DNA from: an uncultured bacterium
GTDB lineage: Bacteria; Patescibacteriota; Saccharimonadia; Saccharimonadales; Saccharimonadaceae
DNA length: 54,645 nt
Assembly: GCA_903952435.1 (NCBI GenBank)
Contig: CAJBFN010000011.1
Location: 1 to 54,645 of the forward strand
Reading direction: 5' to 3'
In this document: one piece after another, positions 1 through 54,645 of the stretch
Position numbering within the stretch: the stretch's first letter is position 1
Layout of the letters: each line of letters begins with the position of its first letter
The notes under the pieces: generated by a model
Database searches by the model: none
Seen by the model: only the letters and a program-made list of their open reading frames with translations
What the model was told of the DNA's origin: nothing
Position numbers and translations under genes: made by a program

Positions 1-26
1 AAATAAAACTAATTTAGGATAATTTA

Positions 27-863
27 ATGTCTTTAAAAATAGCATCTTGGAATATTGAAGGAAGATTAACGAATAATGATGTATCGGCACGCAGCACGCC
101 AGACAAAATAATTGCCGAAATCAGAAGCCTGGATGCTGATATATTAATATTGCTTGAGGCACATAATAATTTAAATCTTAATAATCTAGAAGCTCGAAAT
201 AAGCTAGAAGCTATGGGATATAAATTACATAGCGTCACTTATAATGACAAAATGCCAAGCCGCCCAGATGATTTTTATAAAAACCTGTCCCTAATGATAC
301 TAAGTAAAATACCGATAGAAAAACCCGAGACAATACGACTAGCTGATTATCGTAACGCTATCATGGCAACAATCAAAGACCCGGAAACAAACAAAAAGAT
401 TCGTATTATTGGGCTACATTTAGACGATAGAAGCGAGGAGACTAGAGTTAATCAAGTTATAGATTTATCAACCATAATTAATTCATCAAAAGTTCCGACA
501 ATTGCAATGGGAGACTTAAATGCTATGCATGGTGACGATTTTTGGCCAGCACGAATTTTGCAAAACAAATTAGTAAAATTTATGGCACGTTTTATATTTA
601 AAAGTCTTTCTTTGCGAACTACCGAAATGGCCCGTGGTGAAGCATTAAGCCTATTACAATATAGTACTAATTTAATCGATGCTGACCCAAGACATCAACC
701 AACAACTACGCCAAAAGTGCGTAAATATGATTTTTTACCAAGCATCAGACTAATCCAAATCGACCACATTTTTGCATCACCAAATATAAAAATTAATAAC
801 TTCCAGATATCAAAAGATGGCGGCGCAGACCATCGCGCAATCTCGGCAACTATTAGCCTTTAA
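27..863 (+). CDS. Endonuclease/exonuclease/phosphatase (EEP) family protein
   Basis: A 278-residue protein with the EEP (DNase I/ExoIII-like) metal-dependent phosphoesterase motifs in order: SWNIEG (N9, E11), LLEAH (E44), GLHLDD (H131), MGDLNAM (D163, N165), IDHIF (D246, H247) and GADHRAI (D268, H269). These are the usual metal ligands and the general-base histidine, so it should be active. No signal peptide or membrane segment is visible, so it probably acts in the cytoplasm. The EEP fold serves DNA repair nucleases, RNA deadenylases and lipid phosphatases alike, so the substrate cannot be assigned. The start is the first ATG in the window; there is no convincing ribosome-binding site, and the true start could lie further left. 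Confidence 0.8.
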   Translation: MSLKIASWNIEGRLTNNDVSARSTPDKIIAEIRSLDADILILLEAHNNLNLNNLEARNKLEAMGYKLHSVTYNDKMPSRPDDFYKNLSLMILSKIPIEKPETIRLADYRNAIMATIKDPETNKKIRIIGLHLDDRSEETRVNQVIDLSTIINSSKVPTIAMGDLNAMHGDDFWPARILQNKLVKFMARFIFKSLSLRTTEMARGEALSLLQYSTNLIDADPRHQPTTTPKVRKYDFLPSIRLIQIDHIFASPNIKINNFQISKDGGADHRAISATISL

Positions 864-931
864 TTAAAAATCACTAATTAAATTTACATCTTGAGACAAC
901 TAGCCAATTAGTGTACAATTTGTAATGTTAT

Positions 932-1003
932 TGGGATGTCGCCAAGTGGTAAGGCACTGGTTTTTGGTACCAGCATTCGGGGGTCCGAATCCCTCCATCC
1001 CAG
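932..1003 (+). tRNA. tRNA-Gln (TTG)
   Basis: The acceptor arms TGGGATG (932-938) and CATCCCA (996-1002) pair fully, with discriminator G1003 and an encoded CCA at 1004-1006. The anticodon stem CTGGT/ACCAG holds a loop with anticodon TTG, giving glutamine. The D arm and the T arm with its TTCGAAT-like loop are intact. A hairpin terminator follows directly. Confidence 0.93.
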
Positions 1004-1015
1004 CCAAAATAAAAC

Positions 1016-1045
1016 AACGACCTTTTTTGGTCGTTATTTTATTTT
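1016..1045 (+). terminator. Rho-independent terminator after tRNA-Gln
   Basis: Arms AACGACC (1016-1022) and GGTCGTT (1029-1035) flank a T-rich loop and are followed by an ATTTTATTTT tract. It ends the tRNA-Gln transcript. Confidence 0.75.
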
Positions 1046-1052
1046 AACCGGC

Positions 1053-1110
1053 ATGGTCGGGATCCGGACCGCCGAATTCTTTTGCAAAGCAAAAGTTCGG
1101 CGGTTCGGCG
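1053..1110. repeat. tRNA-linked foldback element D
   Basis: A near-perfect inverted repeat: ACCGCCGAA (1068-1076) pairs with TTCGGCGGT (1096-1104), and inside it CTTTTGC (1079-1085) pairs with GCAAAAG (1089-1095). The left flank reads like a decayed minus-strand tRNA 3' end (CCA complement, acceptor, T stem). Three other tRNA loci in the window carry elements built the same way around a TTTGC/GCAAA core, near 19917, 30069 and 33421. The rest of 1111-1195 shows nothing recognisable. Confidence 0.55.
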
Positions 1111-1195
1111 TAACGCAGTTTGTCAAAATTAGCTTGCTCATTTTAAAAACAAGCAGAGAGGCGAGATTTATGGAGCAATATCCCTCAACTCCATT

Positions 1196-1861
1196 CTAAA
1201 CTCTTATCTCTTCAAAAAACCTATCTCCAGATTCTGCTAATTTTATTATTTCCTTAACGCCAGGTATTAATTTAACATTTACCAAATCTTTTTTTGCCAC
1301 CCACATAGCAGAATCACTAATTAAAACTTCTTTTTTAATAACAGCCGAAAATATATGAGCTAATAAATCCGATATTAAAACGTTTTTTATATAAATCTTT
1401 AGATAAATATCGCCAACATGTTTCATCTTTTTATATTTAATCCCAGTCTTCTCATAAAGCTCCCTGGTAGCAGAGTCCAGAATATTACTGTCTTTATTGG
1501 AATGTATTTTACCAAGCGGAAGGCCATAATGATTTATATATGGCTGCTTAAGCCTCTTTGTCAATAAAATATTTCCGTTACCATCATTGACTAAAATTGC
1601 CGTTGTAATTTTAGGTTGACTATTTATTTTTATGCTACTACTGGTATGCTCAACATAACTCAAGCCTTTTAAGCTAAGTCTGTAAAGTTTATCTATTTTC
1701 TCGACATGTCCAGATAATACCAATCTGTTAAGATGATAGGCATATAGATTGCTATCTACATTTTCTGGGCGCATCTCACTATACCTGGCGTATTCATTAA
1801 AGACTAAAACCCGCATTATGCTTTTTTGTATATGATGCTCGATTATATTTTGCTCAAACAT
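1196..1861 (-). CDS. Winged-helix/Nudix-fold protein with degenerate Nudix box
   Basis: A 221-residue protein. Residues about 10-75 look like a winged-helix DNA-binding domain (helix-rich, then an LVLSGHVEKIDKLYRLSLKG wing-like segment). Residues about 84-215 look like a Nudix fold with the partial box RELYEKTG (133-140). The box is degenerate: the REUXEE glutamate pair is E-K, and the upstream G-x5-E part is not conserved, so catalysis is doubtful. NrtR-type regulators also join a Nudix sensor to a winged helix, but in the opposite order. It is plausibly a nucleotide-responsive regulator; a weak hydrolase is the alternative. A GGGGG-containing ribosome-binding site precedes the ATG. It is divergent from the ParB-like gene. 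Confidence 0.65.
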   Translation of the reverse strand: MFEQNIIEHHIQKSIMRVLVFNEYARYSEMRPENVDSNLYAYHLNRLVLSGHVEKIDKLYRLSLKGLSYVEHTSSSIKINSQPKITTAILVNDGNGNILLTKRLKQPYINHYGLPLGKIHSNKDSNILDSATRELYEKTGIKYKKMKHVGDIYLKIYIKNVLISDLLAHIFSAVIKKEVLISDSAMWVAKKDLVNVKLIPGVKEIIKLAESGDRFFEEIRV

Positions 1862-1943
1862 ATTTGACTCAAGACCCCCTGTCTATATCCATATTTTATC
1901 ATCAAGTATCATCAAAACATAAAGATAAAAATAAAGGAGTTTT

Positions 1944-2543
1944 ATGGAAATACTAAATTTTATGCCAGCCGAACAATTAATCGAAAAAGTACGCAATACT
2001 ACAATGCTAAATAACAAATCAGTCTATCCATATAAGGATGCTCAAATAAGGATTGATGATATGCAAATCGATGATTTTTTACCTACTCAATTGTATATAC
2101 TAAAAGACCATCTTGAAAAACAGAAAGAGTTAAGGGATTGCATATTAGAGAAAGGTCACGACACATTAAGGCTTTACGGTAGCATTTTATTAAGAAATGC
2201 AGGCGTGTCAATCGGAATGATGCCACCCATAGTCGAAGATGACCATGAATTTGGGCCCTGTCTACTTGATGGGACTCACAGAGCCTACTTAGCCAGACAA
2301 TTGGGCATCAAAAGCCTTGCCGTACTTCGAATATGCGGCGTGCCAAAGGAAATGCCGATGATACCGCTGCCGAATCAATGGAATGAAATAATTGAATATG
2401 AAGTAATACCTAACGATAAAAGCAAGAAGAAACGCTACCGAGACTTGCCAAATAAATATGATTATTATCGTGACTTTTCGGAAATAACTGGCATAGGTAA
2501 AGACCCTAGATCAGAAATGATAATAGAGGCAAGAAATGTCTGA
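1944..2543 (+). CDS. ParB/sulfiredoxin-like domain protein
   Basis: A 199-residue protein with the signature LLDGTHRAYLARQLG (residues 107-121), which resembles the DG-x-HR motif of the ParB N-terminal/sulfiredoxin nucleotide-binding fold. It sits after a beta-rich segment, as expected for that fold. There is no helix-turn-helix DNA-binding half, so it is not a chromosome-partition ParB; ParB-like folds also occur in nucleases, kinases and CTPases. A good ribosome-binding site (AAAGGAG) precedes the ATG. Its end overlaps the next gene by 8 bases, so the two are probably translationally coupled. The biochemical role is unknown. Confidence 0.6.
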   Translation: MEILNFMPAEQLIEKVRNTTMLNNKSVYPYKDAQIRIDDMQIDDFLPTQLYILKDHLEKQKELRDCILEKGHDTLRLYGSILLRNAGVSIGMMPPIVEDDHEFGPCLLDGTHRAYLARQLGIKSLAVLRICGVPKEMPMIPLPNQWNEIIEYEVIPNDKSKKKRYRDLPNKYDYYRDFSEITGIGKDPRSEMIIEARNV

Positions 2544-3006
2544 TAATAATAAAAAGATTTTATACATTGACCTAGATGGTGTCATTGTCGATTTTAATAG
2601 TAGCATTAATAAATTATCTAATAAACACAAATTAAAATATTCAGATAGATACGATGAAGCACCTGGTATATTTAAACTTATGGAGCCAATCCCGGGCGCC
2701 ATAAAAGCTGTAAAAGAGCTATCTAGTCATTATGATGTATTTATCTTATCTACAGCCCCATGGAATAATCATGGCGCCTGGAGCGACAAGATAAAATGGG
2801 TTAAAAAACATTTTGGACAAAACGCTGATAATATATTTTATAAAAAAATGATATTAAGCCCACGTAAAGATTTGAATCTTGGTGATATATTAATAGACGA
2901 CAGAACTAAAAATGGCGCTGACCAATTTAGAGGCGAGTTGATATTATTTGGATCAGAAAAATTTTCTAACTGGGACGTAGTAATTGATTATTTGATTAAT
3001 ACTTAA
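2536..3006 (+). CDS. 5'(3')-deoxyribonucleotidase-like HAD phosphatase
   Basis: A 156-residue HAD-superfamily protein of the NT5C type. Motif I is IDLDGVIVDF (D12 nucleophile, D14), motif II is LSTAP (about 71-75) and motif IV is DILIDDRTKNG (D121, D122). The AAPG-like cap region and the STAPW segment match the deoxyribonucleotide 5'-nucleotidase family, which dephosphorylates dNMPs. Length is slightly short but complete. It begins inside the 3' end of the ParB-like gene with a GAGG ribosome-binding site, so both probably come from one message. It may adjust nucleotide pools or hydrolyse modified nucleotides. Confidence 0.8.
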   Translation: MSDNNKKILYIDLDGVIVDFNSSINKLSNKHKLKYSDRYDEAPGIFKLMEPIPGAIKAVKELSSHYDVFILSTAPWNNHGAWSDKIKWVKKHFGQNADNIFYKKMILSPRKDLNLGDILIDDRTKNGADQFRGELILFGSEKFSNWDVVIDYLINT

Positions 3007-3731
3007 TTAACTTTTGCTATAACCCCTATGTATCTTGCCGATACCGACCTAGGCAGTATATTAAAGAAGGTCCCAAAACCATTAATAACCTTTTCGATAA
3101 ATCTATACTTCCAACCACTTTTTGTTACGAATCTAAAATAAAAATTACCAACATAATCGGCAGTTTTAATATCATATTTCAGTTCATTAATATAATTAGT
3201 GATGTTTTTTAGCGACATAGCATTAGATTTGTGACTTTTTAATATATCTGGCTCAAATATGCCATATAGTATACGATAAAGTGATGAATTCAAATTCGGC
3301 ACCTCTATAACACAAAAACCATCGATCGCCGTCATAGCCAATTGCTTATCTACCATCTCGTGCCAATTATTAAAATGCTCGATAAAGCCAAACGAACAAA
3401 CTAGATTATATTGCTTATCGGGCTTATTAACCAAAAAATCACCTTTTTCTAGGCTACCAATTTTAAACCCCTTAGAGGTAAGCCAATCAGCCATAGTCGC
3501 AGTCTTTTCAGATAAATCGATACCATTTAATTCATAGCCCTTGCTGCCTAACAAGACTAGAAATTTGCCAGGATAACAGCCAATCTCAAAACAACTAAGG
3601 CCTTCGCCAGGACAAATTTGACCATCCAACCATCTACATATTGGATGATTATCTGATGATGCGCATATGTCTGTATGACGCCAATGCTTCTCCCAATATT
3701 CGCCGTCCGCCACTGATTCTGATTTTTGCAT
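3003..3731 (-). CDS. Class I SAM-dependent methyltransferase
   Basis: A 242-residue protein with SAM-binding motif I CFEIGCYPGKF (residues 47-57) and the acidic end of beta-2 at LNGIDLS (D72), followed by LVCSFGFIEHF and the VIEVPN strand typical of Methyltransf_11/23 proteins. The C-terminal 70 residues are variable and basic and may bind the substrate. The substrate cannot be inferred. It converges on the nucleotidase gene, whose stop overlaps its own by 4 bases. A TATGAT-like -10 element lies 11 bases before the ATG, and no ribosome-binding site is evident, so the mRNA may have almost no leader. Confidence 0.8.
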   Translation of the reverse strand: MQKSESVADGEYWEKHWRHTDICASSDNHPICRWLDGQICPGEGLSCFEIGCYPGKFLVLLGSKGYELNGIDLSEKTATMADWLTSKGFKIGSLEKGDFLVNKPDKQYNLVCSFGFIEHFNNWHEMVDKQLAMTAIDGFCVIEVPNLNSSLYRILYGIFEPDILKSHKSNAMSLKNITNYINELKYDIKTADYVGNFYFRFVTKSGWKYRFIEKVINGFGTFFNILPRSVSARYIGVIAKVN

Positions 3732-3784
3732 AAAACCAGCTTATCATATCTAAAGATAGAGTAAAATATAATTTTATAAAATCA

Positions 3785-3813
3785 TTGACGGCGCATATTT
3801 TATGTTGTAATAT
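3785..3813 (+). promoter_or_regulatory. Sigma-70 promoter for the 3891 gene
   Basis: TTGACG (3785-3790) and TAATAT (3808-3813) are separated by exactly 17 bases. A leader of about 70 bases follows, with a weak hairpin AATCG...CGAT trailed by a T run, then a ribosome-binding site AAAGGAC before the ATG at 3891. Confidence 0.7.
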
Positions 3814-3890
3814 ACAGCCAATCGGTTGAGCGATATTTTTTATTACTCCTGATTGTAACTCAAAATTTTATAAAAGGACGGTGTTGTTAA

Positions 3891-4430
3891 ATGTCAGAGG
3901 CAAAAAAGCCTAAAATGGAGACCAAGCGCCCAGGATGTCGTTGTAAAAGAGTATCAATGCTAATTGATGCGACTACAACTAAAGAAAAAGTAGAAGCATA
4001 CAACCATTTAACATTGATGATGAAGGATATCTTAAATGATATACTAATCAATCATAATAAGCATAAAATCCATCAGGATTTAAAGATTACCCTGGAGATA
4101 CGTGAGAAAAATCATGAATCATATATCCTTTATGAAGAGCCCGGTTATTTCATTGCGTGGACACTCAATGGAGTCGCAAAATTTGAAGATGGTTTCTTTA
4201 AAGGATATGTTAAATTTATCAATATCAACCCGGAAAATAAACTTGCGAGCCTACAGCATTGCTATTGTGAAGATAATGCTGTGGACTTTCTGACTCTTGC
4301 AGATATAGTGCGTTCTATTATAGAAGATAAGTCAGTCCTACTTGGCTTTTCTGATTCTAATGTAATAGTCTTACGCGAAAAATCCGAAGACTGCATGAGG
4401 CTTGCTAACTTTCTTAAGCAGGCGTTATAA
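3891..4430 (+). CDS. Conserved hypothetical cytoplasmic protein
   Basis: A 179-residue protein that I do not recognise. It starts with a polar, basic tail holding a GCRCKR cluster (residues about 15-20), followed by a helical segment (about 30-60) and a mixed alpha/beta domain. No signal peptide, membrane segment or enzyme motif is visible. It is a single-gene unit: a strong promoter at 3785-3813, a short leader, a clear ribosome-binding site (AAAGGAC) and a strong terminator directly after the stop. That arrangement suggests abundant or regulated expression. The CRC motif might bind a metal, but two cysteines alone are weak evidence. Confidence 0.7.
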   Translation: MSEAKKPKMETKRPGCRCKRVSMLIDATTTKEKVEAYNHLTLMMKDILNDILINHNKHKIHQDLKITLEIREKNHESYILYEEPGYFIAWTLNGVAKFEDGFFKGYVKFININPENKLASLQHCYCEDNAVDFLTLADIVRSIIEDKSVLLGFSDSNVIVLREKSEDCMRLANFLKQAL

Positions 4431-4442
4431 AAATTTAAGTTA

Positions 4443-4472
4443 AAGGGCCCTAATAAAGGGCCCTTTTTAATT
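4443..4472 (+). terminator. Rho-independent terminator
   Basis: Perfect arms AAGGGCCC (4443-4450) and GGGCCCTT (4458-4465) are followed by a T run. It ends the 3891 transcript and may also act on the opposite strand for the gene at 4484. Confidence 0.88.
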
Positions 4473-4483
4473 ATCTCAAAAAA

Positions 4484-5032
4484 TTATTTCATATCAAAAA
4501 ATTCAGAATCTTTTGTTGCGTCCCCAAGATACACAGACCTAAGACCAATGCTATCAGAGCCATAATCCCAATATTGGATCCTGGCGCCACTTCCCTCACT
4601 GGCACCATTACTATATTGATACCAAATCATTGTTTTACCATTATCGGCAGTTAATTTGTCTTTCGATGAATCTAGTAATGTTATACCAAGAGGTAATTTA
4701 ATCTTGCCATCCATAGTTAATAATTTTATCTCTGTTGGATACTTATCCTTGCGACTTCGGTAACTGCCTACTATGTTCTCGACCACGCGCTCGTTTCGCA
4801 TAACTAATGACATTTTTGTTGATAACTCGCGAGATCTAGCAATCTCAGCAGATTCGTAGCCAACCGGCTTAAAAACATTAAAGGCCACTACCGTCAAAAC
4901 AGACATCACAACTAAGGCGATAGCGCTAATGATTATGATCTTTTTCTTTTTGCCCCATTTTTCATAAGATTCGGCAATCTCTTGCAAATCTTCTGGGCTA
5001 ATTTTATTTTTTGGACGCTTTTTGAAAATCAT
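4484..5032 (-). CDS. Single-pass membrane protein, pseudopilin-like exterior domain
   Basis: A 182-residue protein with a basic cytoplasmic head (residues 1-31), one membrane helix (about 32-54) and an exterior domain. The exterior part has a helix followed by a YPTEIKLL segment and a beta-rich tail containing WYQYSNG and IQYWDYGSDS. That pattern resembles the globular domains of type IV pilins and pseudopilins, but there is no G|F-x4-E prepilin peptidase site, so it would not be processed as one. A TATACT -10 lies about 30 bases upstream. The function is unknown; the pilin resemblance is only a structural guess. Confidence 0.6.
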   Translation of the reverse strand: MIFKKRPKNKISPEDLQEIAESYEKWGKKKKIIIISAIALVVMSVLTVVAFNVFKPVGYESAEIARSRELSTKMSLVMRNERVVENIVGSYRSRKDKYPTEIKLLTMDGKIKLPLGITLLDSSKDKLTADNGKTMIWYQYSNGASEGSGARIQYWDYGSDSIGLRSVYLGDATKDSEFFDMK

Positions 5033-5272
5033 AAATAACCTAACTTTTTCTAATTATCTTATGCTTAGTATACCAAAATTTAATATATAGATAAAATGTT
5101 GTTATTTTTATCATTCCCCTTGTGCTTTTATGCACCCCGGCGTAAAGTAGCAATAAGCGAAGTTACAAAAACAAACATGTACACCACAAAAATGTAATGT
5201 ATCGCTATACGATATCCACCACAACCCCCGCATACTGCGGGGTTCCTTATTGCCAAAATTTTATTATAGAGC

Positions 5273-5379
5273 AGTCGAAGATATTACTATCCAGGATAAT
5301 CTGCAGCCCAAGTCTGACAAGGCGCCGGGGCCCTTGTTCAGACCTGGAGCGAAGCCTATCTTAAATAGTAATGACTGAG
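5273..5379. ncRNA. Candidate structured RNA (long imperfect hairpin)
   Basis: The 366-base gap 5033-5398 holds no gene. It contains a rod-like fold: CAGTC/GACTG, then TTACTAT/ATAGTAA, then GATA/TATC, then an inner stem in which GTCTGACAAGG pairs with CCTTGTTCAGAC around a GC-rich loop (CGCCGGGGC). The internal loop (ATCTGCAGC opposite AGCGAAGC) gives a rod with a central bubble, loosely like 6S RNA but shorter. It could be transcribed from either strand; on the minus strand it follows trmD. A second hairpin, CCCCGC/GCGGGG, lies near 5225-5243. I could not match it to SRP RNA, RNase P RNA or tmRNA. Confidence 0.35.
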
Positions 5380-5398
5380 AATACGAACTAAATCTAGG

Positions 5399-6052
5399 CT
5401 ATTCTGCTTTTAACGAATTTTCGGCGCGCCATTTGGCGATTTCGGCGTGATTACCACTGATTAAAACTTTTGGCACTTCCAAACCTTTAAAGACTTCTGG
5501 CCGAGTATACTGAGGAAACTCTAAAGTTTCACCGTCGCTGAAACTTTCAATTGCAGCACTATTCTCGCCACCCAGGACTCCCGGTATCAAGCGTACTATG
5601 CTATCAATAATCGTCATAGCAGGCAGTTCACCACCCGTCAGTACATAATCGCCGACACTAATATAATAATCAACCAGATTCATCACACGTTCATCTACGC
5701 CCTCATAACGACCGCAGATAAAAATATAGCCATCTTTACTATTTGCAAAATTCTGCGCCGCAAGCTGCTTCCAGCGCTGTCCACGGGGTGTCGTTAATAT
5801 AACCTTGGCGCTAGGATCATGTTTTTTGGCATCGCTAATAGCTGCCGTCAAAGGCTCAATCATCAGAAGCATGCCATCACCACCACCGTATGGCGTATCA
5901 TCGACTTGCTTGCGCGGACCTAGTCCAAAATCTCGCAAATTAATCAAACGAAAATCAACTGCCTGTTGTTTTTGCGCTTTCCACATCATCGAGCTATTTA
6001 AAACGCCTTCAAACATTTCAGGAAATAATGTAATTACTTGAATTTTTATCAT
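5399..6052 (-). CDS. trmD: tRNA (guanine-N1-)-methyltransferase TrmD
   Basis: A 217-residue SPOUT methyltransferase that makes m1G37 in tRNAs with G36, preventing +1 frameshifts. Family hallmarks are present: the FPEMFEG start, DDTPYGGGDGMLL, CGRYEGVDERV (SAM-binding knot) and GDYVLTGGELPAM, then the ESF...LEFPQYTRPEVF stretch. Length is slightly below the usual 240-250, mostly from a short C terminus. It lies downstream of khpA and rpsP as in many bacteria, but rimM and rplS are missing from the cluster. A terminator and an AT-rich possible promoter separate it from khpA. Confidence 0.96.
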   Translation of the reverse strand: MIKIQVITLFPEMFEGVLNSSMMWKAQKQQAVDFRLINLRDFGLGPRKQVDDTPYGGGDGMLLMIEPLTAAISDAKKHDPSAKVILTTPRGQRWKQLAAQNFANSKDGYIFICGRYEGVDERVMNLVDYYISVGDYVLTGGELPAMTIIDSIVRLIPGVLGGENSAAIESFSDGETLEFPQYTRPEVFKGLEVPKVLISGNHAEIAKWRAENSLKAE

Positions 6053-6072
6053 CAGATATAATGATAACCTAA

Positions 6073-6103
6073 AACCACAAAAAAACCACCCCCAAGGGTG
6101 GTT
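6073..6103 (-). terminator. Intra-operon terminator between khpA and trmD
   Basis: Read on the minus strand, AACCACCC (6096-6103) pairs with GGGTGGTT (6084-6091) and is followed by a run of seven T and a further T-rich tract. It lies just before the trmD start, so rpsP-khpA transcription should mostly stop here. Confidence 0.75.
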
Positions 6104-6198
6104 CGTTTGACATATAAATCTCTCAACAATTATATTGTTGCTCGCATAGAGCTTTATTCTTCTCGCAGTTCAGACAATTTGTCTGTAACTGTTTATGA

Positions 6199-6600
6199 TT
6201 ATATATCGAGGTCGTCTAGTTCTGCAAGCTCTTCGCGAGTGGTTTTTGCATAATCAGATTCGTTTTCCACAGTTTCATCTGTTGAATTGTTCACAGGCTC
6301 GCTTTCGGTCGTTTCTGATGGCGTTGTATTGTTTTCGCGTGGACCTTGTTGCTCATCGGTATTTACAATTTTTAAGTTGTAACGAGCGTCATTTTTAGTA
6401 CCAAGTGCGCGTAAAAGCGTTCGCAAGCTTTGAGCGGTAACACCGCGCTTACCAATAACTCGGCCTAGATCCTCTGGATTTACTGTAAGTGTTAATAAAA
6501 CACCTTTTTCGTCAACTGATCGTTCGACAACGACGTCGTCAGGATGCCCGACGAGTGATTTAACTGTATATTCTACGAATTGTTGGTCTATTGTTGACAT
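6199..6600 (-). CDS. khpA: KH-domain RNA-binding protein KhpA
   Basis: A 133-residue protein. Residues 1-78 are a type II KH domain with the GxxG loop in VIGKRGVTAQSLRTLL, matching KhpA, which binds RNA, often with KhpB, and affects sRNA function and cell growth. An unusual acidic, Thr/Ser/Glu-rich tail of about 55 residues follows, ending in an E/D-rich helix; typical KhpA proteins are only about 75-85 residues. It lies just downstream of rpsP in the same orientation, the classical position. The tail is probably disordered and may contact other proteins. Confidence 0.92.
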   Translation of the reverse strand: MSTIDQQFVEYTVKSLVGHPDDVVVERSVDEKGVLLTLTVNPEDLGRVIGKRGVTAQSLRTLLRALGTKNDARYNLKIVNTDEQQGPRENNTTPSETTESEPVNNSTDETVENESDYAKTTREELAELDDLDI

Positions 6601-6656
6601 AATGCCCCCTTGCCTGTTCGGCCAATACTGTTAATAGTTTAATTGTAGCACTTTTG

Positions 6657-7040
6657 TTATTCAGCAACAGTAGGTTCGACTTCAGCGATTTCTTCAACTA
6701 CAGCTGGCTCTTCGACAACCTCAACCTTTGGTTGATTTTTGCGAAGTTTATCGGAATTTTTAATAGCACTAGTCTTTTTGTCGCTTTTAACTACCCATTT
6801 TGGCAATTTAACACCGGCATCAGCCAATAATTTAATAACTCGTGGTGATGGCTGTGCGCCGTTATCTAGATATTTTTGAGCAGTCTCAACCTGAATTTTG
6901 ACTTCCTTAGTATGGGGGTTGTATGTGCCGACATAAGCAACAACACGACCACTTAATGGATGTCGTTGAGATTCCTGAACAGCCACTCGGTAGACTGCAT
7001 AGCCTGTGCGGCCAACACGTTGCAAACGGATTGCTAGCAT
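6657..7040 (-). CDS. rpsP: 30S ribosomal protein bS16
   Basis: A 127-residue protein beginning MLAIRLQRVGRTGYAVYRVAVQ, followed by GRVVAYVGTYNP and a DAGVKLPKWVV segment, the bS16 core that helps assemble the 30S body. A C-terminal extension of about 45 residues is rich in Lys, then Glu, Val and Ala, and is longer than in most bacteria. First gene of the rpsP-khpA-trmD set, with an AAGGAA ribosome-binding site upstream. Confidence 0.96.
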   Translation of the reverse strand: MLAIRLQRVGRTGYAVYRVAVQESQRHPLSGRVVAYVGTYNPHTKEVKIQVETAQKYLDNGAQPSPRVIKLLADAGVKLPKWVVKSDKKTSAIKNSDKLRKNQPKVEVVEEPAVVEEIAEVEPTVAE

Positions 7041-7156
7041 TTTGTTATTATTTCCTTCTTCTTATCTTTAAAATTAATTTTTAACTCTTTGACAATATTA
7101 CACTGTTTTACATCTGATGTCAATCAGTTAAAATTGCCATTTTTTATAACCCAACC

Positions 7157-7185
7157 TTGACATTTTATTACGTTTATGCTATTAT
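7157..7185 (+). promoter_or_regulatory. Strong sigma-70 promoter for the 7310 gene
   Basis: TTGACA (7157-7162), a 17-base spacer and TATTAT (7180-7185) preceded by TGC (extended -10). Transcription should begin near 7192, giving a leader of about 118 bases. The leader holds a hairpin AGTAAAC/GTTTACT (about 7198-7216), a TGGCC/GGCC hairpin with a T run (about 7259-7276) that resembles a terminator, and a ribosome-binding site AAAAGGAGG before the ATG. Confidence 0.82.
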
Positions 7186-7226
7186 GTTGTTAATGCAAGT
7201 AAACAAGGAGTTTACTAGCACGTTAA

Positions 7227-7240
7227 AAAATCAGTTACTT
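7227..7240. repeat. Left arm of inverted repeat flanking the 7310 gene
   Basis: AAAATCAGTTACTT in the leader is the exact reverse complement of the 14 bases at 7951-7964, which begin on the last base of the stop codon. The two arms enclose the coding region and could pair in the mRNA. Confidence 0.7.
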
Positions 7241-7309
7241 ACTTTTACCTTGGTAGACTGGCCTTTTGGCCTTTTTATAAAAAATTATTAAAAGGAGGTT
7301 GTTTTTTTA

Positions 7310-7951
7310 ATGAAAAACAACAAAATTGTAACAATTATAATCGTATTAACGATTATAGCAACAGTGACATTGGCCACATCCATCAACAGCTACGCCTCGA
7401 CAGGTACAGACGAAGGTGTTGGCGTACCGATGCCAACATCCAGCCCAAGTGTTCCATTATGGATATCGACACCCCCAATTAGAACAGGGCTATCAATTAT
7501 ATCCGACCGAATAACAGGCTTAGTAATCTCATACCCCATGGACTGGGAGTATGGGAGTGCAACGATTAATAGTGATGACCACCTATCCGGCAGGTCTATA
7601 ACTATTTTTTCGCCAAACGGCTACAAGCTTAGATTTATCCGTCTAATATGGACGGGTAAACCAGACTGGATATTGGTAGTTGGCAAAAAAGATGCTATCA
7701 CTAATGATAAATCCAACCCAAATAACCCTACCCAAAAAGACAGCCCAGCCGTAGGCAGTATCTACTACCTATCGCCTGGAGGAGTTGGAGCAACGCTAAT
7801 CAGTGGCACAGGTTTCCATAGCGCTTGGACAGATAAAGAGATCGTTCAGGCACAGGACATTATAGATAATATAATGTTTGCCACGCCAACCAGCTATAGC
7901 GTGATGCCAACAACAGCAACTGCATTACCACCAGCTCCAAACGGACAATAA
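7310..7951 (+). CDS. Secreted or anchored protein of unknown function
   Basis: A 213-residue protein with a positively charged start, a hydrophobic segment (residues 6-24) and an Ala-Ser-containing possible signal-peptidase site around SYAST (about 26-30). The mature part has a Pro/Thr/Ser-rich linker, then a beta-rich domain (LVISYPMDWEYGSATI, IRLIWTGKPDWILVVGKK, GVGATLISGTGF) that could resemble PsbP/surface sandwich folds, and a Thr/Ala/Pro-rich tail. It is expressed alone from a very good promoter with a structured leader and a strong terminator. No catalytic motif is visible. The exact inverted repeat around the gene is unusual. Confidence 0.75.
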   Translation: MKNNKIVTIIIVLTIIATVTLATSINSYASTGTDEGVGVPMPTSSPSVPLWISTPPIRTGLSIISDRITGLVISYPMDWEYGSATINSDDHLSGRSITIFSPNGYKLRFIRLIWTGKPDWILVVGKKDAITNDKSNPNNPTQKDSPAVGSIYYLSPGGVGATLISGTGFHSAWTDKEIVQAQDIIDNIMFATPTSYSVMPTTATALPPAPNGQ

Positions 7952-7973
7952 AGTAACTGATTTTAACTCAAAA

Positions 7974-8004
7974 AGGTCGCGGAATTTTCCGCGACCTATT
8001 TTCT
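7974..8004 (+). terminator. Terminator between the 7310 gene and rnc
   Basis: AGGTCGCGG (7974-7982) pairs perfectly with CCGCGACCT (7989-7997), followed by ATTTTCTTT. A-rich on the other side, so it probably serves both converging genes. Confidence 0.85.
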
Positions 8005-8014
8005 TTGTCAAAAA

Positions 8015-8728
8015 TTATTTACCGCGCTGTGCATATTTTTCAAGCGCAGCTTGGGCGGCCTGTTGTTGAGCGACCTGCTTACTGGGACCACTACCAATAC
8101 CCATTAAATTATTGTTTACATAAACACCAAGTGTAAAAATCTTGTCATGATCTGGGCCAACTTCTTCATGAACACGATATTGTGGCGTTTGGTTATCGAC
8201 TCGCTGTGAAACCTCTTGCAGGTGAGATTTAGCATCACGCCAGCTACCGGTATCTAAAACATTATCTAATTTACTGATGATATTTTTAGCGATAAAGGCA
8301 GCCGCATCGTCATAACCGCGCTCTAAATAAATTGCACCAGTTACAGCCTCAAAGGCATTGGCTAATATTTGTTGGCGAGCTCGCTCACTCCCCTGCTTTT
8401 CGCCACGACTCATCCGTACAAGTGGCTCGTAGCCCAAAGCAACACCTGCAGCACCAATACTTTCAGTTCGCACCAAAGCAGCGCGCCAACTAGTTAAAAT
8501 ACCTTCAGGTTCAGAATGATTTTTATAAAGATAATCTGTTACGACAAGCTCTAAAACTGCATCACCTAAAAATTCCAGACGTTCATTATGCTCGCTAACG
8601 CTTTTTTTATGTTCATTAACATAACTACGGTGAGTAAGGGCTGTGATTAATAACTGCAAGTCCTTAAATTCGAAACCGAGCTTTTCCTTTGCAAATTCTT
8701 GGTACGGCGCTGTTTGCATCCCACTCAT
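8015..8728 (-). CDS. rnc: Ribonuclease III
   Basis: A 237-residue enzyme with the RNase III signature ERLEFLGDAVLELVV (residues about 49-63), the second catalytic acidic segment in the ANAFEAVTGAIYLE helix, and a C-terminal dsRNA-binding domain ending in GxGxSKQVAQQQAAQAALE. It cleaves double-stranded RNA in rRNA and mRNA maturation. The start overlaps the upstream Nudix gene by 4 bases, and nusB lies before that, so nusB-nudix-rnc looks like one operon for rRNA processing. A longer N terminus than usual is not seen; the length is normal. Confidence 0.96.
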   Translation of the reverse strand: MSGMQTAPYQEFAKEKLGFEFKDLQLLITALTHRSYVNEHKKSVSEHNERLEFLGDAVLELVVTDYLYKNHSEPEGILTSWRAALVRTESIGAAGVALGYEPLVRMSRGEKQGSERARQQILANAFEAVTGAIYLERGYDDAAAFIAKNIISKLDNVLDTGSWRDAKSHLQEVSQRVDNQTPQYRVHEEVGPDHDKIFTLGVYVNNNLMGIGSGPSKQVAQQQAAQAALEKYAQRGK

Positions 8729-9222
8729 AAATTTTCCTCTCGTATTCGCTTCATAGCGAGTAACATTAATTTACCTATATCCTCGTATTCAATAGCTTCC
8801 AAAGCATCCTGAAACTTGAACCATTTAATGTCATTCATCCATTCTTCTTTTTGAGTCGCATCGGTGTCGCCAAGTGCTTTGACTAGATAGATTTGAGTCG
8901 TCATCAAAACCAGCCGGTCGATTCTGCGATAACGAAAATGTATTTTGCCCAACCAACCTAACATCTCAATATCTGTAAGACCCGCCTCCTCGCCAATCTC
9001 ACGTTTAGCGGTTTCGAGCGCAGTTTCACCTGGTTCAATGTGGCCTTTCGGAATCGTCCAACGATTTTTACCATCTTGAATCAAAAGAATCTCAACACCG
9101 CCATCCTTATCGCGACGAAAAATAATACCACCAGATGTTGGCTCGCGGACTATCTCTTGAATTTGATGTTTTTTGCGATTAAAGTATTTTTTTAACTGCT
9201 CAATTTGTGGCACTGCTGTCAT
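8725..9222 (-). CDS. Nudix hydrolase
   Basis: About 165 residues from the ATG at 9222. A perfect Nudix box is present: [23 protein letters not shown] fits G-x5-E-x7-REUXEE-x-GU with all metal-binding glutamates (split here as GHIEPGE and REIGEEAGL). The surrounding [15 protein letters not shown] and RWTIPKG segments match Ap4A/NTP-type Nudix enzymes. An upstream ATG at 9270 would add 16 residues but overlap nusB by 71 bases, so the internal start is preferred; it still overlaps nusB by 23. It is embedded between nusB and rnc, which suggests co-expression with rRNA maturation. The substrate is unknown. Confidence 0.88.
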
Positions 9223-9661
9223 CGGTTTTATCCTCCACAAGCGTACGGTAAGCGGTACCAAGTACCCCATTTATAAACTTGCTTGAGTTATCAGAACCAA
9301 ACGCTTTGGCAAGCTCAACAGCCTCATTAATTGCAACTTTTGGCGGAACTATCTTTGCTTGATATAGCAATTCATACAGGCCAATCCGCAAAATATTGCG
9401 ATCAATTCGGGCAATTTGATCAATTGGCCACTCCGGAGCGATTGGCTGTATCTTGGCATCGAGATCATCTTGATTTTCGATAACCCCTTTTACGATCGAT
9501 CCAACAAAGTCCTTGTCGTCAATTGTAGACTCATATCTGGCAAGGTTACGAGCTAAAATTTCATCAACATCAACCGAATCGTCAGCTGATTGCTTGCGAA
9601 ATTCATATTCGTAAAGTGTCTGGAGTGCTACAATGCGACCAAGATGCCGATTAGATGCCAT
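9200..9661 (-). CDS. nusB: Transcription antitermination protein NusB
   Basis: A 153-residue all-helical protein of the NusB family: [20 protein letters not shown] at the start, a central segment [22 protein letters not shown] and [27 protein letters not shown], the family's conserved core. NusB with NusE (S10) binds boxA RNA during rRNA synthesis. It is the first gene of the nusB-nudix-rnc set. Its stop codon is inside the following Nudix reading frame. Confidence 0.95.
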
Positions 9662-9699
9662 AGCGCTTTGATTCTTTCTTTATTATGTTTTAAGGTAAT

Positions 9700-9867
9700 T
9701 TAGTTTGTTGCTATTTTTTTCTTAGCAAGTGCTTTGCCAGATTCTTTAGCGGTTGTAAACGCCTTGACTGGTGATTTTTTGTTAACACGGCGCGCTAATT
9801 CAAGTCGCAAATGACTGCGACGAAGGCCGGTTTTTCGTGGGCTAGTTTGCTTTTTTGGTTGACCCAT
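9700..9867 (-). CDS. rpmF: 50S ribosomal protein bL32
   Basis: A 55-residue open reading frame read by eye: it starts MGQPKKQTSPRKTGLRRSHL, matching the bL32 pattern of a VPKKK/QPKK start, a TS.R..RRSH motif, and a lysine-rich tail (ending KALAKKKIATN, TAA at 9700-9702). The AGGAGC ribosome-binding site is 8 bases before the ATG. The usual C-terminal four-cysteine zinc knot of many bL32 proteins is absent, as in other cysteine-free (C-) variants. It sits between nusB and leuS on the same strand. Confidence 0.88.
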   Translation of the reverse strand: MGQPKKQTSPRKTGLRRSHLRLELARRVNKKSPVKAFTTAKESGKALAKKKIATN

Positions 9868-9955
9868 TTAAAGAGCTCCTTTGTAGGTTATTATAATAAA
9901 ACTTGTATACATTATACCGAATAAATCACTTTGACTCAAGTGCGTTTTAAAACGT

Positions 9956-12853
9956 TTATTCAGCGACGACAATATTGACTAATTTCCCGGGGATATAGAT
10001 GACTTTGGTTGGTTGTTTGCCGTCTGTATACTTCAAAACATTTTCTTGAACTTGTGCCAAACGCTTGATATCATCAGCTGGCATTTCGCTTGAAACCTCA
10101 ATTTTGGCACGAAGCTTACTGTTAACTTGAATAACAATTGTTAGCATATCAGATTGCAAATACTTATCGTCCCATTTCGGCCAATGATCAATATGAATCG
10201 TGTCGCTATGACCAATTTGGCCCCATAACTCTTCGGTGATATGGGGCGCAAATGGCGATAACACCATCAACAAGCTTTCGATCGCATAATCCCAAGCAGC
10301 GGATTTGCCGATACTATCTTTTAACTTATAATATCCATTAACTGCTTCCATCATAGCCGAGATAGAGGTATTAAACTTCTCATTTTCGATATCTTCAGTG
10401 ACTTTTTTAGCAAGTTTATGGGCAATCGTCAGCACTTCGCGCTCAGTTTTTTCATCCGATTTCGACTCACCCGCCTCGATATACTCTTGAGCCAAAGTCC
10501 AAACTCGATTCAAAAAACGATATGTGCCAGGGACACCACGAGTGTCCCAAGGCGCTTCCATATCGTAAGGCGCAATAAACATCTCGTAAACCCGTAGGCT
10601 GTCAGCGCCATAACCACTGTTCATAATTTCAAGCGGATCAACTACGTTATTGCGAGATTTGCTCATTTTTGTGCCATCGGCTGCCAAAATATAGGCGTTA
10701 TACATCATTCGCTTGAATGGTTCGGGATGCGACACAAGGCCTAACTTAAAGAAGAATCTTTGCCAAAACCTAGAATACAACAAATGAGCTACAGCATGGT
10801 CGGCGCCATTATAATAATCTACTGGGCCCCAATATTTTTCAATTTCTGGATCCCAAGCTTGCTTATCGTTAAATGGATCAAGATATCTTAAGAAATACCA
10901 ACTACTACAAGCATAGCCGTCCATAGTATCAGTTTCACGCTTGGCTGGTTTGCCGCATTTTGGACAAGCTGTATTGACCCAATCAGTGGCCGATTCTAGC
11001 GCCGAAACATTACCGCCCTTTGGTTTGAAATCTTCAACCTCTGGTAATACTACTGGTAATTGATTATCTGGCACAGGCACGGCGCCACAATCTTCACAAT
11101 GAATAATTGGAATCGGCGCACCCCAATAACGCTGACGAGAAATTAGCCAATCACGCATCTTATAAGTTACTTTTGATCTACCATTGCCATCTTTTTCAAG
11201 CCACACAACGATTTTTTCACGAGCCTCACTTGAGGTCATACCGTCAAATTCACCGCTGTTGGTTAAAATACCTTCTTCGGTATAAAGTCCTTTATTCGAT
11301 TTTATCCGGTCTAACCATATATCCAATTCAGCACAAGTCATCCTATCTTTTGTAATATCTGACATTTTTAACCAAACTAGATTATATTTGCCCTGATCTT
11401 CTTCGCTAATATCATCTTGTTCGTCATCAATTAATTCAAATAATAATCCATTCACAAAACCACGACGATTTTGGTTTTTATGAGCAGCATAATACTCAGC
11501 AACCACTTGGCCACCCAAAACCTTCATTAACTTTAAATTTTTATAGCCAGTCTCTTCGTATATCTCTCTCTTTGCCGCATTTACTATATCCCCACCGTCA
11601 GATTCTTCAACACCACCTACAACAAATGTCGTCCATGGAAAATCTTTATATTCTAAACATAAATATTCATCTGTTTTAGGATTATATACAATTCCATGAA
11701 TATTTTGTCTAATCACAATCTCCTTATCATCTATAGGTGGATTTTTAGTATCTATACGATGAGGCAATACAACTTCTTTAACCTCAATCCCAAACTTCTT
11801 GGCAAATTCAAAATCACGTTCGTCATGAGCCGGAACAGCCATAATTGCACCAGTTCCGTAACCAGATAACACATAATCAGCTATCCAAATCGGAACCCTG
11901 GCGCTATTAACCGGGTTAATACCGTAGCTACCAGTAAAGACGCCTGTTTTCTCTCTGTTTTCATTCATTCGTTCAATTTCTGACTTACAAGCAGCTTGTG
12001 ATATATAATCTTCGACAGATTTGCGATTATCATCAGTTGCTAAATCTTTAACCAGCTCGTGCTCAGGTGCAATAACCATAAAAGTAGCACCAAATAGTGT
12101 ATCTGGACGAGTTGTAAATACTGTCAACTTTTTATCACTGCCGTCAACCTTAAAATCAACTTCAGCGCCTTCGGATCGGCCAATCCAGTTTTTCTGCATA
12201 GTCTTAACCATTTCAGTCCAATCTAAATCATCAGTTGCCTCTAATATCTCATCTGCATAATCTGTAATTTTGAAAAACCACTGTTTTAGATTGCGTTTTG
12301 AAACCTGATTGCCACATCGCCAACATTTACCGCCTTCAACTTGCTCATTCGCTAAAACTGTTTGATCTGTTTCACACCACCATTGAGGACTTTGTTTCTG
12401 ATACGCCAAACCATGTTCAAATAATTTCACAAAAATCCACTGCGTCCATCTGTAATAAGCTGGATCGGAAGTGCTAATTTCTTTGCTCCAGTCATAGCTA
12501 TAGCCAAGTCTTTTTAACTGCTCTTTAAATCTACCTAATACTTCTTCGTGTGCTTCACGAGGGTTTTTACCTAATTTGATAGCAAAGTTTTCAACTGGCA
12601 AACCAAATGAATCCCAGCCAATTGGGTTATAGGCATTATATCCCTGCTGGCGTTTTGCTCGAACTTTAATGTCACTAAACTGAAAAGTTCGGCCATGACC
12701 GACATGAATACCCGCACCAGTAACGCCTGGTAGCATACTCATACCGTAATATTTCGGCTTTGAGTGATCAGAAAAATCTACTTTATAGGTTTGATTATCA
12801 TCCCAAACCTTTTGCCATTTTTTTTCAATCTCAACTGGGTTGTAGCGCTTCAT
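9956..12853 (-). CDS. leuS: Leucyl-tRNA synthetase with an inserted Nudix domain
   Basis: A 965-residue class I synthetase charging tRNA-Leu. Seen: HVGH (residues 50-53, HIGH motif), the CWRCG zinc-like segment (177-181), the CP1 editing domain with TTRPDTLFGATFMV (247-260) and the catalytic-aspartate region HDERDFEFA (343-351), KMSKS near residue 755, and an anticodon-binding C-terminal half. Residues about 366-518 are an extra Nudix domain inserted at the end of the CP1 editing domain, with the core REIYEETGY (429-437). Bacterial LeuRS is usually 800-880 residues, so the excess equals this insertion. An extended -10 (TGC then TATACT, 12863-12868) lies 9 bases before the ATG, suggesting a leaderless mRNA. 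Confidence 0.96.
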   Translation of the reverse strand: MKRYNPVEIEKKWQKVWDDNQTYKVDFSDHSKPKYYGMSMLPGVTGAGIHVGHGRTFQFSDIKVRAKRQQGYNAYNPIGWDSFGLPVENFAIKLGKNPREAHEEVLGRFKEQLKRLGYSYDWSKEISTSDPAYYRWTQWIFVKLFEHGLAYQKQSPQWWCETDQTVLANEQVEGGKCWRCGNQVSKRNLKQWFFKITDYADEILEATDDLDWTEMVKTMQKNWIGRSEGAEVDFKVDGSDKKLTVFTTRPDTLFGATFMVIAPEHELVKDLATDDNRKSVEDYISQAACKSEIERMNENREKTGVFTGSYGINPVNSARVPIWIADYVLSGYGTGAIMAVPAHDERDFEFAKKFGIEVKEVVLPHRIDTKNPPIDDKEIVIRQNIHGIVYNPKTDEYLCLEYKDFPWTTFVVGGVEESDGGDIVNAAKREIYEETGYKNLKLMKVLGGQVVAEYYAAHKNQNRRGFVNGLLFELIDDEQDDISEEDQGKYNLVWLKMSDITKDRMTCAELDIWLDRIKSNKGLYTEEGILTNSGEFDGMTSSEAREKIVVWLEKDGNGRSKVTYKMRDWLISRQRYWGAPIPIIHCEDCGAVPVPDNQLPVVLPEVEDFKPKGGNVSALESATDWVNTACPKCGKPAKRETDTMDGYACSSWYFLRYLDPFNDKQAWDPEIEKYWGPVDYYNGADHAVAHLLYSRFWQRFFFKLGLVSHPEPFKRMMYNAYILAADGTKMSKSRNNVVDPLEIMNSGYGADSLRVYEMFIAPYDMEAPWDTRGVPGTYRFLNRVWTLAQEYIEAGESKSDEKTEREVLTIAHKLAKKVTEDIENEKFNTSISAMMEAVNGYYKLKDSIGKSAAWDYAIESLLMVLSPFAPHITEELWGQIGHSDTIHIDHWPKWDDKYLQSDMLTIVIQVNSKLRAKIEVSSEMPADDIKRLAQVQENVLKYTDGKQPTKVIYIPGKLVNIVVAE
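11300..11758 (-). other. Nudix domain insertion inside LeuRS
   Basis: Codes for LeuRS residues about 366-518. It has the Nudix features: HGIVYNPKTDEYLCLEY strand pair, WTTFVVGG, then the box GGVEES..NAAKREIYEETGY, in which the REIYEETGY core has all glutamates but the G-x5-E part is spaced by one residue and lacks the expected first glutamate. The C-terminal end (ELDIWLDRI) is helical. On either side the normal LeuRS CP1 sequence resumes (VKEVV before, GILTNSGEFDGM after), with the reading frame intact. It is therefore a domain insertion, not a sequence error. Confidence 0.85.
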
Positions 12854-12862
12854 AATTTATAT

Positions 12863-12871
12863 AGTATAGCA
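12863..12871 (-). promoter_or_regulatory. Extended -10 promoter of leuS
   Basis: Read on the minus strand, TGC precedes TATACT (12863-12868), with 9 bases to the ATG. No good -35 is present, as is common for extended -10 promoters. A transcript would begin within a few bases of the start codon. Confidence 0.55.
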
Positions 12872-12918
12872 AAACAACACCTGTTACGCCACAGATAAAA
12901 GATTATTTAAAATATATA

Positions 12919-13338
12919 CTAGAACAAATTTAATACATATTTAGCTACAATATAAGCGGCAGCAACTACTACTAATACCAAGACTGCGATCAAGATTACA
13001 GTCATATTGGATTTTTTCTTTTCAGGTGCAGCGGTTATAGCTACAGGCTGAGCCGTTGCAGTTTCTGAATTATCAGCAATAACTGGATTTGGTAAAAAAT
13101 CCTTTGTTTCTGATACCATTTCAGGTTGGGTAGCTTCGCCCACAGAAGGAGTATTGCTAGTATTATAATCTGGCATCGATTGAGTTGGTTGTGAATAAGT
13201 ATCTTGATATTTTTCGGTTTTAATTTGATCCGCTTCCGCATTAACAGTAGCTGCCAAATCAGACACTGGCATTTCTGCTGGTTGATTATCTTGCGGAGTC
13301 TCATTTACGATTGGTTGATTTTGATCTTGCGGTTGCAT
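12919..13338 (-). CDS. Tail-anchored membrane protein with disordered Q/P/T-rich head
   Basis: A 139-residue protein. Residues 1-108 are low-complexity and rich in Gln, Pro, Thr, Ser and Glu, with no cysteines and no domain I recognise. A KKKSN basic boundary precedes one hydrophobic helix (about 113-135), and the C terminus is only four residues beyond it. The topology would be head in the cytoplasm with a C-terminal anchor. It lies upstream of leuS in the same direction, with about 65 bases between them. Small tail-anchored proteins with such heads are often scaffold or envelope proteins, but I cannot assign a role. Confidence 0.65.
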   Translation of the reverse strand: MQPQDQNQPIVNETPQDNQPAEMPVSDLAATVNAEADQIKTEKYQDTYSQPTQSMPDYNTSNTPSVGEATQPEMVSETKDFLPNPVIADNSETATAQPVAITAAPEKKKSNMTVILIAVLVLVVVAAAYIVAKYVLNLF

Positions 13339-13427
13339 ATTTTATGCCCCTGTTTAGAGTTTAATAAATCTAACCCTTATTCTAGCATAAGTGTTTTTAT
13401 ATAGTAAAGAAAACAATATCACATCAA

Positions 13428-13546
13428 AAACTCGCCCCCTTGCACAGGAGACGAGTTAGTTGCTGTTGCGCGCCCACCCGGGGCACGATTTTGTTTTTGT
13501 AATCTGTTTATTTTTACTAGCGCAAAGGTTACCCCTTATGCGCACC
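13428..13546 (-). ncRNA. Candidate small RNA or leader upstream of the 12919 gene
   Basis: On the minus strand a TATAAA box (13553-13558) is followed by about 118 bases and a good terminator: ACTCGTCTCC pairs with GGGGGCGAGT (within 13430-13456), followed by a T run. Between them are two further hairpins: GTGCGCA/TGCGC around 13522-13545, and GTGCCC/GGGCGC around 13470-13486. The strand, box-to-terminator spacing and fold fit a short transcript ending before the 12919 gene. The -35 is poor. It could instead be an attenuator leader for that gene. It is not SRP, RNase P or tmRNA as far as I can see. Confidence 0.35.
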
Positions 13547-13589
13547 AGCTCATTTATAATGATATCGCACTTTTATTACTTATGCTAGT

Positions 13590-13760
13590 ATTTTTTATTA
13601 AAGTATGATTAAATAATGTTGTTCAGAAGCACACGCGTATCAAAGCAAAAGGCGGGCGCTTACCTCTTATAGGTAAACTCTCTTCTTCGCAAAAAATCGC
13701 TGCAAGCGGTCGATCTGACGATAATATATATCAGATAAGAAGAAAAGAGTACCAAACAAT
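13590..13760 (+). promoter_or_regulatory. Structured leader of the RRM gene, possible thermosensor
   Basis: The 422-base gap 13339-13760 holds the candidate RNA above and this leader. ACTCT+CTTCTT (13677-13687) can pair with AAGAAG+AGAGT (13737-13742 and 13746-13750), with an AAA bulge; that right arm contains the purine-rich ribosome-binding region just before the ATG at 13761. Inside the loop are ATCTGA/TCAGAT (about 13714-13736) and CGC/GCG hairpins, and TTACCT/AGGTAA lies just upstream (about 13660-13676). The pairing would hide the ribosome-binding region and could melt or be rearranged. Confidence 0.45.
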
Positions 13761-14081
13761 ATGGCACAAAATCTATTTATCGGTAGCCTAGCATATGCTA
13801 CTACCGATGACACAATGAACGCTTTCTTTGCCCAAATCGGTGAAGTTGAAAGCGCACGAGTTATTACAGACCGCGACAGCGGCCGTTCAAAAGGCTTCGG
13901 CTTTGTTGAATACAAAGATGAAGCAAACAACCAAAAAGCAGTTGACCAACTTAATGGTAAAGAATTAGACGGACGCGCAATCAGCGTTGGCCTAGCTCGA
14001 CCAAAAGAAGATCGACCTCGCCGTGATTCAGGTGATCGCGGCAGCAACGGTGGTGGTTCATTCCGCCAACGAAGCTGGTAA
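13761..14081 (+). CDS. RRM-domain RNA-binding protein
   Basis: A 106-residue protein made of a single RNA recognition motif: RNP2 is LFIGSLAY (residues 5-12) and RNP1 is KGFGFVEY (about 44-51). A short Arg/Gly/Ser-rich tail follows (RPRRDSGDRGSNGG...). It is close to the cyanobacterial Rbp type, which is small, glycine-tailed and cold-induced, and which binds single-stranded RNA as a chaperone or stabiliser. Base composition is richer in GC than its neighbours, as in highly expressed genes. It has its own leader with hairpins, and a strong terminator follows. Confidence 0.93.
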   Translation: MAQNLFIGSLAYATTDDTMNAFFAQIGEVESARVITDRDSGRSKGFGFVEYKDEANNQKAVDQLNGKELDGRAISVGLARPKEDRPRRDSGDRGSNGGGSFRQRSW

Positions 14082-14106
14082 TTTAATTACCAAAACCGAA
14101 CTAAAT

Positions 14107-14137
14107 ACCTCGCCCTAAAAAGCGAGGTATTTTTTTA
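14107..14137 (+). terminator. Terminator of the RRM gene
   Basis: ACCTCGC (14107-14113) pairs with GCGAGGT (14122-14128) around CCTAAAAA, followed by a run of T. It overlaps the 3' end of the converging ZIP gene. Confidence 0.85.
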
Positions 14138-14854
14138 TTTAGCAAATTGAACAGCTAGGAATATCACCATAATACCCAAAACTGTAGATAAAGTCGTCCA
14201 AATAGCTGGATGACGGTGATGACTTTCGGGTATAAGGTCGCTGGCACTAATATACAAGAATAGCCCAATAAATACAGCCAAAATTAATCCCAAAATTGGA
14301 GCCGAAACCGAGAAGAACAAAGTAGTCAAAAAGCCGACTGCCGGTGCAAGTGACGCCAAAATAAGCCATTTTATAACTGTTTTGCGCTTTGCATTATTTC
14401 TTAACGCAAGATTGACTGTATTTATACCGTCCGAAAAATCATGAGCCAAAACTGCCAAAGCTACCACCCAGCCAATTTCGGGCGAAACCTTGAATGCCAA
14501 ACCAATACCTAAACCATCAAAACAACTATGAATAACTAATGCTGCAGCACCAAGCTGTTTGCTGTGCCTAGGGTTTTTACAATCATCCTCGCCATGATTA
14601 TGAAACGAAAAGAATCGATCTAAAAACATATATGTCACAAAGCCGGCGGCTATAGCGATTGATATTAATTGCAACCCATAAGTCTCGCCCGCTAGCTCAA
14701 TCGATTCTGGTAATAAATCAAATAAAGCCACACCCAAAACAGCACCTGCACTAAAACCTAGAATTAGATGTAATTTATCTTTTAATTTTATTGCAAACAA
14801 GCCGCCAAGTAACGTGCTAATCGCAGTAGCTAAGATTATTAAAAAAACAGTCAT
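14135..14854 (-). CDS. ZIP-family divalent metal transporter
   Basis: A 239-residue membrane protein with about eight helices. The ZIP signature helices are visible: VIHSCFDGLGIGLAF (TM4, H-S-x2-D-G) and LAHDFSDGINTVNLAL (TM5, H-D-F-x-D-G). A histidine-containing loop HNHGEDDCKNPRH lies before TM4, a possible metal-binding stretch. The family imports Zn2+, Fe2+ or Mn2+. It is the last gene of a minus-strand run with a MazG-like gene and ligA. NAD-dependent ligase, MazG enzymes and others here need divalent metals, but the tie is only by adjacency. Confidence 0.9.
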   Translation of the reverse strand: MTVFLIILATAISTLLGGLFAIKLKDKLHLILGFSAGAVLGVALFDLLPESIELAGETYGLQLISIAIAAGFVTYMFLDRFFSFHNHGEDDCKNPRHSKQLGAAALVIHSCFDGLGIGLAFKVSPEIGWVVALAVLAHDFSDGINTVNLALRNNAKRKTVIKWLILASLAPAVGFLTTLFFSVSAPILGLILAVFIGLFLYISASDLIPESHHRHPAIWTTLSTVLGIMVIFLAVQFAK

Positions 14855-15243
14855 TATTCCTCTGGAAATACATCTGGTCGTTTACGATAATATTGGACCC
14901 ACTCGTCTTCATCTGTTAGCTCAAGCGTATCGACAAAAGCGCCATTTTTAAAACCACCTTTTTTGTCATTTTTAGCCTGTTTAATAAGATTAATCTGAGC
15001 CTGATCAATGCCACAAATAAAAGCCAAGTCATCTAAAACTTGTTGAATATCAGCAATTTCACCAGTTATTTCTTCGTTACTATTATATATGTTGATTTCC
15101 GAGGCTTCTTCGATAATTTTACGAACCAGCTCTGATTTATGTTCGGACGGAGTTAGCTCACGATAAGTCGCCTTTTGACCAGTTTTTTCATAATCGGCCG
15201 GTAATTTATCACGAACTAATTTGTTAAGTTTAAATTTTGGCAT
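14854..15243 (-). CDS. MazG-like nucleoside triphosphate pyrophosphohydrolase
   Basis: A 129-residue all-alpha NTP pyrophosphatase. It has the MazG/HisE metal-binding motifs KIIEEASEI (EExxE-like) and EIADIQQVLDDLAF (ExxD). It starts MPKFKLNKLVRDKLP, which matches the phosphoribosyl-ATP pyrophosphohydrolase-like house-cleaning proteins found in phages and small bacteria. It hydrolyses aberrant (d)NTPs to (d)NMP and pyrophosphate. It is tightly between ligA and the ZIP gene; its stop overlaps the next ATG. Confidence 0.85.
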   Translation of the reverse strand: MPKFKLNKLVRDKLPADYEKTGQKATYRELTPSEHKSELVRKIIEEASEINIYNSNEEITGEIADIQQVLDDLAFICGIDQAQINLIKQAKNDKKGGFKNGAFVDTLELTDEDEWVQYYRKRPDVFPEE

Positions 15244-15244
15244 T

Positions 15245-18311
<3,067 letters not shown>

Positions 18312-18313
18312 AG

Positions 18314-19189
18314 CTAAAACTTGCCTTCATTATTTTGAAGTCTAGCAATTCGTTCTTCGATTGGCGGATGAGTGCTGAATAAACGGCCCATAATACCAGG
18401 CTTTAAAGGATTAGATATAAATAAATGAGCCGCTGATGTATTCTGTTTTTTAAGCGGTTTACCAAACTTCCGCAGTTTATCCAAAGCCGAAATCATCGAA
18501 TCTGGATTGCGAGTCGTCATTGCACTAGTCGCATCAGCCAAATATTCGCGCTGTCGACTGACAGCCATTTGGACAATAACAGCGATTATTGGCGCCAAGA
18601 TAATAACAACCAACCCAACAACCATAGCTACAGGCGAGGCATTATCATTATCGCGATCACCAAGAATAAACATTCGCATTACTATATCAGTCAAAAAGCC
18701 AATAGCACTAACCAGGCCGAATGTGATCATGCCAACACGAATATCATAATTTTGAACATGACCTATCTCATGGGCCATAACCGCCTCTAGTTCGCTGTCG
18801 CTCATTATATCAATCAAGCCAGTCGTAGCGGCTACAATAGCGTGCCTGGGATCACGACCAGTCGCAAATGCGTTAGGCGCTGGATCATCAATAATATAGA
18901 CTTTCGGCATTGGCATGCCAGTAGTAATCGACAAATTTTCGACAATTCTATAAAACCTTGGATTATCCTTTTTTTCAATTTGGCTTGCCCCAGTCATCAA
19001 AACTGACAACTTGTCGGCTATAAAATATTGAATTAATGCATAAAATCCAGCGATTACCAAAACCATATACACAATATTAGAATCACCATAATACATACTA
19101 ATAACCCAACCAATCGCACTAATAATAGCGACAAACATTATCATAATTAGAATTGTATTACGCTTATTGGCGGCGATTGCTTTATACAT
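18314..19189 (-). CDS. htpX: HtpX-like membrane M48 metalloprotease
   Basis: A 291-residue integral membrane zinc protease. Two N-terminal helices precede the catalytic motif VMAHEIGHVQN (HEIGH, about residues 139-143) and the third ligand in the REYLADATS segment (E, about 217). DDPAPNAFATGRDPRHAI is typical of HtpX. It degrades misfolded or damaged membrane proteins. It is 17 bases downstream of lemA, a widespread pairing in bacteria. Confidence 0.95.
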   Translation of the reverse strand: MYKAIAANKRNTILIMIMFVAIISAIGWVISMYYGDSNIVYMVLVIAGFYALIQYFIADKLSVLMTGASQIEKKDNPRFYRIVENLSITTGMPMPKVYIIDDPAPNAFATGRDPRHAIVAATTGLIDIMSDSELEAVMAHEIGHVQNYDIRVGMITFGLVSAIGFLTDIVMRMFILGDRDNDNASPVAMVVGLVVIILAPIIAVIVQMAVSRQREYLADATSAMTTRNPDSMISALDKLRKFGKPLKKQNTSAAHLFISNPLKPGIMGRLFSTHPPIEERIARLQNNEGKF

Positions 19190-19206
19190 ATTTTTAATTA
19201 TTAGTA

Positions 19207-19773
19207 TTAGAATTTTACGTCGACTGGTTTTTCAGCAGTTTTTTGCTCTTCGTCACTTAATTCAAAGAATTCTCGAATCACAAAACCAAACATGCCGGCA
19301 ATGATATTACTTGGGAAAGTTTGAATTTTAGTATTTAAATCACGAACACCGCCATTGTAGAATCGGCGAGATGCTTGAATTTTATCTTCAGTGTCGACCA
19401 ATTCTTGTTGCAATTCGGTGAAATTTTGACTAGCCTTCAAGTCTGGATAACTTTCGGCAACTGCGAACAAGCTTTTTAAAGCACCCGTAAATTCACCATC
19501 AGCTGCAGCCGTCTCTTTGACGCCTTTTGCGTTTAATGCGTTAGCACGAGCTTCTGTAACAGCCGTAAACACACCACTTTCATGTTTTGCATATCCTTTT
19601 ACTGTTTCGACAAGATTTGGAATCAAATCCAGCCTTCGTTTTAATTGAACTGTTATATCACTCCAGGCTTCGTCAACCCGAACACGCAAAGTTACAAGTG
19701 AGTTATATATAGCCCCTAAAATTATTGCTAATAAAACTACAATTCCTACGATAATCCATACAATATTGTCCAT
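19207..19773 (-). CDS. lemA: LemA family protein
   Basis: A 188-residue protein with an N-terminal membrane helix (residues 4-26) followed by a long helical bundle. Diagnostic stretches are [38 protein letters not shown], and the SRRFYN..VRDLN...[11 protein letters not shown] end. LemA proteins are membrane-anchored with an exterior coiled bundle and often co-occur with HtpX. The ribosome-binding site is AAGGGG. It leads the lemA-htpX-membrane protein-ligA-mazG-ZIP run, with a TATAAT box about 35 bases upstream. Confidence 0.95.
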
Positions 19774-19883
19774 ATTTTCCCCTTAAGTTATAAAATTACT
19801 ATATATATTATAGCAAAAATATAAAAATTAAATAAGCCATTCAGAATCGCAAAAGCCCTCCGTCGCTAAAGCTATGGAGGACA

Positions 19884-19938
19884 ATTAAAAATAGCCTCGT
19901 AAGAGGCTGTTTTTAATTGGTGCGCAGAGCGGGACTTG
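19884..19938 (-). repeat. Truncated tRNA-Leu 3' end with its own terminator (element A)
   Basis: Bases 19917-19938 are a 22-base exact copy of 20106-20127, which is the CCA end, acceptor and 3' T stem of tRNA-Leu(TAA). The copy stops inside the T loop. Next to it is a separate terminator hairpin, in which AATAGCCTC pairs with GAGGCT(G)TTTTT around GTAA. This is a duplicated tRNA end, not a functional tRNA. Confidence 0.75.
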
Positions 19939-20066
19939 GTCACGTTCCGCTACCCCAAAAATTCACGATTGCAAACATAGTTTGCATCGGAATATTTCCT
20001 TGCGAACTGCCACTGGCAGTTCTCACCCACAAGGCTTTCCCTACGGGTTCAAAACTCAATCTATAT
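19939..20066. other. Palindrome-rich spacer between truncated and intact tRNA-Leu
   Basis: The gap 19774-20109 contains no gene. Besides the fragment above it has hairpins GCAAAC/GTTTGC (19971-19985) and ACTGCC/GGCAGT (about 20012-20026). Both motifs recur in the spacer next to tRNA-Val, near 33456-33472 and 33530-33550. Confidence 0.55.
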
Positions 20067-20109
20067 ACCAAAGTAAAATAGCCTCCCGAGGGAAGCTATT
20101 TTACTTTGG
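20066..20109 (-). terminator. Terminator of tRNA-Leu(TAA)
   Basis: A 16-bp perfect stem: CCAAAG plus TAAAATAGC on one side pairs with GCTATTTTA plus CTTTGG on the other, around a CTCCCGAGGGA loop. The outer bases of the stem are the CCA end of the tRNA itself. Confidence 0.8.
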
Positions 20110-20192
20110 TGCGCAGAGCGGGACTTGAACCCGCAAGGCTGTAAAGCCAAGAGATTTTAAGTCTCTCGTGTATACCATTCCACCATCCGCGC
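20110..20192 (-). tRNA. tRNA-Leu (TAA)
   Basis: Read on the minus strand it begins GCGCGGATGG and ends TCTGCGC A with CCA encoded. The anticodon stem AGAGA/TCTCT has a loop with anticodon TAA. A variable arm (TGGCTTTACAGCC) marks it as a class II tRNA, as expected for leucine. The T arm GCGGG/CCCGC is intact. Confidence 0.95.
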
Positions 20193-20288
20193 ATTTTAAC
20201 TTTACTATCTTATTTTTAGCACAAAATTACACTAAAATCCACAGTAATATGAAGAAATCTTTTAACAATCGACAGAAATTTTTTAATA

Positions 20289-20990
20289 TCAGCTGTTTTT
20301 CAATATTTTTTTATACCTAATTCCGAAAACAATCAAAAATATTAATATTAAAGATATCGAAACTATCACGCTTAACATAGAATTATCTATAAGCATGTAA
20401 ATTAAACAAGCACCTCCAAGAACATTGCCAACTATACTAACGATCTTACTATGTTTCTTTAATTCTTTTAGCATTGTAATGTTTTTTTGATTGTTTCCAT
20501 TCAAAACAGTCCCTCTATTTGCTTTCTTTTGCATATATATTAAGAAAATCGTTATTAATAAAAAGAACAATCCAAAACCAATGAATCCTATCGTGGCTCT
20601 TAAACTATTGTTGTTTGTAACTCTTGCAAATTGTGATGGATTTTGACTATTAATATAAATTTCATAACTATTACCCATATTCTCTTCTTCTGTAAAACCA
20701 TCATATGAAGGAATTTTAGAGCTATAGTATTTGCCTTCAAAAATCCATTCATAATATTTAGTATCATATTTATTACCATTAAGAGATGTTCTTGTCACGG
20801 GATATGTTATTGCTTGTACAATAATATTTTTTCCTTTAAGATCTATAAATGTTTTATAATCTAGAAAAGTGGAAACAGCCATTATTGTAAGAATAATAGT
20901 AAAAAACCAACCACATATTATTGGAATTCTAAATTTCTTCTTTAATGCTAAATTTATCCCAATAATAGCTCCTCCAATATTTTCAATCAT
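20289..20990 (-). CDS. DUF3592-like membrane protein
   Basis: About 233 residues from the ATG at 20990, which has AAAGGGTGG before it; a GTG at 21002 is an alternative. It has a membrane helix near the N terminus (about 25-45), an exterior beta domain (VQAITYPVTRTSLNGNKY, YEWIFEGKYYSSKIP, NSYEIYINSQNPSQFA) typical of DUF3592, then two or three more helices and a basic end. The gene is visibly poorer in G and C than its neighbours and sits alone between tRNA-Leu and tRNA-Cys, so it may be acquired. The function of the family is unknown. Confidence 0.7.
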   Translation of the reverse strand: MIENIGGAIIGINLALKKKFRIPIICGWFFTIILTIMAVSTFLDYKTFIDLKGKNIIVQAITYPVTRTSLNGNKYDTKYYEWIFEGKYYSSKIPSYDGFTEEENMGNSYEIYINSQNPSQFARVTNNNSLRATIGFIGFGLFFLLITIFLIYMQKKANRGTVLNGNNQKNITMLKELKKHSKIVSIVGNVLGGACLIYMLIDNSMLSVIVSISLILIFLIVFGIRYKKILKNS

Positions 20991-21043
20991 ACCTAATACC
21001 ACCCTTTCTTTAAAACTCTAACGTCTGATTCAACCTTATTTGG

Positions 21044-21114
21044 AGGCACGTGTGGGAGTCGAACCCACTTAAAAGGTTTTGCAGACCTCTACGTAACCGT
21101 TCCGTCAACGCGCC
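21044..21114 (-). tRNA. tRNA-Cys (GCA)
   Basis: On the minus strand it begins GGCGCGT and ends ACGTGCC T with CCA encoded (21041-21043 complement). The anticodon loop is CTGCAAA with anticodon GCA. The T arm GTGGG/CCCAC with TTCGACT loop is good. Confidence 0.93.
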
Positions 21115-21172
21115 ATGCGTGAACATATTATAACAGACACGTTTATCATTTTATAAAATGTAGCCTATTTTG

Positions 21173-21490
21173 CTACATTTGTTTTGAGACTAAATCAAGC
21201 AAACTAGCCTTTGACGTCATCCCTATAGCTTGGTCAACCACGTTGCCATCTTTAAAAACTAAAAATGCTGGCAGGCCTGTAACACCAATTTCCTGCACAA
21301 GATCCATCTCTATAGAAGCGTCTAATTTTGCAAAATCGGCCTTATCTTTTAGCTCCTCGCTGACAGATTCTAAAATCGGCTCCATCGCACGGCAAGGACC
21401 ACACCAAGGAGCCCATATATCCAATAAAACAACTTTTTTTGATTGTAAAACTTCTGTTGTAAAGTTACTTTTTGTTATTATTTTCACCAT
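21173..21490 (-). CDS. trxA: Thioredoxin
   Basis: A 105-residue thioredoxin with the active site WAPWCGPC, preceded by VLLDI and followed by cis-proline TGLPAFLVFKDG. The start at 21490 is chosen because AAAGGGGGAC lies just before that ATG; the longer reading frame adds 19 hydrophobic residues upstream of this site. It is divergent from the class II ribonucleotide reductase, for which thioredoxin is a usual electron donor. It is therefore likely a functional partner. Confidence 0.95.
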   Translation of the reverse strand: MVKIITKSNFTTEVLQSKKVVLLDIWAPWCGPCRAMEPILESVSEELKDKADFAKLDASIEMDLVQEIGVTGLPAFLVFKDGNVVDQAIGMTSKASLLDLVSKQM

Positions 21491-21534
21491 GTCCCCCTTT
21501 GATATTTGTATGAATGTAATAATAACAATTATCG

Positions 21535-21564
21535 TTGACATACGCAATATATAGCGCTTATACT
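21535..21564 (+). promoter_or_regulatory. Sigma-70 promoter of the B12-dependent RNR gene
   Basis: TTGACA (21535-21540) and TATACT (21559-21564) are separated by 18 bases. The leader is only about 35 bases, and no cobalamin riboswitch fits in it. The ribosome-binding site is GAGAGGA at about 21593. Confidence 0.75.
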
Positions 21565-21605
21565 ACAACACAGACACAACATATGGGGATATGAGAGGAT
21601 TAAAA

Positions 21606-24191
21606 ATGAAAGAAACAACACAACAAACTACAATTTTAGATGAATCTAATAAAATTGAAGAAATACAAAAAATAGGTCGTGATATACCAAAGCCGCCAGA
21701 AAATCTACCAGAGCCAAAGCTAAGCGATAATGCATGGTATATTGGTCGCACTCGCTATGCCAGACGTGACATAAATGGACAACCAATTGAAAGCGCCAAA
21801 GAACTGTTTTGGCGAGTCGCTTATAATATTGCTACTGCCGAAAGAATATATAATAACAACGAAAAAAACCACCTATCAGTAGCCGTCAAATTTTACAATC
21901 TAATATCTAGTCGAAAATTTATGCCCGGCACTCCAATCTTACTAAATGCTGGGAAACCAAATCAGCAACTTTCATCGTGTTTTGTACTTCCAGTACCAGA
22001 TAGCCTTAATGGAATCATGCAAACAGCAACAGAAATGGCGATGATACATAAATCAGGTGGCGGCACAGGCTTTTCTTTTTCAAGATTACGCCCAAGAAAC
22101 GATCTTTTAGCATCCTCAGGCGGTTCTACGACCGGACCAATATCGTTTATGCAAATGTACAACGACATAACTGGCTCGATACGACAGGGCGGCGTCCGAC
22201 GCGGCGCCAATATGGGAATACTGCATTATAATCATCCAGACATATTACTGTTTGCCATTTACAAACTAGATGAATTCTCTCTTACTAACTTCAATATCTC
22301 GATTACGACCAGCAAAGAATTTTTTGATCAAATTAAGATTGACGAGAAGCTATTAGGTGAAGACTACGAGAGAAACTTTGACTTTGACGGGTTAGTCGAA
22401 AAAGCTCGAGAGGCCCTACAAACTCGAGATCAAGATTTAAAACAAGTTAGACTTGATTCTGTAGTCGCACAACTTAAAGACTGGTGCAAAGAAGAAACGC
22501 CAGGTTACGGCTATCCATTGATCAACCCTCGTAATGATTTTGAAGTTGGTCGACTAAACGCTAAAAAAGTATTTGACCTAATTACTCGATTTGCTTGGCA
22601 ATATGGCGATCCTGGAATGATATTTATGGATAAGGTTAACAACTCTAGAGCTAATCCGACACCACTACTCGGCCAAATTGAAGCCACCAACCCATGTGGC
22701 GAACAGCCGCTATTGCCTTATGACGCCTGTAACCTTGGAGCTGTAAATTTATCCTTGTTTGTAGATGTAAAAAATAATGACTTTGACTGGGACGCACTTC
22801 GTAAAACCGTTCACTTGTCAGTTCAATTTCTAGATAATGTGCTGGATATGAATGATTACCCAATCGAAAAAGTTCGAGAAATGGTAAAGCAAATCCGCCG
22901 TATTGGCCTTGGAATTATGGGCTTTGCAGATGCATTGTTAATTATGGATATCGGATATAACACCGACGAAGGTGTCGAAATGGCCGAGCGAGTAATGAAG
23001 TTTATACAACAAGAAGCCGACACAGCATCGTCAGAATTAGCCTCAAAGCGCGGCGTATTCCTTGCATATAAAGGATCTATCTACGACAAGCCAGGCGAGA
23101 TAACACCACGCAACGGCGCCAGGACAACAATTGCCCCAACTGGCACGACAGCCATGCTAGCCGACGCCTCAAGCGGCTGTGAACCATTATTTGCGCTGAC
23201 TTACTCAAAAAATACAATTGAAGGCAAAAGGATGTTTGAATCCAGCCCATATTTTATAGCCGCCCTAAAAAAGCGAGGTATATATTCCGAGGAGCTACTT
23301 GAACAGATTCAAGATAATAAAGGATCAATCCAAAGCATAGAATCAATTCCTGGAGATATAAGAAAAACATTCGTCGTTTCAAGCGACATTAGTCCAGAAT
23401 GGCATCTAAAAGTTCAAGCTGCTTTTCAAAAATACGTAGACAGCGCCATCTCTAAAACTATAAACTTTCCAAATAACGCAGGCGTAGAAGATATAAGATC
23501 TGCATATTTAATGGCTCACGAAATAGGCTGTCGAGGTATCACAATTTACCGTGACGGTAGCCGAGAAAAACAAGTTCTTGAAACCAAAAAAGAAGCATCG
23601 TATTACGACAAACTCGATGGATCAAAAACTGAAAAAAACGAAATAATCGAGCAAGTTCCTAACGAGTTAATAAGATTAAAAAATAGACCAGATGTACTCA
23701 GTGGCCGAACACACAAAGTCAACACCCCATTAGGAAAGGCCTTCATTTCAATAAATGAAGATGATAATGGTAATATATTTGAAATATTCATTAATGTTGG
23801 CCGAGCCGGATCAGATATAACTGCCGATGCCGAAGCAATCGGACGTTTAATCTCACTGGCCTTTAGAATACCTTCAAATTATACTTCCGACCAAATCGCC
23901 CAAAAAGTCATCGCTCAACTTCGTGGCATCGGTGGCTCTGGATCAACTGGATTTGGTGCTGATCGTGTCAGGTCACTAGCCGATGCCATAGCAAAAGTCA
24001 TCGAACACCACCAGGCAACAAAGACAACCTTGATCGTAAAAGAAGAAAGTCAACAAGTTGAAACCATATCACTTTGGGAGGCTCCAAAATCAAATACATT
24101 AACTGATATGTGTCCCGAATGTGGAACGGCTAGCCTAAGGTTTATCGAAGGTTGCCAAAAATGCGAATCATGTGGATTTAGTAAATGTTAA
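21606..24191 (+). CDS. nrdJ: Adenosylcobalamin-dependent (class II) ribonucleotide reductase
   Basis: An 861-residue enzyme that reduces ribonucleotides to deoxyribonucleotides with B12. The start is the ATG at 21606 with GAGAGGA upstream. Markers: HKSGGGTGFSFSRLRP, RRGANMGIL, the active-site NPCGEQPL (N-x-C-x-E, cysteine radical site), YDACNLGAVNLSLF, TIAPTGTTAMLADASSGCEPLFAL, a TSCPD-type domain late in the protein, and a C-terminal redox CxxC pair (MCPECG, CESCGFSKC). No radical-generating partner is needed in class II. Immediately downstream are a cobalamin-uptake-like pair, and trxA is divergent. Confidence 0.95.
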   Translation: MKETTQQTTILDESNKIEEIQKIGRDIPKPPENLPEPKLSDNAWYIGRTRYARRDINGQPIESAKELFWRVAYNIATAERIYNNNEKNHLSVAVKFYNLISSRKFMPGTPILLNAGKPNQQLSSCFVLPVPDSLNGIMQTATEMAMIHKSGGGTGFSFSRLRPRNDLLASSGGSTTGPISFMQMYNDITGSIRQGGVRRGANMGILHYNHPDILLFAIYKLDEFSLTNFNISITTSKEFFDQIKIDEKLLGEDYERNFDFDGLVEKAREALQTRDQDLKQVRLDSVVAQLKDWCKEETPGYGYPLINPRNDFEVGRLNAKKVFDLITRFAWQYGDPGMIFMDKVNNSRANPTPLLGQIEATNPCGEQPLLPYDACNLGAVNLSLFVDVKNNDFDWDALRKTVHLSVQFLDNVLDMNDYPIEKVREMVKQIRRIGLGIMGFADALLIMDIGYNTDEGVEMAERVMKFIQQEADTASSELASKRGVFLAYKGSIYDKPGEITPRNGARTTIAPTGTTAMLADASSGCEPLFALTYSKNTIEGKRMFESSPYFIAALKKRGIYSEELLEQIQDNKGSIQSIESIPGDIRKTFVVSSDISPEWHLKVQAAFQKYVDSAISKTINFPNNAGVEDIRSAYLMAHEIGCRGITIYRDGSREKQVLETKKEASYYDKLDGSKTEKNEIIEQVPNELIRLKNRPDVLSGRTHKVNTPLGKAFISINEDDNGNIFEIFINVGRAGSDITADAEAIGRLISLAFRIPSNYTSDQIAQKVIAQLRGIGGSGSTGFGADRVRSLADAIAKVIEHHQATKTTLIVKEESQQVETISLWEAPKSNTLTDMCPECGTASLRFIEGCQKCESCGFSKC

Positions 24192-24217
24192 TTAAAAAAT
24201 AATAAGGAGATAAAACA

Positions 24218-24607
24218 ATGAAAAAACAAATATTAACCTACGTTATAGTCGTGCTTGTAGCAATCGGAGTAATAGCTGGTGGTTTTTACGGATACCAGGC
24301 TTTAACTGCTAAAAAATCAGATTCAACAATAATCGCTAATAGTTGCGAAACATCTAATAACGGCCGAACAGTGACATACAAAGGAGAAGACGGAATAACC
24401 GCATTAGCTTTGTTAAATAAAAATTGCCAAACTGAATCTACCGGACAAGGCGAATCGTCTTTTATAACAAAAATCAACGGCGTTGAAGCTAATTCCAGTA
24501 ATGAATTTTGGTCATTCAAAGTAAATGGCGAGATGGCAATGGTTGGCGCCGGTAGTCACACAACCAATAGCAGCGAAACAATAACCTGGGAATTAAGCCC
24601 TTTCTAA
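24218..24607 (+). CDS. Membrane-anchored DUF4430 protein, possible cobalamin-binding
   Basis: A 129-residue protein with an N-terminal membrane anchor (residues about 6-27) and an exterior domain of about 85 residues. The domain has GEDGITALALLNKNC, SSFITKINGVEANSSNEFWSFKVNGE and SETITWELSPF, the DUF4430 pattern that is related to the C-terminal domain of transcobalamin/intrinsic factor. Two cysteines (in SCETS and NKNCQ) may form a disulfide. It follows nrdJ by 26 bases with an AAGGAG ribosome-binding site and precedes an ECF S-component-like gene by 10. It is inferred to capture B12 at the cell surface. Confidence 0.75.
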   Translation: MKKQILTYVIVVLVAIGVIAGGFYGYQALTAKKSDSTIIANSCETSNNGRTVTYKGEDGITALALLNKNCQTESTGQGESSFITKINGVEANSSNEFWSFKVNGEMAMVGAGSHTTNSSETITWELSPF

Positions 24608-24617
24608 AGGATAAAAA

Positions 24618-25184
24618 ATGAAAGATAACAAAACATTAATATTTAAAATCTTATTAGCCTCGACACTTGTAGCCATAGCAGTAACTTGGCGAATTATAAA
24701 TCACAATTATAGTTTTGCGCCAAACCTAGAGCTTGTAACCGTTGGCGCTGTTTTGGCGGCAATTGCGCTAGGCGCCAGTTGGGCTATTATTGTGCCGTTG
24801 GCGGCTATAATAATCTCAGACTTAATCATCGGCAATTCGTCAATATTTATATTTACTTGGGGCTCATTTGCCTTAATTGGCGCCGGATCAATTTTGCTGG
24901 CAAAATTGAATAAACAACCAAAAAAACAATTGCTTGCATCAGCTGGATTTGCAGTTGCCGGATCTTTTACATTCTTCATCATCACTAATCTTGGCGTTTG
25001 GTTGCAAGGATGGTATCCGGCGACAATAGCCGGCCTGACAGCCTGTTTTACTTTAGCAATTCCGTTTTATCGTACAATGTTAATCGGCAATTTAATAATC
25101 GTACCTGTTAGCGTATCAATCTATCAATTAGTTCGCGCTAAAATAGTTGCAAAAAACCTAGTAATCGATTCCTCGGTTAGCTAA
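24618..25184 (+). CDS. ECF transporter S-component-like membrane protein (DUF6580-like)
   Basis: A 188-residue protein with about five to six hydrophobic helices. The sequence NLELVTVGAVLAAIALG and WGSFALIGAGSILLAKLN resembles the vitamin-uptake S components grouped with ECF transporters. S components bind the vitamin and dock on a shared energizing module (EcfT and two ATPases), which is not in this window. Its position between the DUF4430 gene and the cobalamin adenosyltransferase supports B12 or a corrinoid as substrate, but that is contextual inference. It ends in a convergent 27-base overlap with the adenosyltransferase gene. Confidence 0.75.
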   Translation: MKDNKTLIFKILLASTLVAIAVTWRIINHNYSFAPNLELVTVGAVLAAIALGASWAIIVPLAAIIISDLIIGNSSIFIFTWGSFALIGAGSILLAKLNKQPKKQLLASAGFAVAGSFTFFIITNLGVWLQGWYPATIAGLTACFTLAIPFYRTMLIGNLIIVPVSVSIYQLVRAKIVAKNLVIDSSVS

Positions 25185-25724
25185 AATTTTGTCATCAAAG
25201 TGATGCTTTAATTGAGTCATGTCGGTAGCAATATCGACAAGATCAATTAATTCCATCGGAAAATCACGTCCAGTTAGACATAGATTAGTCATATTATTTT
25301 TATCGGTCATAAGCTTTTTAACATCATCGACACTAATCAAGCCTTCGTGAACGGCATTATTAATCTCGTCACAAATAACCAATTGGTACTCGCCACTGGT
25401 TGCCGCCCGGTAGGCTAAATCGTAAGTTTTACGCGCCTCGGCAATATGCTGTTCGGGTGGCAAGTTAGAGCTTAGCTCGCCAGCATTATAAAAACCAGCT
25501 CCTCCCTTATAAAATGTTATCTTGTCGCCGTAAACCGGCTTTATGGCATTAATAAAAGTGTGTTCACCTGAATCCCATAATTTTATAAATTGGACAAAAG
25601 CAACCTTCCATCCTGTACCTAATGCCCTAGCCATAAGGCCAACACCTGCGGTTGTCTTGCCCTTACCTGCACCTGTATATACCACCGTAACACTGTCTTT
25701 TTGTTTAAAATCTTCAAATACCAT
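25158..25724 (-). CDS. cobO: Cob(I)alamin adenosyltransferase (CobO/BtuR type)
   Basis: About 188 residues from the ATG at 25724; the reading frame extends 12 residues further upstream without better support. It has the P-loop YTGAGKGKTTAGVGL (about 16-30), ICDEINNAVHEGLI, the LTGRDFPMELIDLVD segment and the TDMTQLKHHF end, all typical of CobA/CobO/BtuR. It transfers adenosyl from ATP to reduced corrinoid, making the cofactor for class II RNR. It is convergent with the S-component gene. Confidence 0.93.
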   Translation of the reverse strand: MVFEDFKQKDSVTVVYTGAGKGKTTAGVGLMARALGTGWKVAFVQFIKLWDSGEHTFINAIKPVYGDKITFYKGGAGFYNAGELSSNLPPEQHIAEARKTYDLAYRAATSGEYQLVICDEINNAVHEGLISVDDVKKLMTDKNNMTNLCLTGRDFPMELIDLVDIATDMTQLKHHFDDKILANRGIDY

Positions 25725-25855
25725 AACAAGATTATATACTATTTTGACCAAGGTAGCCATGAGTGTTACAACTAGAAAAAAGCCTTAGAAATAACCATTA
25801 GCGTAAAAATCATTATGATATAATGTAAGTGTCAACTAATAAAAGGGAGGTACAT

Positions 25856-26059
25856 GTGAAAGCATTGAACATCACGGCATTAGTATTAACTATAATCGGC
25901 GGCATCAATTGGGGACTAGTTGGTTTCTTCAATTACAACCTAGTAGATGGCTTATTTGGCGCGGGCTCCACACTAGCAGCAATCGTATATATGATTGTTG
26001 GAATAGCCTCAGTCTGGGCTCTTGTCACGCTAATGATGAAATCTTCAAAAGAAGAATAG
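25856..26059 (+). CDS. DUF378 small membrane protein
   Basis: A 67-residue two-helix membrane protein: VKALNITALVLTIIGGINWGLVGFF and LAAIVYMIVGIASVWALVTLM, a DUF378 (YuzA-like) pattern. GTG at 25856 is the better start because GGGAGG precedes it directly; the longer frame's ATG at 25829 has no ribosome-binding site. A TATAAT box lies near 25820. A terminator follows. The role is unknown. Confidence 0.85.
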   Translation: MKALNITALVLTIIGGINWGLVGFFNYNLVDGLFGAGSTLAAIVYMIVGIASVWALVTLMMKSSKEE

Positions 26060-26074
26060 TCCTCACGACAATAA

Positions 26075-26105
26075 AAAATCGACTCTAAATGAGTCGATTT
26101 TTTAT
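26075..26105 (+). terminator. Terminator after the DUF378 gene
   Basis: AAATCGACTC (26076-26085) pairs with GAGTCGATTT (26091-26100), followed by TTTTATTT. The remaining gap 26106-26281 shows nothing else clear, apart from a weak A/T hairpin near 26240-26270 that could end the collagen gene on the minus strand. Confidence 0.85.
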
Positions 26106-26281
26106 TTGGCGCAGTATATGAAAGAAAGTTTTCACGAAATAAACAGCGAGATAGGTTAATGGAGAGATATATTAGCAATTCCCTATCAAGAATACTCATT
26201 AAATAAGTGAGGCTTGAAACTTACGCTATTACGATACATAAAAACCCAATTGACTCAGTTTTTATAATTTTTACACAAAAG

Positions 26282-28447
26282 CTATTTGGTCAGTTCTGTC
26301 CTAGAACCCAAGGTATCAATTTCATAATGAATATCAAATTCTTTTAATAATGTATCACCAGTGTATGTATCCGTTACATTATCACCGACCCTAGATATTT
26401 TTATTGATAATTGACTAGATAATGTTTTACCGATACCAGATATAGCACCAAACCCAACTAGCTGATGTTTGAATGCCGTGCCATCACCTGCATCTAGAAT
26501 TTCCACTGTAGTGAAGCTACCAGGTTCAGTGTCATTAATATTAGTCCATTTATATTCCATCCGCCATAAAACATTACCGGTATTAGTCGTAGTCGGCTGC
26601 CAGTGTATGTGTGGGTAGATGTCTGAGCCAACTTTCCACGCATGTGGCATTTGACCCAGAATAGCAATTGCTTGGATACCTGGCGCACCCGCCGTAAAGC
26701 CAATATTAGCCGTATCAAAAACCATCGCGTTTGCCGCGCCAGCTGGGTTAATGGCTGTCGCTGGAAACCGTAAATCTTCCCAAACTGTTGCATCACCATT
26801 AAATACTAATGTTCCATCGGTTTCAAATTGTGAGAAATTAACATCATCCGAACCGAATTTAGCACCAATTAGATTAACCGACAGGCCACTAGCTCCATTT
26901 AATAATGAAGTTCCGTTTAATTTAACAGATATAGTGTCGTCTGTTATATCAACACCGTTGCCGGCTGTATATGACCCTGCTGGACCCTGAGGTCCCATTG
27001 CGCCAACTGGACCCTGAACACCTTGAATTCCTTGGACTCCTTGTACGCCAGTTAGACCAGTCGCACCCTGTATACCCTGGATGCCTTGAACACCTTGAGC
27101 GCCAGCTGCTCCTACTGGACCCTGAATACCTTCCTCTCCCTCTTCGCCGCGCAAACCTTGGACACCTTGAATACCCTGAGCTCCTGTATCGCCCTTATCA
27201 CCTTTAGGGCCTTGAATTCCTTGGACACCTTGTGCTCCGGTCGCGCCAACTGGGCCTTGGACGCCCTGTTCTCCAGTATCACCTTTATCACCCTTTAGCC
27301 CCTGGATACCTTGGATACCTTGAGTACCCTGAATTCCCTGAATACCTTGGATACCCTGTTCACCTTGGGCACCAACTATGCCAGATAATCCTAATGACGT
27401 CATGGCATATGAAACATGTTCTGTGCCATTATGTGCGAAATGCGTTGATTCACCGCCAACTGTGTTTTTGGCATATATTTTAACCACCAATCTATCAGTT
27501 GATTCCATAGCATCTGATCCGGAATACGTATAACCGGTGATAACTTCGGCAATCGAGGAGCTAGTAATATCAGCACTGGCAGTATTAAATAATTCCGTTT
27601 CAACCCCAGCCAAATCACGCCTGTAAACTCGATAAACTATATTACCGCTACCGCCACTAACATATGTATAAGTATGAAACTGCCACAATCCAACTGGTAA
27701 CTGGCTAACACCTGGCACATTAGGCTCAGTTGCGTATGCGTCAACTAAATATTCCTGATTTGGATTCGCGATAATAGTTGATTCATCTTGTTCCATACCA
27801 CCACCAGGGACACGCAAAAAACTTTCATACCCCGTAACATCTGATTCTACATCTTGGAACCAATATAATTGTCCTGCACTCTGACCATTAACACCAGCCA
27901 CACCCTGAGCACCCTGAACACCTTGGGAACCCTGAGCACCTTGGACGCCCTGTGCGCCATCTGTGCCATCATCTCCGGCCAAACCAATCTCACCTTGAAT
28001 ACCACGCAAACCCTGAATACCCATCAAACCCCTCTCGCCCTGTAGACCAGTTAATCCAGTTTCACCCCTAGGGCCAACCGCACCAGTCAAGCCAATATCA
28101 CCCCGAGGACCAGTTGCGCCAATAGGACCTTGTGGGCCGACCAGATTTGCCTGGTTTTCACTAATATTAAATGCTATGTTGCCCGAATCCGAATTACTAG
28201 ATGATATAATTGTTGTGCCATCAGCCAAACTATTAATTGTTGAGGTATTTATGTCACTCAAATCAACTCGTCCAATACATTCATCATCTACTTCGACAAA
28301 AATACCACAATAAATATCACCAAAAACATGTGACAGGGCGTTATCAAAATCTGACCGAGAACCATTCCTCATGAACCAGATGCCAAAAACAATCAACAAC
28401 ACTACAACCGTGGTGGCAACTATAATTTTTTTGAATCTTGGTTTCAT
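26282..28447 (-). CDS. Collagen-like surface protein with phage-type C-terminal domain
   Basis: A 721-residue protein. A membrane anchor (residues 8-26) leads to a cysteine pair segment (IYCGIF, DECIG). Collagen-like Gly-X-Y repeats run at 104-188 (about 28 triplets) and 359-491 (about 44 triplets, rich in GIQ, GVQ, GDK). Between them is a globular domain of about 165 residues, and at the end (about 560-721) a domain with AWKVGSDIYPHIHWQPTTT and VLWRMEYKW, a pattern I associate with phage virion or tail proteins. The Gly-X-Y stretches imply trimeric rods on the cell surface. It is likely an adhesin or epibiont fibre; function is inferred. Confidence 0.88.
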   Translation of the reverse strand: MKPRFKKIIVATTVVVLLIVFGIWFMRNGSRSDFDNALSHVFGDIYCGIFVEVDDECIGRVDLSDINTSTINSLADGTTIISSSNSDSGNIAFNISENQANLVGPQGPIGATGPRGDIGLTGAVGPRGETGLTGLQGERGLMGIQGLRGIQGEIGLAGDDGTDGAQGVQGAQGSQGVQGAQGVAGVNGQSAGQLYWFQDVESDVTGYESFLRVPGGGMEQDESTIIANPNQEYLVDAYATEPNVPGVSQLPVGLWQFHTYTYVSGGSGNIVYRVYRRDLAGVETELFNTASADITSSSIAEVITGYTYSGSDAMESTDRLVVKIYAKNTVGGESTHFAHNGTEHVSYAMTSLGLSGIVGAQGEQGIQGIQGIQGTQGIQGIQGLKGDKGDTGEQGVQGPVGATGAQGVQGIQGPKGDKGDTGAQGIQGVQGLRGEEGEEGIQGPVGAAGAQGVQGIQGIQGATGLTGVQGVQGIQGVQGPVGAMGPQGPAGSYTAGNGVDITDDTISVKLNGTSLLNGASGLSVNLIGAKFGSDDVNFSQFETDGTLVFNGDATVWEDLRFPATAINPAGAANAMVFDTANIGFTAGAPGIQAIAILGQMPHAWKVGSDIYPHIHWQPTTTNTGNVLWRMEYKWTNINDTEPGSFTTVEILDAGDGTAFKHQLVGFGAISGIGKTLSSQLSIKISRVGDNVTDTYTGDTLLKEFDIHYEIDTLGSRTELTK

Positions 28448-28473
28448 TTAGGCAATCCACCTAGTTATATTTA

Positions 28474-28884
28474 TTATTGAGTATCATCTGTACTAACAGC
28501 ATCTAGGCTAAAAGGTGCTATATTAATAATCTTTTTGATTGAAGGTCGGTACAATATAGCCTTTTGAGCAATCGTATAGGCCAACAATTTATCGCCGTTT
28601 TGTGCATCTTTGAAGAAGGTTTGACTAGATAGTTTATCTTTGTCAGTGACAGTGGCAACGGTAGGATCTTCGCCTTTAGGTAATACCATTAATTTGTTAA
28701 CATCTTCAACCAATATGACAGTCTCTTGTTTGACAGCAGCAGTCGGATTATTTTTCAATTCCTGATATTCATTATAGAAAAAAATCATTCCAGCGATGCA
28801 AAAAATAACCAATAAAGCCCCTAATATCAAAATAATTAGCTTAAGACCAGATTTTTTGTTGGATCTTTTATGATCATTGTCCAT
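28474..28884 (-). CDS. Single-pass membrane protein upstream of the collagen gene
   Basis: A 136-residue protein with a basic polar head (residues 1-14), one membrane helix (about 15-36) and an exterior part of about 100 residues with VNKLMVLPKGEDPTVATVTD and AYTIAQKAILYRPSIKKIINIAPF. I do not recognise a family. It is 26 bases upstream of the collagen gene in the same direction, so the two probably share a transcript, and it may help export or anchor that protein. An AAGGGGGA ribosome-binding site is present. Confidence 0.65.
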   Translation of the reverse strand: MDNDHKRSNKKSGLKLIILILGALLVIFCIAGMIFFYNEYQELKNNPTAAVKQETVILVEDVNKLMVLPKGEDPTVATVTDKDKLSSQTFFKDAQNGDKLLAYTIAQKAILYRPSIKKIINIAPFSLDAVSTDDTQ

Positions 28885-28954
28885 AATTCCCCCTTTAAAG
28901 AAATATATACATACTTATAAATATACCAGTAATGGTAATAATTTTCAATTTATC

Positions 28955-28994
28955 GGAATTAAAAAACTGACCAAGCGGTCAGATTTTTAATTGG
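28955..28994 (-). terminator. Terminator of tRNA-Gly
   Basis: CTGACC pairs with GGTCAG around AAGC, extended by AATTAAAAA/TTTTTAATT arms that overlap the CCA end. It follows tRNA-Gly on the minus strand. Confidence 0.75.
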
Positions 28995-29067
28995 TGCGGG
29001 TTAAGAGACTCAAACTCTCGACCTCTTCCTTGGCAAGGAAGCGCTCTATCAACTGAGCTAAACCCGC
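28995..29067 (-). tRNA. tRNA-Gly (GCC)
   Basis: On the minus strand, GCGGGTT (5') and AACCCGC A (3') form the acceptor, with CCA encoded. The anticodon stem CTTCC/GGAAG has loop TTGCCAA with anticodon GCC. The T arm GAGAG/CTCTT with its TTTGAGT loop is acceptable. Confidence 0.93.
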
Positions 29068-29078
29068 GCACTTAGAGA

Positions 29079-29107
29079 ATTATAGTGAAAAATAGCCTAA
29101 ATTGCAA
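29079..29107 (-). promoter_or_regulatory. Promoter of tRNA-Gly
   Basis: On the minus strand TTGCAA (29102-29107), 17 bases, then TATAAT (29079-29084). The tRNA begins about 12 bases after the box. Confidence 0.75.
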
Positions 29108-29154
29108 GGTCTATAATTATATAGATACACTGTTAATTGAAATTTTAGAGCTTT

Positions 29155-29919
29155 CTATTTAATCTCTTTTGCCATAAACTTCTTGACACTATCAACCGTA
29201 TCCATAAATTGACTTGGGAAAATAATTGTACTATTTTTCTCAACTGCGATTTCTGATAAAACTTGAAGATTACGAAGTTGTAATGCAATTGGATGTGCTG
29301 CTATTGTATCGGCTGCCTCGCCAAGTTTTGCGGCACTTAATGCTTCACCTTCGGCTGCAATAATTTTAGCACGCTTTTCGCGCTCGGCCTCAGCTTCTTT
29401 GGCCATGGCGCGTTGCATCGAATCTGGTAACTGAATATCTTTCAACTCAACATTACTAACATAAATCCCCCACTTTTCCGTAGCCTGATCCAAAATCGCT
29501 TTGACTTTTTCATTTAATGCCGTAGTTTCACTTAAAACATGGTCGAGCGTAGTTTGACCAACGACATTTCGAACTGTCGTCTGAGCAATCTGATAAGTTG
29601 CTGAAACTACATTTTCAATCTCTACAATAGATTTAATTGGATCAACAATCTGATAATAAGCCACCGCCGCAACGTCAATCGAAACGTTATCTTTGGTAAT
29701 TATTTTTTGAGTTTCAATGGGTAATGTAATTGTACGCATAGCAACTTTGCGCATTTGATCAATTATTGGAATAATAAATCGAAGGCCAGGTTCTTTTATA
29801 GTTTTACTGACCCTGCCTAAACGAAACACCACACCGCGCTCGTACTGATTAACGATGCACATACCGTACGCAATTATAATAAATATAACAAAACCTATAA
29901 GATAGTATAAAAATTCCAT
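29155..29919 (-). CDS. SPFH/stomatin-like membrane protein (slipin)
   Basis: A 254-residue protein with one N-terminal membrane helix (about 5-22), then the SPFH (band 7) domain: [40 protein letters not shown], and a helical end with [22 protein letters not shown]. These proteins form membrane microdomain cages and often regulate membrane proteases. No NfeD-like partner is adjacent. It is divergent from the tRNA-Phe region. Confidence 0.93.
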
Positions 29920-30068
29920 ATTGCTCCTTTAATTACTAATTTAATTGTAGAACCGAAAACGAAATCGTGCAAGTAATTGGATCCTCCCAGTAAGCGGTCG
30001 GCTAAAGCCTCCCTATATCCGCTCATTCGTAAAAAAATGTAAACACTTTTTTACTTCAATCGCTTCAC

Positions 30069-30128
30069 GACTGGGGTTATTTTGCTTACAGCAAAACCCC
30101 CAGTTCGAAACCGGGACGGAGTCCATCC
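30069..30128. repeat. tRNA-linked foldback element C
   Basis: On the plus strand GACTGGGG (30069-30076) faces CCCCAGTTC (about 30098-30106), with TTTTGC (30080-30085) and GCAAAA (30091-30096) inside. To the right the sequence reads like a tRNA 3' half (CAGTTCGAAACCGGGA then an acceptor-like segment to ATCCA). It lies tail to tail with tRNA-Phe. The rest of 29920-30068 contains nothing I can name. Confidence 0.55.
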
Positions 30129-30170
30129 AAAGAAAAATCCCCAACCCTTTCGGGTTGGGGATTTTTCTTT
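30129..30170 (-). terminator. Bidirectional terminator between element C and tRNA-Phe
   Basis: AAAGAAAAATCCCCAACCC pairs with GGGTTGGGGATTTTTCTTT around TTTC, a 19-bp perfect stem whose outer end reaches the CCA of tRNA-Phe. The A/T arms would work as terminator on either strand. Confidence 0.85.
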
Positions 30171-30172
30171 GG

Positions 30173-30244
30173 TGGCTCCTCCCAGGATCGAACTGGGGAC
30201 ACAAGGCTCTTCAGGCCTCTGCTCTACCGCTGAGCTAAAGAGCC
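30173..30244 (-). tRNA. tRNA-Phe (GAA)
   Basis: On the minus strand: GGCTCTT at the 5' end pairs with AGGAGCC near the 3' end, discriminator A and encoded CCA. The anticodon loop CTGAAGA gives GAA. The T arm CCCAG/CTGGG with TTCGATC loop is intact. Confidence 0.94.
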
Positions 30245-30301
30245 ACGCTAGCACGATTAGCACAAAGTATATTTTACTAGAGATTAACACTTTAAACAAG
30301 T

Positions 30302-30307
30302 TATAAT
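30302..30307 (+). promoter_or_regulatory. -10 box of rarA, 6 bases from the ATG
   Basis: TATAAT at 30302-30307 is followed by AGTAAC and then the ATG of rarA at 30314. With usual initiation spacing the transcript would start at or next to the ATG, so the mRNA should be leaderless. The -35 is not clear. Confidence 0.6.
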
Positions 30308-30313
30308 AGTAAC

Positions 30314-31486
30314 ATGCAACGCGTACCATTAGCAGAGAGGATGAGACCAACCAAATTAAATGGCGTTATTGGACAGACCCATCTGCTTGGCGACAATGGT
30401 ATTTTGCGCCAAATTGTCGATAGAAAAGAGCCAGTTAGCTTAATTTTATGGGGTCCACCAGGCAGCGGCAAGACTACTTTGGCGCGTATCATCGCAAATG
30501 AAGTAAATGCTGAATTTATTGAAATATCAGCTGTTACTAGTGGCAAAAAAGATGTCACAAAAATAATTGAGCACGCCCGCCAAAACTGGAATCTTAATCT
30601 ACGAACAATATTATTTGTTGATGAAATCCATCGTTTTAATAAAGCCCAACAAGATGCTTTTTTGCCACACGTCGAATCTGGCCTAATAACCTTAATTGGC
30701 GCAACAACTGAAAACCCAAGTTTTGAAGTTATAACCCCACTACTGTCTCGCACAAGAGTTCTAGTCTTGCAGCCGCTAAGCAAGCCCGAAATTATAACAA
30801 TCATAAAAAAGGCCCTAAAAACCGAGAAAAAGACCAAACGCATTACAACAAAAGCAATCGACTATATCGCCGAATTATCTGGCGGTGACTCGCGAGTAGC
30901 ACTTAGTAACCTCGAGCTATCCTTAAGTATGGCCGAAAAAGTCACACCAGAAGTCGTCAAAACCGCCGCCCAAAAACGTATTCCAGGCTACGATAAAAAA
31001 GGTGACATGCATTATGGCGTCATCAGCGCATTCATAAAAAGCATGCGCGGAGGCGACATAAGCGCTGCATTATATTACCTAGCCCGAATGATTGATGCCG
31101 GCGAAGATCCAAAATTTATCGCCCGCCGAATGGTAATATTTGCCAGTGAAGATATAAACTTGGCCGGAAATGGCGCCCTAGGACTGGCATTAAACGCATT
31201 TATGGCCGTCGAGCGAATCGGCATGCCAGAATCAGCAATTATACTGTCACATGTCGTTACGGCATTAACAAAAAGCGAAAAATCACGAGTCACCTACGAT
31301 GCCATGATCCGCGCCACCGAACTTGCAAAAAAATATCCCGATGCGCCCGTGCCGCTACATCTACGTAATAATTCAACCCAATTGATGACTGGTTTAGGTT
31401 ATTGCAAAGATTACGAGTGGAAAGCCGGCTTTGAACATAGCAAAGGCTTCTTGCCCGAAGAATTACAAGATAAGAAAATTATCTAG
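30314..31486 (+). CDS. rarA: Replication-associated recombination protein A (RarA/MgsA)
   Basis: A 390-residue AAA+ ATPase. Seen: Walker A WGPPGSGKTT (residues 46-55), Walker B with ILFVDEIHRFN (about 96-106), sensor GATTENPSFEV, and the MgsA C-terminal region KGDMHYGVISAFIKSMRGGDISAALYYLARM and DAGEDPKFIARR. RarA acts at stalled replication forks. It has a leaderless-looking promoter and ends in a 4-base convergent overlap with typA. Slightly shorter than the usual 420-450 residues. Confidence 0.95.
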   Translation: MQRVPLAERMRPTKLNGVIGQTHLLGDNGILRQIVDRKEPVSLILWGPPGSGKTTLARIIANEVNAEFIEISAVTSGKKDVTKIIEHARQNWNLNLRTILFVDEIHRFNKAQQDAFLPHVESGLITLIGATTENPSFEVITPLLSRTRVLVLQPLSKPEIITIIKKALKTEKKTKRITTKAIDYIAELSGGDSRVALSNLELSLSMAEKVTPEVVKTAAQKRIPGYDKKGDMHYGVISAFIKSMRGGDISAALYYLARMIDAGEDPKFIARRMVIFASEDINLAGNGALGLALNAFMAVERIGMPESAIILSHVVTALTKSEKSRVTYDAMIRATELAKKYPDAPVPLHLRNNSTQLMTGLGYCKDYEWKAGFEHSKGFLPEELQDKKII

Positions 31487-33306
31487 TTTTTAGCAGCACG
31501 CTTGCGTTGATTTGGATCAAGATGTCGTTTACGTAGGCGCAAACTTTTTGGAGTAACTTCTAGCAACTCATCGTCTTCGATAAAATCAATACACTGCTCT
31601 AGACTTAAATCGGTAAATGGAGTTAGTTGAGTCGTGCCATCACTTGATGAACTACGCATATTAGTCAAATGTTTTGCCTTGCAGACATTCATCTCTAAGT
31701 CGTCGTTACGATTATATAAACCAACAATCATACCAACGTAAACTTGCGTACCGGGGCCAACAAACAATTCACCGCGCGATTCGCCCATCTCCAAAGCATA
31801 TGGTGTAGTAACACCTGCTTCGGTAGCAATAAGTGCACCATTTCGAATCTTTTGTAATTTTGGCCCAAGTGGCTGATAACCGTGCGGCAGTGAATTCATA
31901 ATAACTGTGCCCTTGGTATCTGTTAGTAATAAGTTACGAAGACCAATTAATGCACGAGTTGGCAAAATATAAGTTACGCGAGTAGTACCGCTGCTGGTTT
32001 GCTCTTGTTTTAACATAGCAGCTCGACGGTTGCCTAGTTCTTGGCTGACAACACCCAAAAACTCAGATGAAACTTCAACTAATAATTCCTCGACTGGCTC
32101 TTTTGTAATGCCATCCTCAATAATCGTTACTACTTGCGGGCGGCCAACTTCAAATTCATAACCTTCACGACGAAGCGCTTCAATCAAGACTGAAAGATGT
32201 AATTCACCACGGCCAGAAACCTTAAAACCAATACCATCATCTTCAACTCGCAAACTAACGTTAGTTTCAAGTTCACGCTTTAAACGCTCACCGATTTGAC
32301 GAGAAGTGTTAAATTGACTTTCACGACCTTTGAATGGGCTAGTATTTGGACCAAGATAGATACTAATAGTTGGGGCCTCAACATCAATAACAGGTAATGC
32401 TTCAGGATTATCACGATCAGCGATAGTCTCACCAATATGAGCTTCTGCTACGCCTGTAATTGCCACGATATCACCGGCAATCGCACTATCAATTTCTTCA
32501 CGACTTAACCCGCGATATCCAAAAACTTTATCAATTTTTGAGCTAATTTGTGTGCCATCGCGCTTCATTAAGGTGATTGGCATACCTTTTTTGACGACAC
32601 CGCGAGTTACACGTCCAATTGCGTATTTACCAAGGAATGAATCGTATTGTAACGCCGTAACCAATAGTTGTAATGAACCGTTCTCATCAACTTTTGGAGC
32701 TGGAATATCATTAATAATTGCGTGAAAAATTGAGCCTAAATCGGCGTGTTCTGACAGATTATCTGGTAATTCTTTCCAAGCCTTACCATCACGACCAATC
32801 GCATAATAAACAGGATAATAAAGCTGGCTGTCATCTACCGCCAACTCCAAGAATAAATCTGATATTTCGTCCACGACTTCGTCGATTCGACGCGCTGGTT
32901 TGTCAATTTTATTAATAATGACAACCGGAGTTAAACCTAGTTCTAAGGCCTTCGACAAAACGAATTTAGTCTGTGGCATTGGACCTTCTTGGGCATCAAC
33001 AACTAACAAAACACCGTCAGCCATATTCAAAGTTCGTTCGACTTCGCCGCTAAAATCAGCGTGACCTGGAGTGTCGATTATATTGATTTTGTAATCTTCG
33101 TAATAAACTGAGGTCTGTTTGGCAGTAATAGTAATGCCGCGTTCATGTTCTTGGTCACCACTGTCCATAATTAGCGACTGAGCCATCTCGGCCTGATTAG
33201 ATCTAAAAGTATTAGATTGCTTTAAAAGACCATCAACAATAGTAGTCTTGCCGTGGTCGACATGGGCAATAATAGCAACGTTTCGAATTTTTGAACTATC
33301 TTTCAT
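31483..33306 (-). CDS. typA: Translational GTPase TypA/BipA
   Basis: A 607-residue GTPase with [11 protein letters not shown] (G1), RGITI (G2), DTPGHADF (G3), NKIDKP (G4), then the EF-G-like domains and the TypA-specific C terminus (including [14 protein letters not shown]-like and [10 protein letters not shown] regions). It assists 50S assembly and stress adaptation. The leader holds a hairpin GCTCGCC/GCGAGC with a T-rich tail (about 33333-33350), a possible attenuator. The start ATG is at 33306; a similar ATGAAAGATGG sequence lies just upstream. Confidence 0.96.
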
Positions 33307-33420
33307 AGATTAAAACCATCTTTCATAAAAATATGCTCGCTTGGCGAGCTGCTTATCTCTTAATAATAGCACAAAATGTTACAAAATGCAAGTTATGTTT
33401 TGTCAAGTTAAGCAATAGTG

Positions 33421-33600
33421 AGCGCTGCATGCCATGGAGGGGCTCGGTCACAGATAATTTGCTTCGCAAATTTCCGCGACCCTGTCTCAACTTGGTGGCG
33501 TTACCGCCATCCAGGTTTCCGACTCTCAAACTGCCGACATGGCAGTTTTCGCCCCCGACACTTGGTGTCGGGAGTTTGAAAACCAAAGTGCGCACAAATT
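33421..33600. repeat. Palindrome cluster with truncated tRNA-Val 3' end (element B)
   Basis: The gap 33307-33636 has no gene beyond the typA leader. Bases 33421-33446 contain GCGCTG and GAGGGGCTCG as in the 3' end of tRNA-Val, but split by a 9-base insertion (CATGCCATG), so it is a decayed copy. Hairpins follow: AATTTGC/GCAAATT (33456-33472), GGTGGCG/CGCC (about 33504-33517), ACTGCC/GGCAGT (about 33530-33548) and CCCGACAC/GTGTCGGG (about 33554-33573). Confidence 0.55.
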
Positions 33601-33636
33601 AAAATCCCAACCATAAAGGTTGGAATTATAATTTGG
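33595..33636 (-). terminator. Terminator of tRNA-Val
   Basis: CCAACC pairs with GGTTGG around ATAAA, extended by CAAATTA/TAATTTG outer arms that reach the CCA end. Confidence 0.7.
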
Positions 33637-33710
33637 TGGGCGCTGAGGGGCTCGAACCCCCGACCCCCTCGGTGTAAACGAGGTGCTCTAGCCAACTGAG
33701 CTAAGCGCCC
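33637..33710 (-). tRNA. tRNA-Val (TAC)
   Basis: On the minus strand GGGCGCT (5') pairs with AGCGCCC (3'), A and CCA follow. The anticodon stem CCTCG/CGAGG carries loop TTTACAC, anticodon TAC. The T arm GGGGG/CCCCT with a TTCGAGC loop is intact. Confidence 0.95.
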
Positions 33711-33783
33711 ATAACTTAAATATAATAACCTAAAAATATCAGATATGTCAAGATAAGAAACAGATTCAATTGATTAATGATGA

Positions 33784-33789
33784 TATAAT
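33784..33789 (+). promoter_or_regulatory. -10 box of tRNA-Leu(GAG)
   Basis: TATAAT at 33784-33789, 9 bases before the first tRNA base. No convincing -35. Confidence 0.5.
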
Positions 33790-33798
33790 TACTGTAAT

Positions 33799-33882
33799 GC
33801 GCGCGTGCTGTAATTGGTAGCCAGGCTAGCTTGAGGTGCTAGTGTTTGCAAAAACGTGGAAGTTCGAGTCTTCTCGCGCGCA
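33799..33882 (+). tRNA. tRNA-Leu (GAG)
   Basis: GCGCGCG (33799-33805) pairs with CGCGCGC (33875-33881), discriminator A33882 and encoded CCA. The anticodon stem CTAGC/GCTAG has loop TTGAGGT with anticodon GAG. A long variable arm (GTTTGCAAAAACG) fits a class II leucine tRNA. Confidence 0.93.
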
Positions 33883-33889
33883 CCAAATA

Positions 33890-35686
33890 TTAAGGTGTTT
33901 TGTAAACCGTTCGATTGCCGACTGTCCAGTCTAAAATATTGCTATAGCGATCAATTGGTGAAATCAGGATGTTATCATCACCAACGGATTTAACATTTTT
34001 ATTGCTGACATACTGCGCCGTTGATTGATATAAACCAATCGCTGGGACATCAGCTAGCCATTGTTTTACAAAGGTTAAATATTTAGCATTTCGCAGTGTC
34101 GGATCAAACCTGACTCTAGCTGATGATAATGAATCGTCGCTAATTATATTAGAGTAATTAGATAAATTAAAGCCCTGCGAAGTAGCCTGAGACGAATGCC
34201 AATAGGCATAAACATCTGGATCGGCGCCTATATTTAGCTGGTAAAGTAAAACATCATAATTTCGAGGCTGTAGTATGTTCTGAGAAAAGCCTTGATTTAT
34301 ATCACTAGGATCGACTACTTTCGTGTTAATTACAATCCCCAGCAATCGCCATTGTCCAGCTAGCACCTCTAATGCCCTTTCTAGTTCGTTATTTTTTACA
34401 GTAACGACGGATAATTCCAGCTGAACACCAGCTTTTTCTCGAACACCCTTATCATTCAAAGCCCAGCCGGCACCATCGAGCATTTTTTTAGCGACTTCGG
34501 AATCATATTTTGGAGCCTTTGACAAATCACCGAATAATTGGCTATTCGTAACAGGTAAATCAAGTTGTGGAGTTGTGATTGGAAGATTAGAACGAATAGC
34601 ATCTGTGTTAGTAGCTATCTGAAGAGTTTGACGCAAAGTTATATCCTGAAGAATCGCACTTTTAGTGTTTAAAATTGCATAGACACCGATACTAACTGGA
34701 TTAGATTCTATATTAAATTTTTTGTCATCAATATTGGCTATATCGGCTGGATACAAATCAGCAGCACCATTAACATCACCATTTAAAATTGCCCGACGAA
34801 TTTCATCAGTCGTATTATATGACTGCAACTGAAACCTATCAATTTTTGCAATGCCGCCATAATAAGATTCGTTTCGAGTCATATAAATATTTTTACGACC
34901 AGAGTTTTTATCGACTTCTTGAATAAAACTAAACTTAAACGGTCCACTACCTATTGGATTATTACTAAAATTATTCTCACGTAAGGCACCTGGCGCCACA
35001 CTACCTAATATATGTTTTGGTAAAATTGGAAAGTTTAGCAAATGCTCAAAGGCAACATATGGCGACGACAAATCAAATTCTACGGTGTAATCATCAATTA
35101 ATTTTACATTTACTCCTTCTAGACCCTCTATGTTAGACCTTGTACTGGAATTTTTTATAAGACCTACAGTAAAGACTACGTCATCAGCCGTTAATTTTTG
35201 GCCATCGTGCCAGTTGGCATTATTACGAATTTTTATGGTATAAACCGTATTTAAATCATTAGCTGTAACGCTAGTTGCCAAATCGTAATTGAGATGTCCG
35301 GTAATATCATAATTTACCAGTCTAGAAAACATAAGATAATTAGCCGATTGCTCGGCGCTTGTTGTAGAAAACAAAGGGTTAATGATATTAATTGGACCTT
35401 TTACAGCCTCGGCATAAACACCACTATTAGCGCCTGTCTGATCTTGATAACCCTGCCTAAACCACATTAATTGCAAACCGGTTGCCGCAATTAAAATACC
35501 CATTATTACAATCCAAGTTATAATATTATGCTGAACTTCTAAAACATTACTCCAGCGCTTGATAATAAATTTATGTGTATGTTTAAGCGTTACGCCCTGG
35601 GCTTGGCGCATCTGTTTAGTTAGTTTTTTCTTATTAAAATTTATTTTAGGCAACCAAGACTTTTTTTCTTTATCATCTTCGGCCAT
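33890..35686 (-). CDS. Membrane-anchored oligopeptide-binding protein (SBP_bac_5)
   Basis: A 598-residue substrate-binding protein of ABC importer family 5 (OppA/DppA). A basic cytoplasmic head of about 55 residues precedes one membrane helix (about 56-76, IITWIVIMGILIAATGLQL), with no cleavage or lipobox site, so it stays anchored. The binding domain has LMFSRLVNYDITGHLNYDLA, NNANWHDGQKLTADDVVFTV (family signature), FDLSSPYVAFEHLLNFPILPKH and ADPDVYAYWHSSQ. No permease or ATPase genes lie beside it. It is 10 bases downstream of secG in the same direction. Confidence 0.9.
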   Translation of the reverse strand: MAEDDKEKKSWLPKINFNKKKLTKQMRQAQGVTLKHTHKFIIKRWSNVLEVQHNIITWIVIMGILIAATGLQLMWFRQGYQDQTGANSGVYAEAVKGPINIINPLFSTTSAEQSANYLMFSRLVNYDITGHLNYDLATSVTANDLNTVYTIKIRNNANWHDGQKLTADDVVFTVGLIKNSSTRSNIEGLEGVNVKLIDDYTVEFDLSSPYVAFEHLLNFPILPKHILGSVAPGALRENNFSNNPIGSGPFKFSFIQEVDKNSGRKNIYMTRNESYYGGIAKIDRFQLQSYNTTDEIRRAILNGDVNGAADLYPADIANIDDKKFNIESNPVSIGVYAILNTKSAILQDITLRQTLQIATNTDAIRSNLPITTPQLDLPVTNSQLFGDLSKAPKYDSEVAKKMLDGAGWALNDKGVREKAGVQLELSVVTVKNNELERALEVLAGQWRLLGIVINTKVVDPSDINQGFSQNILQPRNYDVLLYQLNIGADPDVYAYWHSSQATSQGFNLSNYSNIISDDSLSSARVRFDPTLRNAKYLTFVKQWLADVPAIGLYQSTAQYVSNKNVKSVGDDNILISPIDRYSNILDWTVGNRTVYKTP

Positions 35687-35696
35687 AAATCACCGC

Positions 35697-35930
35697 CTAC
35701 TTAAATGAGGGCAACAACAGCCCTGCTAATATCGACAAAATAAAGATTACCGCTAAAACTATGGTTATTTCAAATAAGTTTTTATCAATTCCACGACGAG
35801 TCGTATATAGCTCGCCCGAACTACCAAAACCAGCACCTAGTGATGCGCCACGTTGCTGTAATAGAATTGCCAAAATCATCAGCACTGCTGAAGCGATTGT
35901 AATTATTTGTAGAATACCGTCGATGTTCAT
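35697..35930 (-). CDS. secG: Preprotein translocase subunit SecG
   Basis: A 77-residue two-helix membrane protein: an N-terminal helix (about 7-24), the loop with GASLGAGFGSSGELYTTRRG and a second helix (about 52-73). The glycine-rich conserved loop is diagnostic of SecG, the accessory channel subunit of SecYEG. The ribosome-binding site is CAGGGAAA. Confidence 0.93.
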   Translation of the reverse strand: MNIDGILQIITIASAVLMILAILLQQRGASLGAGFGSSGELYTTRRGIDKNLFEITIVLAVIFILSILAGLLLPSFK

Positions 35931-36150
35931 ATATTTCCCTGTTTAATATTTTTGCCTAAATTCAGATATAGCACTAACTTCTATTTTACCAGATTAAATA
36001 ACATTATGAATATAATCTACAAACGATACTATAATTACTAGCTAACGAAATGTGACTTATTAGCAAGGATTAACCCCAGATAACTTTAGCAAATTTTTAT
36101 TTTCGTACATGAACTTATTATAATTAGCAGTTAGTAATATAGCTAACCTA

Positions 36151-36510
36151 TTAACTACCACCGCCACCCAATGGTGATTTTGATGCATCTTTTGGCGCAA
36201 TAATTTCAGCTGGATGGTCTAATAAATATAGCTTACCATCGATATCTGGAACCTTATCATTTTCTTGATTATCAAAGTATGCTTTCCTGGCCTCTTCATA
36301 TAGCGTTTTTGCCAGGTCAATATCGCCCGACTTGGCCGCGTTATCTGCCTGTATCTCATAGTCGGCAGCTTGTTGGGCAATACTCTGAGTCGGCGACGGA
36401 CCTACAGATCGATTATTAAAAGCTCTTAATGTTATCACTGTAACTACAATTAATATGACGACAGTTAATACTGAAGCTATTATTATAAGTATCTTATTTT
36501 TTTTAGTCAT
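36151..36510 (-). CDS. Small anchored protein with a TPR-like helical hairpin
   Basis: A 119-residue protein: N-terminal membrane helix (about 7-28), then a helix pair (about 44-77) with YEIQADNAAKSGDIDLAKTLYEEARKAY, a TPR-like pattern, and a tail ending in LGGGGS. It lies 24 bases downstream of the giant pilin gene in the same direction, so it may help pilin assembly. The 220-base gap 35931-36150 on its other side shows nothing clear. Confidence 0.6.
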   Translation of the reverse strand: MTKKNKILIIIASVLTVVILIVVTVITLRAFNNRSVGPSPTQSIAQQAADYEIQADNAAKSGDIDLAKTLYEEARKAYFDNQENDKVPDIDGKLYLLDHPAEIIAPKDASKSPLGGGGS

Positions 36511-36534
36511 GTTAATTTATTTAAACTCCTTGAT

Positions 36535-38259
36535 TTAGTAGCTTGGCGCATATAAATAACCGCTCGTCTGCCTTCCGGTTGATGAACTTGTCCTGCCCGT
36601 GGTTATATTTTTACAATACATCTCGGTAGCCACTTGCCAAGGCATTCCAGGAGGATAATAGTAGCTACCAGACCCACTATTAAGTATCACTGATTGAGTA
36701 ATTGTATTACCATAGTATTCGGAGGTATTAATGTTCCATATACCACTGTTGGCAGATGAATACCAACCAGCCGTCTGATAAGCTGCACTAGACCACCAAA
36801 ATGTTTGACTGCCATAAGATGATGTCATCCATAAATCCAATCTAGAATAAAGATATGAACCACTGCTACATGAAGATGCAGCTGAAAATGATAATTGATA
36901 GCGCGAATCTCTAGAAATACCATAAGTTATAGTGCCCGGATATGATACTGGCCGTATATAACTAGAATTACCAGCTGAACCATAACTACTAGAAACGTAA
37001 TTATTTAAGCATTTTGATTTAACATTTATAGTATATTTATATCCTTCGCTTGAGGTATTATATGTCGTTGATGTGCTAGATGTTGTGTAGTTGGAAGATA
37101 TATAACCTCCACTGTAGTCTATAGCGTAACTGTATTGATAACTAGCGACCGTGCCCGCTGGACAAGTTGAAGCACTCCAAGAATAGGTCGTAATGCTTGA
37201 AGTAGTTGAATTCGACACTGTTGGTGCTGATGGAGTAGCGCTGATTGGATCGATATATGTGTATTCTGACCCATCTGCAAGGTCGCTAGCTATGCTACCG
37301 CTAAAAAAACAACGTGCTTGGGCTTGATAGCCATATTTAACTCCATCATTGGCCGGTTGTGAATATGTCAACATACCCGACCATCCACTATACGGCAACC
37401 AAGCACCATCATTAGTTCTGCTTTTTATTTGATATTGTGCTGTCGTTCCGGCATTACACGCAACCGGCATTATTGTAGCTTGAACATTTGAACTATTTAG
37501 ATTTACAGATAAAGTTGGAGCTGCTGGGGCTGTTATAGTTGCAATATAAGTATCATTGGATTCTATATTGCTGCTAAATTGGCCAGAATTTACGCAGCGA
37601 GCTTGTATTTTATATCTATAAGTAGTGCCAAATGCGATCGATGCGGAATATGACGGCAAATTAATCGACCATACGCTATAGTTAGACCAATTATTACCAT
37701 CTAGCGAAGTGCTACTGTTTCTATATTGCAAAGTACTACCAGCAGAACAAGATGTTGTATTGGTTATATTAGATATAACAGTTGACCCATCTAAACTTAA
37801 TCCCAGGTTGACTATTAGATCGCCCGAAATAGCAGGAGCAGGTATAACCTGACAAAGACCCGCCTCAGCACCTTGAGAACCGCTATTCTGATCTATATGA
37901 TAAGATCCTGCGCTAGGGTTTTTAATACTCGTGGCGCTAATACAGAAAGTAGTATCTGTTTGGTTCTCAATATCTGACATATCAACATCAGGACTATGCG
38001 CAAAAGTATCAGGTATAACTGATGGGTATCCACTATTGAAATTACGATAATTCTCCATGGCAGCAGCAACGCTGCTAAGATCGCTTTTAATCGCTGATGT
38101 CGCAGTTGATTTTTGCCAACCGTTATAGCTTAAAACGCCAATTGTCGCCAATGTGCCAACTACACTAATAACAACAACCAACTCGACGATCGTAAAACCC
38201 GTCCTGGGCAAAATAGCTAACGGCCGTCTATTTTTCACAAAAAAAATTCGATTGCGCAT
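36535..38259 (-). CDS. Large type IV pilin-like protein
   Basis: A 574-residue protein with a prepilin leader of 21 residues and the cleavage site PRTG|FTIVELVVVISVVGTLATIG, carrying the conserved E at +5 of the mature N terminus. The first 150 residues are pilin-like; the rest is a long Ser/Tyr/Thr/Ala-rich beta region with several Ig/Fn3-like repeats. Major pilins are 120-200 residues, so this is two to four times longer. It would be exported and processed by PilD and could form or cap a surface fibre. A TATAAT box near 38271-38276 leaves almost no leader. Confidence 0.85.
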   Translation of the reverse strand: MRNRIFFVKNRRPLAILPRTGFTIVELVVVISVVGTLATIGVLSYNGWQKSTATSAIKSDLSSVAAAMENYRNFNSGYPSVIPDTFAHSPDVDMSDIENQTDTTFCISATSIKNPSAGSYHIDQNSGSQGAEAGLCQVIPAPAISGDLIVNLGLSLDGSTVISNITNTTSCSAGSTLQYRNSSTSLDGNNWSNYSVWSINLPSYSASIAFGTTYRYKIQARCVNSGQFSSNIESNDTYIATITAPAAPTLSVNLNSSNVQATIMPVACNAGTTAQYQIKSRTNDGAWLPYSGWSGMLTYSQPANDGVKYGYQAQARCFFSGSIASDLADGSEYTYIDPISATPSAPTVSNSTTSSITTYSWSASTCPAGTVASYQYSYAIDYSGGYISSNYTTSSTSTTYNTSSEGYKYTINVKSKCLNNYVSSSYGSAGNSSYIRPVSYPGTITYGISRDSRYQLSFSAASSCSSGSYLYSRLDLWMTSSYGSQTFWWSSAAYQTAGWYSSANSGIWNINTSEYYGNTITQSVILNSGSGSYYYPPGMPWQVATEMYCKNITTGRTSSSTGRQTSGYLYAPSY

Positions 38260-38304
38260 ATGTTACATATAATTATAACGCTTTTGTTAAATTTAATGGA
38301 AAAA

Positions 38305-39558
38305 TTACTTAATCTTATTTCTTAATAAAAGATGGTAGCTAATCGCAAATCGGTGTGATTCGTCACGAATGCGCTGCAGTAGCTTAATAATATGGGTTGA
38401 ATTGGGAAGATTTATTATTTTATAATCGTCGCCATTTTTGATAATTATTTCTTCTTCACGCTTGGCTAGGCCTATAAACGGAATATTTTTGATTTCATAT
38501 TGGCTAAAAGCCTTTAAGGCCGCATCTAGCTGGCCTTTGCCGCCATCGATTAAAACCAAATCTGGCAATCCCCAACTTTTTACATTTTTATCACTAAATC
38601 GCCTAGTGATAACTTCATTCATATTATAAAAATCATCATTTTTATCAACTCTGATTTTGAATTTACGATACTGTGCCCGATCACTGACGCCGTTTGTAAA
38701 TACCACCATGCTGCCGACAACATTGGTGCCACTAAGATGAGAAATGTCATAACCTTCAATCCTAGTTGGCGCCTCTTCTAAGCCTAATAATTCAGCCAAT
38801 TCTTTCAAGGCTAAATCCTTACTGATGTCCAAAAATTCTTTATCACCAAACATGATACGACGATTTAATTCGCGAAGATTATTTAATTTATTGCGCAAAT
38901 TAGCCGCCAATTCAAATGATTGATTTCTTGCAGCTTTTTTCATATCTTTTTCAAGGTCTTTAATAATGGATTTTTTGTTACCTTTTATATAACTGATTAA
39001 TTTCCTTAAAATTATTTTATATTCCGCACTAGTCACATCAATCGGTGACAATCCAAGATGCGAATCCAAATCTGGTTTTAGATTTTGCTGGTTTGGTTTT
39101 GTAAAATATGGAAAAATTGACCGCAAATATCGAAAGGCTTTTTTGACAGCATAGCTATTAAAATATGGGCCAAAATACTCCGCCCCGTCATCAGCCGGAT
39201 TACGAGTGAAGCTGACATATGGCCAATCATTTTTTATATCAATCCTTACAAAAGTTGAAGACTTATCGTCACGAAGTAATATATTATATTTCGGCATATA
39301 GCGCTTGACCATCTCGGCCTCTAGAAATAGTGCGTCAATTTCGCTGTCAGTCTCAACCCAATCGGTGTCGTAAATATCAGCTACCAGCGCCCGAGTTTTA
39401 ACATCCTTGGCATCTATATTTTGAAAATACTGCCTAACGCGGTTTTTTAAAACTGCCGCCTTGCCAATATAAATAATCTGCCCTGATTTATCTTTATGAA
39501 AATAAACACCAGGATTAGCTGGTAGAGTTCTTAATTTTATTGATAATTTAGCATCCAT
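38305..39558 (-). CDS. uvrC: UvrC nuclease, short form without HhH domain and Fe-S cysteines
   Basis: A 417-residue excinuclease subunit (usual length 590-620). Seen: N-terminal GIY-YIG nuclease NPGVYFHK...IIYIGKA (about 16-33) and EAEMVKRYMPKYN, a UVR helical motif (about 197-232) that binds UvrB, and the RNase H-like C-terminal nuclease with YDISHLSG (D271), LVLIDGGKGQL (D338) and IRDESHRFAI. The tandem helix-hairpin-helix DNA-binding end is missing, and the usual four-cysteine [4Fe-4S] segment (about 148-172 here) has no cysteine. The ATG at 39558 lies 7 bases after a TATAAT box, so the mRNA is probably leaderless. Confidence 0.93.
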   Translation of the reverse strand: MDAKLSIKLRTLPANPGVYFHKDKSGQIIYIGKAAVLKNRVRQYFQNIDAKDVKTRALVADIYDTDWVETDSEIDALFLEAEMVKRYMPKYNILLRDDKSSTFVRIDIKNDWPYVSFTRNPADDGAEYFGPYFNSYAVKKAFRYLRSIFPYFTKPNQQNLKPDLDSHLGLSPIDVTSAEYKIILRKLISYIKGNKKSIIKDLEKDMKKAARNQSFELAANLRNKLNNLRELNRRIMFGDKEFLDISKDLALKELAELLGLEEAPTRIEGYDISHLSGTNVVGSMVVFTNGVSDRAQYRKFKIRVDKNDDFYNMNEVITRRFSDKNVKSWGLPDLVLIDGGKGQLDAALKAFSQYEIKNIPFIGLAKREEEIIIKNGDDYKIINLPNSTHIIKLLQRIRDESHRFAISYHLLLRNKIK

Positions 39559-39618
39559 CACACTTATTATACTTTTTTATAACAGATACGTATATCTTTA
39601 TGATAAACTGGTAACGTT

Positions 39619-41382
39619 ATGTCAAAAAAATATTCACCAAAAAGAATTGTACAATTCCTACTCAGACTATGGAAAATTAGCCCAGTATTAGTTTGGGTCA
39701 TGGTATTAATGCAAATTATATTTTCAGTATTAAACACGACTATCGCACCAATATTTGTATCTCAATTACTAGCCCATATCGCTGCCGGAACGGCAACTAT
39801 GGACAATAGTATTATGCTATTAGTCGGATATTCTGTAATTTTATTTACCAGTGATGTTGTAGCGATTAGGGTTGCAATTGCTATATCATTTATTTCTGAA
39901 ACTAAAATGCAAAGAATTGTAATACAAAAAATATTAAAGCACCTAACGAACAAAAGCCTATCATACCATTCAAACAAAATGAGCGGCGGCATGGTATCGG
40001 ATACTAATAAATTAATTGGATCAATCGAGAGATTCTGGGACATAATTATTTGGAATGTTGTACCAATCGCCACATCTGTAATTTCTATATGTATAGCTCT
40101 TAGTTTTATTATGTGGCAATATGCAGTAGTGCTAGCAATATTGTCAATAATAGTCGTAATTGTCATGATAAAATCACAGTTAACAATTGCGCCGATCAGC
40201 AACCAGGTCGCAAAACGTAGCAGCAAAATGACAGCGTATTTTGCTGATACTATTAGCAATATTTCTGCAGTCAAAGCTTTTGCTAGTAATAAATATGAGT
40301 TAAATAAATACCAATCACTTACTGACAAATGGGCCAAAACTGTTATGAAAGAAATGAAAAGTGTAGTATTTGTAACAGGTGCTTTTGCGACCCTTATGAC
40401 ATTTGTAAACGTCTGTGCTTTTGCAGCCGCAATTTTTGCAACCGAATACCACATAGCTGAAATTGGTGCAGTCTACCTTGTAATCAGCTATACCCTAAAT
40501 ATTGTCCATCAATTATGGCAAGTGAATAATGCAACCAGAGGTTATTTACGAGTTATTGGCGACGCCGGACCAATGATAGCAACACTTGATGAAGATATCG
40601 AAATCAAAGACCCAGAAAACCCTGAAAAATGCATTATAGACAAAGGCAAAATTGAGTTAAATGATATAACATTTACACACAGTGAGAATAACAAACCATT
40701 ATTTGAAAAATTTTCATTAATTATTAAACCTGGCGAACGAGTTGGATTAGTTGGTCGATCTGGTTCTGGTAAAACTAGTTTAACCAGATTAATTCTAAGA
40801 TTTAGTGATATTAAAAACGGTACAATAAAAATCGATGACCAAGATATTACATCAATAACCCAAGATGACCTACATAGATCAATTGCTTATGTATCTCAAG
40901 AACCATCACTATTTCACCGAACTCTGCGAGACAATATAGCCTACGGTAAACCAAATACATCTAATGCCGAAGTACGTTACGCTGCCGCCCAGGCAAATGC
41001 CCTAGATTTTATCCAATCGCTAGAAAAAGGATTTGACACCCTGGTTGGAGAGCGAGGCGTCAAATTATCTGGCGGTCAGCGTCAGCGTATTGTTATTGCC
41101 AGAGCAATATTAAAAAATGCACCGATCTTGATACTAGACGAAGCTACCTCAGCACTAGATAGTGAAAGTGAAAAATTAATCCAAGATTCACTAGCAAAAC
41201 TTATGCGTGGGCGCACCAGTATAGTTATCGCTCATCGTCTATCGACTATCTCTAAACTTGACCGAATAATCGTTTTAGATGATGGCAAAATAGCCGAACA
41301 AGGTACTCATGAAGAGTTAATCGCAAATAGTAATATCTACGCTAAATTATGGGCACATCAATCTGGTGGTTTTATAGAATAA
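39619..41382 (+). CDS. ABC exporter (fused membrane and ATPase domains)
   Basis: A 587-residue MsbA/BmrA-like half-transporter. Six membrane helices lie at about 20-320, followed by an ATPase domain: Walker A VGRSGSGKTS (about 382-391), Q-loop, signature LSGGQRQR, Walker B ILILDEATSALD and the H-loop IAHRLS. It would act as a homodimer, since no partner half is nearby. The substrate (lipid, peptide or drug) is unknown. No ribosome-binding site is obvious, and a -10-like box lies close to the ATG. A terminator follows. Confidence 0.95.
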   Translation: MSKKYSPKRIVQFLLRLWKISPVLVWVMVLMQIIFSVLNTTIAPIFVSQLLAHIAAGTATMDNSIMLLVGYSVILFTSDVVAIRVAIAISFISETKMQRIVIQKILKHLTNKSLSYHSNKMSGGMVSDTNKLIGSIERFWDIIIWNVVPIATSVISICIALSFIMWQYAVVLAILSIIVVIVMIKSQLTIAPISNQVAKRSSKMTAYFADTISNISAVKAFASNKYELNKYQSLTDKWAKTVMKEMKSVVFVTGAFATLMTFVNVCAFAAAIFATEYHIAEIGAVYLVISYTLNIVHQLWQVNNATRGYLRVIGDAGPMIATLDEDIEIKDPENPEKCIIDKGKIELNDITFTHSENNKPLFEKFSLIIKPGERVGLVGRSGSGKTSLTRLILRFSDIKNGTIKIDDQDITSITQDDLHRSIAYVSQEPSLFHRTLRDNIAYGKPNTSNAEVRYAAAQANALDFIQSLEKGFDTLVGERGVKLSGGQRQRIVIARAILKNAPILILDEATSALDSESEKLIQDSLAKLMRGRTSIVIAHRLSTISKLDRIIVLDDGKIAEQGTHEELIANSNIYAKLWAHQSGGFIE

Positions 41383-41390
41383 TAAACAAA

Positions 41391-41416
41391 AACTCCGCAT
41401 AACGCGGAGTTTTTGC
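41391..41416 (+). terminator. Terminator between the ABC exporter and rplY
   Basis: AACTCCGC (41391-41398) pairs with GCGGAGTT (41404-41411) around ATAAC, followed by TTTTG. It serves both converging genes. Confidence 0.85.
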
Positions 41417-41429
41417 TTTAATTCTATTT

Positions 41430-42125
41430 TTATTTTTTAGCTTCAGTTTCTGTTGGTTTTGCATCTCCGGCAACCTCAACGGCCGAATCTTCACCCTCAA
41501 CTGGAACTTCGGTTTCAGCCTCAGCATCGCCACCAGTGGCTTCATTAGCCGCTTGCAAAGCGCCTGGCTCGTAAACATTAGCGATGACTAGTTCCATATC
41601 TTGGTCCATATCATCAAATTCAACACCAGCTGGCAACTTTATATCAGCAACAGTTAATTTATCCTCATCAGTCGCCAAATCAACAATCGACAATTCAATT
41701 GATTCTGGCAAATCAGCCGGCTTAGCCTTAACCTCTATATGTTCGAGTGCCTGTAAAATAACTAGGCCTGCTCGTTCAGCCGCACTTTCGCCTTGACCAA
41801 CTAAAATAATTGGCACTTCAGTTGTAATAATGTCGTTTTGGCTAATTGTATGAAAAGCCACATGTCGCAACGAATGCCTGACTGGATCGCGATCTATATC
41901 TTTAATAATAGCTAATTTTTTATGGCCATCAATTAATAAATCTAGTGGCGTATGTTTACCGACGCGGCCAACAACCTTAGCGGTTTCAGCTAGTGACGAT
42001 TGTGTCATTATTGGTTGGTCATTACCACCATAAACCACGCTAGGAATAATTCCTGCCTGCCTTAATTTTGAGACTTTTTTACCTTCAGCGGTTCTGGTTT
42101 CTAATTTTAATGAAATATTACTCAT
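41430..42125 (-). CDS. rplY: 50S ribosomal protein bL25 (Ctc form)
   Basis: A 231-residue long-form bL25: the 5S rRNA-binding N-terminal domain (RTAEGKKVSKLRQAGIIPSVVYGG) and the second beta domain (about 95-185) of Ctc/TL5 proteins, ending in an acidic, Ala/Glu/Val-rich tail. It stabilises 5S rRNA. The AGGGAGA ribosome-binding site is good; a TATAAT box lies about 50 bases upstream. Confidence 0.94.
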   Translation of the reverse strand: MSNISLKLETRTAEGKKVSKLRQAGIIPSVVYGGNDQPIMTQSSLAETAKVVGRVGKHTPLDLLIDGHKKLAIIKDIDRDPVRHSLRHVAFHTISQNDIITTEVPIILVGQGESAAERAGLVILQALEHIEVKAKPADLPESIELSIVDLATDEDKLTVADIKLPAGVEFDDMDQDMELVIANVYEPGALQAANEATGGDAEAETEVPVEGEDSAVEVAGDAKPTETEAKK

Positions 42126-42213
42126 CTTCTCCCTATCCTCAGTCGTTAATTTAGTAACTGCTGATATTTATTATAACATTTCATCTTACGATTATGTTAA
42201 AATAGTTAATAAT

Positions 42214-42912
42214 ATGATCCCTGGATTTGACCTTATGCAATTTGCCCAAACCGCTGGCCCGCTAGCAGCCCTTGCCGTTGTTGCAATTATAATTTTTGCC
42301 GAAAGCGGACTCTTGATTGGTTTCTTTTTGCCAGGCGACAGTATACTTTTTACTTTAGGTTTTTTAATACAAGGAACTAATACTTTTAATTTAGATTTAA
42401 ACATCCATATTACAGTAGCAGTATTGTTCATTGCCGCCGCAATTGGAGATAACGTTGGATATGCATTTGGTCGCAAGGTCGGACCATATTTATTTAAACG
42501 GCCAAATTCGCTATTGTTTCGTCAAGAAAATGTACAAAAAGCACAAGACTTTTATGATAAATATGGTGGCAAAACTATAATTATAGCTCGTTTTATACCA
42601 ATAGTAAGAACATTCGCACCGTTAATCGCAGGTGTTGCCAATATGAACCGAAAAACTTTTATGCTATTTAACCTTATCGGCGCTGCGCTTTGGGCTGCCG
42701 GAATTACATATTTAGGCTATTTCCTAGGCTTTTATCTACATAAGCTCGGAATAGATATTGATACAGTGTTATTACCTATAATTGTACTAATACTGCTTGT
42801 GTCAATCGCCCCGGCATTGTATCATTTACTTAAGGACAAGTCGCAAAGACAAGCTATTTGGAGCGCAACAAAATTGGAATTTCAAAAAATTAAGAATCGC
42901 AAAAATGGGTAA
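42214..42912 (+). CDS. DedA family membrane protein
   Basis: A 232-residue DedA/SNARE-associated protein with about five helices. The family marks are present: ESGLLIGFFLPGDSILFTLG, GDNVGYAFGRKVGPYLF, and the membrane arginine segment IIIARFIPIVRTFAPLIAGVANM. DedA proteins move undecaprenyl phosphate or other lipids across the membrane. It overlaps the PAP2 gene start, consistent with a joint lipid-carrier role. Confidence 0.92.
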   Translation: MIPGFDLMQFAQTAGPLAALAVVAIIIFAESGLLIGFFLPGDSILFTLGFLIQGTNTFNLDLNIHITVAVLFIAAAIGDNVGYAFGRKVGPYLFKRPNSLLFRQENVQKAQDFYDKYGGKTIIIARFIPIVRTFAPLIAGVANMNRKTFMLFNLIGAALWAAGITYLGYFLGFYLHKLGIDIDTVLLPIIVLILLVSIAPALYHLLKDKSQRQAIWSATKLEFQKIKNRKNG

Positions 42913-43612
42913 AAATATGAACACAGATATAAACAATATAGAACTCAAGAACATAAAAACACCCTGGACTAATAAAAAGAAGAAAATCGCCGCAATATCT
43001 TCGGCGTTAATTGGTATTTTAATTTTTTCAGCTTCTTATTTTGTAGCCACCAGCACAAACTCAATTAATAAATCCGTTTTAGACTTTATGTTAAGCCTAC
43101 GACAAGAAGATTTGACTAATTACATAAAAATTATAACCATAATGGGTAGTTTATCGACAGCCGGCATTCTAACAATTGCAATTGCTGCCATTTGGGCTTC
43201 ATATAAACGTGAATTTTGGCGACCAGTGTTATTAGTGCTAGCGATGTTAGCGACTGGAGCCGTAACTGTCTTATTTAAATCTTGGTATATGATTAATCGC
43301 CCAGCCGCAAAATTTATGATAAGACCATTAGAAACAGATTACGCCTTTCCATCTGGACACACAATTGCGGTCTTCGTGTTAGTTTTGGTTATTGGATATT
43401 TAATCTGCTCAAGACGATCTAGCCCACTTCGAGTATTTAATTGGCTAACGACAACACTAATCCTTACGGCAATTATGGCATTTATGCGTTTATATCTGGG
43501 TTACCACTGGCTAACCGACACAACAGCCTCGGTTGGGCTTGGGCTTATTATTCTTAGCTTTGTTATAATCGTAGATAAATTTATAACCAAAAAGTTTGTC
43601 AAGCTACAATAA
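42905..43612 (+). CDS. PAP2-family membrane phosphatase
   Basis: About 235 residues from the ATG at 42905 (42917 is an alternative; an upstream frame runs inside dedA and is not used). Six helices and the three catalytic motifs are present: KSWYMINRP (K-x6-RP), PSGHT and RLYLGYHWLTD (SR-x5-H-x3-D type, catalytic H). Such enzymes remove a phosphate from undecaprenyl pyrophosphate or phosphatidic acid. It overlaps dedA by 8 bases and converges on uvrA by 9. Confidence 0.9.
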   Translation: MGKNMNTDINNIELKNIKTPWTNKKKKIAAISSALIGILIFSASYFVATSTNSINKSVLDFMLSLRQEDLTNYIKIITIMGSLSTAGILTIAIAAIWASYKREFWRPVLLVLAMLATGAVTVLFKSWYMINRPAAKFMIRPLETDYAFPSGHTIAVFVLVLVIGYLICSRRSSPLRVFNWLTTTLILTAIMAFMRLYLGYHWLTDTTASVGLGLIILSFVIIVDKFITKKFVKLQ

Positions 43613-46417
43613 ATTTTTTAGATATTGACCAGTAAAAGAGTTCTTTTCTTTTGAAACATCTTCTGGTGTGCCGCTCGCAACAATATAGCCCCCTGCCAAG
43701 CCACCTTCTGGACCCATATCAAGAACATAATCGGCAGATTTAATAACGTCTAAATTATGCTCAATAATAATCATACTATTACCACCCGATACGAGTTTTT
43801 GCAGGATAGCTAATAACTTTTTGACATCGGCACTATGCAATCCTGTGGTTGGTTCATCTAAAATATATAAGGTCTTACCAGTCGATCTACGAGATAGCTC
43901 ACTGGCTAATTTTATTCGTTGAGCTTCACCACCACTGAAAGTTGTTGCTGGCTGTCCTAATCTAATATAGCCCAGACCAACTTCAACTAAAGTATCTAAT
44001 TTGCGCGCAATTGTTGGAATATTCTCAAAGAATTTTGCCGCCTGCTCAACTGTCATACCTAGGACATCACTAATTGTCATACCCTTGTATTTGATTTCCA
44101 AAGCCTCGCGATTATATCTTTTACCCTTGCAAACATCACAAGTCACATATACATCTGGCAAGAAATGCATTTCAATTTTTATTACGCCATCACCCTGACA
44201 ATTCTCGCAGCGACCACCCTTGACATTAAAACTAAACCGGCCAGTTTTATAGCCACGAATATTAGCTTCGGCTGTTGCGGCAAATAATTCACGAATTGCC
44301 GTAAATACACCTGTATATGTCGCCGGGTTAGACCTTGGAGTGCGACCAATCGCCGATTGATCAATTACGATAACCTTATCTAATAATTTTATACCTTCAA
44401 TATTTTTATGTGCACCAGGAACGGAACTTGATCGATGGAGCCTAGCCGATAGTTCTTTGGCTAAGATATCATTAACCAAAGTCGATTTGCCGCTGCCGCT
44501 AACGCCGCTAACTACCGTCATAACACCCAACGGAAATTCAACATCGATATTTTTTAAGTTATTTTCGCTAGCACCGCGGACAATTAGCTTTCTATCACTA
44601 ATAATTGGCCGGCGTTTTTTTGGTATGCTAATTTTATCAAGACCACTTAAATAACGACCGGTTATGCTGTTATCATTTTTAGCAACTTCGCCTGGAGTTC
44701 CAGCCGCAACTACTTCTCCGCCCGCTATACCGGCTCCTGGACCGATATCCAACAGATAATCAGCATTACGAATCGTATCCTCATCATGCTCAACAACTAT
44801 TACCGTATTACCTAAATCACGAAGATGTTTTAATGTCCCAATTAACCGGTGGTTATCGCGTTGATGTAACCCGATTGATGGCTCATCCAAAACATACAAC
44901 ACACCTTGTAATCCAGAGCCGATCTGAGTCGCCAACCTAATTCGCTGAGCCTCACCTCCAGACAATGTATTAGCTGCACGACCAAGCTCTAGATAATTTA
45001 GACCGACATTATTCATAAAACGTAATCTAGATATAATTTCTTTAGTTATTTGTTTAGCAATAAACATTTCTGAATCAGTTAATTTTAAATTATTCTCAAA
45101 TAAATCTAATGAATTTGTAACATCAAGACTACAAATATCCATAATATTTAATCCATGGATTGTAACTGCCAAAACGACAGGCTTTAACCTTGCGCCATGA
45201 CAAATATGACATTCACGCTGGCGCATAAATCGTTCAATGTCTTTGCGCATAAATTCGCTATCAGTCTCTTTATGGCGTCGTTCAAGATTCGGTATCACAC
45301 CTTCATAAGTCGAGTCATAATCTCGACCGCTACCTAATTGAACTGTATACTTTTGATCACCAGTTCCATATAAAATCTTATCTAAATTTATTTGCGATAA
45401 TTCACTAACTGGAACTTTTAAACTAAATCTATGTGCCTTGGCGACTTCAGTCAATTTTTTCATATACCAAGCGTCACTATTGATACGATTATAAGGACGA
45501 ATTGCTCCCTCGGAAATAGTTAGATTAGAGTTAAAAACTAAACTTGGGTCAACCTCAAGCCTATTACCTAGACCAGTACAAACCGGACAGGCGCCTTGCG
45601 GCGCATTGAAACTAAATAACCTAGGCTCAAGCTCCGGGATGTCTTCTTCGGGATGATCTAGACAGGCATACTTTTGACTGTATATATATGTTTTTTCATC
45701 ATCACTGTTAAAAATTTCAACTATACCATCAGCCATTTCAAGCGCCTGTTCAACTGACTGGGTAACGCGGCCGACCATATCAGGAGACATGACAATTCTA
45801 TCAACTACAATTTCAATATCGTGTTTATAATTTTTGTCTAGTTCGGGGAACTCATCCAATACATAGATAATGCCGTCAATTCTAGCTCTAGCAAAACCAA
45901 CTCTTTTGTATTGTTCTGGAATATGAGCAAACTCACCTTTTTTAGATTTAACAATCGGCGCTAATATTAATAACTTTGAACCCACTGATAATTTCATTAT
46001 TTCATCAACAATACTCTCAGACGTTCGTCGTGTAACCTCTTTGCCACAAGTAGGACAATGTGGTATCCCAATCCTAGCAAATAACAAACGTAAATAATCA
46101 TAAATCTCAGTCACGGTTGCAACCGTACTTCGTGGATTACGGCTAGTTGATTTTTGGTCAATACTAATTGCTGGACTAAGGCCTTCGATATAATCAACAT
46201 CCGGCTTTTCCATCAATCCTAAAAATTGACGAGCATAACTAGAAAGGCTCTCAACATAGCGCCTCTGACCTTCGGCATAGATTGTATCAAACGCCAGTGA
46301 AGATTTGCCAGAGCCAGAAAGACCAGTAATCACAACTAATTTATCGCGTGGAATATCGACGCTAATATTTTTTAGATTATGCTCACGAGCACCGACAACT
46401 TTAATTACCTCTAACAT
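43604..46417 (-). CDS. uvrA: Excinuclease ABC subunit A
   Basis: A 937-residue UvrA with two ABC ATPase modules: [14 protein letters not shown] and [14 protein letters not shown] (Walker A), [12 protein letters not shown] and [12 protein letters not shown] (signatures). Zinc positions are largely kept ([37 protein letters not shown]), unlike in UvrC here. The start at 46417 is preferred because [18 protein letters not shown] matches the family's N terminus and a TATAAT box lies 9 bases upstream; the longer frame overlaps the permease gene. It detects bulky DNA damage with UvrB. Confidence 0.96.
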
Positions 46418-46457
46418 AACCCGACAATTATACTCTAAAAGAGGTAACTTTTCTAGT

Positions 46458-47651
46458 CTATTCGTAACGCATAGCGTCAAGTGCGCTAATTTTGGCAGCC
46501 CTGCGAGCTGGATATAGACCAGTCAACAAGCTTATCATCAAAGATATAAATAATATAAATACAACAAGCACCGCTGGTATATAAAATAATTCAACAGCCT
46601 GGTTCCCAGATCCACTAGCTAAAGCAAATATACTGTAATTTAATATGCCACCAGCACCCAAGCCTATTGCTACGCCAGCAACGCTGCCAAATAGCCCAAT
46701 AAGCATAGATTCAAGAGTAAATATCCAATAGATATTACTGCGCATAGTGCCAAGAGCCTTCATAAAGCCAACTTCTCTGGTTTTTTCTATCAAGCTAATC
46801 GTCAGTGTATTAAACATACCAAGACACGCAACTATAATTGCTATACCACCGAATGAAACCAATACCACCTGGAAGATAGCAAAGAACTGGTTAATTTGAT
46901 CGATCGTCTCTTTGATTGAGGTCGTATTAAAGCCCATACTCTCAATTTGCAATTTAGCCTGATTTACATAATCCTTACTTTCCATCTTTACCTTAGCATT
47001 AGTGTAATTTACGACACCATTATCTATAAAAATGTGCAATGGAACATATACAAATGGAGCACTGGTATCATTTATGACACCTACGATTTTCAAATCTTCC
47101 TTGACAGTCTTAGTACCACTACCTTTCTCTAAAGATTCAGACCTAATAACAACATCGACACTAATATCTTTACCAATAATATCGACATCCGATACTCCGA
47201 GCTGTTTTTGTGCCGCAATATTAATTAAAGCACCATCCGAAGAATTGTCTTCATACTGTTCACCTAACGAGATCCTAGTATCATCTAATTTCAAATATGA
47301 ATTATTTTTACCATAAATAACTCCATCAATACTTGAATCGCCAGCCTTTATCCTAGCTGCCGCGCTTACTTGAGGTTGAGCTTCGGAAACATTACCGAGT
47401 TTTGTAAATTTATCTATTGTCTCGTCATTTAATGACAAAATCTTTGACTTGCCTATACTAACGTCCAAAACCTGTAAAGCATTTATATTAGATATCTGAT
47501 CAGTCGATATTCTCTGCAATCCCAATGCAAAAGATATCAAAAACACCACAAAAGCAACAGATATAGCCACGCCACTAGCAGTCAATATAGTACGCATTTT
47601 ATGCGAGAATAAATTACGATATGATAAATACAAAAGATACGATGGTCTCAT
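46458..47651 (-). CDS. MacB/FtsX-type ABC transporter permease
   Basis: A 397-residue protein with one membrane helix at the N terminus (about 20-42), a large exterior MacB-like domain (about 45-275) and three helices at the end (about 285-390). The [22 protein letters not shown] start and [17 protein letters not shown] coupling segment are typical of the LolC/MacB family, which works mechanically on the exterior rather than carrying substrate through a channel. It is 4 bases overlapped with its ATPase gene, so both are one unit. It may serve the giant surface protein gene upstream. Confidence 0.92.
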
Positions 47652-48418
47652 AAAACTTCACCTCGCGCCATAGCCAATAAATCGCTAGGATATTGGTCTT
47701 CGTCTACTTTTACATCTTTACGGTTGACTATTTTTTCGATAATTCCGTCTTTCATGTATATAACTTTTGTAGCATATTTTTCATATTCTGGATTATGCGA
47801 AACCATCAAAATAGTTCTTCTAGCTTGCTCATTGATAGTTTTAAATATACCCATAACCTCATCAGCTGAAACTGTATCAAGGTTACCGGTCGGCTCGTCT
47901 GCGACTATAATCCATGGGTTATTTATGATGGCTCGGCATATTGAAACTTTTTGTTGCTGACCGCCAGATAACTCGGTTGGCGTATACCTAGAAAATTCAG
48001 CTAACTTCAAAAGTTCAAGTGTTCTTTCGGCGCGTTTGATAGCAGCCCTGCGGCTATAACCAGATATCATTAACGGATAAGCTACATTCTCAACTACATT
48101 CAATGATTTAATCCAGTTAGCTTGTTGGTGTACTATACCAAACCTATCCTGACGAACTTTTGCCCTAGCGTCCTCACCTAAATCATATAATTTTCGTCCA
48201 CGAATAATAATATCACCGGAATTAGGTCTTTCTAGGCCAATAATCGTATTTAAAAGTGTAGATTTGCCACAACCAGACTGTCCAAACAAAATTACAAACT
48301 CACCCGGCATAATATTTAAATCAACACCCTTTAGAACATCAACTTGGTTTTTTCCAACCTGAAAAGCTTTATTTATATTTTGTATGCCGATGATAGGTGG
48401 CCCACTACTTATACCCAT
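47648..48418 (-). CDS. LolD/MacB-type ABC transporter ATPase
   Basis: A 256-residue ATPase with Walker A LFGQSGCGKST (about 47-57), signature TELSGGQQQK, Walker B WIIVADEPTGNLD and H-loop MVSHNPEY. It pairs with the permease gene, which overlaps its stop (ATGA). It begins 17 bases after the giant surface protein, so the three genes are probably one transcript. Confidence 0.93.
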   Translation of the reverse strand: MGISSGPPIIGIQNINKAFQVGKNQVDVLKGVDLNIMPGEFVILFGQSGCGKSTLLNTIIGLERPNSGDIIIRGRKLYDLGEDARAKVRQDRFGIVHQQANWIKSLNVVENVAYPLMISGYSRRAAIKRAERTLELLKLAEFSRYTPTELSGGQQQKVSICRAIINNPWIIVADEPTGNLDTVSADEVMGIFKTINEQARRTILMVSHNPEYEKYATKVIYMKDGIIEKIVNRKDVKVDEDQYPSDLLAMARGEVL

Positions 48419-48434
48419 ATTACTAACTAGTATA

Positions 48435-51400
48435 TCACTTTCCTATATTAAACAACCAGCCCAAAGACGATTGTAATGAGTTAATAATTATGTCAAAAAC
48501 AGAAGATCTAGCTTGCTCGGTTAGGACAGACTGTTGTTCAGAGACGCCTTTGTTACCTAAAGCGTCTTTGGATGATGTTCTTATGCGGTAAACACTAGAT
48601 GGTCGTAAGTTAGTTAAGACAACAACATGTGAGGTAGTTAGGTTGGCGTCTTCTTGGGTTTTGCTGCCGTAGCTATCACCAGTTACGCCAAAGTCGTATT
48701 CAACTTGAGATGTGCTAGGTTCATCAGTTTGCCAAGAGACAACGATTTGACTTTTGGCAGCTGTGCCAAATTCAGTGTTAGAGACTTCAGTGGTGACGTT
48801 GGCTGTAGCTGGTGGACGAGTGTCGTAGGCGGTTTTAATGCGTTGAGTATCAGAGATGGCGCTGTTGCCGAATTGATCTACGCCAATAGTATTCATTAGA
48901 TAATATGTATCATCGAATAAGCCGTTGATTGTAATGGTGTGTTTGGTTTCAAGTTTAGTTTTAACAGTTTCTTGGATGGTGCCACCATCAGGCTTAAATT
49001 GAACGACTGATGTAGTTGGAACATTAGTGTCCCAGGTTACTTGGAAGGCAGCGGTGGCTTGATCGTTAAGTGGTTGAAATCTTACATTAGATATTTTTGG
49101 ATATTTTTGAGTTTCGAAGGTGTAGTCGTCGGAGGTAATCTGGTTACCATCAATGTCGGTAATGCGAACTGCAAAATGGTAGGTGCTAGAATCTTCCAGC
49201 CCTTCTAATCTAACTGTATGAACAGTAGTAGCGCCACCGGATATATTCTTTAGTTCACTTGAGTAGTTTGTAGACTTACCATATAGTAGGTCGGATATAG
49301 CTGGCTCGGATGTATACCAAGTTAGGATGGCTGTATATAGTCGAATATCTTGAATTGAGACACGCTCAACGCGAGGCGCTGGTCGTGTCCTGAACATACC
49401 ATTAGCACAAATCTTATTACCATCTTTGTCAGTTGACTTAACCCTATAATAATAAGTTGAGTCGGATTTTAATCCAGTCACTAGAACTTCATGGTCACTG
49501 ACATGATCATCTTGACCTTGTGAGACACCGTAGACTTCTTTACAAAGTGTAGTCTCGGGTATGACAGTCTCGCCAATCTCAACGAATGAGGACGCCTTAT
49601 GCTGATCAGATGTATCATCAGTAGAAGTCGTCCATTGGATATTAGCCGTCGAGACTTTAGCTGCGACCGCTGGGCCATTAGTAATGTCAGGGGCTCTAGT
49701 ATAGCGACCAGTTGGAGATATAGGTAATGCCATAGTAGGCCCGTTTGTATTATTTGCACTATCCCTAGATCGAACTTCATAATAATAGGTTGTGCCGCCG
49801 GCAACTCCAGCGTCAACAAATGAGGTGCCAGTACTGCTGCCGATTGGACTGGCTGGATAACCAAAGTTAATGCCATCAATTGATCGGTAGATATCATAAC
49901 CACTAACACCAATGCCTGAATTCTCAGCTGAGGGGGCTGTCCATTTTATAGTAACTGAATATTCTAAAGTATCGCGATTTGAGGTATCAAATAACTGGAC
50001 GCTTGTTGGTAGACCTGGAGCGCTAGTGTCGCAATAGAATTCGACCTTGGCCATTTTAGATTCATTACCATAAGCGATTATATCTTGGCTTCCGTCAGTG
50101 CCAATCGCCATAACATAAAATGTATTAGCATTTGGCATAACCCTTGTTGCAGCTGGAATGTTTGACAGGGTTACCTGTCCGCTTGTTGTATTATATGTGG
50201 CCGCAGGTATTTTGCCTAAAATAACATCACTTAGTTTTATGAATACCGAATTAGTATCGGTCACAGGACTATTAATTGAATAGCGATAACCTATAATATC
50301 ACCCTGATAGGCGCCTGCATCAGCTTTTGATGGAGGCAGCCAACTAAACGTAAATGAATTAGCCTGGGTTGGAACTATAGGATCGACAATCAAAGATAAT
50401 GGTGCGGACGGCGCATTACCAGTGTAGTAAAAATTAATATCTTTAATAATACTACTTACATTGCCAGCATTATCAATGGCGCGTATATATAAAACATTTG
50501 TACCCGGATGAACTTGATTACTATTGGATAATGTTAATGTAGTGCCGACAGTCTGAGACGAACCAGACCAATCATCATCCGCATCATTTATCTTATATTG
50601 GTATCCCGCTATACCCGATTGACCTTGACCTAATAAATCGGTGCTGGCTGCCCAGTTGAATGTAAAGTTGTTATTAGATGACCAACCAAATGGATCAACA
50701 GTAAGCGAAGAGACGGCCGTCGGAGGTGTTTTGTCGTATTTATATGTAAATAAAGTGACTGGATCGGAAATATTGCCAGCGTTATCGACTGTGGCCACTC
50801 TTAAATAATAGTCGCCTTCATTAGATATAGCGGTTGATGGTGTGAAGATTTGTAGGTCTAGAGTATTAAAGGTATTAGGCACTGAGTCAGTTCGAGATTG
50901 AAAGGTACCGGCGGTATATGCAGCGGTATCGTCTTGGCCAAAATAAACATAATATCCATTTATTCCCGATTGATCAACCGCTACGCTATTGATTATATCG
51001 GGATCATTAGCACCATAAAATTTGAAAATTGGATTGGAATAATTAAAGAATTTTTCCTGAGTAATATCAATAACAACTCGTAAGCCTATATTATTTTGAT
51101 CTGATAAAACATTATTATCTACATCGACATATTCACCTTGGCCATTGGTTTTATAAGTTGTTACTGTTAGATCAGTTGTACCGTTAAAAAGATTGACATT
51201 AGTTGGGCCCGTGGGAGCAATTATGTCGTGCATATACATAAGCGAAAAGTCATTAATCTTAGGAGTAACCAACGCATCAGAAGTAGCTAGAACTGCACGT
51301 ATTTCAATATATCTTGATATAGGCAAGCTAGTTAAGTCGCCCGCGCCAGTAGTAGTTCCAGCACCAGTTTGATTGAATGATGTCCAATCAGACCAAGTTT

Positions 51401-54395
51401 TATTGTCGGTGCCAGTCCTAACACTAAAACTAATAGAAGTGCTAGCCGGTAAGGCATCAGAATTCCAATTAATTGAATACCCCCTTGTTTTTTTGCCAGC
51501 GCCAATATCTAAAGTAACGCCCGACAAAACACCTAGTTTTTCATATACTACACTATCTGCAGAAAATATATTGGTTTGAACCGGAGTGAGACGTTGGGTG
51601 ATTGAGCCATCGCCTAGGCGTCCAGATGTATTAAGTCCCCAGCCCCAAGCGGTATCTTCATCTGGGTCAGCGGTGATACTATTTTTAATAGCTAAAGAAT
51701 GAGAGCTCCCAGCGGATATGGTAGTTATACCGGTTAACCAGCCGGTGCCGGCGGTGTCTTTGACTTGAACTGGGCTAAGGCGCTGAGTGGTTGATCCGTC
51801 GCCTAATTGGCCATTTGAGTTCCATCCCCAGGCCCAGACGGTGCCATTATTTTTGAGAGCTATAGAGTAGGCACCCCCTGCTGCTGCAGATATGTCAGTA
51901 ATACCAGCAAGAGCACTGATTTGGACTGGCTTAGTTGTATTCATAGGCAAACCTGAACCATTACCTACTGTTTCAGTAAGCCCCCAGGCCCAGACAGTAC
52001 CATCGTTTTTAAGTGCTAGAGAATGAGAGCTCCCTGCATCTACAGAAGTGATATCAGCTAGATAACCCGTGCCGGCTGTGTCTTTAACTTTAACTGGAAT
52101 TGACACAGTAGCAGTTAACCCATTACCTAATTGACCATTTGAGTTAAGACCCCAGGCCCAAACACCATCATCAGCAACTCGTATCGAAACATTGTTTTGA
52201 TCTGATAAGACATTATTGCTTGCGTCAACATAAATTCCTGCAGTATTTGTTTTATATTTTTTAATAGCGAGAGAATGACTTCCTCCGGCCGCAATTGCCG
52301 TTACGCCGCCCAAATAGCCAATGCTGCTAGCATCTTTGACTCGAACTGGGGTTGAGCGCTGAGATGTTGAGCCATCACCTAGTCGGCTGTTCGTATTAAG
52401 CCCCCAAGCCCAGACGGTGCCGTCGTTTTTGAGAGCCAAAGAATGAGAACTGCCGGCGGCTATGGCAGTGATGCCAGCTAGATAGCCGGTGCCATCATTA
52501 GTATCTTTGACTTGAACTGGGATTGAGCTAGAAGTAGTTGAGCCATTGCCTAATTGACCGTTCGTATTAAGGCCCCAGGACCAGACGGTGCCATCATTTT
52601 TGAGAGCCATAGAGTAAGAGATGCCGGCAGCTATGGCAGTAATGCCAGTTAAATAACCGGTGCCATCATTAGTATCTTTGACTTGAACTGGGATTGAGCT
52701 AGAAGTAGTTGAGCTATTGCCTAATTGACCGTTCGTATTAAGGCCCCAGGACCAGACGGTGCCATCGTTTTTCACAGCCAAGGAATGAGAGCTGCCGGCA
52801 ACTATAGCTTTTACATCGCTTAGATCAGTAAGTACATCTGATGAGTATACTTCATTAACTACTTGAAACGGCGTTAAGCGCTGAGCAACCGAATTGTCAC
52901 CCAACCGACCGTTCGTATTAACACCCCAGGCCCAAATAGTGCCGTCGTTTTTGAGAGCTAGAGAATAACCGTTCCCATTATCTACGGCCGTTATACCAGT
53001 TAAGAATCCGGTGCCGGCGGTGTCTTTGACTTGAACTGGGGTTAGGCTCTCAGTTTGTGAATTATCGCCTAGTTGACCATTGGCATTATAGCCCCAGGCC
53101 CAGACGGTGCCGTCGTTTTTGAGAGCCAAAGAATGACTATTTTGAGCACCACCATCTACGGAAATAACGTCAGCCAGATAACTAGTGCCGGCGGTGTCTT
53201 TGACTTGAACTGGAGTAAGGCTCTGACTGTATGAGTCGTCGCCTAATTGACCGTTAAAATTTGATCCCCAGGCCCAGACGGTGCCGTCATTTTTTACAGC
53301 CATTGAGTGAGAGAACCCGGCAGCTATAGATGTTATACCAGTTAAAAATCCGGTGCCGGCGGTGTCTTTGACTTGAATTGGGGTTGTGCTAATTGAAACA
53401 AATGAATTAACGCCTAGTTGGCCCTCTCCGTTAACACCCCAGGCCCAGACGGTGCCGTCATTTTTTACAGCCATTGAGTGAGAGAACCCGGCAGCTATAG
53501 ATGTTATACCAGTTAAAAATCCGGTGCCGGCGGTGTCTTTGACCTGAATTGGGGTAAAACTTGTATTAATTGAACCATTACCTAACTCACCATTATCACC
53601 AAGTCCCCAGGACCAGACAGTACCGTCATTTTTGAGAGCTATGGAATGATAGGCACCGACAGCTACGGTTTTTATACCAGTTAAAAATCCAGTGCCGGCG
53701 GTGTCTTTGACCTGAATTGGAGTAAGGCTCTGGGTTGATGAATTATCGCCTAATTGAAAACTACCGTTATTGCCCCAGGCCCAGACGGTGCCGTCATTTT
53801 TTACAGACATTGAGTGATAATAACCGGCAGCTATAGCTATTATATCAGTCAAATAACCGGTGCCAGCGGTATCTTTGACTTGAACTGGAGCAAGTCTCTG
53901 AGTTGTTGAATTGTCACCTAATTGACCGTTTGTATTAAGCCCCCAGGCCCAAACAGTGCCGTCGTTTTTGAGAGCTAAGGAATGATTATCACCAGCAACT
54001 ATAGACGTAATACCAGTTAAATTATTCGCAGCAGTAAGCCTAGCTAATGCCAAATCAGACTCTGCGCCACTGCTTGCACATGTAATATCTGAATAATCAT
54101 CTCCTGAAATCGCCAAACCACTAAAACTATTCATCTTGCAAGCGCCAGACTGACCATCAAGCACATTTTTATTCATGTAAAAATCAGCATTAGATGACCA
54201 TGTTAATCTAGATTGAGCCTTTACTGTCATACTTGGCAAAAGCATACTAGCGAACATTGAAACTATAATAAAAAGCGTAGCTATAAAATAAAAACGGTGG
54301 CCTTTTGAAGACTTAAATCGCAAACAAGTAGCACGAACAGATTTAATTAATCTATTTATGAACCCTTTGAACACTCCCCGCATCTTTTGAAGCAT
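48435..54395 (-). CDS. Giant RCC1-repeat/Fn3 surface protein
   Basis: A 1986-residue protein. A basic head and a membrane or signal helix (about 36-54) lead to 14 RCC1 blades (about residues 120-960; each has a G-x-HS-x-ALKNDGTVWAWG core and about 57 residues), enough for two seven-bladed propellers. Blades 11 and 14 have insertions. A beta domain (about 975-1080) and then about seven Fn3/Ig-like modules follow, and the C terminus ends with an amphipathic IINSLQSSLGWLF stretch. RCC1 propellers and Fn3 modules fit an extracellular adhesin. Blades 4/5 and 8/9 are nearly identical in DNA. TACAAT lies 6 bases before the ATG, so the mRNA is probably leaderless. Confidence 0.85.
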   Translation of the reverse strand: MLQKMRGVFKGFINRLIKSVRATCLRFKSSKGHRFYFIATLFIIVSMFASMLLPSMTVKAQSRLTWSSNADFYMNKNVLDGQSGACKMNSFSGLAISGDDYSDITCASSGAESDLALARLTAANNLTGITSIVAGDNHSLALKNDGTVWAWGLNTNGQLGDNSTTQRLAPVQVKDTAGTGYLTDIIAIAAGYYHSMSVKNDGTVWAWGNNGSFQLGDNSSTQSLTPIQVKDTAGTGFLTGIKTVAVGAYHSIALKNDGTVWSWGLGDNGELGNGSINTSFTPIQVKDTAGTGFLTGITSIAAGFSHSMAVKNDGTVWAWGVNGEGQLGVNSFVSISTTPIQVKDTAGTGFLTGITSIAAGFSHSMAVKNDGTVWAWGSNFNGQLGDDSYSQSLTPVQVKDTAGTSYLADVISVDGGAQNSHSLALKNDGTVWAWGYNANGQLGDNSQTESLTPVQVKDTAGTGFLTGITAVDNGNGYSLALKNDGTIWAWGVNTNGRLGDNSVAQRLTPFQVVNEVYSSDVLTDLSDVKAIVAGSSHSLAVKNDGTVWSWGLNTNGQLGNSSTTSSSIPVQVKDTNDGTGYLTGITAIAAGISYSMALKNDGTVWSWGLNTNGQLGNGSTTSSSIPVQVKDTNDGTGYLAGITAIAAGSSHSLALKNDGTVWAWGLNTNSRLGDGSTSQRSTPVRVKDASSIGYLGGVTAIAAGGSHSLAIKKYKTNTAGIYVDASNNVLSDQNNVSIRVADDGVWAWGLNSNGQLGNGLTATVSIPVKVKDTAGTGYLADITSVDAGSSHSLALKNDGTVWAWGLTETVGNGSGLPMNTTKPVQISALAGITDISAAAGGAYSIALKNNGTVWAWGWNSNGQLGDGSTTQRLSPVQVKDTAGTGWLTGITTISAGSSHSLAIKNSITADPDEDTAWGWGLNTSGRLGDGSITQRLTPVQTNIFSADSVVYEKLGVLSGVTLDIGAGKKTRGYSINWNSDALPASTSISFSVRTGTDNKTWSDWTSFNQTGAGTTTGAGDLTSLPISRYIEIRAVLATSDALVTPKINDFSLMYMHDIIAPTGPTNVNLFNGTTDLTVTTYKTNGQGEYVDVDNNVLSDQNNIGLRVVIDITQEKFFNYSNPIFKFYGANDPDIINSVAVDQSGINGYYVYFGQDDTAAYTAGTFQSRTDSVPNTFNTLDLQIFTPSTAISNEGDYYLRVATVDNAGNISDPVTLFTYKYDKTPPTAVSSLTVDPFGWSSNNNFTFNWAASTDLLGQGQSGIAGYQYKINDADDDWSGSSQTVGTTLTLSNSNQVHPGTNVLYIRAIDNAGNVSSIIKDINFYYTGNAPSAPLSLIVDPIVPTQANSFTFSWLPPSKADAGAYQGDIIGYRYSINSPVTDTNSVFIKLSDVILGKIPAATYNTTSGQVTLSNIPAATRVMPNANTFYVMAIGTDGSQDIIAYGNESKMAKVEFYCDTSAPGLPTSVQLFDTSNRDTLEYSVTIKWTAPSAENSGIGVSGYDIYRSIDGINFGYPASPIGSSTGTSFVDAGVAGGTTYYYEVRSRDSANNTNGPTMALPISPTGRYTRAPDITNGPAVAAKVSTANIQWTTSTDDTSDQHKASSFVEIGETVIPETTLCKEVYGVSQGQDDHVSDHEVLVTGLKSDSTYYYRVKSTDKDGNKICANGMFRTRPAPRVERVSIQDIRLYTAILTWYTSEPAISDLLYGKSTNYSSELKNISGGATTVHTVRLEGLEDSSTYHFAVRITDIDGNQITSDDYTFETQKYPKISNVRFQPLNDQATAAFQVTWDTNVPTTSVVQFKPDGGTIQETVKTKLETKHTITINGLFDDTYYLMNTIGVDQFGNSAISDTQRIKTAYDTRPPATANVTTEVSNTEFGTAAKSQIVVSWQTDEPSTSQVEYDFGVTGDSYGSKTQEDANLTTSHVVVLTNLRPSSVYRIRTSSKDALGNKGVSEQQSVLTEQARSSVFDIIINSLQSSLGWLFNIGK
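51075..51160. repeat. Internal repeat: Fn3-region copy of the blade-11 insert
   Basis: This stretch encodes YKTNGQGEYVDVDNNVLSDQ and a few more residues. A related stretch at 52187-52260 encodes YKTNTAGIYVDASNNVLSDQ inside RCC1 blade 11. The shared segment is out of place in a propeller blade, which suggests internal copying. Confidence 0.65.
53301..53560. repeat. Near-identical RCC1 blade repeats
   Basis: The bases around 53301-53390 and 53461-53550 are almost identical, encoding blades 4 and 5 (both contain ITSIAAGFSHSMAVKNDG). Similar near-identity is seen for blades 8 and 9 around 52480-52790. Such identity implies recent duplication or gene conversion. Confidence 0.8.
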
Positions 54396-54401
54396 AACTA
54401 T

Positions 54402-54410
54402 ATTGTAGCA
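54402..54410 (-). promoter_or_regulatory. Extended -10 promoter of the giant protein gene
   Basis: On the minus strand TGC precedes TACAAT (54402-54407), 6 bases before the ATG at 54395. The mRNA should be leaderless. Confidence 0.5.
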
Positions 54411-54466
54411 TACGAACAGATGACAGCCTAAGCATTTAAAATGTTATTTTTAAGATAAGTCAGGAT

Positions 54467-54645
54467 CTATTTTTCCATCCCAAACAACCACCCCAAAGAC
54501 GACTGTAGCGAGTTAATAATTATGTCAAGGATTGAGGAACGGGCTTGTTCGGTTAGGACAGATTGTTGTTCAGAGACACCTTTGTTGCCAGATGCATCGT
54601 TAGATACAGCTCGTAAGTGGTAAGCACTAGATGGTCTTAGATCAG
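54467..54645 (-). CDS. 3' end of a paralogous giant surface protein (partial)
   Basis: The reading frame runs off the right edge and stops at 54467-54469 (TAG). Its last 58 or so residues end LRPSSAYHLRAVSND, then GNKGVSEQQSVLTEQARSS, IIINSLQSSLGWLFGMEK, almost the same as the end of the 48435 gene. A second giant protein of the same family therefore lies upstream in tandem. The space of 71 bases between them holds only the promoter of the downstream copy. Confidence 0.85.
   Translation of the reverse strand, partial: DLRPSSAYHLRAVSNDASGNKGVSEQQSVLTEQARSSILDIIINSLQSSLGWLFGMEK

Follow-up and report, generated by a model that had tools for sequence, protein, structure and literature searches.

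A predicted cobalamin acquisition-and-use cassette pairing DUF4430 and DUF6580 proteins with a class II ribonucleotide reductase in a Saccharimonadia genome

Introduction

BtuM of Thiobacillus denitrificans (structure 6FFV) is a solitary protein of the S-component fold that supports B12 uptake in Escherichia coli, the btuR gene next door providing a metabolic trap (PMC6072759). CbrT of Lactobacillus delbrueckii belongs to ECF-CbrT, a cobalamin transporter with a deposited structure (6FNP), and uptake by CbrT needs the ECF module (PMC5997447). Burroughs et al. (2007) proposed that B12 is scavenged by bacterial transcobalamin-like surface proteins and noted operons with CbiO/CbiQ; the Gram-positive SLBB proteins of this kind carry a transcobalamin C-terminal-type domain, are secreted or anchored, and are predicted scavengers encoded in membrane-transport operons (PMC1796856). 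In the Bacteroides BtuB-BtuG/BtuH loci, capture by a surface lipoprotein feeds a B12 transporter, under riboswitch control. The B12 importers of many B12-dependent bacteria are unidentified, and the Patescibacteria are mostly uncultured.

The locus described here, from the genome of a tiny, host-dependent member of the Saccharimonadia, can be compared with each of these systems. Like BtuM, its membrane protein DUF6580 has a (predicted) S-component fold, occurs in an organism without detectable EcfT, is co-localised with a btuR-type gene and would act by uptake followed by adenosylation; unlike BtuM, it often has a DUF4430 partner. It would resemble CbrT in its predicted substrate, cobalamin, and its profile matches a 6FNP chain that is probably CbrT, whereas no ECF module was found in the genome. 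The DUF4430 protein is of the same type as the SLBB surface proteins, but the operons of the latter contain CbiO/CbiQ while here DUF6580 and nrdJ are present and CbiO/CbiQ are not. The BtuB-BtuG/BtuH loci differ in using other protein families and in serving outer-membrane uptake, while DUF6580 lies beside TonB receptors in other Bacteroidota loci.

Results

Organization of the locus

The window is the whole stretch of DNA that was analysed, 54,645 nucleotides long, and corresponds to contig C11 of a 686-kb genome (G000) that is 98% complete. The features of the locus are the following.

21173-21484, minus strand: thioredoxin gene (trx), probable NrdJ reductant (PF00085, 96 bits; TIGR01068 above cut-off; CGPC motif)
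21535-21606, plus strand: nrdJ leader, a promoter-like site followed by an untranslated stretch of about 35 nt, without riboswitch
21591 (or 21606)-24191, plus strand: nrdJ, class II (adenosylcobalamin-dependent) ribonucleotide reductase (TIGR02504, 637 bits against a cut-off of 400)
24218-24607, plus strand: DUF4430 protein, predicted external cobalamin binder (PF14478, 66 bits against a cut-off of 23.8)
24618-25184, plus strand: DUF6580 protein, predicted ECF-free cobalamin carrier (PF20221, 115 bits against a cut-off of 27)
25158-25724, minus strand: cobO, CobO/BtuR corrinoid adenosyltransferase (PF02572, 167 bits against a cut-off of 25.7; PDB 4hut/1g5r)

The results of our profile searches showed a strong family match for each of the five genes, in agreement with the identities and positions given by the first-pass annotation. 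The very short spacing that it reported was also confirmed, with 26 bp between nrdJ and DUF4430, 10 bp between DUF4430 and DUF6580, and a slight overlap of the 3' ends of DUF6580 and cobO. Only nrdJ, DUF4430 and DUF6580 are co-directional; trx is divergent upstream of nrdJ and cobO is convergent to DUF6580. With trx and cobO encoded opposite to the three other genes, a single operon of five genes is ruled out and the cassette, although compact, is made of three transcription units.

The NrdJ protein keeps the catalytic cysteine motifs SSCFV, NPCGE and CNLG, which together with an equivalog profile score above cut-off identify a class II ribonucleotide reductase (RNR), and its nearest PDB chains are the B12-dependent RNRs 1xje and 1xjk (E about 1e-103). 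CobO was assigned to the CobO/BtuR family by its PF02572 score and by its P-loop (GxGKGKT, present as GAGKGKT), while its score of 143 bits with TIGR00708 is under the cut-off of 168 of that profile. A promoter-like TTGACA-18-TATACT at positions 21535-21564 matches 11 of 12 consensus positions, a consensus match only, from which the nrdJ leader would be about 35 nt long. No cobalamin-class riboswitch was found in the window even at E<=5, which excludes a hidden one up to that value and agrees with the earlier statement that the nrdJ leader holds none.

Three other genes of the window were noted. One codes for an OppA-like solute-binding protein (33890-35686; SBP_bac_5, 200 bits), no importer-type ABC ATPase being recognised in the genome; the others code for candidate surface structures, a protein of 721 aa with collagen repeats and an N-terminal anchor (26282-28447) and a 1986-aa protein with RCC1-looking repeats (48435-54395).

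The DUF4430 protein

The AF2 model of the DUF4430 protein consists of one N-terminal helix (membrane anchor) and a domain with a pLDDT mostly above 90. This model matched the transcobalamin beta domain (Foldseek: 5no0 and 5np4, rmsd 2.0 Å) and the DUF4430 profile matched transcobalamin-1 (4kki, E 9e-6), so that both the profile and the beta-grasp fold of the transcobalamin beta domain place the protein in the transcobalamin-like SLBB clade. Crystals of the separately expressed transcobalamin beta domain with CNCbl have been reported (PMC5599065). The DUF4430 protein is predicted to be an anchored, outside-facing cobalamin binder. The first-pass annotation had presented capture by such an exterior protein, with hand-over to an S component, as a new step; its surface-scavenging part had already been proposed in 2007 (PMC1796856), and what is new is the pairing of DUF4430 with a predicted ECF-free S-component partner, DUF6580, without CbiO/CbiQ.

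Several Patescibacteria encode, next to DUF4430-DUF6580, proteins of 650-790 aa (L239:2510-4468, L240:3367-5595, L241:2597-4963 and L244:2788-4740) with a DUF4430 domain, weak matches to alpha/alpha toroid families (in one case also to the eukaryotic Cobalamin_bind) and an apparent C-terminal membrane anchor, which we read as two-domain transcobalamin-like proteins.

Fold and sequence relations of DUF6580

The AF2 model of DUF6580, built from a 61-row alignment, had a pLDDT of 94. Its nine best PDB matches were all ECF S components (Foldseek, TM 0.46-0.65), with weak E-values (0.1-0.55), and neither 6fnp nor 6ffv was among the top 50. We are confident that the six-helix model represents an S-component fold. 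The sole PDB match of the DUF6580 profile up to E 10 was chain 6fnp_A (E 8e-5), a local match of profile positions 5-95 of 178 to a chain of 182 residues labelled only "Membrane protein"; judging from this length, the chain is most likely CbrT itself.

The same search up to E 10 gave no match to BtuM (6FFV), and DUF6580 is not BtuM by sequence. The residues conserved in the alignment are Asn36, Asp68, Asn124, Trp128, Tyr133, His29 (53/61) and Cys143 (49/61), the last being the sole frequent cysteine column, whereas BtuM has an invariant axial Cys80. Neither the sequence relation to 6FFV nor an invariant axial cysteine, the marks of the BtuM family, was thus found. No mention of DUF6580 was found in the papers searched, most subscription papers and preprints lying outside that search, and a literature search on Saccharibacteria, cobalamin and ribonucleotide reductase gave nothing.

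Search for an ECF motor

With the EcfT/CbiQ profile (PF02361), which scored over its cut-off in 9 of 14 controls, G000 gave no match, and not one of the 147 genomes of the class exceeded that cut-off. No Ecf-type ATPase was above the EcfA cut-offs in G000 either. The ABC ATPases of this genome are of the exporter, FtsE, LolD/MacB-like, ABC-2, TagH-like, ABC-F and UvrA types; they adjoin their own permeases or are soluble, and their scores are far under the EcfA cut-offs. As neither EcfT nor paired EcfA ATPases were detected, transport by DUF6580 would be ECF-free and, by analogy with BtuM, the protein is probably an S component that functions on its own.

The alternative that survives best is that DUF6580 is a normal S component and that the genome supplies its motor from a diverged EcfT and a shared ATPase. 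Its fold is that of the ECF S components and CbrT alone gave no B12 growth in E. coli (PMC5997447), but the results with PF02361 and the affiliations and scores of the ATPases make this reading unlikely. A BtuC-type importer was also considered and rejected, since FecCD matches were weak and limited to a few genomes of the class, with none in G000.

DUF6580 loci in other phyla

The 80 highest-ranking DUF6580 loci in a GTDB contig scan belong to Patescibacteria, Omnitrophota, Bacteroidota, Ignavibacteria, Actinomycetes and other groups. Riboswitches were searched for in 79 of them (703 kb), and the cobalamin class was found in 41 of these 79 loci, which were chosen by similarity and are not phylogenetically independent. 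Altogether there were 43 such riboswitches, of which 31 are no more than 1 kb from DUF6580. In several Patescibacteria (L174, L177, L183, L184 and L227) DUF4430/DUF6580 is directly preceded by an AdoCbl-II element. Outside the Patescibacteria two arrangements are frequent: a riboswitch followed by a TonB receptor gene and DUF6580, or DUF6580 followed by a riboswitch and a TonB receptor gene. In the second of these it is the neighbour that the riboswitch controls. The 18 riboswitches (of 43) that are located 3' of DUF6580 lead into the gene after them, in most cases that of a TonB receptor, and thus provide evidence from neighbourhood rather than of direct control of DUF6580. The 124 immediate neighbours of DUF6580 include 27 TonB plug, 12 DUF4430, and five PduO-type and two CobO-type adenosyltransferase genes.

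DUF6580 therefore has the neighbourhood expected of a cobalamin transporter, the window itself being without riboswitch. Cobalamin as the vitamin of the S component, on which the first-pass annotation relied, is favoured by these riboswitch loci, by the TonB, adenosyltransferase and metH neighbours, and by the profile match to 6fnp_A (ECF-CbrT). In an Ignavibacteria MAG (L175:4246-7938), a riboswitch, a 363-aa gene, a TonB-receptor-sized gene, DUF6580 and metH follow one another in that order.

Cobalamin riboswitches also control precursor transporters. The substrate of DUF6580 could accordingly be a precursor of the corrinoid or a compound of its lower ligand (cobinamide, alpha-ribazole or benzimidazole); a transporter that serves lower-ligand salvage is known in CblT (PMC6461909). 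The transcobalamin-like, TonB receptor, adenosyltransferase and class II RNR partners favour a corrin-containing substrate, however, and the matched chain is from ECF-CbrT, whose S component binds both cobalamin and cobinamide; we consider carriage of a precursor instead of complete cobalamin slightly less probable again than dependence on an ECF motor. A membrane cobalamin receptor or sensor that is not a carrier would fit with the failure to find a motor, and there are receptors and sensing domains that share the S-component fold (PMC11109136). This reading is improbable, as DUF6580 carries no fused kinase or output domain in the loci read and repeatedly adjoins outer-membrane TonB receptors, the place of an inner-membrane transporter.

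DUF6580 proteins with 37-48% identity to that of the window occur in the Actinobacteria Antribacter, Cellulosimicrobium, Myceligenerans and Luteimicrobium (L193:4534-5558, L160, L164 and L168), and that of L193 adjoins a lipoprotein-like DUF4430. Saccharibacteria live on Actinobacteria, so an exchange of DUF6580 between the two groups is possible.

Co-occurrence with DUF4430 and nrdJ

In the 147 genomes of the class, DUF6580 was found in 13, DUF4430 in 13 and both in 12; among 287 Patescibacteria genomes the numbers were 82, 81 and 76, respectively (Fisher p about 1e-55, uncorrected for relatedness). The two genes are at most 500 nt apart on the same strand in 56 of the 76 genomes, with DUF4430 first in 54. 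The co-occurrence with nrdJ on which the first-pass annotation had made its reading depend was observed: a class II RNR is encoded in every one of the 13 DUF6580 genomes of the class, compared with 48 of the 134 others, and nrdJ is upstream on the same strand within 7 kb in about 35 Patescibacteria DUF6580 genomes. Genes for an nrdR-like protein, nrdJ, cobO, DUF4430, DUF6580 and sometimes trx are in a row, with small variations, in L242, L245, L248 and L247, and trx adjoins nrdJ as in the window in G141, G128, G140, G085 and L155-L157. The pair adjoins a different, RTPR-like class II enzyme in G051, G076 and G137, which links it to the cofactor and not to one enzyme lineage.

The arrangement is not due to chance, as it recurs in relatives. 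An unrelated pair merely inserted between nrdJ and cobO would suit its patchy distribution within the genus and its lexA/nadD-like neighbours in one family, but is strongly disfavoured, because the pair adjoins class II RNRs of two non-orthologous types, cobO or pduO genes and, in other phyla, cobalamin riboswitches.

The converse association is looser. DUF6580 is missing from 48 of the 61 class II RNR genomes of the class, and three congeners (G128, G140 and G085) have trx-nrdJ-cobO at the same place without the pair (cobO being on another contig in G085), which indicates that the pair is not required for use of a class II RNR. The nrdJ tree groups L157, which has the pair, with G140, which does not; this rules out a single gain within the genus and implies at least two gains or losses. 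In family f6 of the class (G088, G106 and G113) the pair is not near nrdJ but is flanked by a lexA-like and a nadD-like gene. The latter neighbour suggested involvement in NAD metabolism, which was rejected, wider neighbourhoods giving no support. The 48 class II RNR genomes without DUF6580, like the rest of the class, have no EcfT above cut-off, and BtuC-like matches in the class are few and weak.

Some further arrangements were observed. One Patescibacteria genome (G211) has four separate NrdJ-like genes within 10 kb around cobO-DUF4430-DUF6580 (L247:1508-11250), and NrdJ matches are inside reading frames of 1400-2187 aa in G357 and G285. A CRP/FNR-type-looking regulator adjoins the RTPR-like RNR or its pair in L135:7532-8179, L141:3492-4151, L142:8860-9510 and L151:5033-5680 (profile match tested for the L135 gene only), which suggests oxygen- or redox-dependent use.

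Discussion

Taking together the gene identities, the folds, the conserved neighbourhoods, the riboswitch association and the lack of detectable EcfT/EcfA, we read the locus as a cobalamin acquisition-and-use cassette, with a probability of about 0.75, in which DUF4430 captures, DUF6580 carries without an ECF motor, CobO adenosylates and NrdJ uses the vitamin. Cobalamin binding and transport by DUF4430 and DUF6580, the hand-over between them and the energetics are what we infer from these observations. The anchored DUF4430 protein, with its transcobalamin beta-type domain outside, would concentrate corrinoid at the cell surface, and the six-helix DUF6580 would carry it across the membrane, probably by toppling or facilitated diffusion as proposed for BtuM. 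CobO would convert the corrinoid to adenosylcobalamin, which NrdJ would bind, and adenosylation and binding would trap the vitamin and pull net influx. NrdJ, re-reduced by thioredoxin, would then make deoxyribonucleotides.

The frequent placement of the pair in nrdJ operons of Patescibacteria is new, as is DUF6580 as a candidate B12 transporter family on riboswitch evidence. We consider it reasonably likely that DUF6580 represents unrecognised, phylum-spanning, ECF-free B12 transporters, fed by DUF4430 and supplying a class II RNR in the Patescibacteria, and working in Bacteroidota, Omnitrophota and other groups at the inner membrane, in partnership with BtuB-type TonB receptors. If true, this would assign a function to a membrane family that is present in many phyla but unnamed, and the very few S components free of an ECF motor would gain one more candidate family. 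It would also indicate how part of the Patescibacteria probably acquire B12, and their deoxynucleotide supply would then depend on scavenging of the vitamin.

Follow-up and report, generated by a model that had tools for sequence, protein, structure and literature searches.

A giant surface protein with an ABC transporter pair of its own is encoded at one end of the window, the 54,645-nt stretch of DNA analysed here. The window makes up the whole of contig C11, one of the 11 contigs of a genome of 686 kb. The source bacterium is an ultra-small member of the Patescibacteria and is probably host-dependent. The giant gene (gene B), an ABC ATPase gene and a MacB/FtsX-type permease gene form an apparently undescribed, conserved three-gene set, and it is highly probable that they constitute a module with an exported, propeller-headed surface protein. 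At the level of sequence, the module comprises an export signal, an exchangeable head, an Ig/Fn3 stalk of ~1000 aa, a terminal amphipathic helix and a co-inherited MacB/FtsX (type VII) pair. A preliminary description of this DNA had concentrated on the repeats of the giant protein and overlooked the main feature, namely the coupling to a dedicated ABC transporter together with family-wide exchange of heads. No description of the stalk-ABC module was found in the open-access literature searched, outside which most subscription papers lie, and an earlier account may exist.

Gene B is a single intact open reading frame of 1986 codons on the minus strand. The protein begins with an export signal (aa 1-60) and a short lead, after which come the 14 RCC1 blades (aa ~130-950); Ig/Fn3-like domains then occupy ~1000 aa, and a helix forms the C terminus:

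48435-54395, minus strand: gene B, a 1986-aa exported surface protein with RCC1 heads and Ig/Fn3 stalk (open reading frame and domain searches).
54216-54395, minus strand: N-terminal export signal, aa 1-60, with a basic n-region, a hydrophobic core and a cleavage-like site, VKA↓Q (from sequence; cleavage putative).
48516-51443, minus strand: stalk, a string of about 9-10 Ig/Fn3-like beta-sandwich domains (aa ~985-1960) and the module that defines the family (domain and profile searches, model, structure search).
48450-48500, minus strand: C-terminal amphipathic helix, aa 1966-1982 (conservation as the terminal element in nearly every member of the family, and model).

Nearly all stalk proteins begin with a basic n-region and a single hydrophobic segment. 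An AxA-like site follows this segment in 55 of 61 relatives, and there is no further transmembrane segment. The C-terminal helix has a family consensus of roughly S-x-[LIF]-x-[IL]-[IV]-x-x-[LF]-x-x-x-[FL]-[GF]. An AlphaFold model of the stalk is a string of beta sandwiches with a pLDDT of 76, in which the helix at aa 1966-1982 itself reaches only ~60. Foldseek searches with this model returned generic Ig/Fn3 strings (thick-filament proteins, contactin, gp130 and the base of Aureispira GhpA) and no specific relative. The export signal, RCC1 propellers and Ig/Fn3 stalk agree with the earlier view of gene B as an adhesin-like surface protein, as does the RCC1 propeller of PilX2 in TM7x (PMC12206443).

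The two partner genes lie downstream of gene B on the same strand, with matches above cut-off to PF00005 (ABC_tran), PF12704 (MacB_PCD) and PF02687 (FtsX):

47648-48418, minus strand: ABC ATPase, partner gene 16 nt downstream of gene B (Pfam and family neighbourhoods).
46458-47651, minus strand: MacB/FtsX-type permease (MacB_PCD and FtsX) with a 4-nt overlap with the ATPase gene, of a dedicated partner lineage (Pfam and profile).

Relatives were collected with a profile (A1) of the last 499 residues, which gave 207 matching stretches in genome contigs; 77 loci were kept. These are almost all from Patescibacteria, including Saccharibacteria, Berkelbacteria, Howlettbacteria, Roizman-, Shapiro-, Woese- and Moranbacteria, CPR3, WS2 and WS6. 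Two stalks are on 4.4-kb contigs titled Actinomycetota and Omnitrophota (L101 and L093), most likely mis-binned Patescibacteria contigs. Downstream sequence is available for 81 non-redundant stalk genes, of which 73 are followed directly 3' on the same strand by an ATPase gene and 4 more by another stalk gene, against a background for ATPase adjacency of 2/269 among the other genes of the same loci. No adjacent ABC was detected for four stalk genes, two of which (L085 and L105) have ABC parts one open reading frame further. The permease gene comes next after the ATPase gene and is fused to it in some members. The MacB-like fusions are 650-970 aa in length (L078, L097, L079, L077, L056, L045), and several Microgenomates-type members have a separate permease of ~620-730 aa with a larger outer part.

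A similar coupling is found when whole genomes are compared. Over 294 genomes of the class, scores of the permease profile (A6) are bimodal, with at least 377 bits in 22 genomes and otherwise at most 183, except for one 134-aa fragment at a contig edge. A full-length stalk is present in 21 of the 294, and all 21 are among the 22 genomes with a high-scoring permease (the profiles were built partly from class genomes, and 14 of the 21 stalk-bearing genomes contributed no row). In the 22nd, G246, the contig begins within the ATPase gene, which places any stalk gene out of view. Tree distances correlate between stalk and ATPase (0.76), stalk and permease (0.79) and ATPase and permease (0.92), the permuted maximum being 0.16; common ancestry of the genomes must account for some of this agreement. 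Judged from these comparisons of sequence, the permease lineage is dedicated to the stalk, and the ATPase-permease pair is co-inherited with it. The window locus itself has a full-length match to the stalk profile, the C-terminal helix and an adjacent ATPase with a permease of the dedicated lineage, the features by which the stalk-ABC family is recognised. Giant Fn3/ConA surface proteins are known in Patescibacteria (PMC13059738, PMC8080830), and in keeping with these gene B could be an ordinary giant RCC1/Fn3 adhesin that lies beside an unrelated ABC transporter by chance. This is contradicted by adjacency, co-occurrence and tree congruence over many lineages, and is very improbable indeed.

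Heads are exchanged throughout the family. In 38 other complete members, they include LamG (12), kelch (9), DUF2341 (5), F5/8 type C (3), FGE-sulfatase (3) and others, and RCC1 is not among the 25 commonest head families of these members. Apart from the window genome, G018 (UBA6025) was the only one in which a stalk with an RCC1 head was seen. In the G018 protein (L032, 1-1290), the head is interrupted by a run of N. Tandem genes within one genome can also carry different heads; one example is L049, with a BNR-type propeller and then a head without a Pfam match. At L044 (G049), head and stalk are on two overlapping frames, 6537-9050 and 9047-12547 on the minus strand, through either a frameshift or a genuine split.

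The best explanation of the whole, held tentatively and with slightly less than even confidence, is a surface-display module of Patescibacteria with an exchangeable head, in which the ABC pair acts on the stalk through the C-terminal helix. The gene B protein would pass the membrane by Sec and would then lose its signal by cleavage. Because the signal would be cleaved and there is no other transmembrane segment, the C-terminal helix would be left as the sole membrane-associating part; the stalk would rise from the cell surface and hold the head farthest out. The ABC pair would not translocate the chain, working instead at the outer face by mechanotransmission in the manner of LolCDE or FtsEX, MacB-class ABCs that act on partners already exported and do not themselves translocate them (PMC5985334). 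By recognising the C-terminal helix, the pair may seat, extract or release the adhesin. The helix is a conceivable point of ABC action, a tentative assignment made from its conservation and position only. The head would grip the surface of a host or prey cell, and from its domain types host binding is rather likely; as a counterpoint, RCC1, kelch and LamG folds have non-adhesive roles too. The module is sporadic (21/294 class genomes) and is therefore not required for episymbiotic life in general.

Signal transmission is the function of FtsEX, which is of the same transporter class, and sensing and cell division both involve MacB-like transporters (PMC11627006, PMC5985334). The ABC pair might likewise be an FtsEX-like signal transmitter with the giant protein as its extracellular sensor or effector, such that host contact is relayed through stalk and helix to the permease, or ATP use alters the stalk. 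Dedicated one-to-one pairing suits such a complex as well as it suits a transport substrate. However, tandem stalk genes precede one ABC pair in some genomes, which suits clients better than a fixed sensor, and no conserved regulator or hydrolase gene follows the ABC pair in the family neighbourhoods. Adhesin display or release is favoured over a contact sensor, which is the main rival and rather unlikely.

Another role to be considered is that of a functional stand-in for MacA or YknX beside an exporter of small peptides or toxins, the stalk guiding the export path. Many Gram-positive adaptor genes are in operons with macB homologues (PMC5985334), and the gene order here is similar. In contrast to the companions in MacAB and YknXYZ, however, the giant protein has no MacA-type adaptor domain (lipoyl, hairpin or beta-barrel) found by Pfam; its stalk is Ig/Fn3 with a string-like predicted fold, and the heads of the family are too variable for a conduit. 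Such a role is improbable.

The display module resembles MacB, LolCDE and FtsEX (type VII, PMC5985334) in its partner permease with MacB_PCD and FtsX domains and in an ATPase that is separate or fused. It differs from them in its companion, a giant Ig/Fn3 surface protein instead of a MacA adaptor, lipoprotein or peptidoglycan hydrolase. Client extraction by LolCDE is an analogy only, in that the client part here would be the C-terminal helix and not a lipid anchor. If the display reading is true, a new kind of client would join the peptides, lipoproteins and cell-wall hydrolases already known as partners of the MacB/LolCDE/FtsEX class. The SiiE/LapA-class type I adhesins are likewise giant and repetitive and have their own ABC transporter. 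Type I adhesins, however, have no signal at the N terminus and leave the cytoplasm by being driven through their ABC, which is of the HlyB class. Gene B has an export signal at its N terminus, and its ABC is of the MacB class.

Giant Fn3/ConA/WD40 proteins of Vampirococcus, S. methylophilicida and Patescibacterium share with gene B their size, domain shuffling, surface location and proposed role in host contact (PMC8080830, PMC13059738, PMC11809585). The available parts of these accounts describe no stalk family, C-terminal helix or ABC pairing, and it is by description only that those proteins are set apart. An essential Fn3 protein, SEML1_0890, has been reported in Southlakia epibionticum (PMC10633639). 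Host choice and grip by Patescibacteria are a main open question of the field, and an exchangeable head combined with a membrane end and an ABC partner that stay the same would make a countable candidate determinant of host specificity in several lineages. The stalk and ABC profiles from this analysis can find the module in any genome. More speculatively, the module may represent an unrecognised display system, mostly confined to Patescibacteria, with a MacB-class pair exerting mechanical control over a giant adhesin through its C-terminal helix and with RCC1, kelch, BNR, LamG or F5/8C heads setting host range.

The head of gene B scores far above cut-off for RCC1 (Pfam PF00415, E=4e-153) and WD40_RLD (597 bits), and its blade region aligns with the structures of UVR8, HERC2 and RCC1. 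The preliminary description had counted 14 RCC1 blades in the 1986-residue protein, and the same number was obtained here from W-x-W-G anchors (14, aa 149 to 917) and from PF00415 matches in the window genome (14, of which 13 are over cut-off). Anchors are spaced by 52-63 residues, and by 84 at blade 11, which holds an insert. The local blade profile used for relatives gives 15 pieces in gene B, presumably since the insert splits blade 11. The best reading, already proposed in the preliminary description, is a head of two predicted seven-bladed propellers:

52812-54008, minus strand: RCC1 propeller 1, blades 1-7, aa ~130-528 (domain searches, anchors, blade counts of relatives).
51546-52811, minus strand: RCC1 propeller 2, blades 8-14, aa ~529-950 (same evidence).

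This reading is well supported by blade counts, and each ring would be closed. The 19 complete RCC1 proteins of related genomes have 7 blades in 15 cases, 14 in one (L169), 21 in one (L035) and 6 in two; 17 of the 19 are thus multiples of seven. In L169, a 93-residue break follows blade 7. The VKDTAGTGxL tail is absent from blades 7 and 14 of gene B, which might be closing blades, and blade 12 is also divergent. An AlphaFold model of the 14-blade head, made from a 4-row alignment, had a pLDDT of 46 and was set aside as a test of two rings.

RCC1 proteins are common in the relatives (L159-L176), many with pilin-type N termini and nearly always 7, 14 or 21 blades, and two genomes (G029 and G012) encode several each. 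In L035 (8302-12342, minus strand), a PilX-like pilin N terminus precedes 21 RCC1 blades with a strict spacing of 55 residues and a mean blade identity of 70%; this array is probably three seven-bladed propellers. In Nanosynbacter lyticus TM7x, PilX2 carries an RCC1 propeller on a type IV minor pilin, is needed for T4P-2 function and is a proposed adhesin (PMC12206443). Gene B, known from its sequence alone, is like PilX2 in placing one or more seven-bladed RCC1 propellers at the surface of a Saccharibacterium. Unlike PilX2, it has no pilin-like N terminus; an export signal of the conventional kind takes that place, and an Ig/Fn3 stalk and a dedicated ABC pair are further differences.

The blades also record duplications within gene B:

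53266-53543, minus strand: span of an exact 107-nt direct repeat of blades 4 and 5, at an offset of 171 nt (coordinates +/- 2; repeat comparison).
52167-52256, minus strand: ~30-aa insert in blade 11 (KYKTNTAGIYVDASNNVLSDQNN...) (match to a stalk segment).
51066-51155, minus strand: stalk segment (~30 aa) in the first stalk domains, counterpart of the blade-11 insert (70% nt identity).

In codon-aligned pairwise comparison, the blades are 49-90% identical in DNA and 26-86% in protein. Their DNA had been called near-identical, which is overstated except for the exact repeat of blades 4 and 5, from its sequence a recent internal duplication or conversion, and for blades 8 and 9, which share two shorter repeats of 58 and 51 nt. 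When gene B was compared with four other proteins, the closest match to each of its blades was always a sister blade, and this likeness points to amplification or homogenisation in its own lineage. The copied insert reported within blade 11 does match a segment elsewhere in the protein, the stalk counterpart, at 70% nt and 59% aa identity. Among the 40 genomes searched, only the two gene B copies reached significance, and none of the 39 relatives has a significant copy. A mobile element was rejected on this ground, and the insert looks like a one-off internal copy that is older than the 107-nt repeat.

Directly upstream of gene B is the end of a second stalk gene, gene A:

54467-54645, minus strand: 3' end of gene A (58 codons and stop), a stalk paralogue (similarity to the C terminus of gene B).

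The 58 codons are 78% (aa) and 79% (nt) identical to the C terminus of gene B, a similarity previously described as almost identical, which is in part family-wide conservation and not only recent copying. The assembly breaks inside gene A. Another contig of the genome, C1, ends in a 977-codon stalk gene that is open at its 3' end (G000:C1:165745-168677), with an export signal and stalk and without RCC1. Because the C1 gene can be matched to gene B only as far as residue 1798 and the fragment on C11 picks up near residue 1928, the two are taken, as the simple explanation, to be one gene A, probably split by an assembly gap of ~390 nt (about 130 aa missing). Gene A therefore very probably has no RCC1 head; of the tandem giant RCC1/Fn3 proteins first described, the upstream paralogue is real, and its propellers very probably are not. 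Assembly duplication of the paralogue was rejected as unlikely: nucleotide identity is 79% in the tail and falls to about 50% in most of the stalk, and blades also differ at many sites.

In windows of 30 codons, genes A and B are 36-64% identical over most of the shared stalk, 98% identical at aa 1746-1775, and then lower again. The near-identical tract is ~160 nt long with 2 mismatches (~99%), between flanks of ~50-65% identity:

49031-49192, minus strand: inter-paralogue near-identical tract (gene nt 5204-5365), with the paralogue on C1 as partner (comparison of A and B).

Such a tract is the signature of recent gene conversion or unequal exchange, conversion being the best reading, and it may have caused the nearby assembly break. 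Five tandem stalk pairs of other genomes have no such near-identical tract, and conversion as a general property of tandem stalk genes was rejected. The suggestion of a recombination-prone family thus holds for the window genome, with its ~160-nt tract and 107-nt exact repeat, and does not extend to the family at large.

The same two features would be expected of an antigenic-variation locus, in which genes A and B and the internal blades are donors for programmed switching of the exposed head, and one account already raises domain reshuffling and antigenic variation for other giant Patescibacteria proteins (PMC11809585). The tract, however, is in the stalk and outside the head, the C1 gene has no RCC1 and so offers no blade donor, there is no RCC1 elsewhere in the incomplete window assembly, and the other tandem pairs have no tract. 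Programmed switching is accordingly quite unlikely. Under the display reading, binding would diversify as heads are exchanged, blades are duplicated and tandem stalk genes undergo conversion with one another.

The window also encodes another candidate surface fibre of this 0.69-Mb genome, a 721-aa collagen-like protein with short tandem repeats (26282-28447, minus strand; Pfam Collagen, E=5.5e-36).
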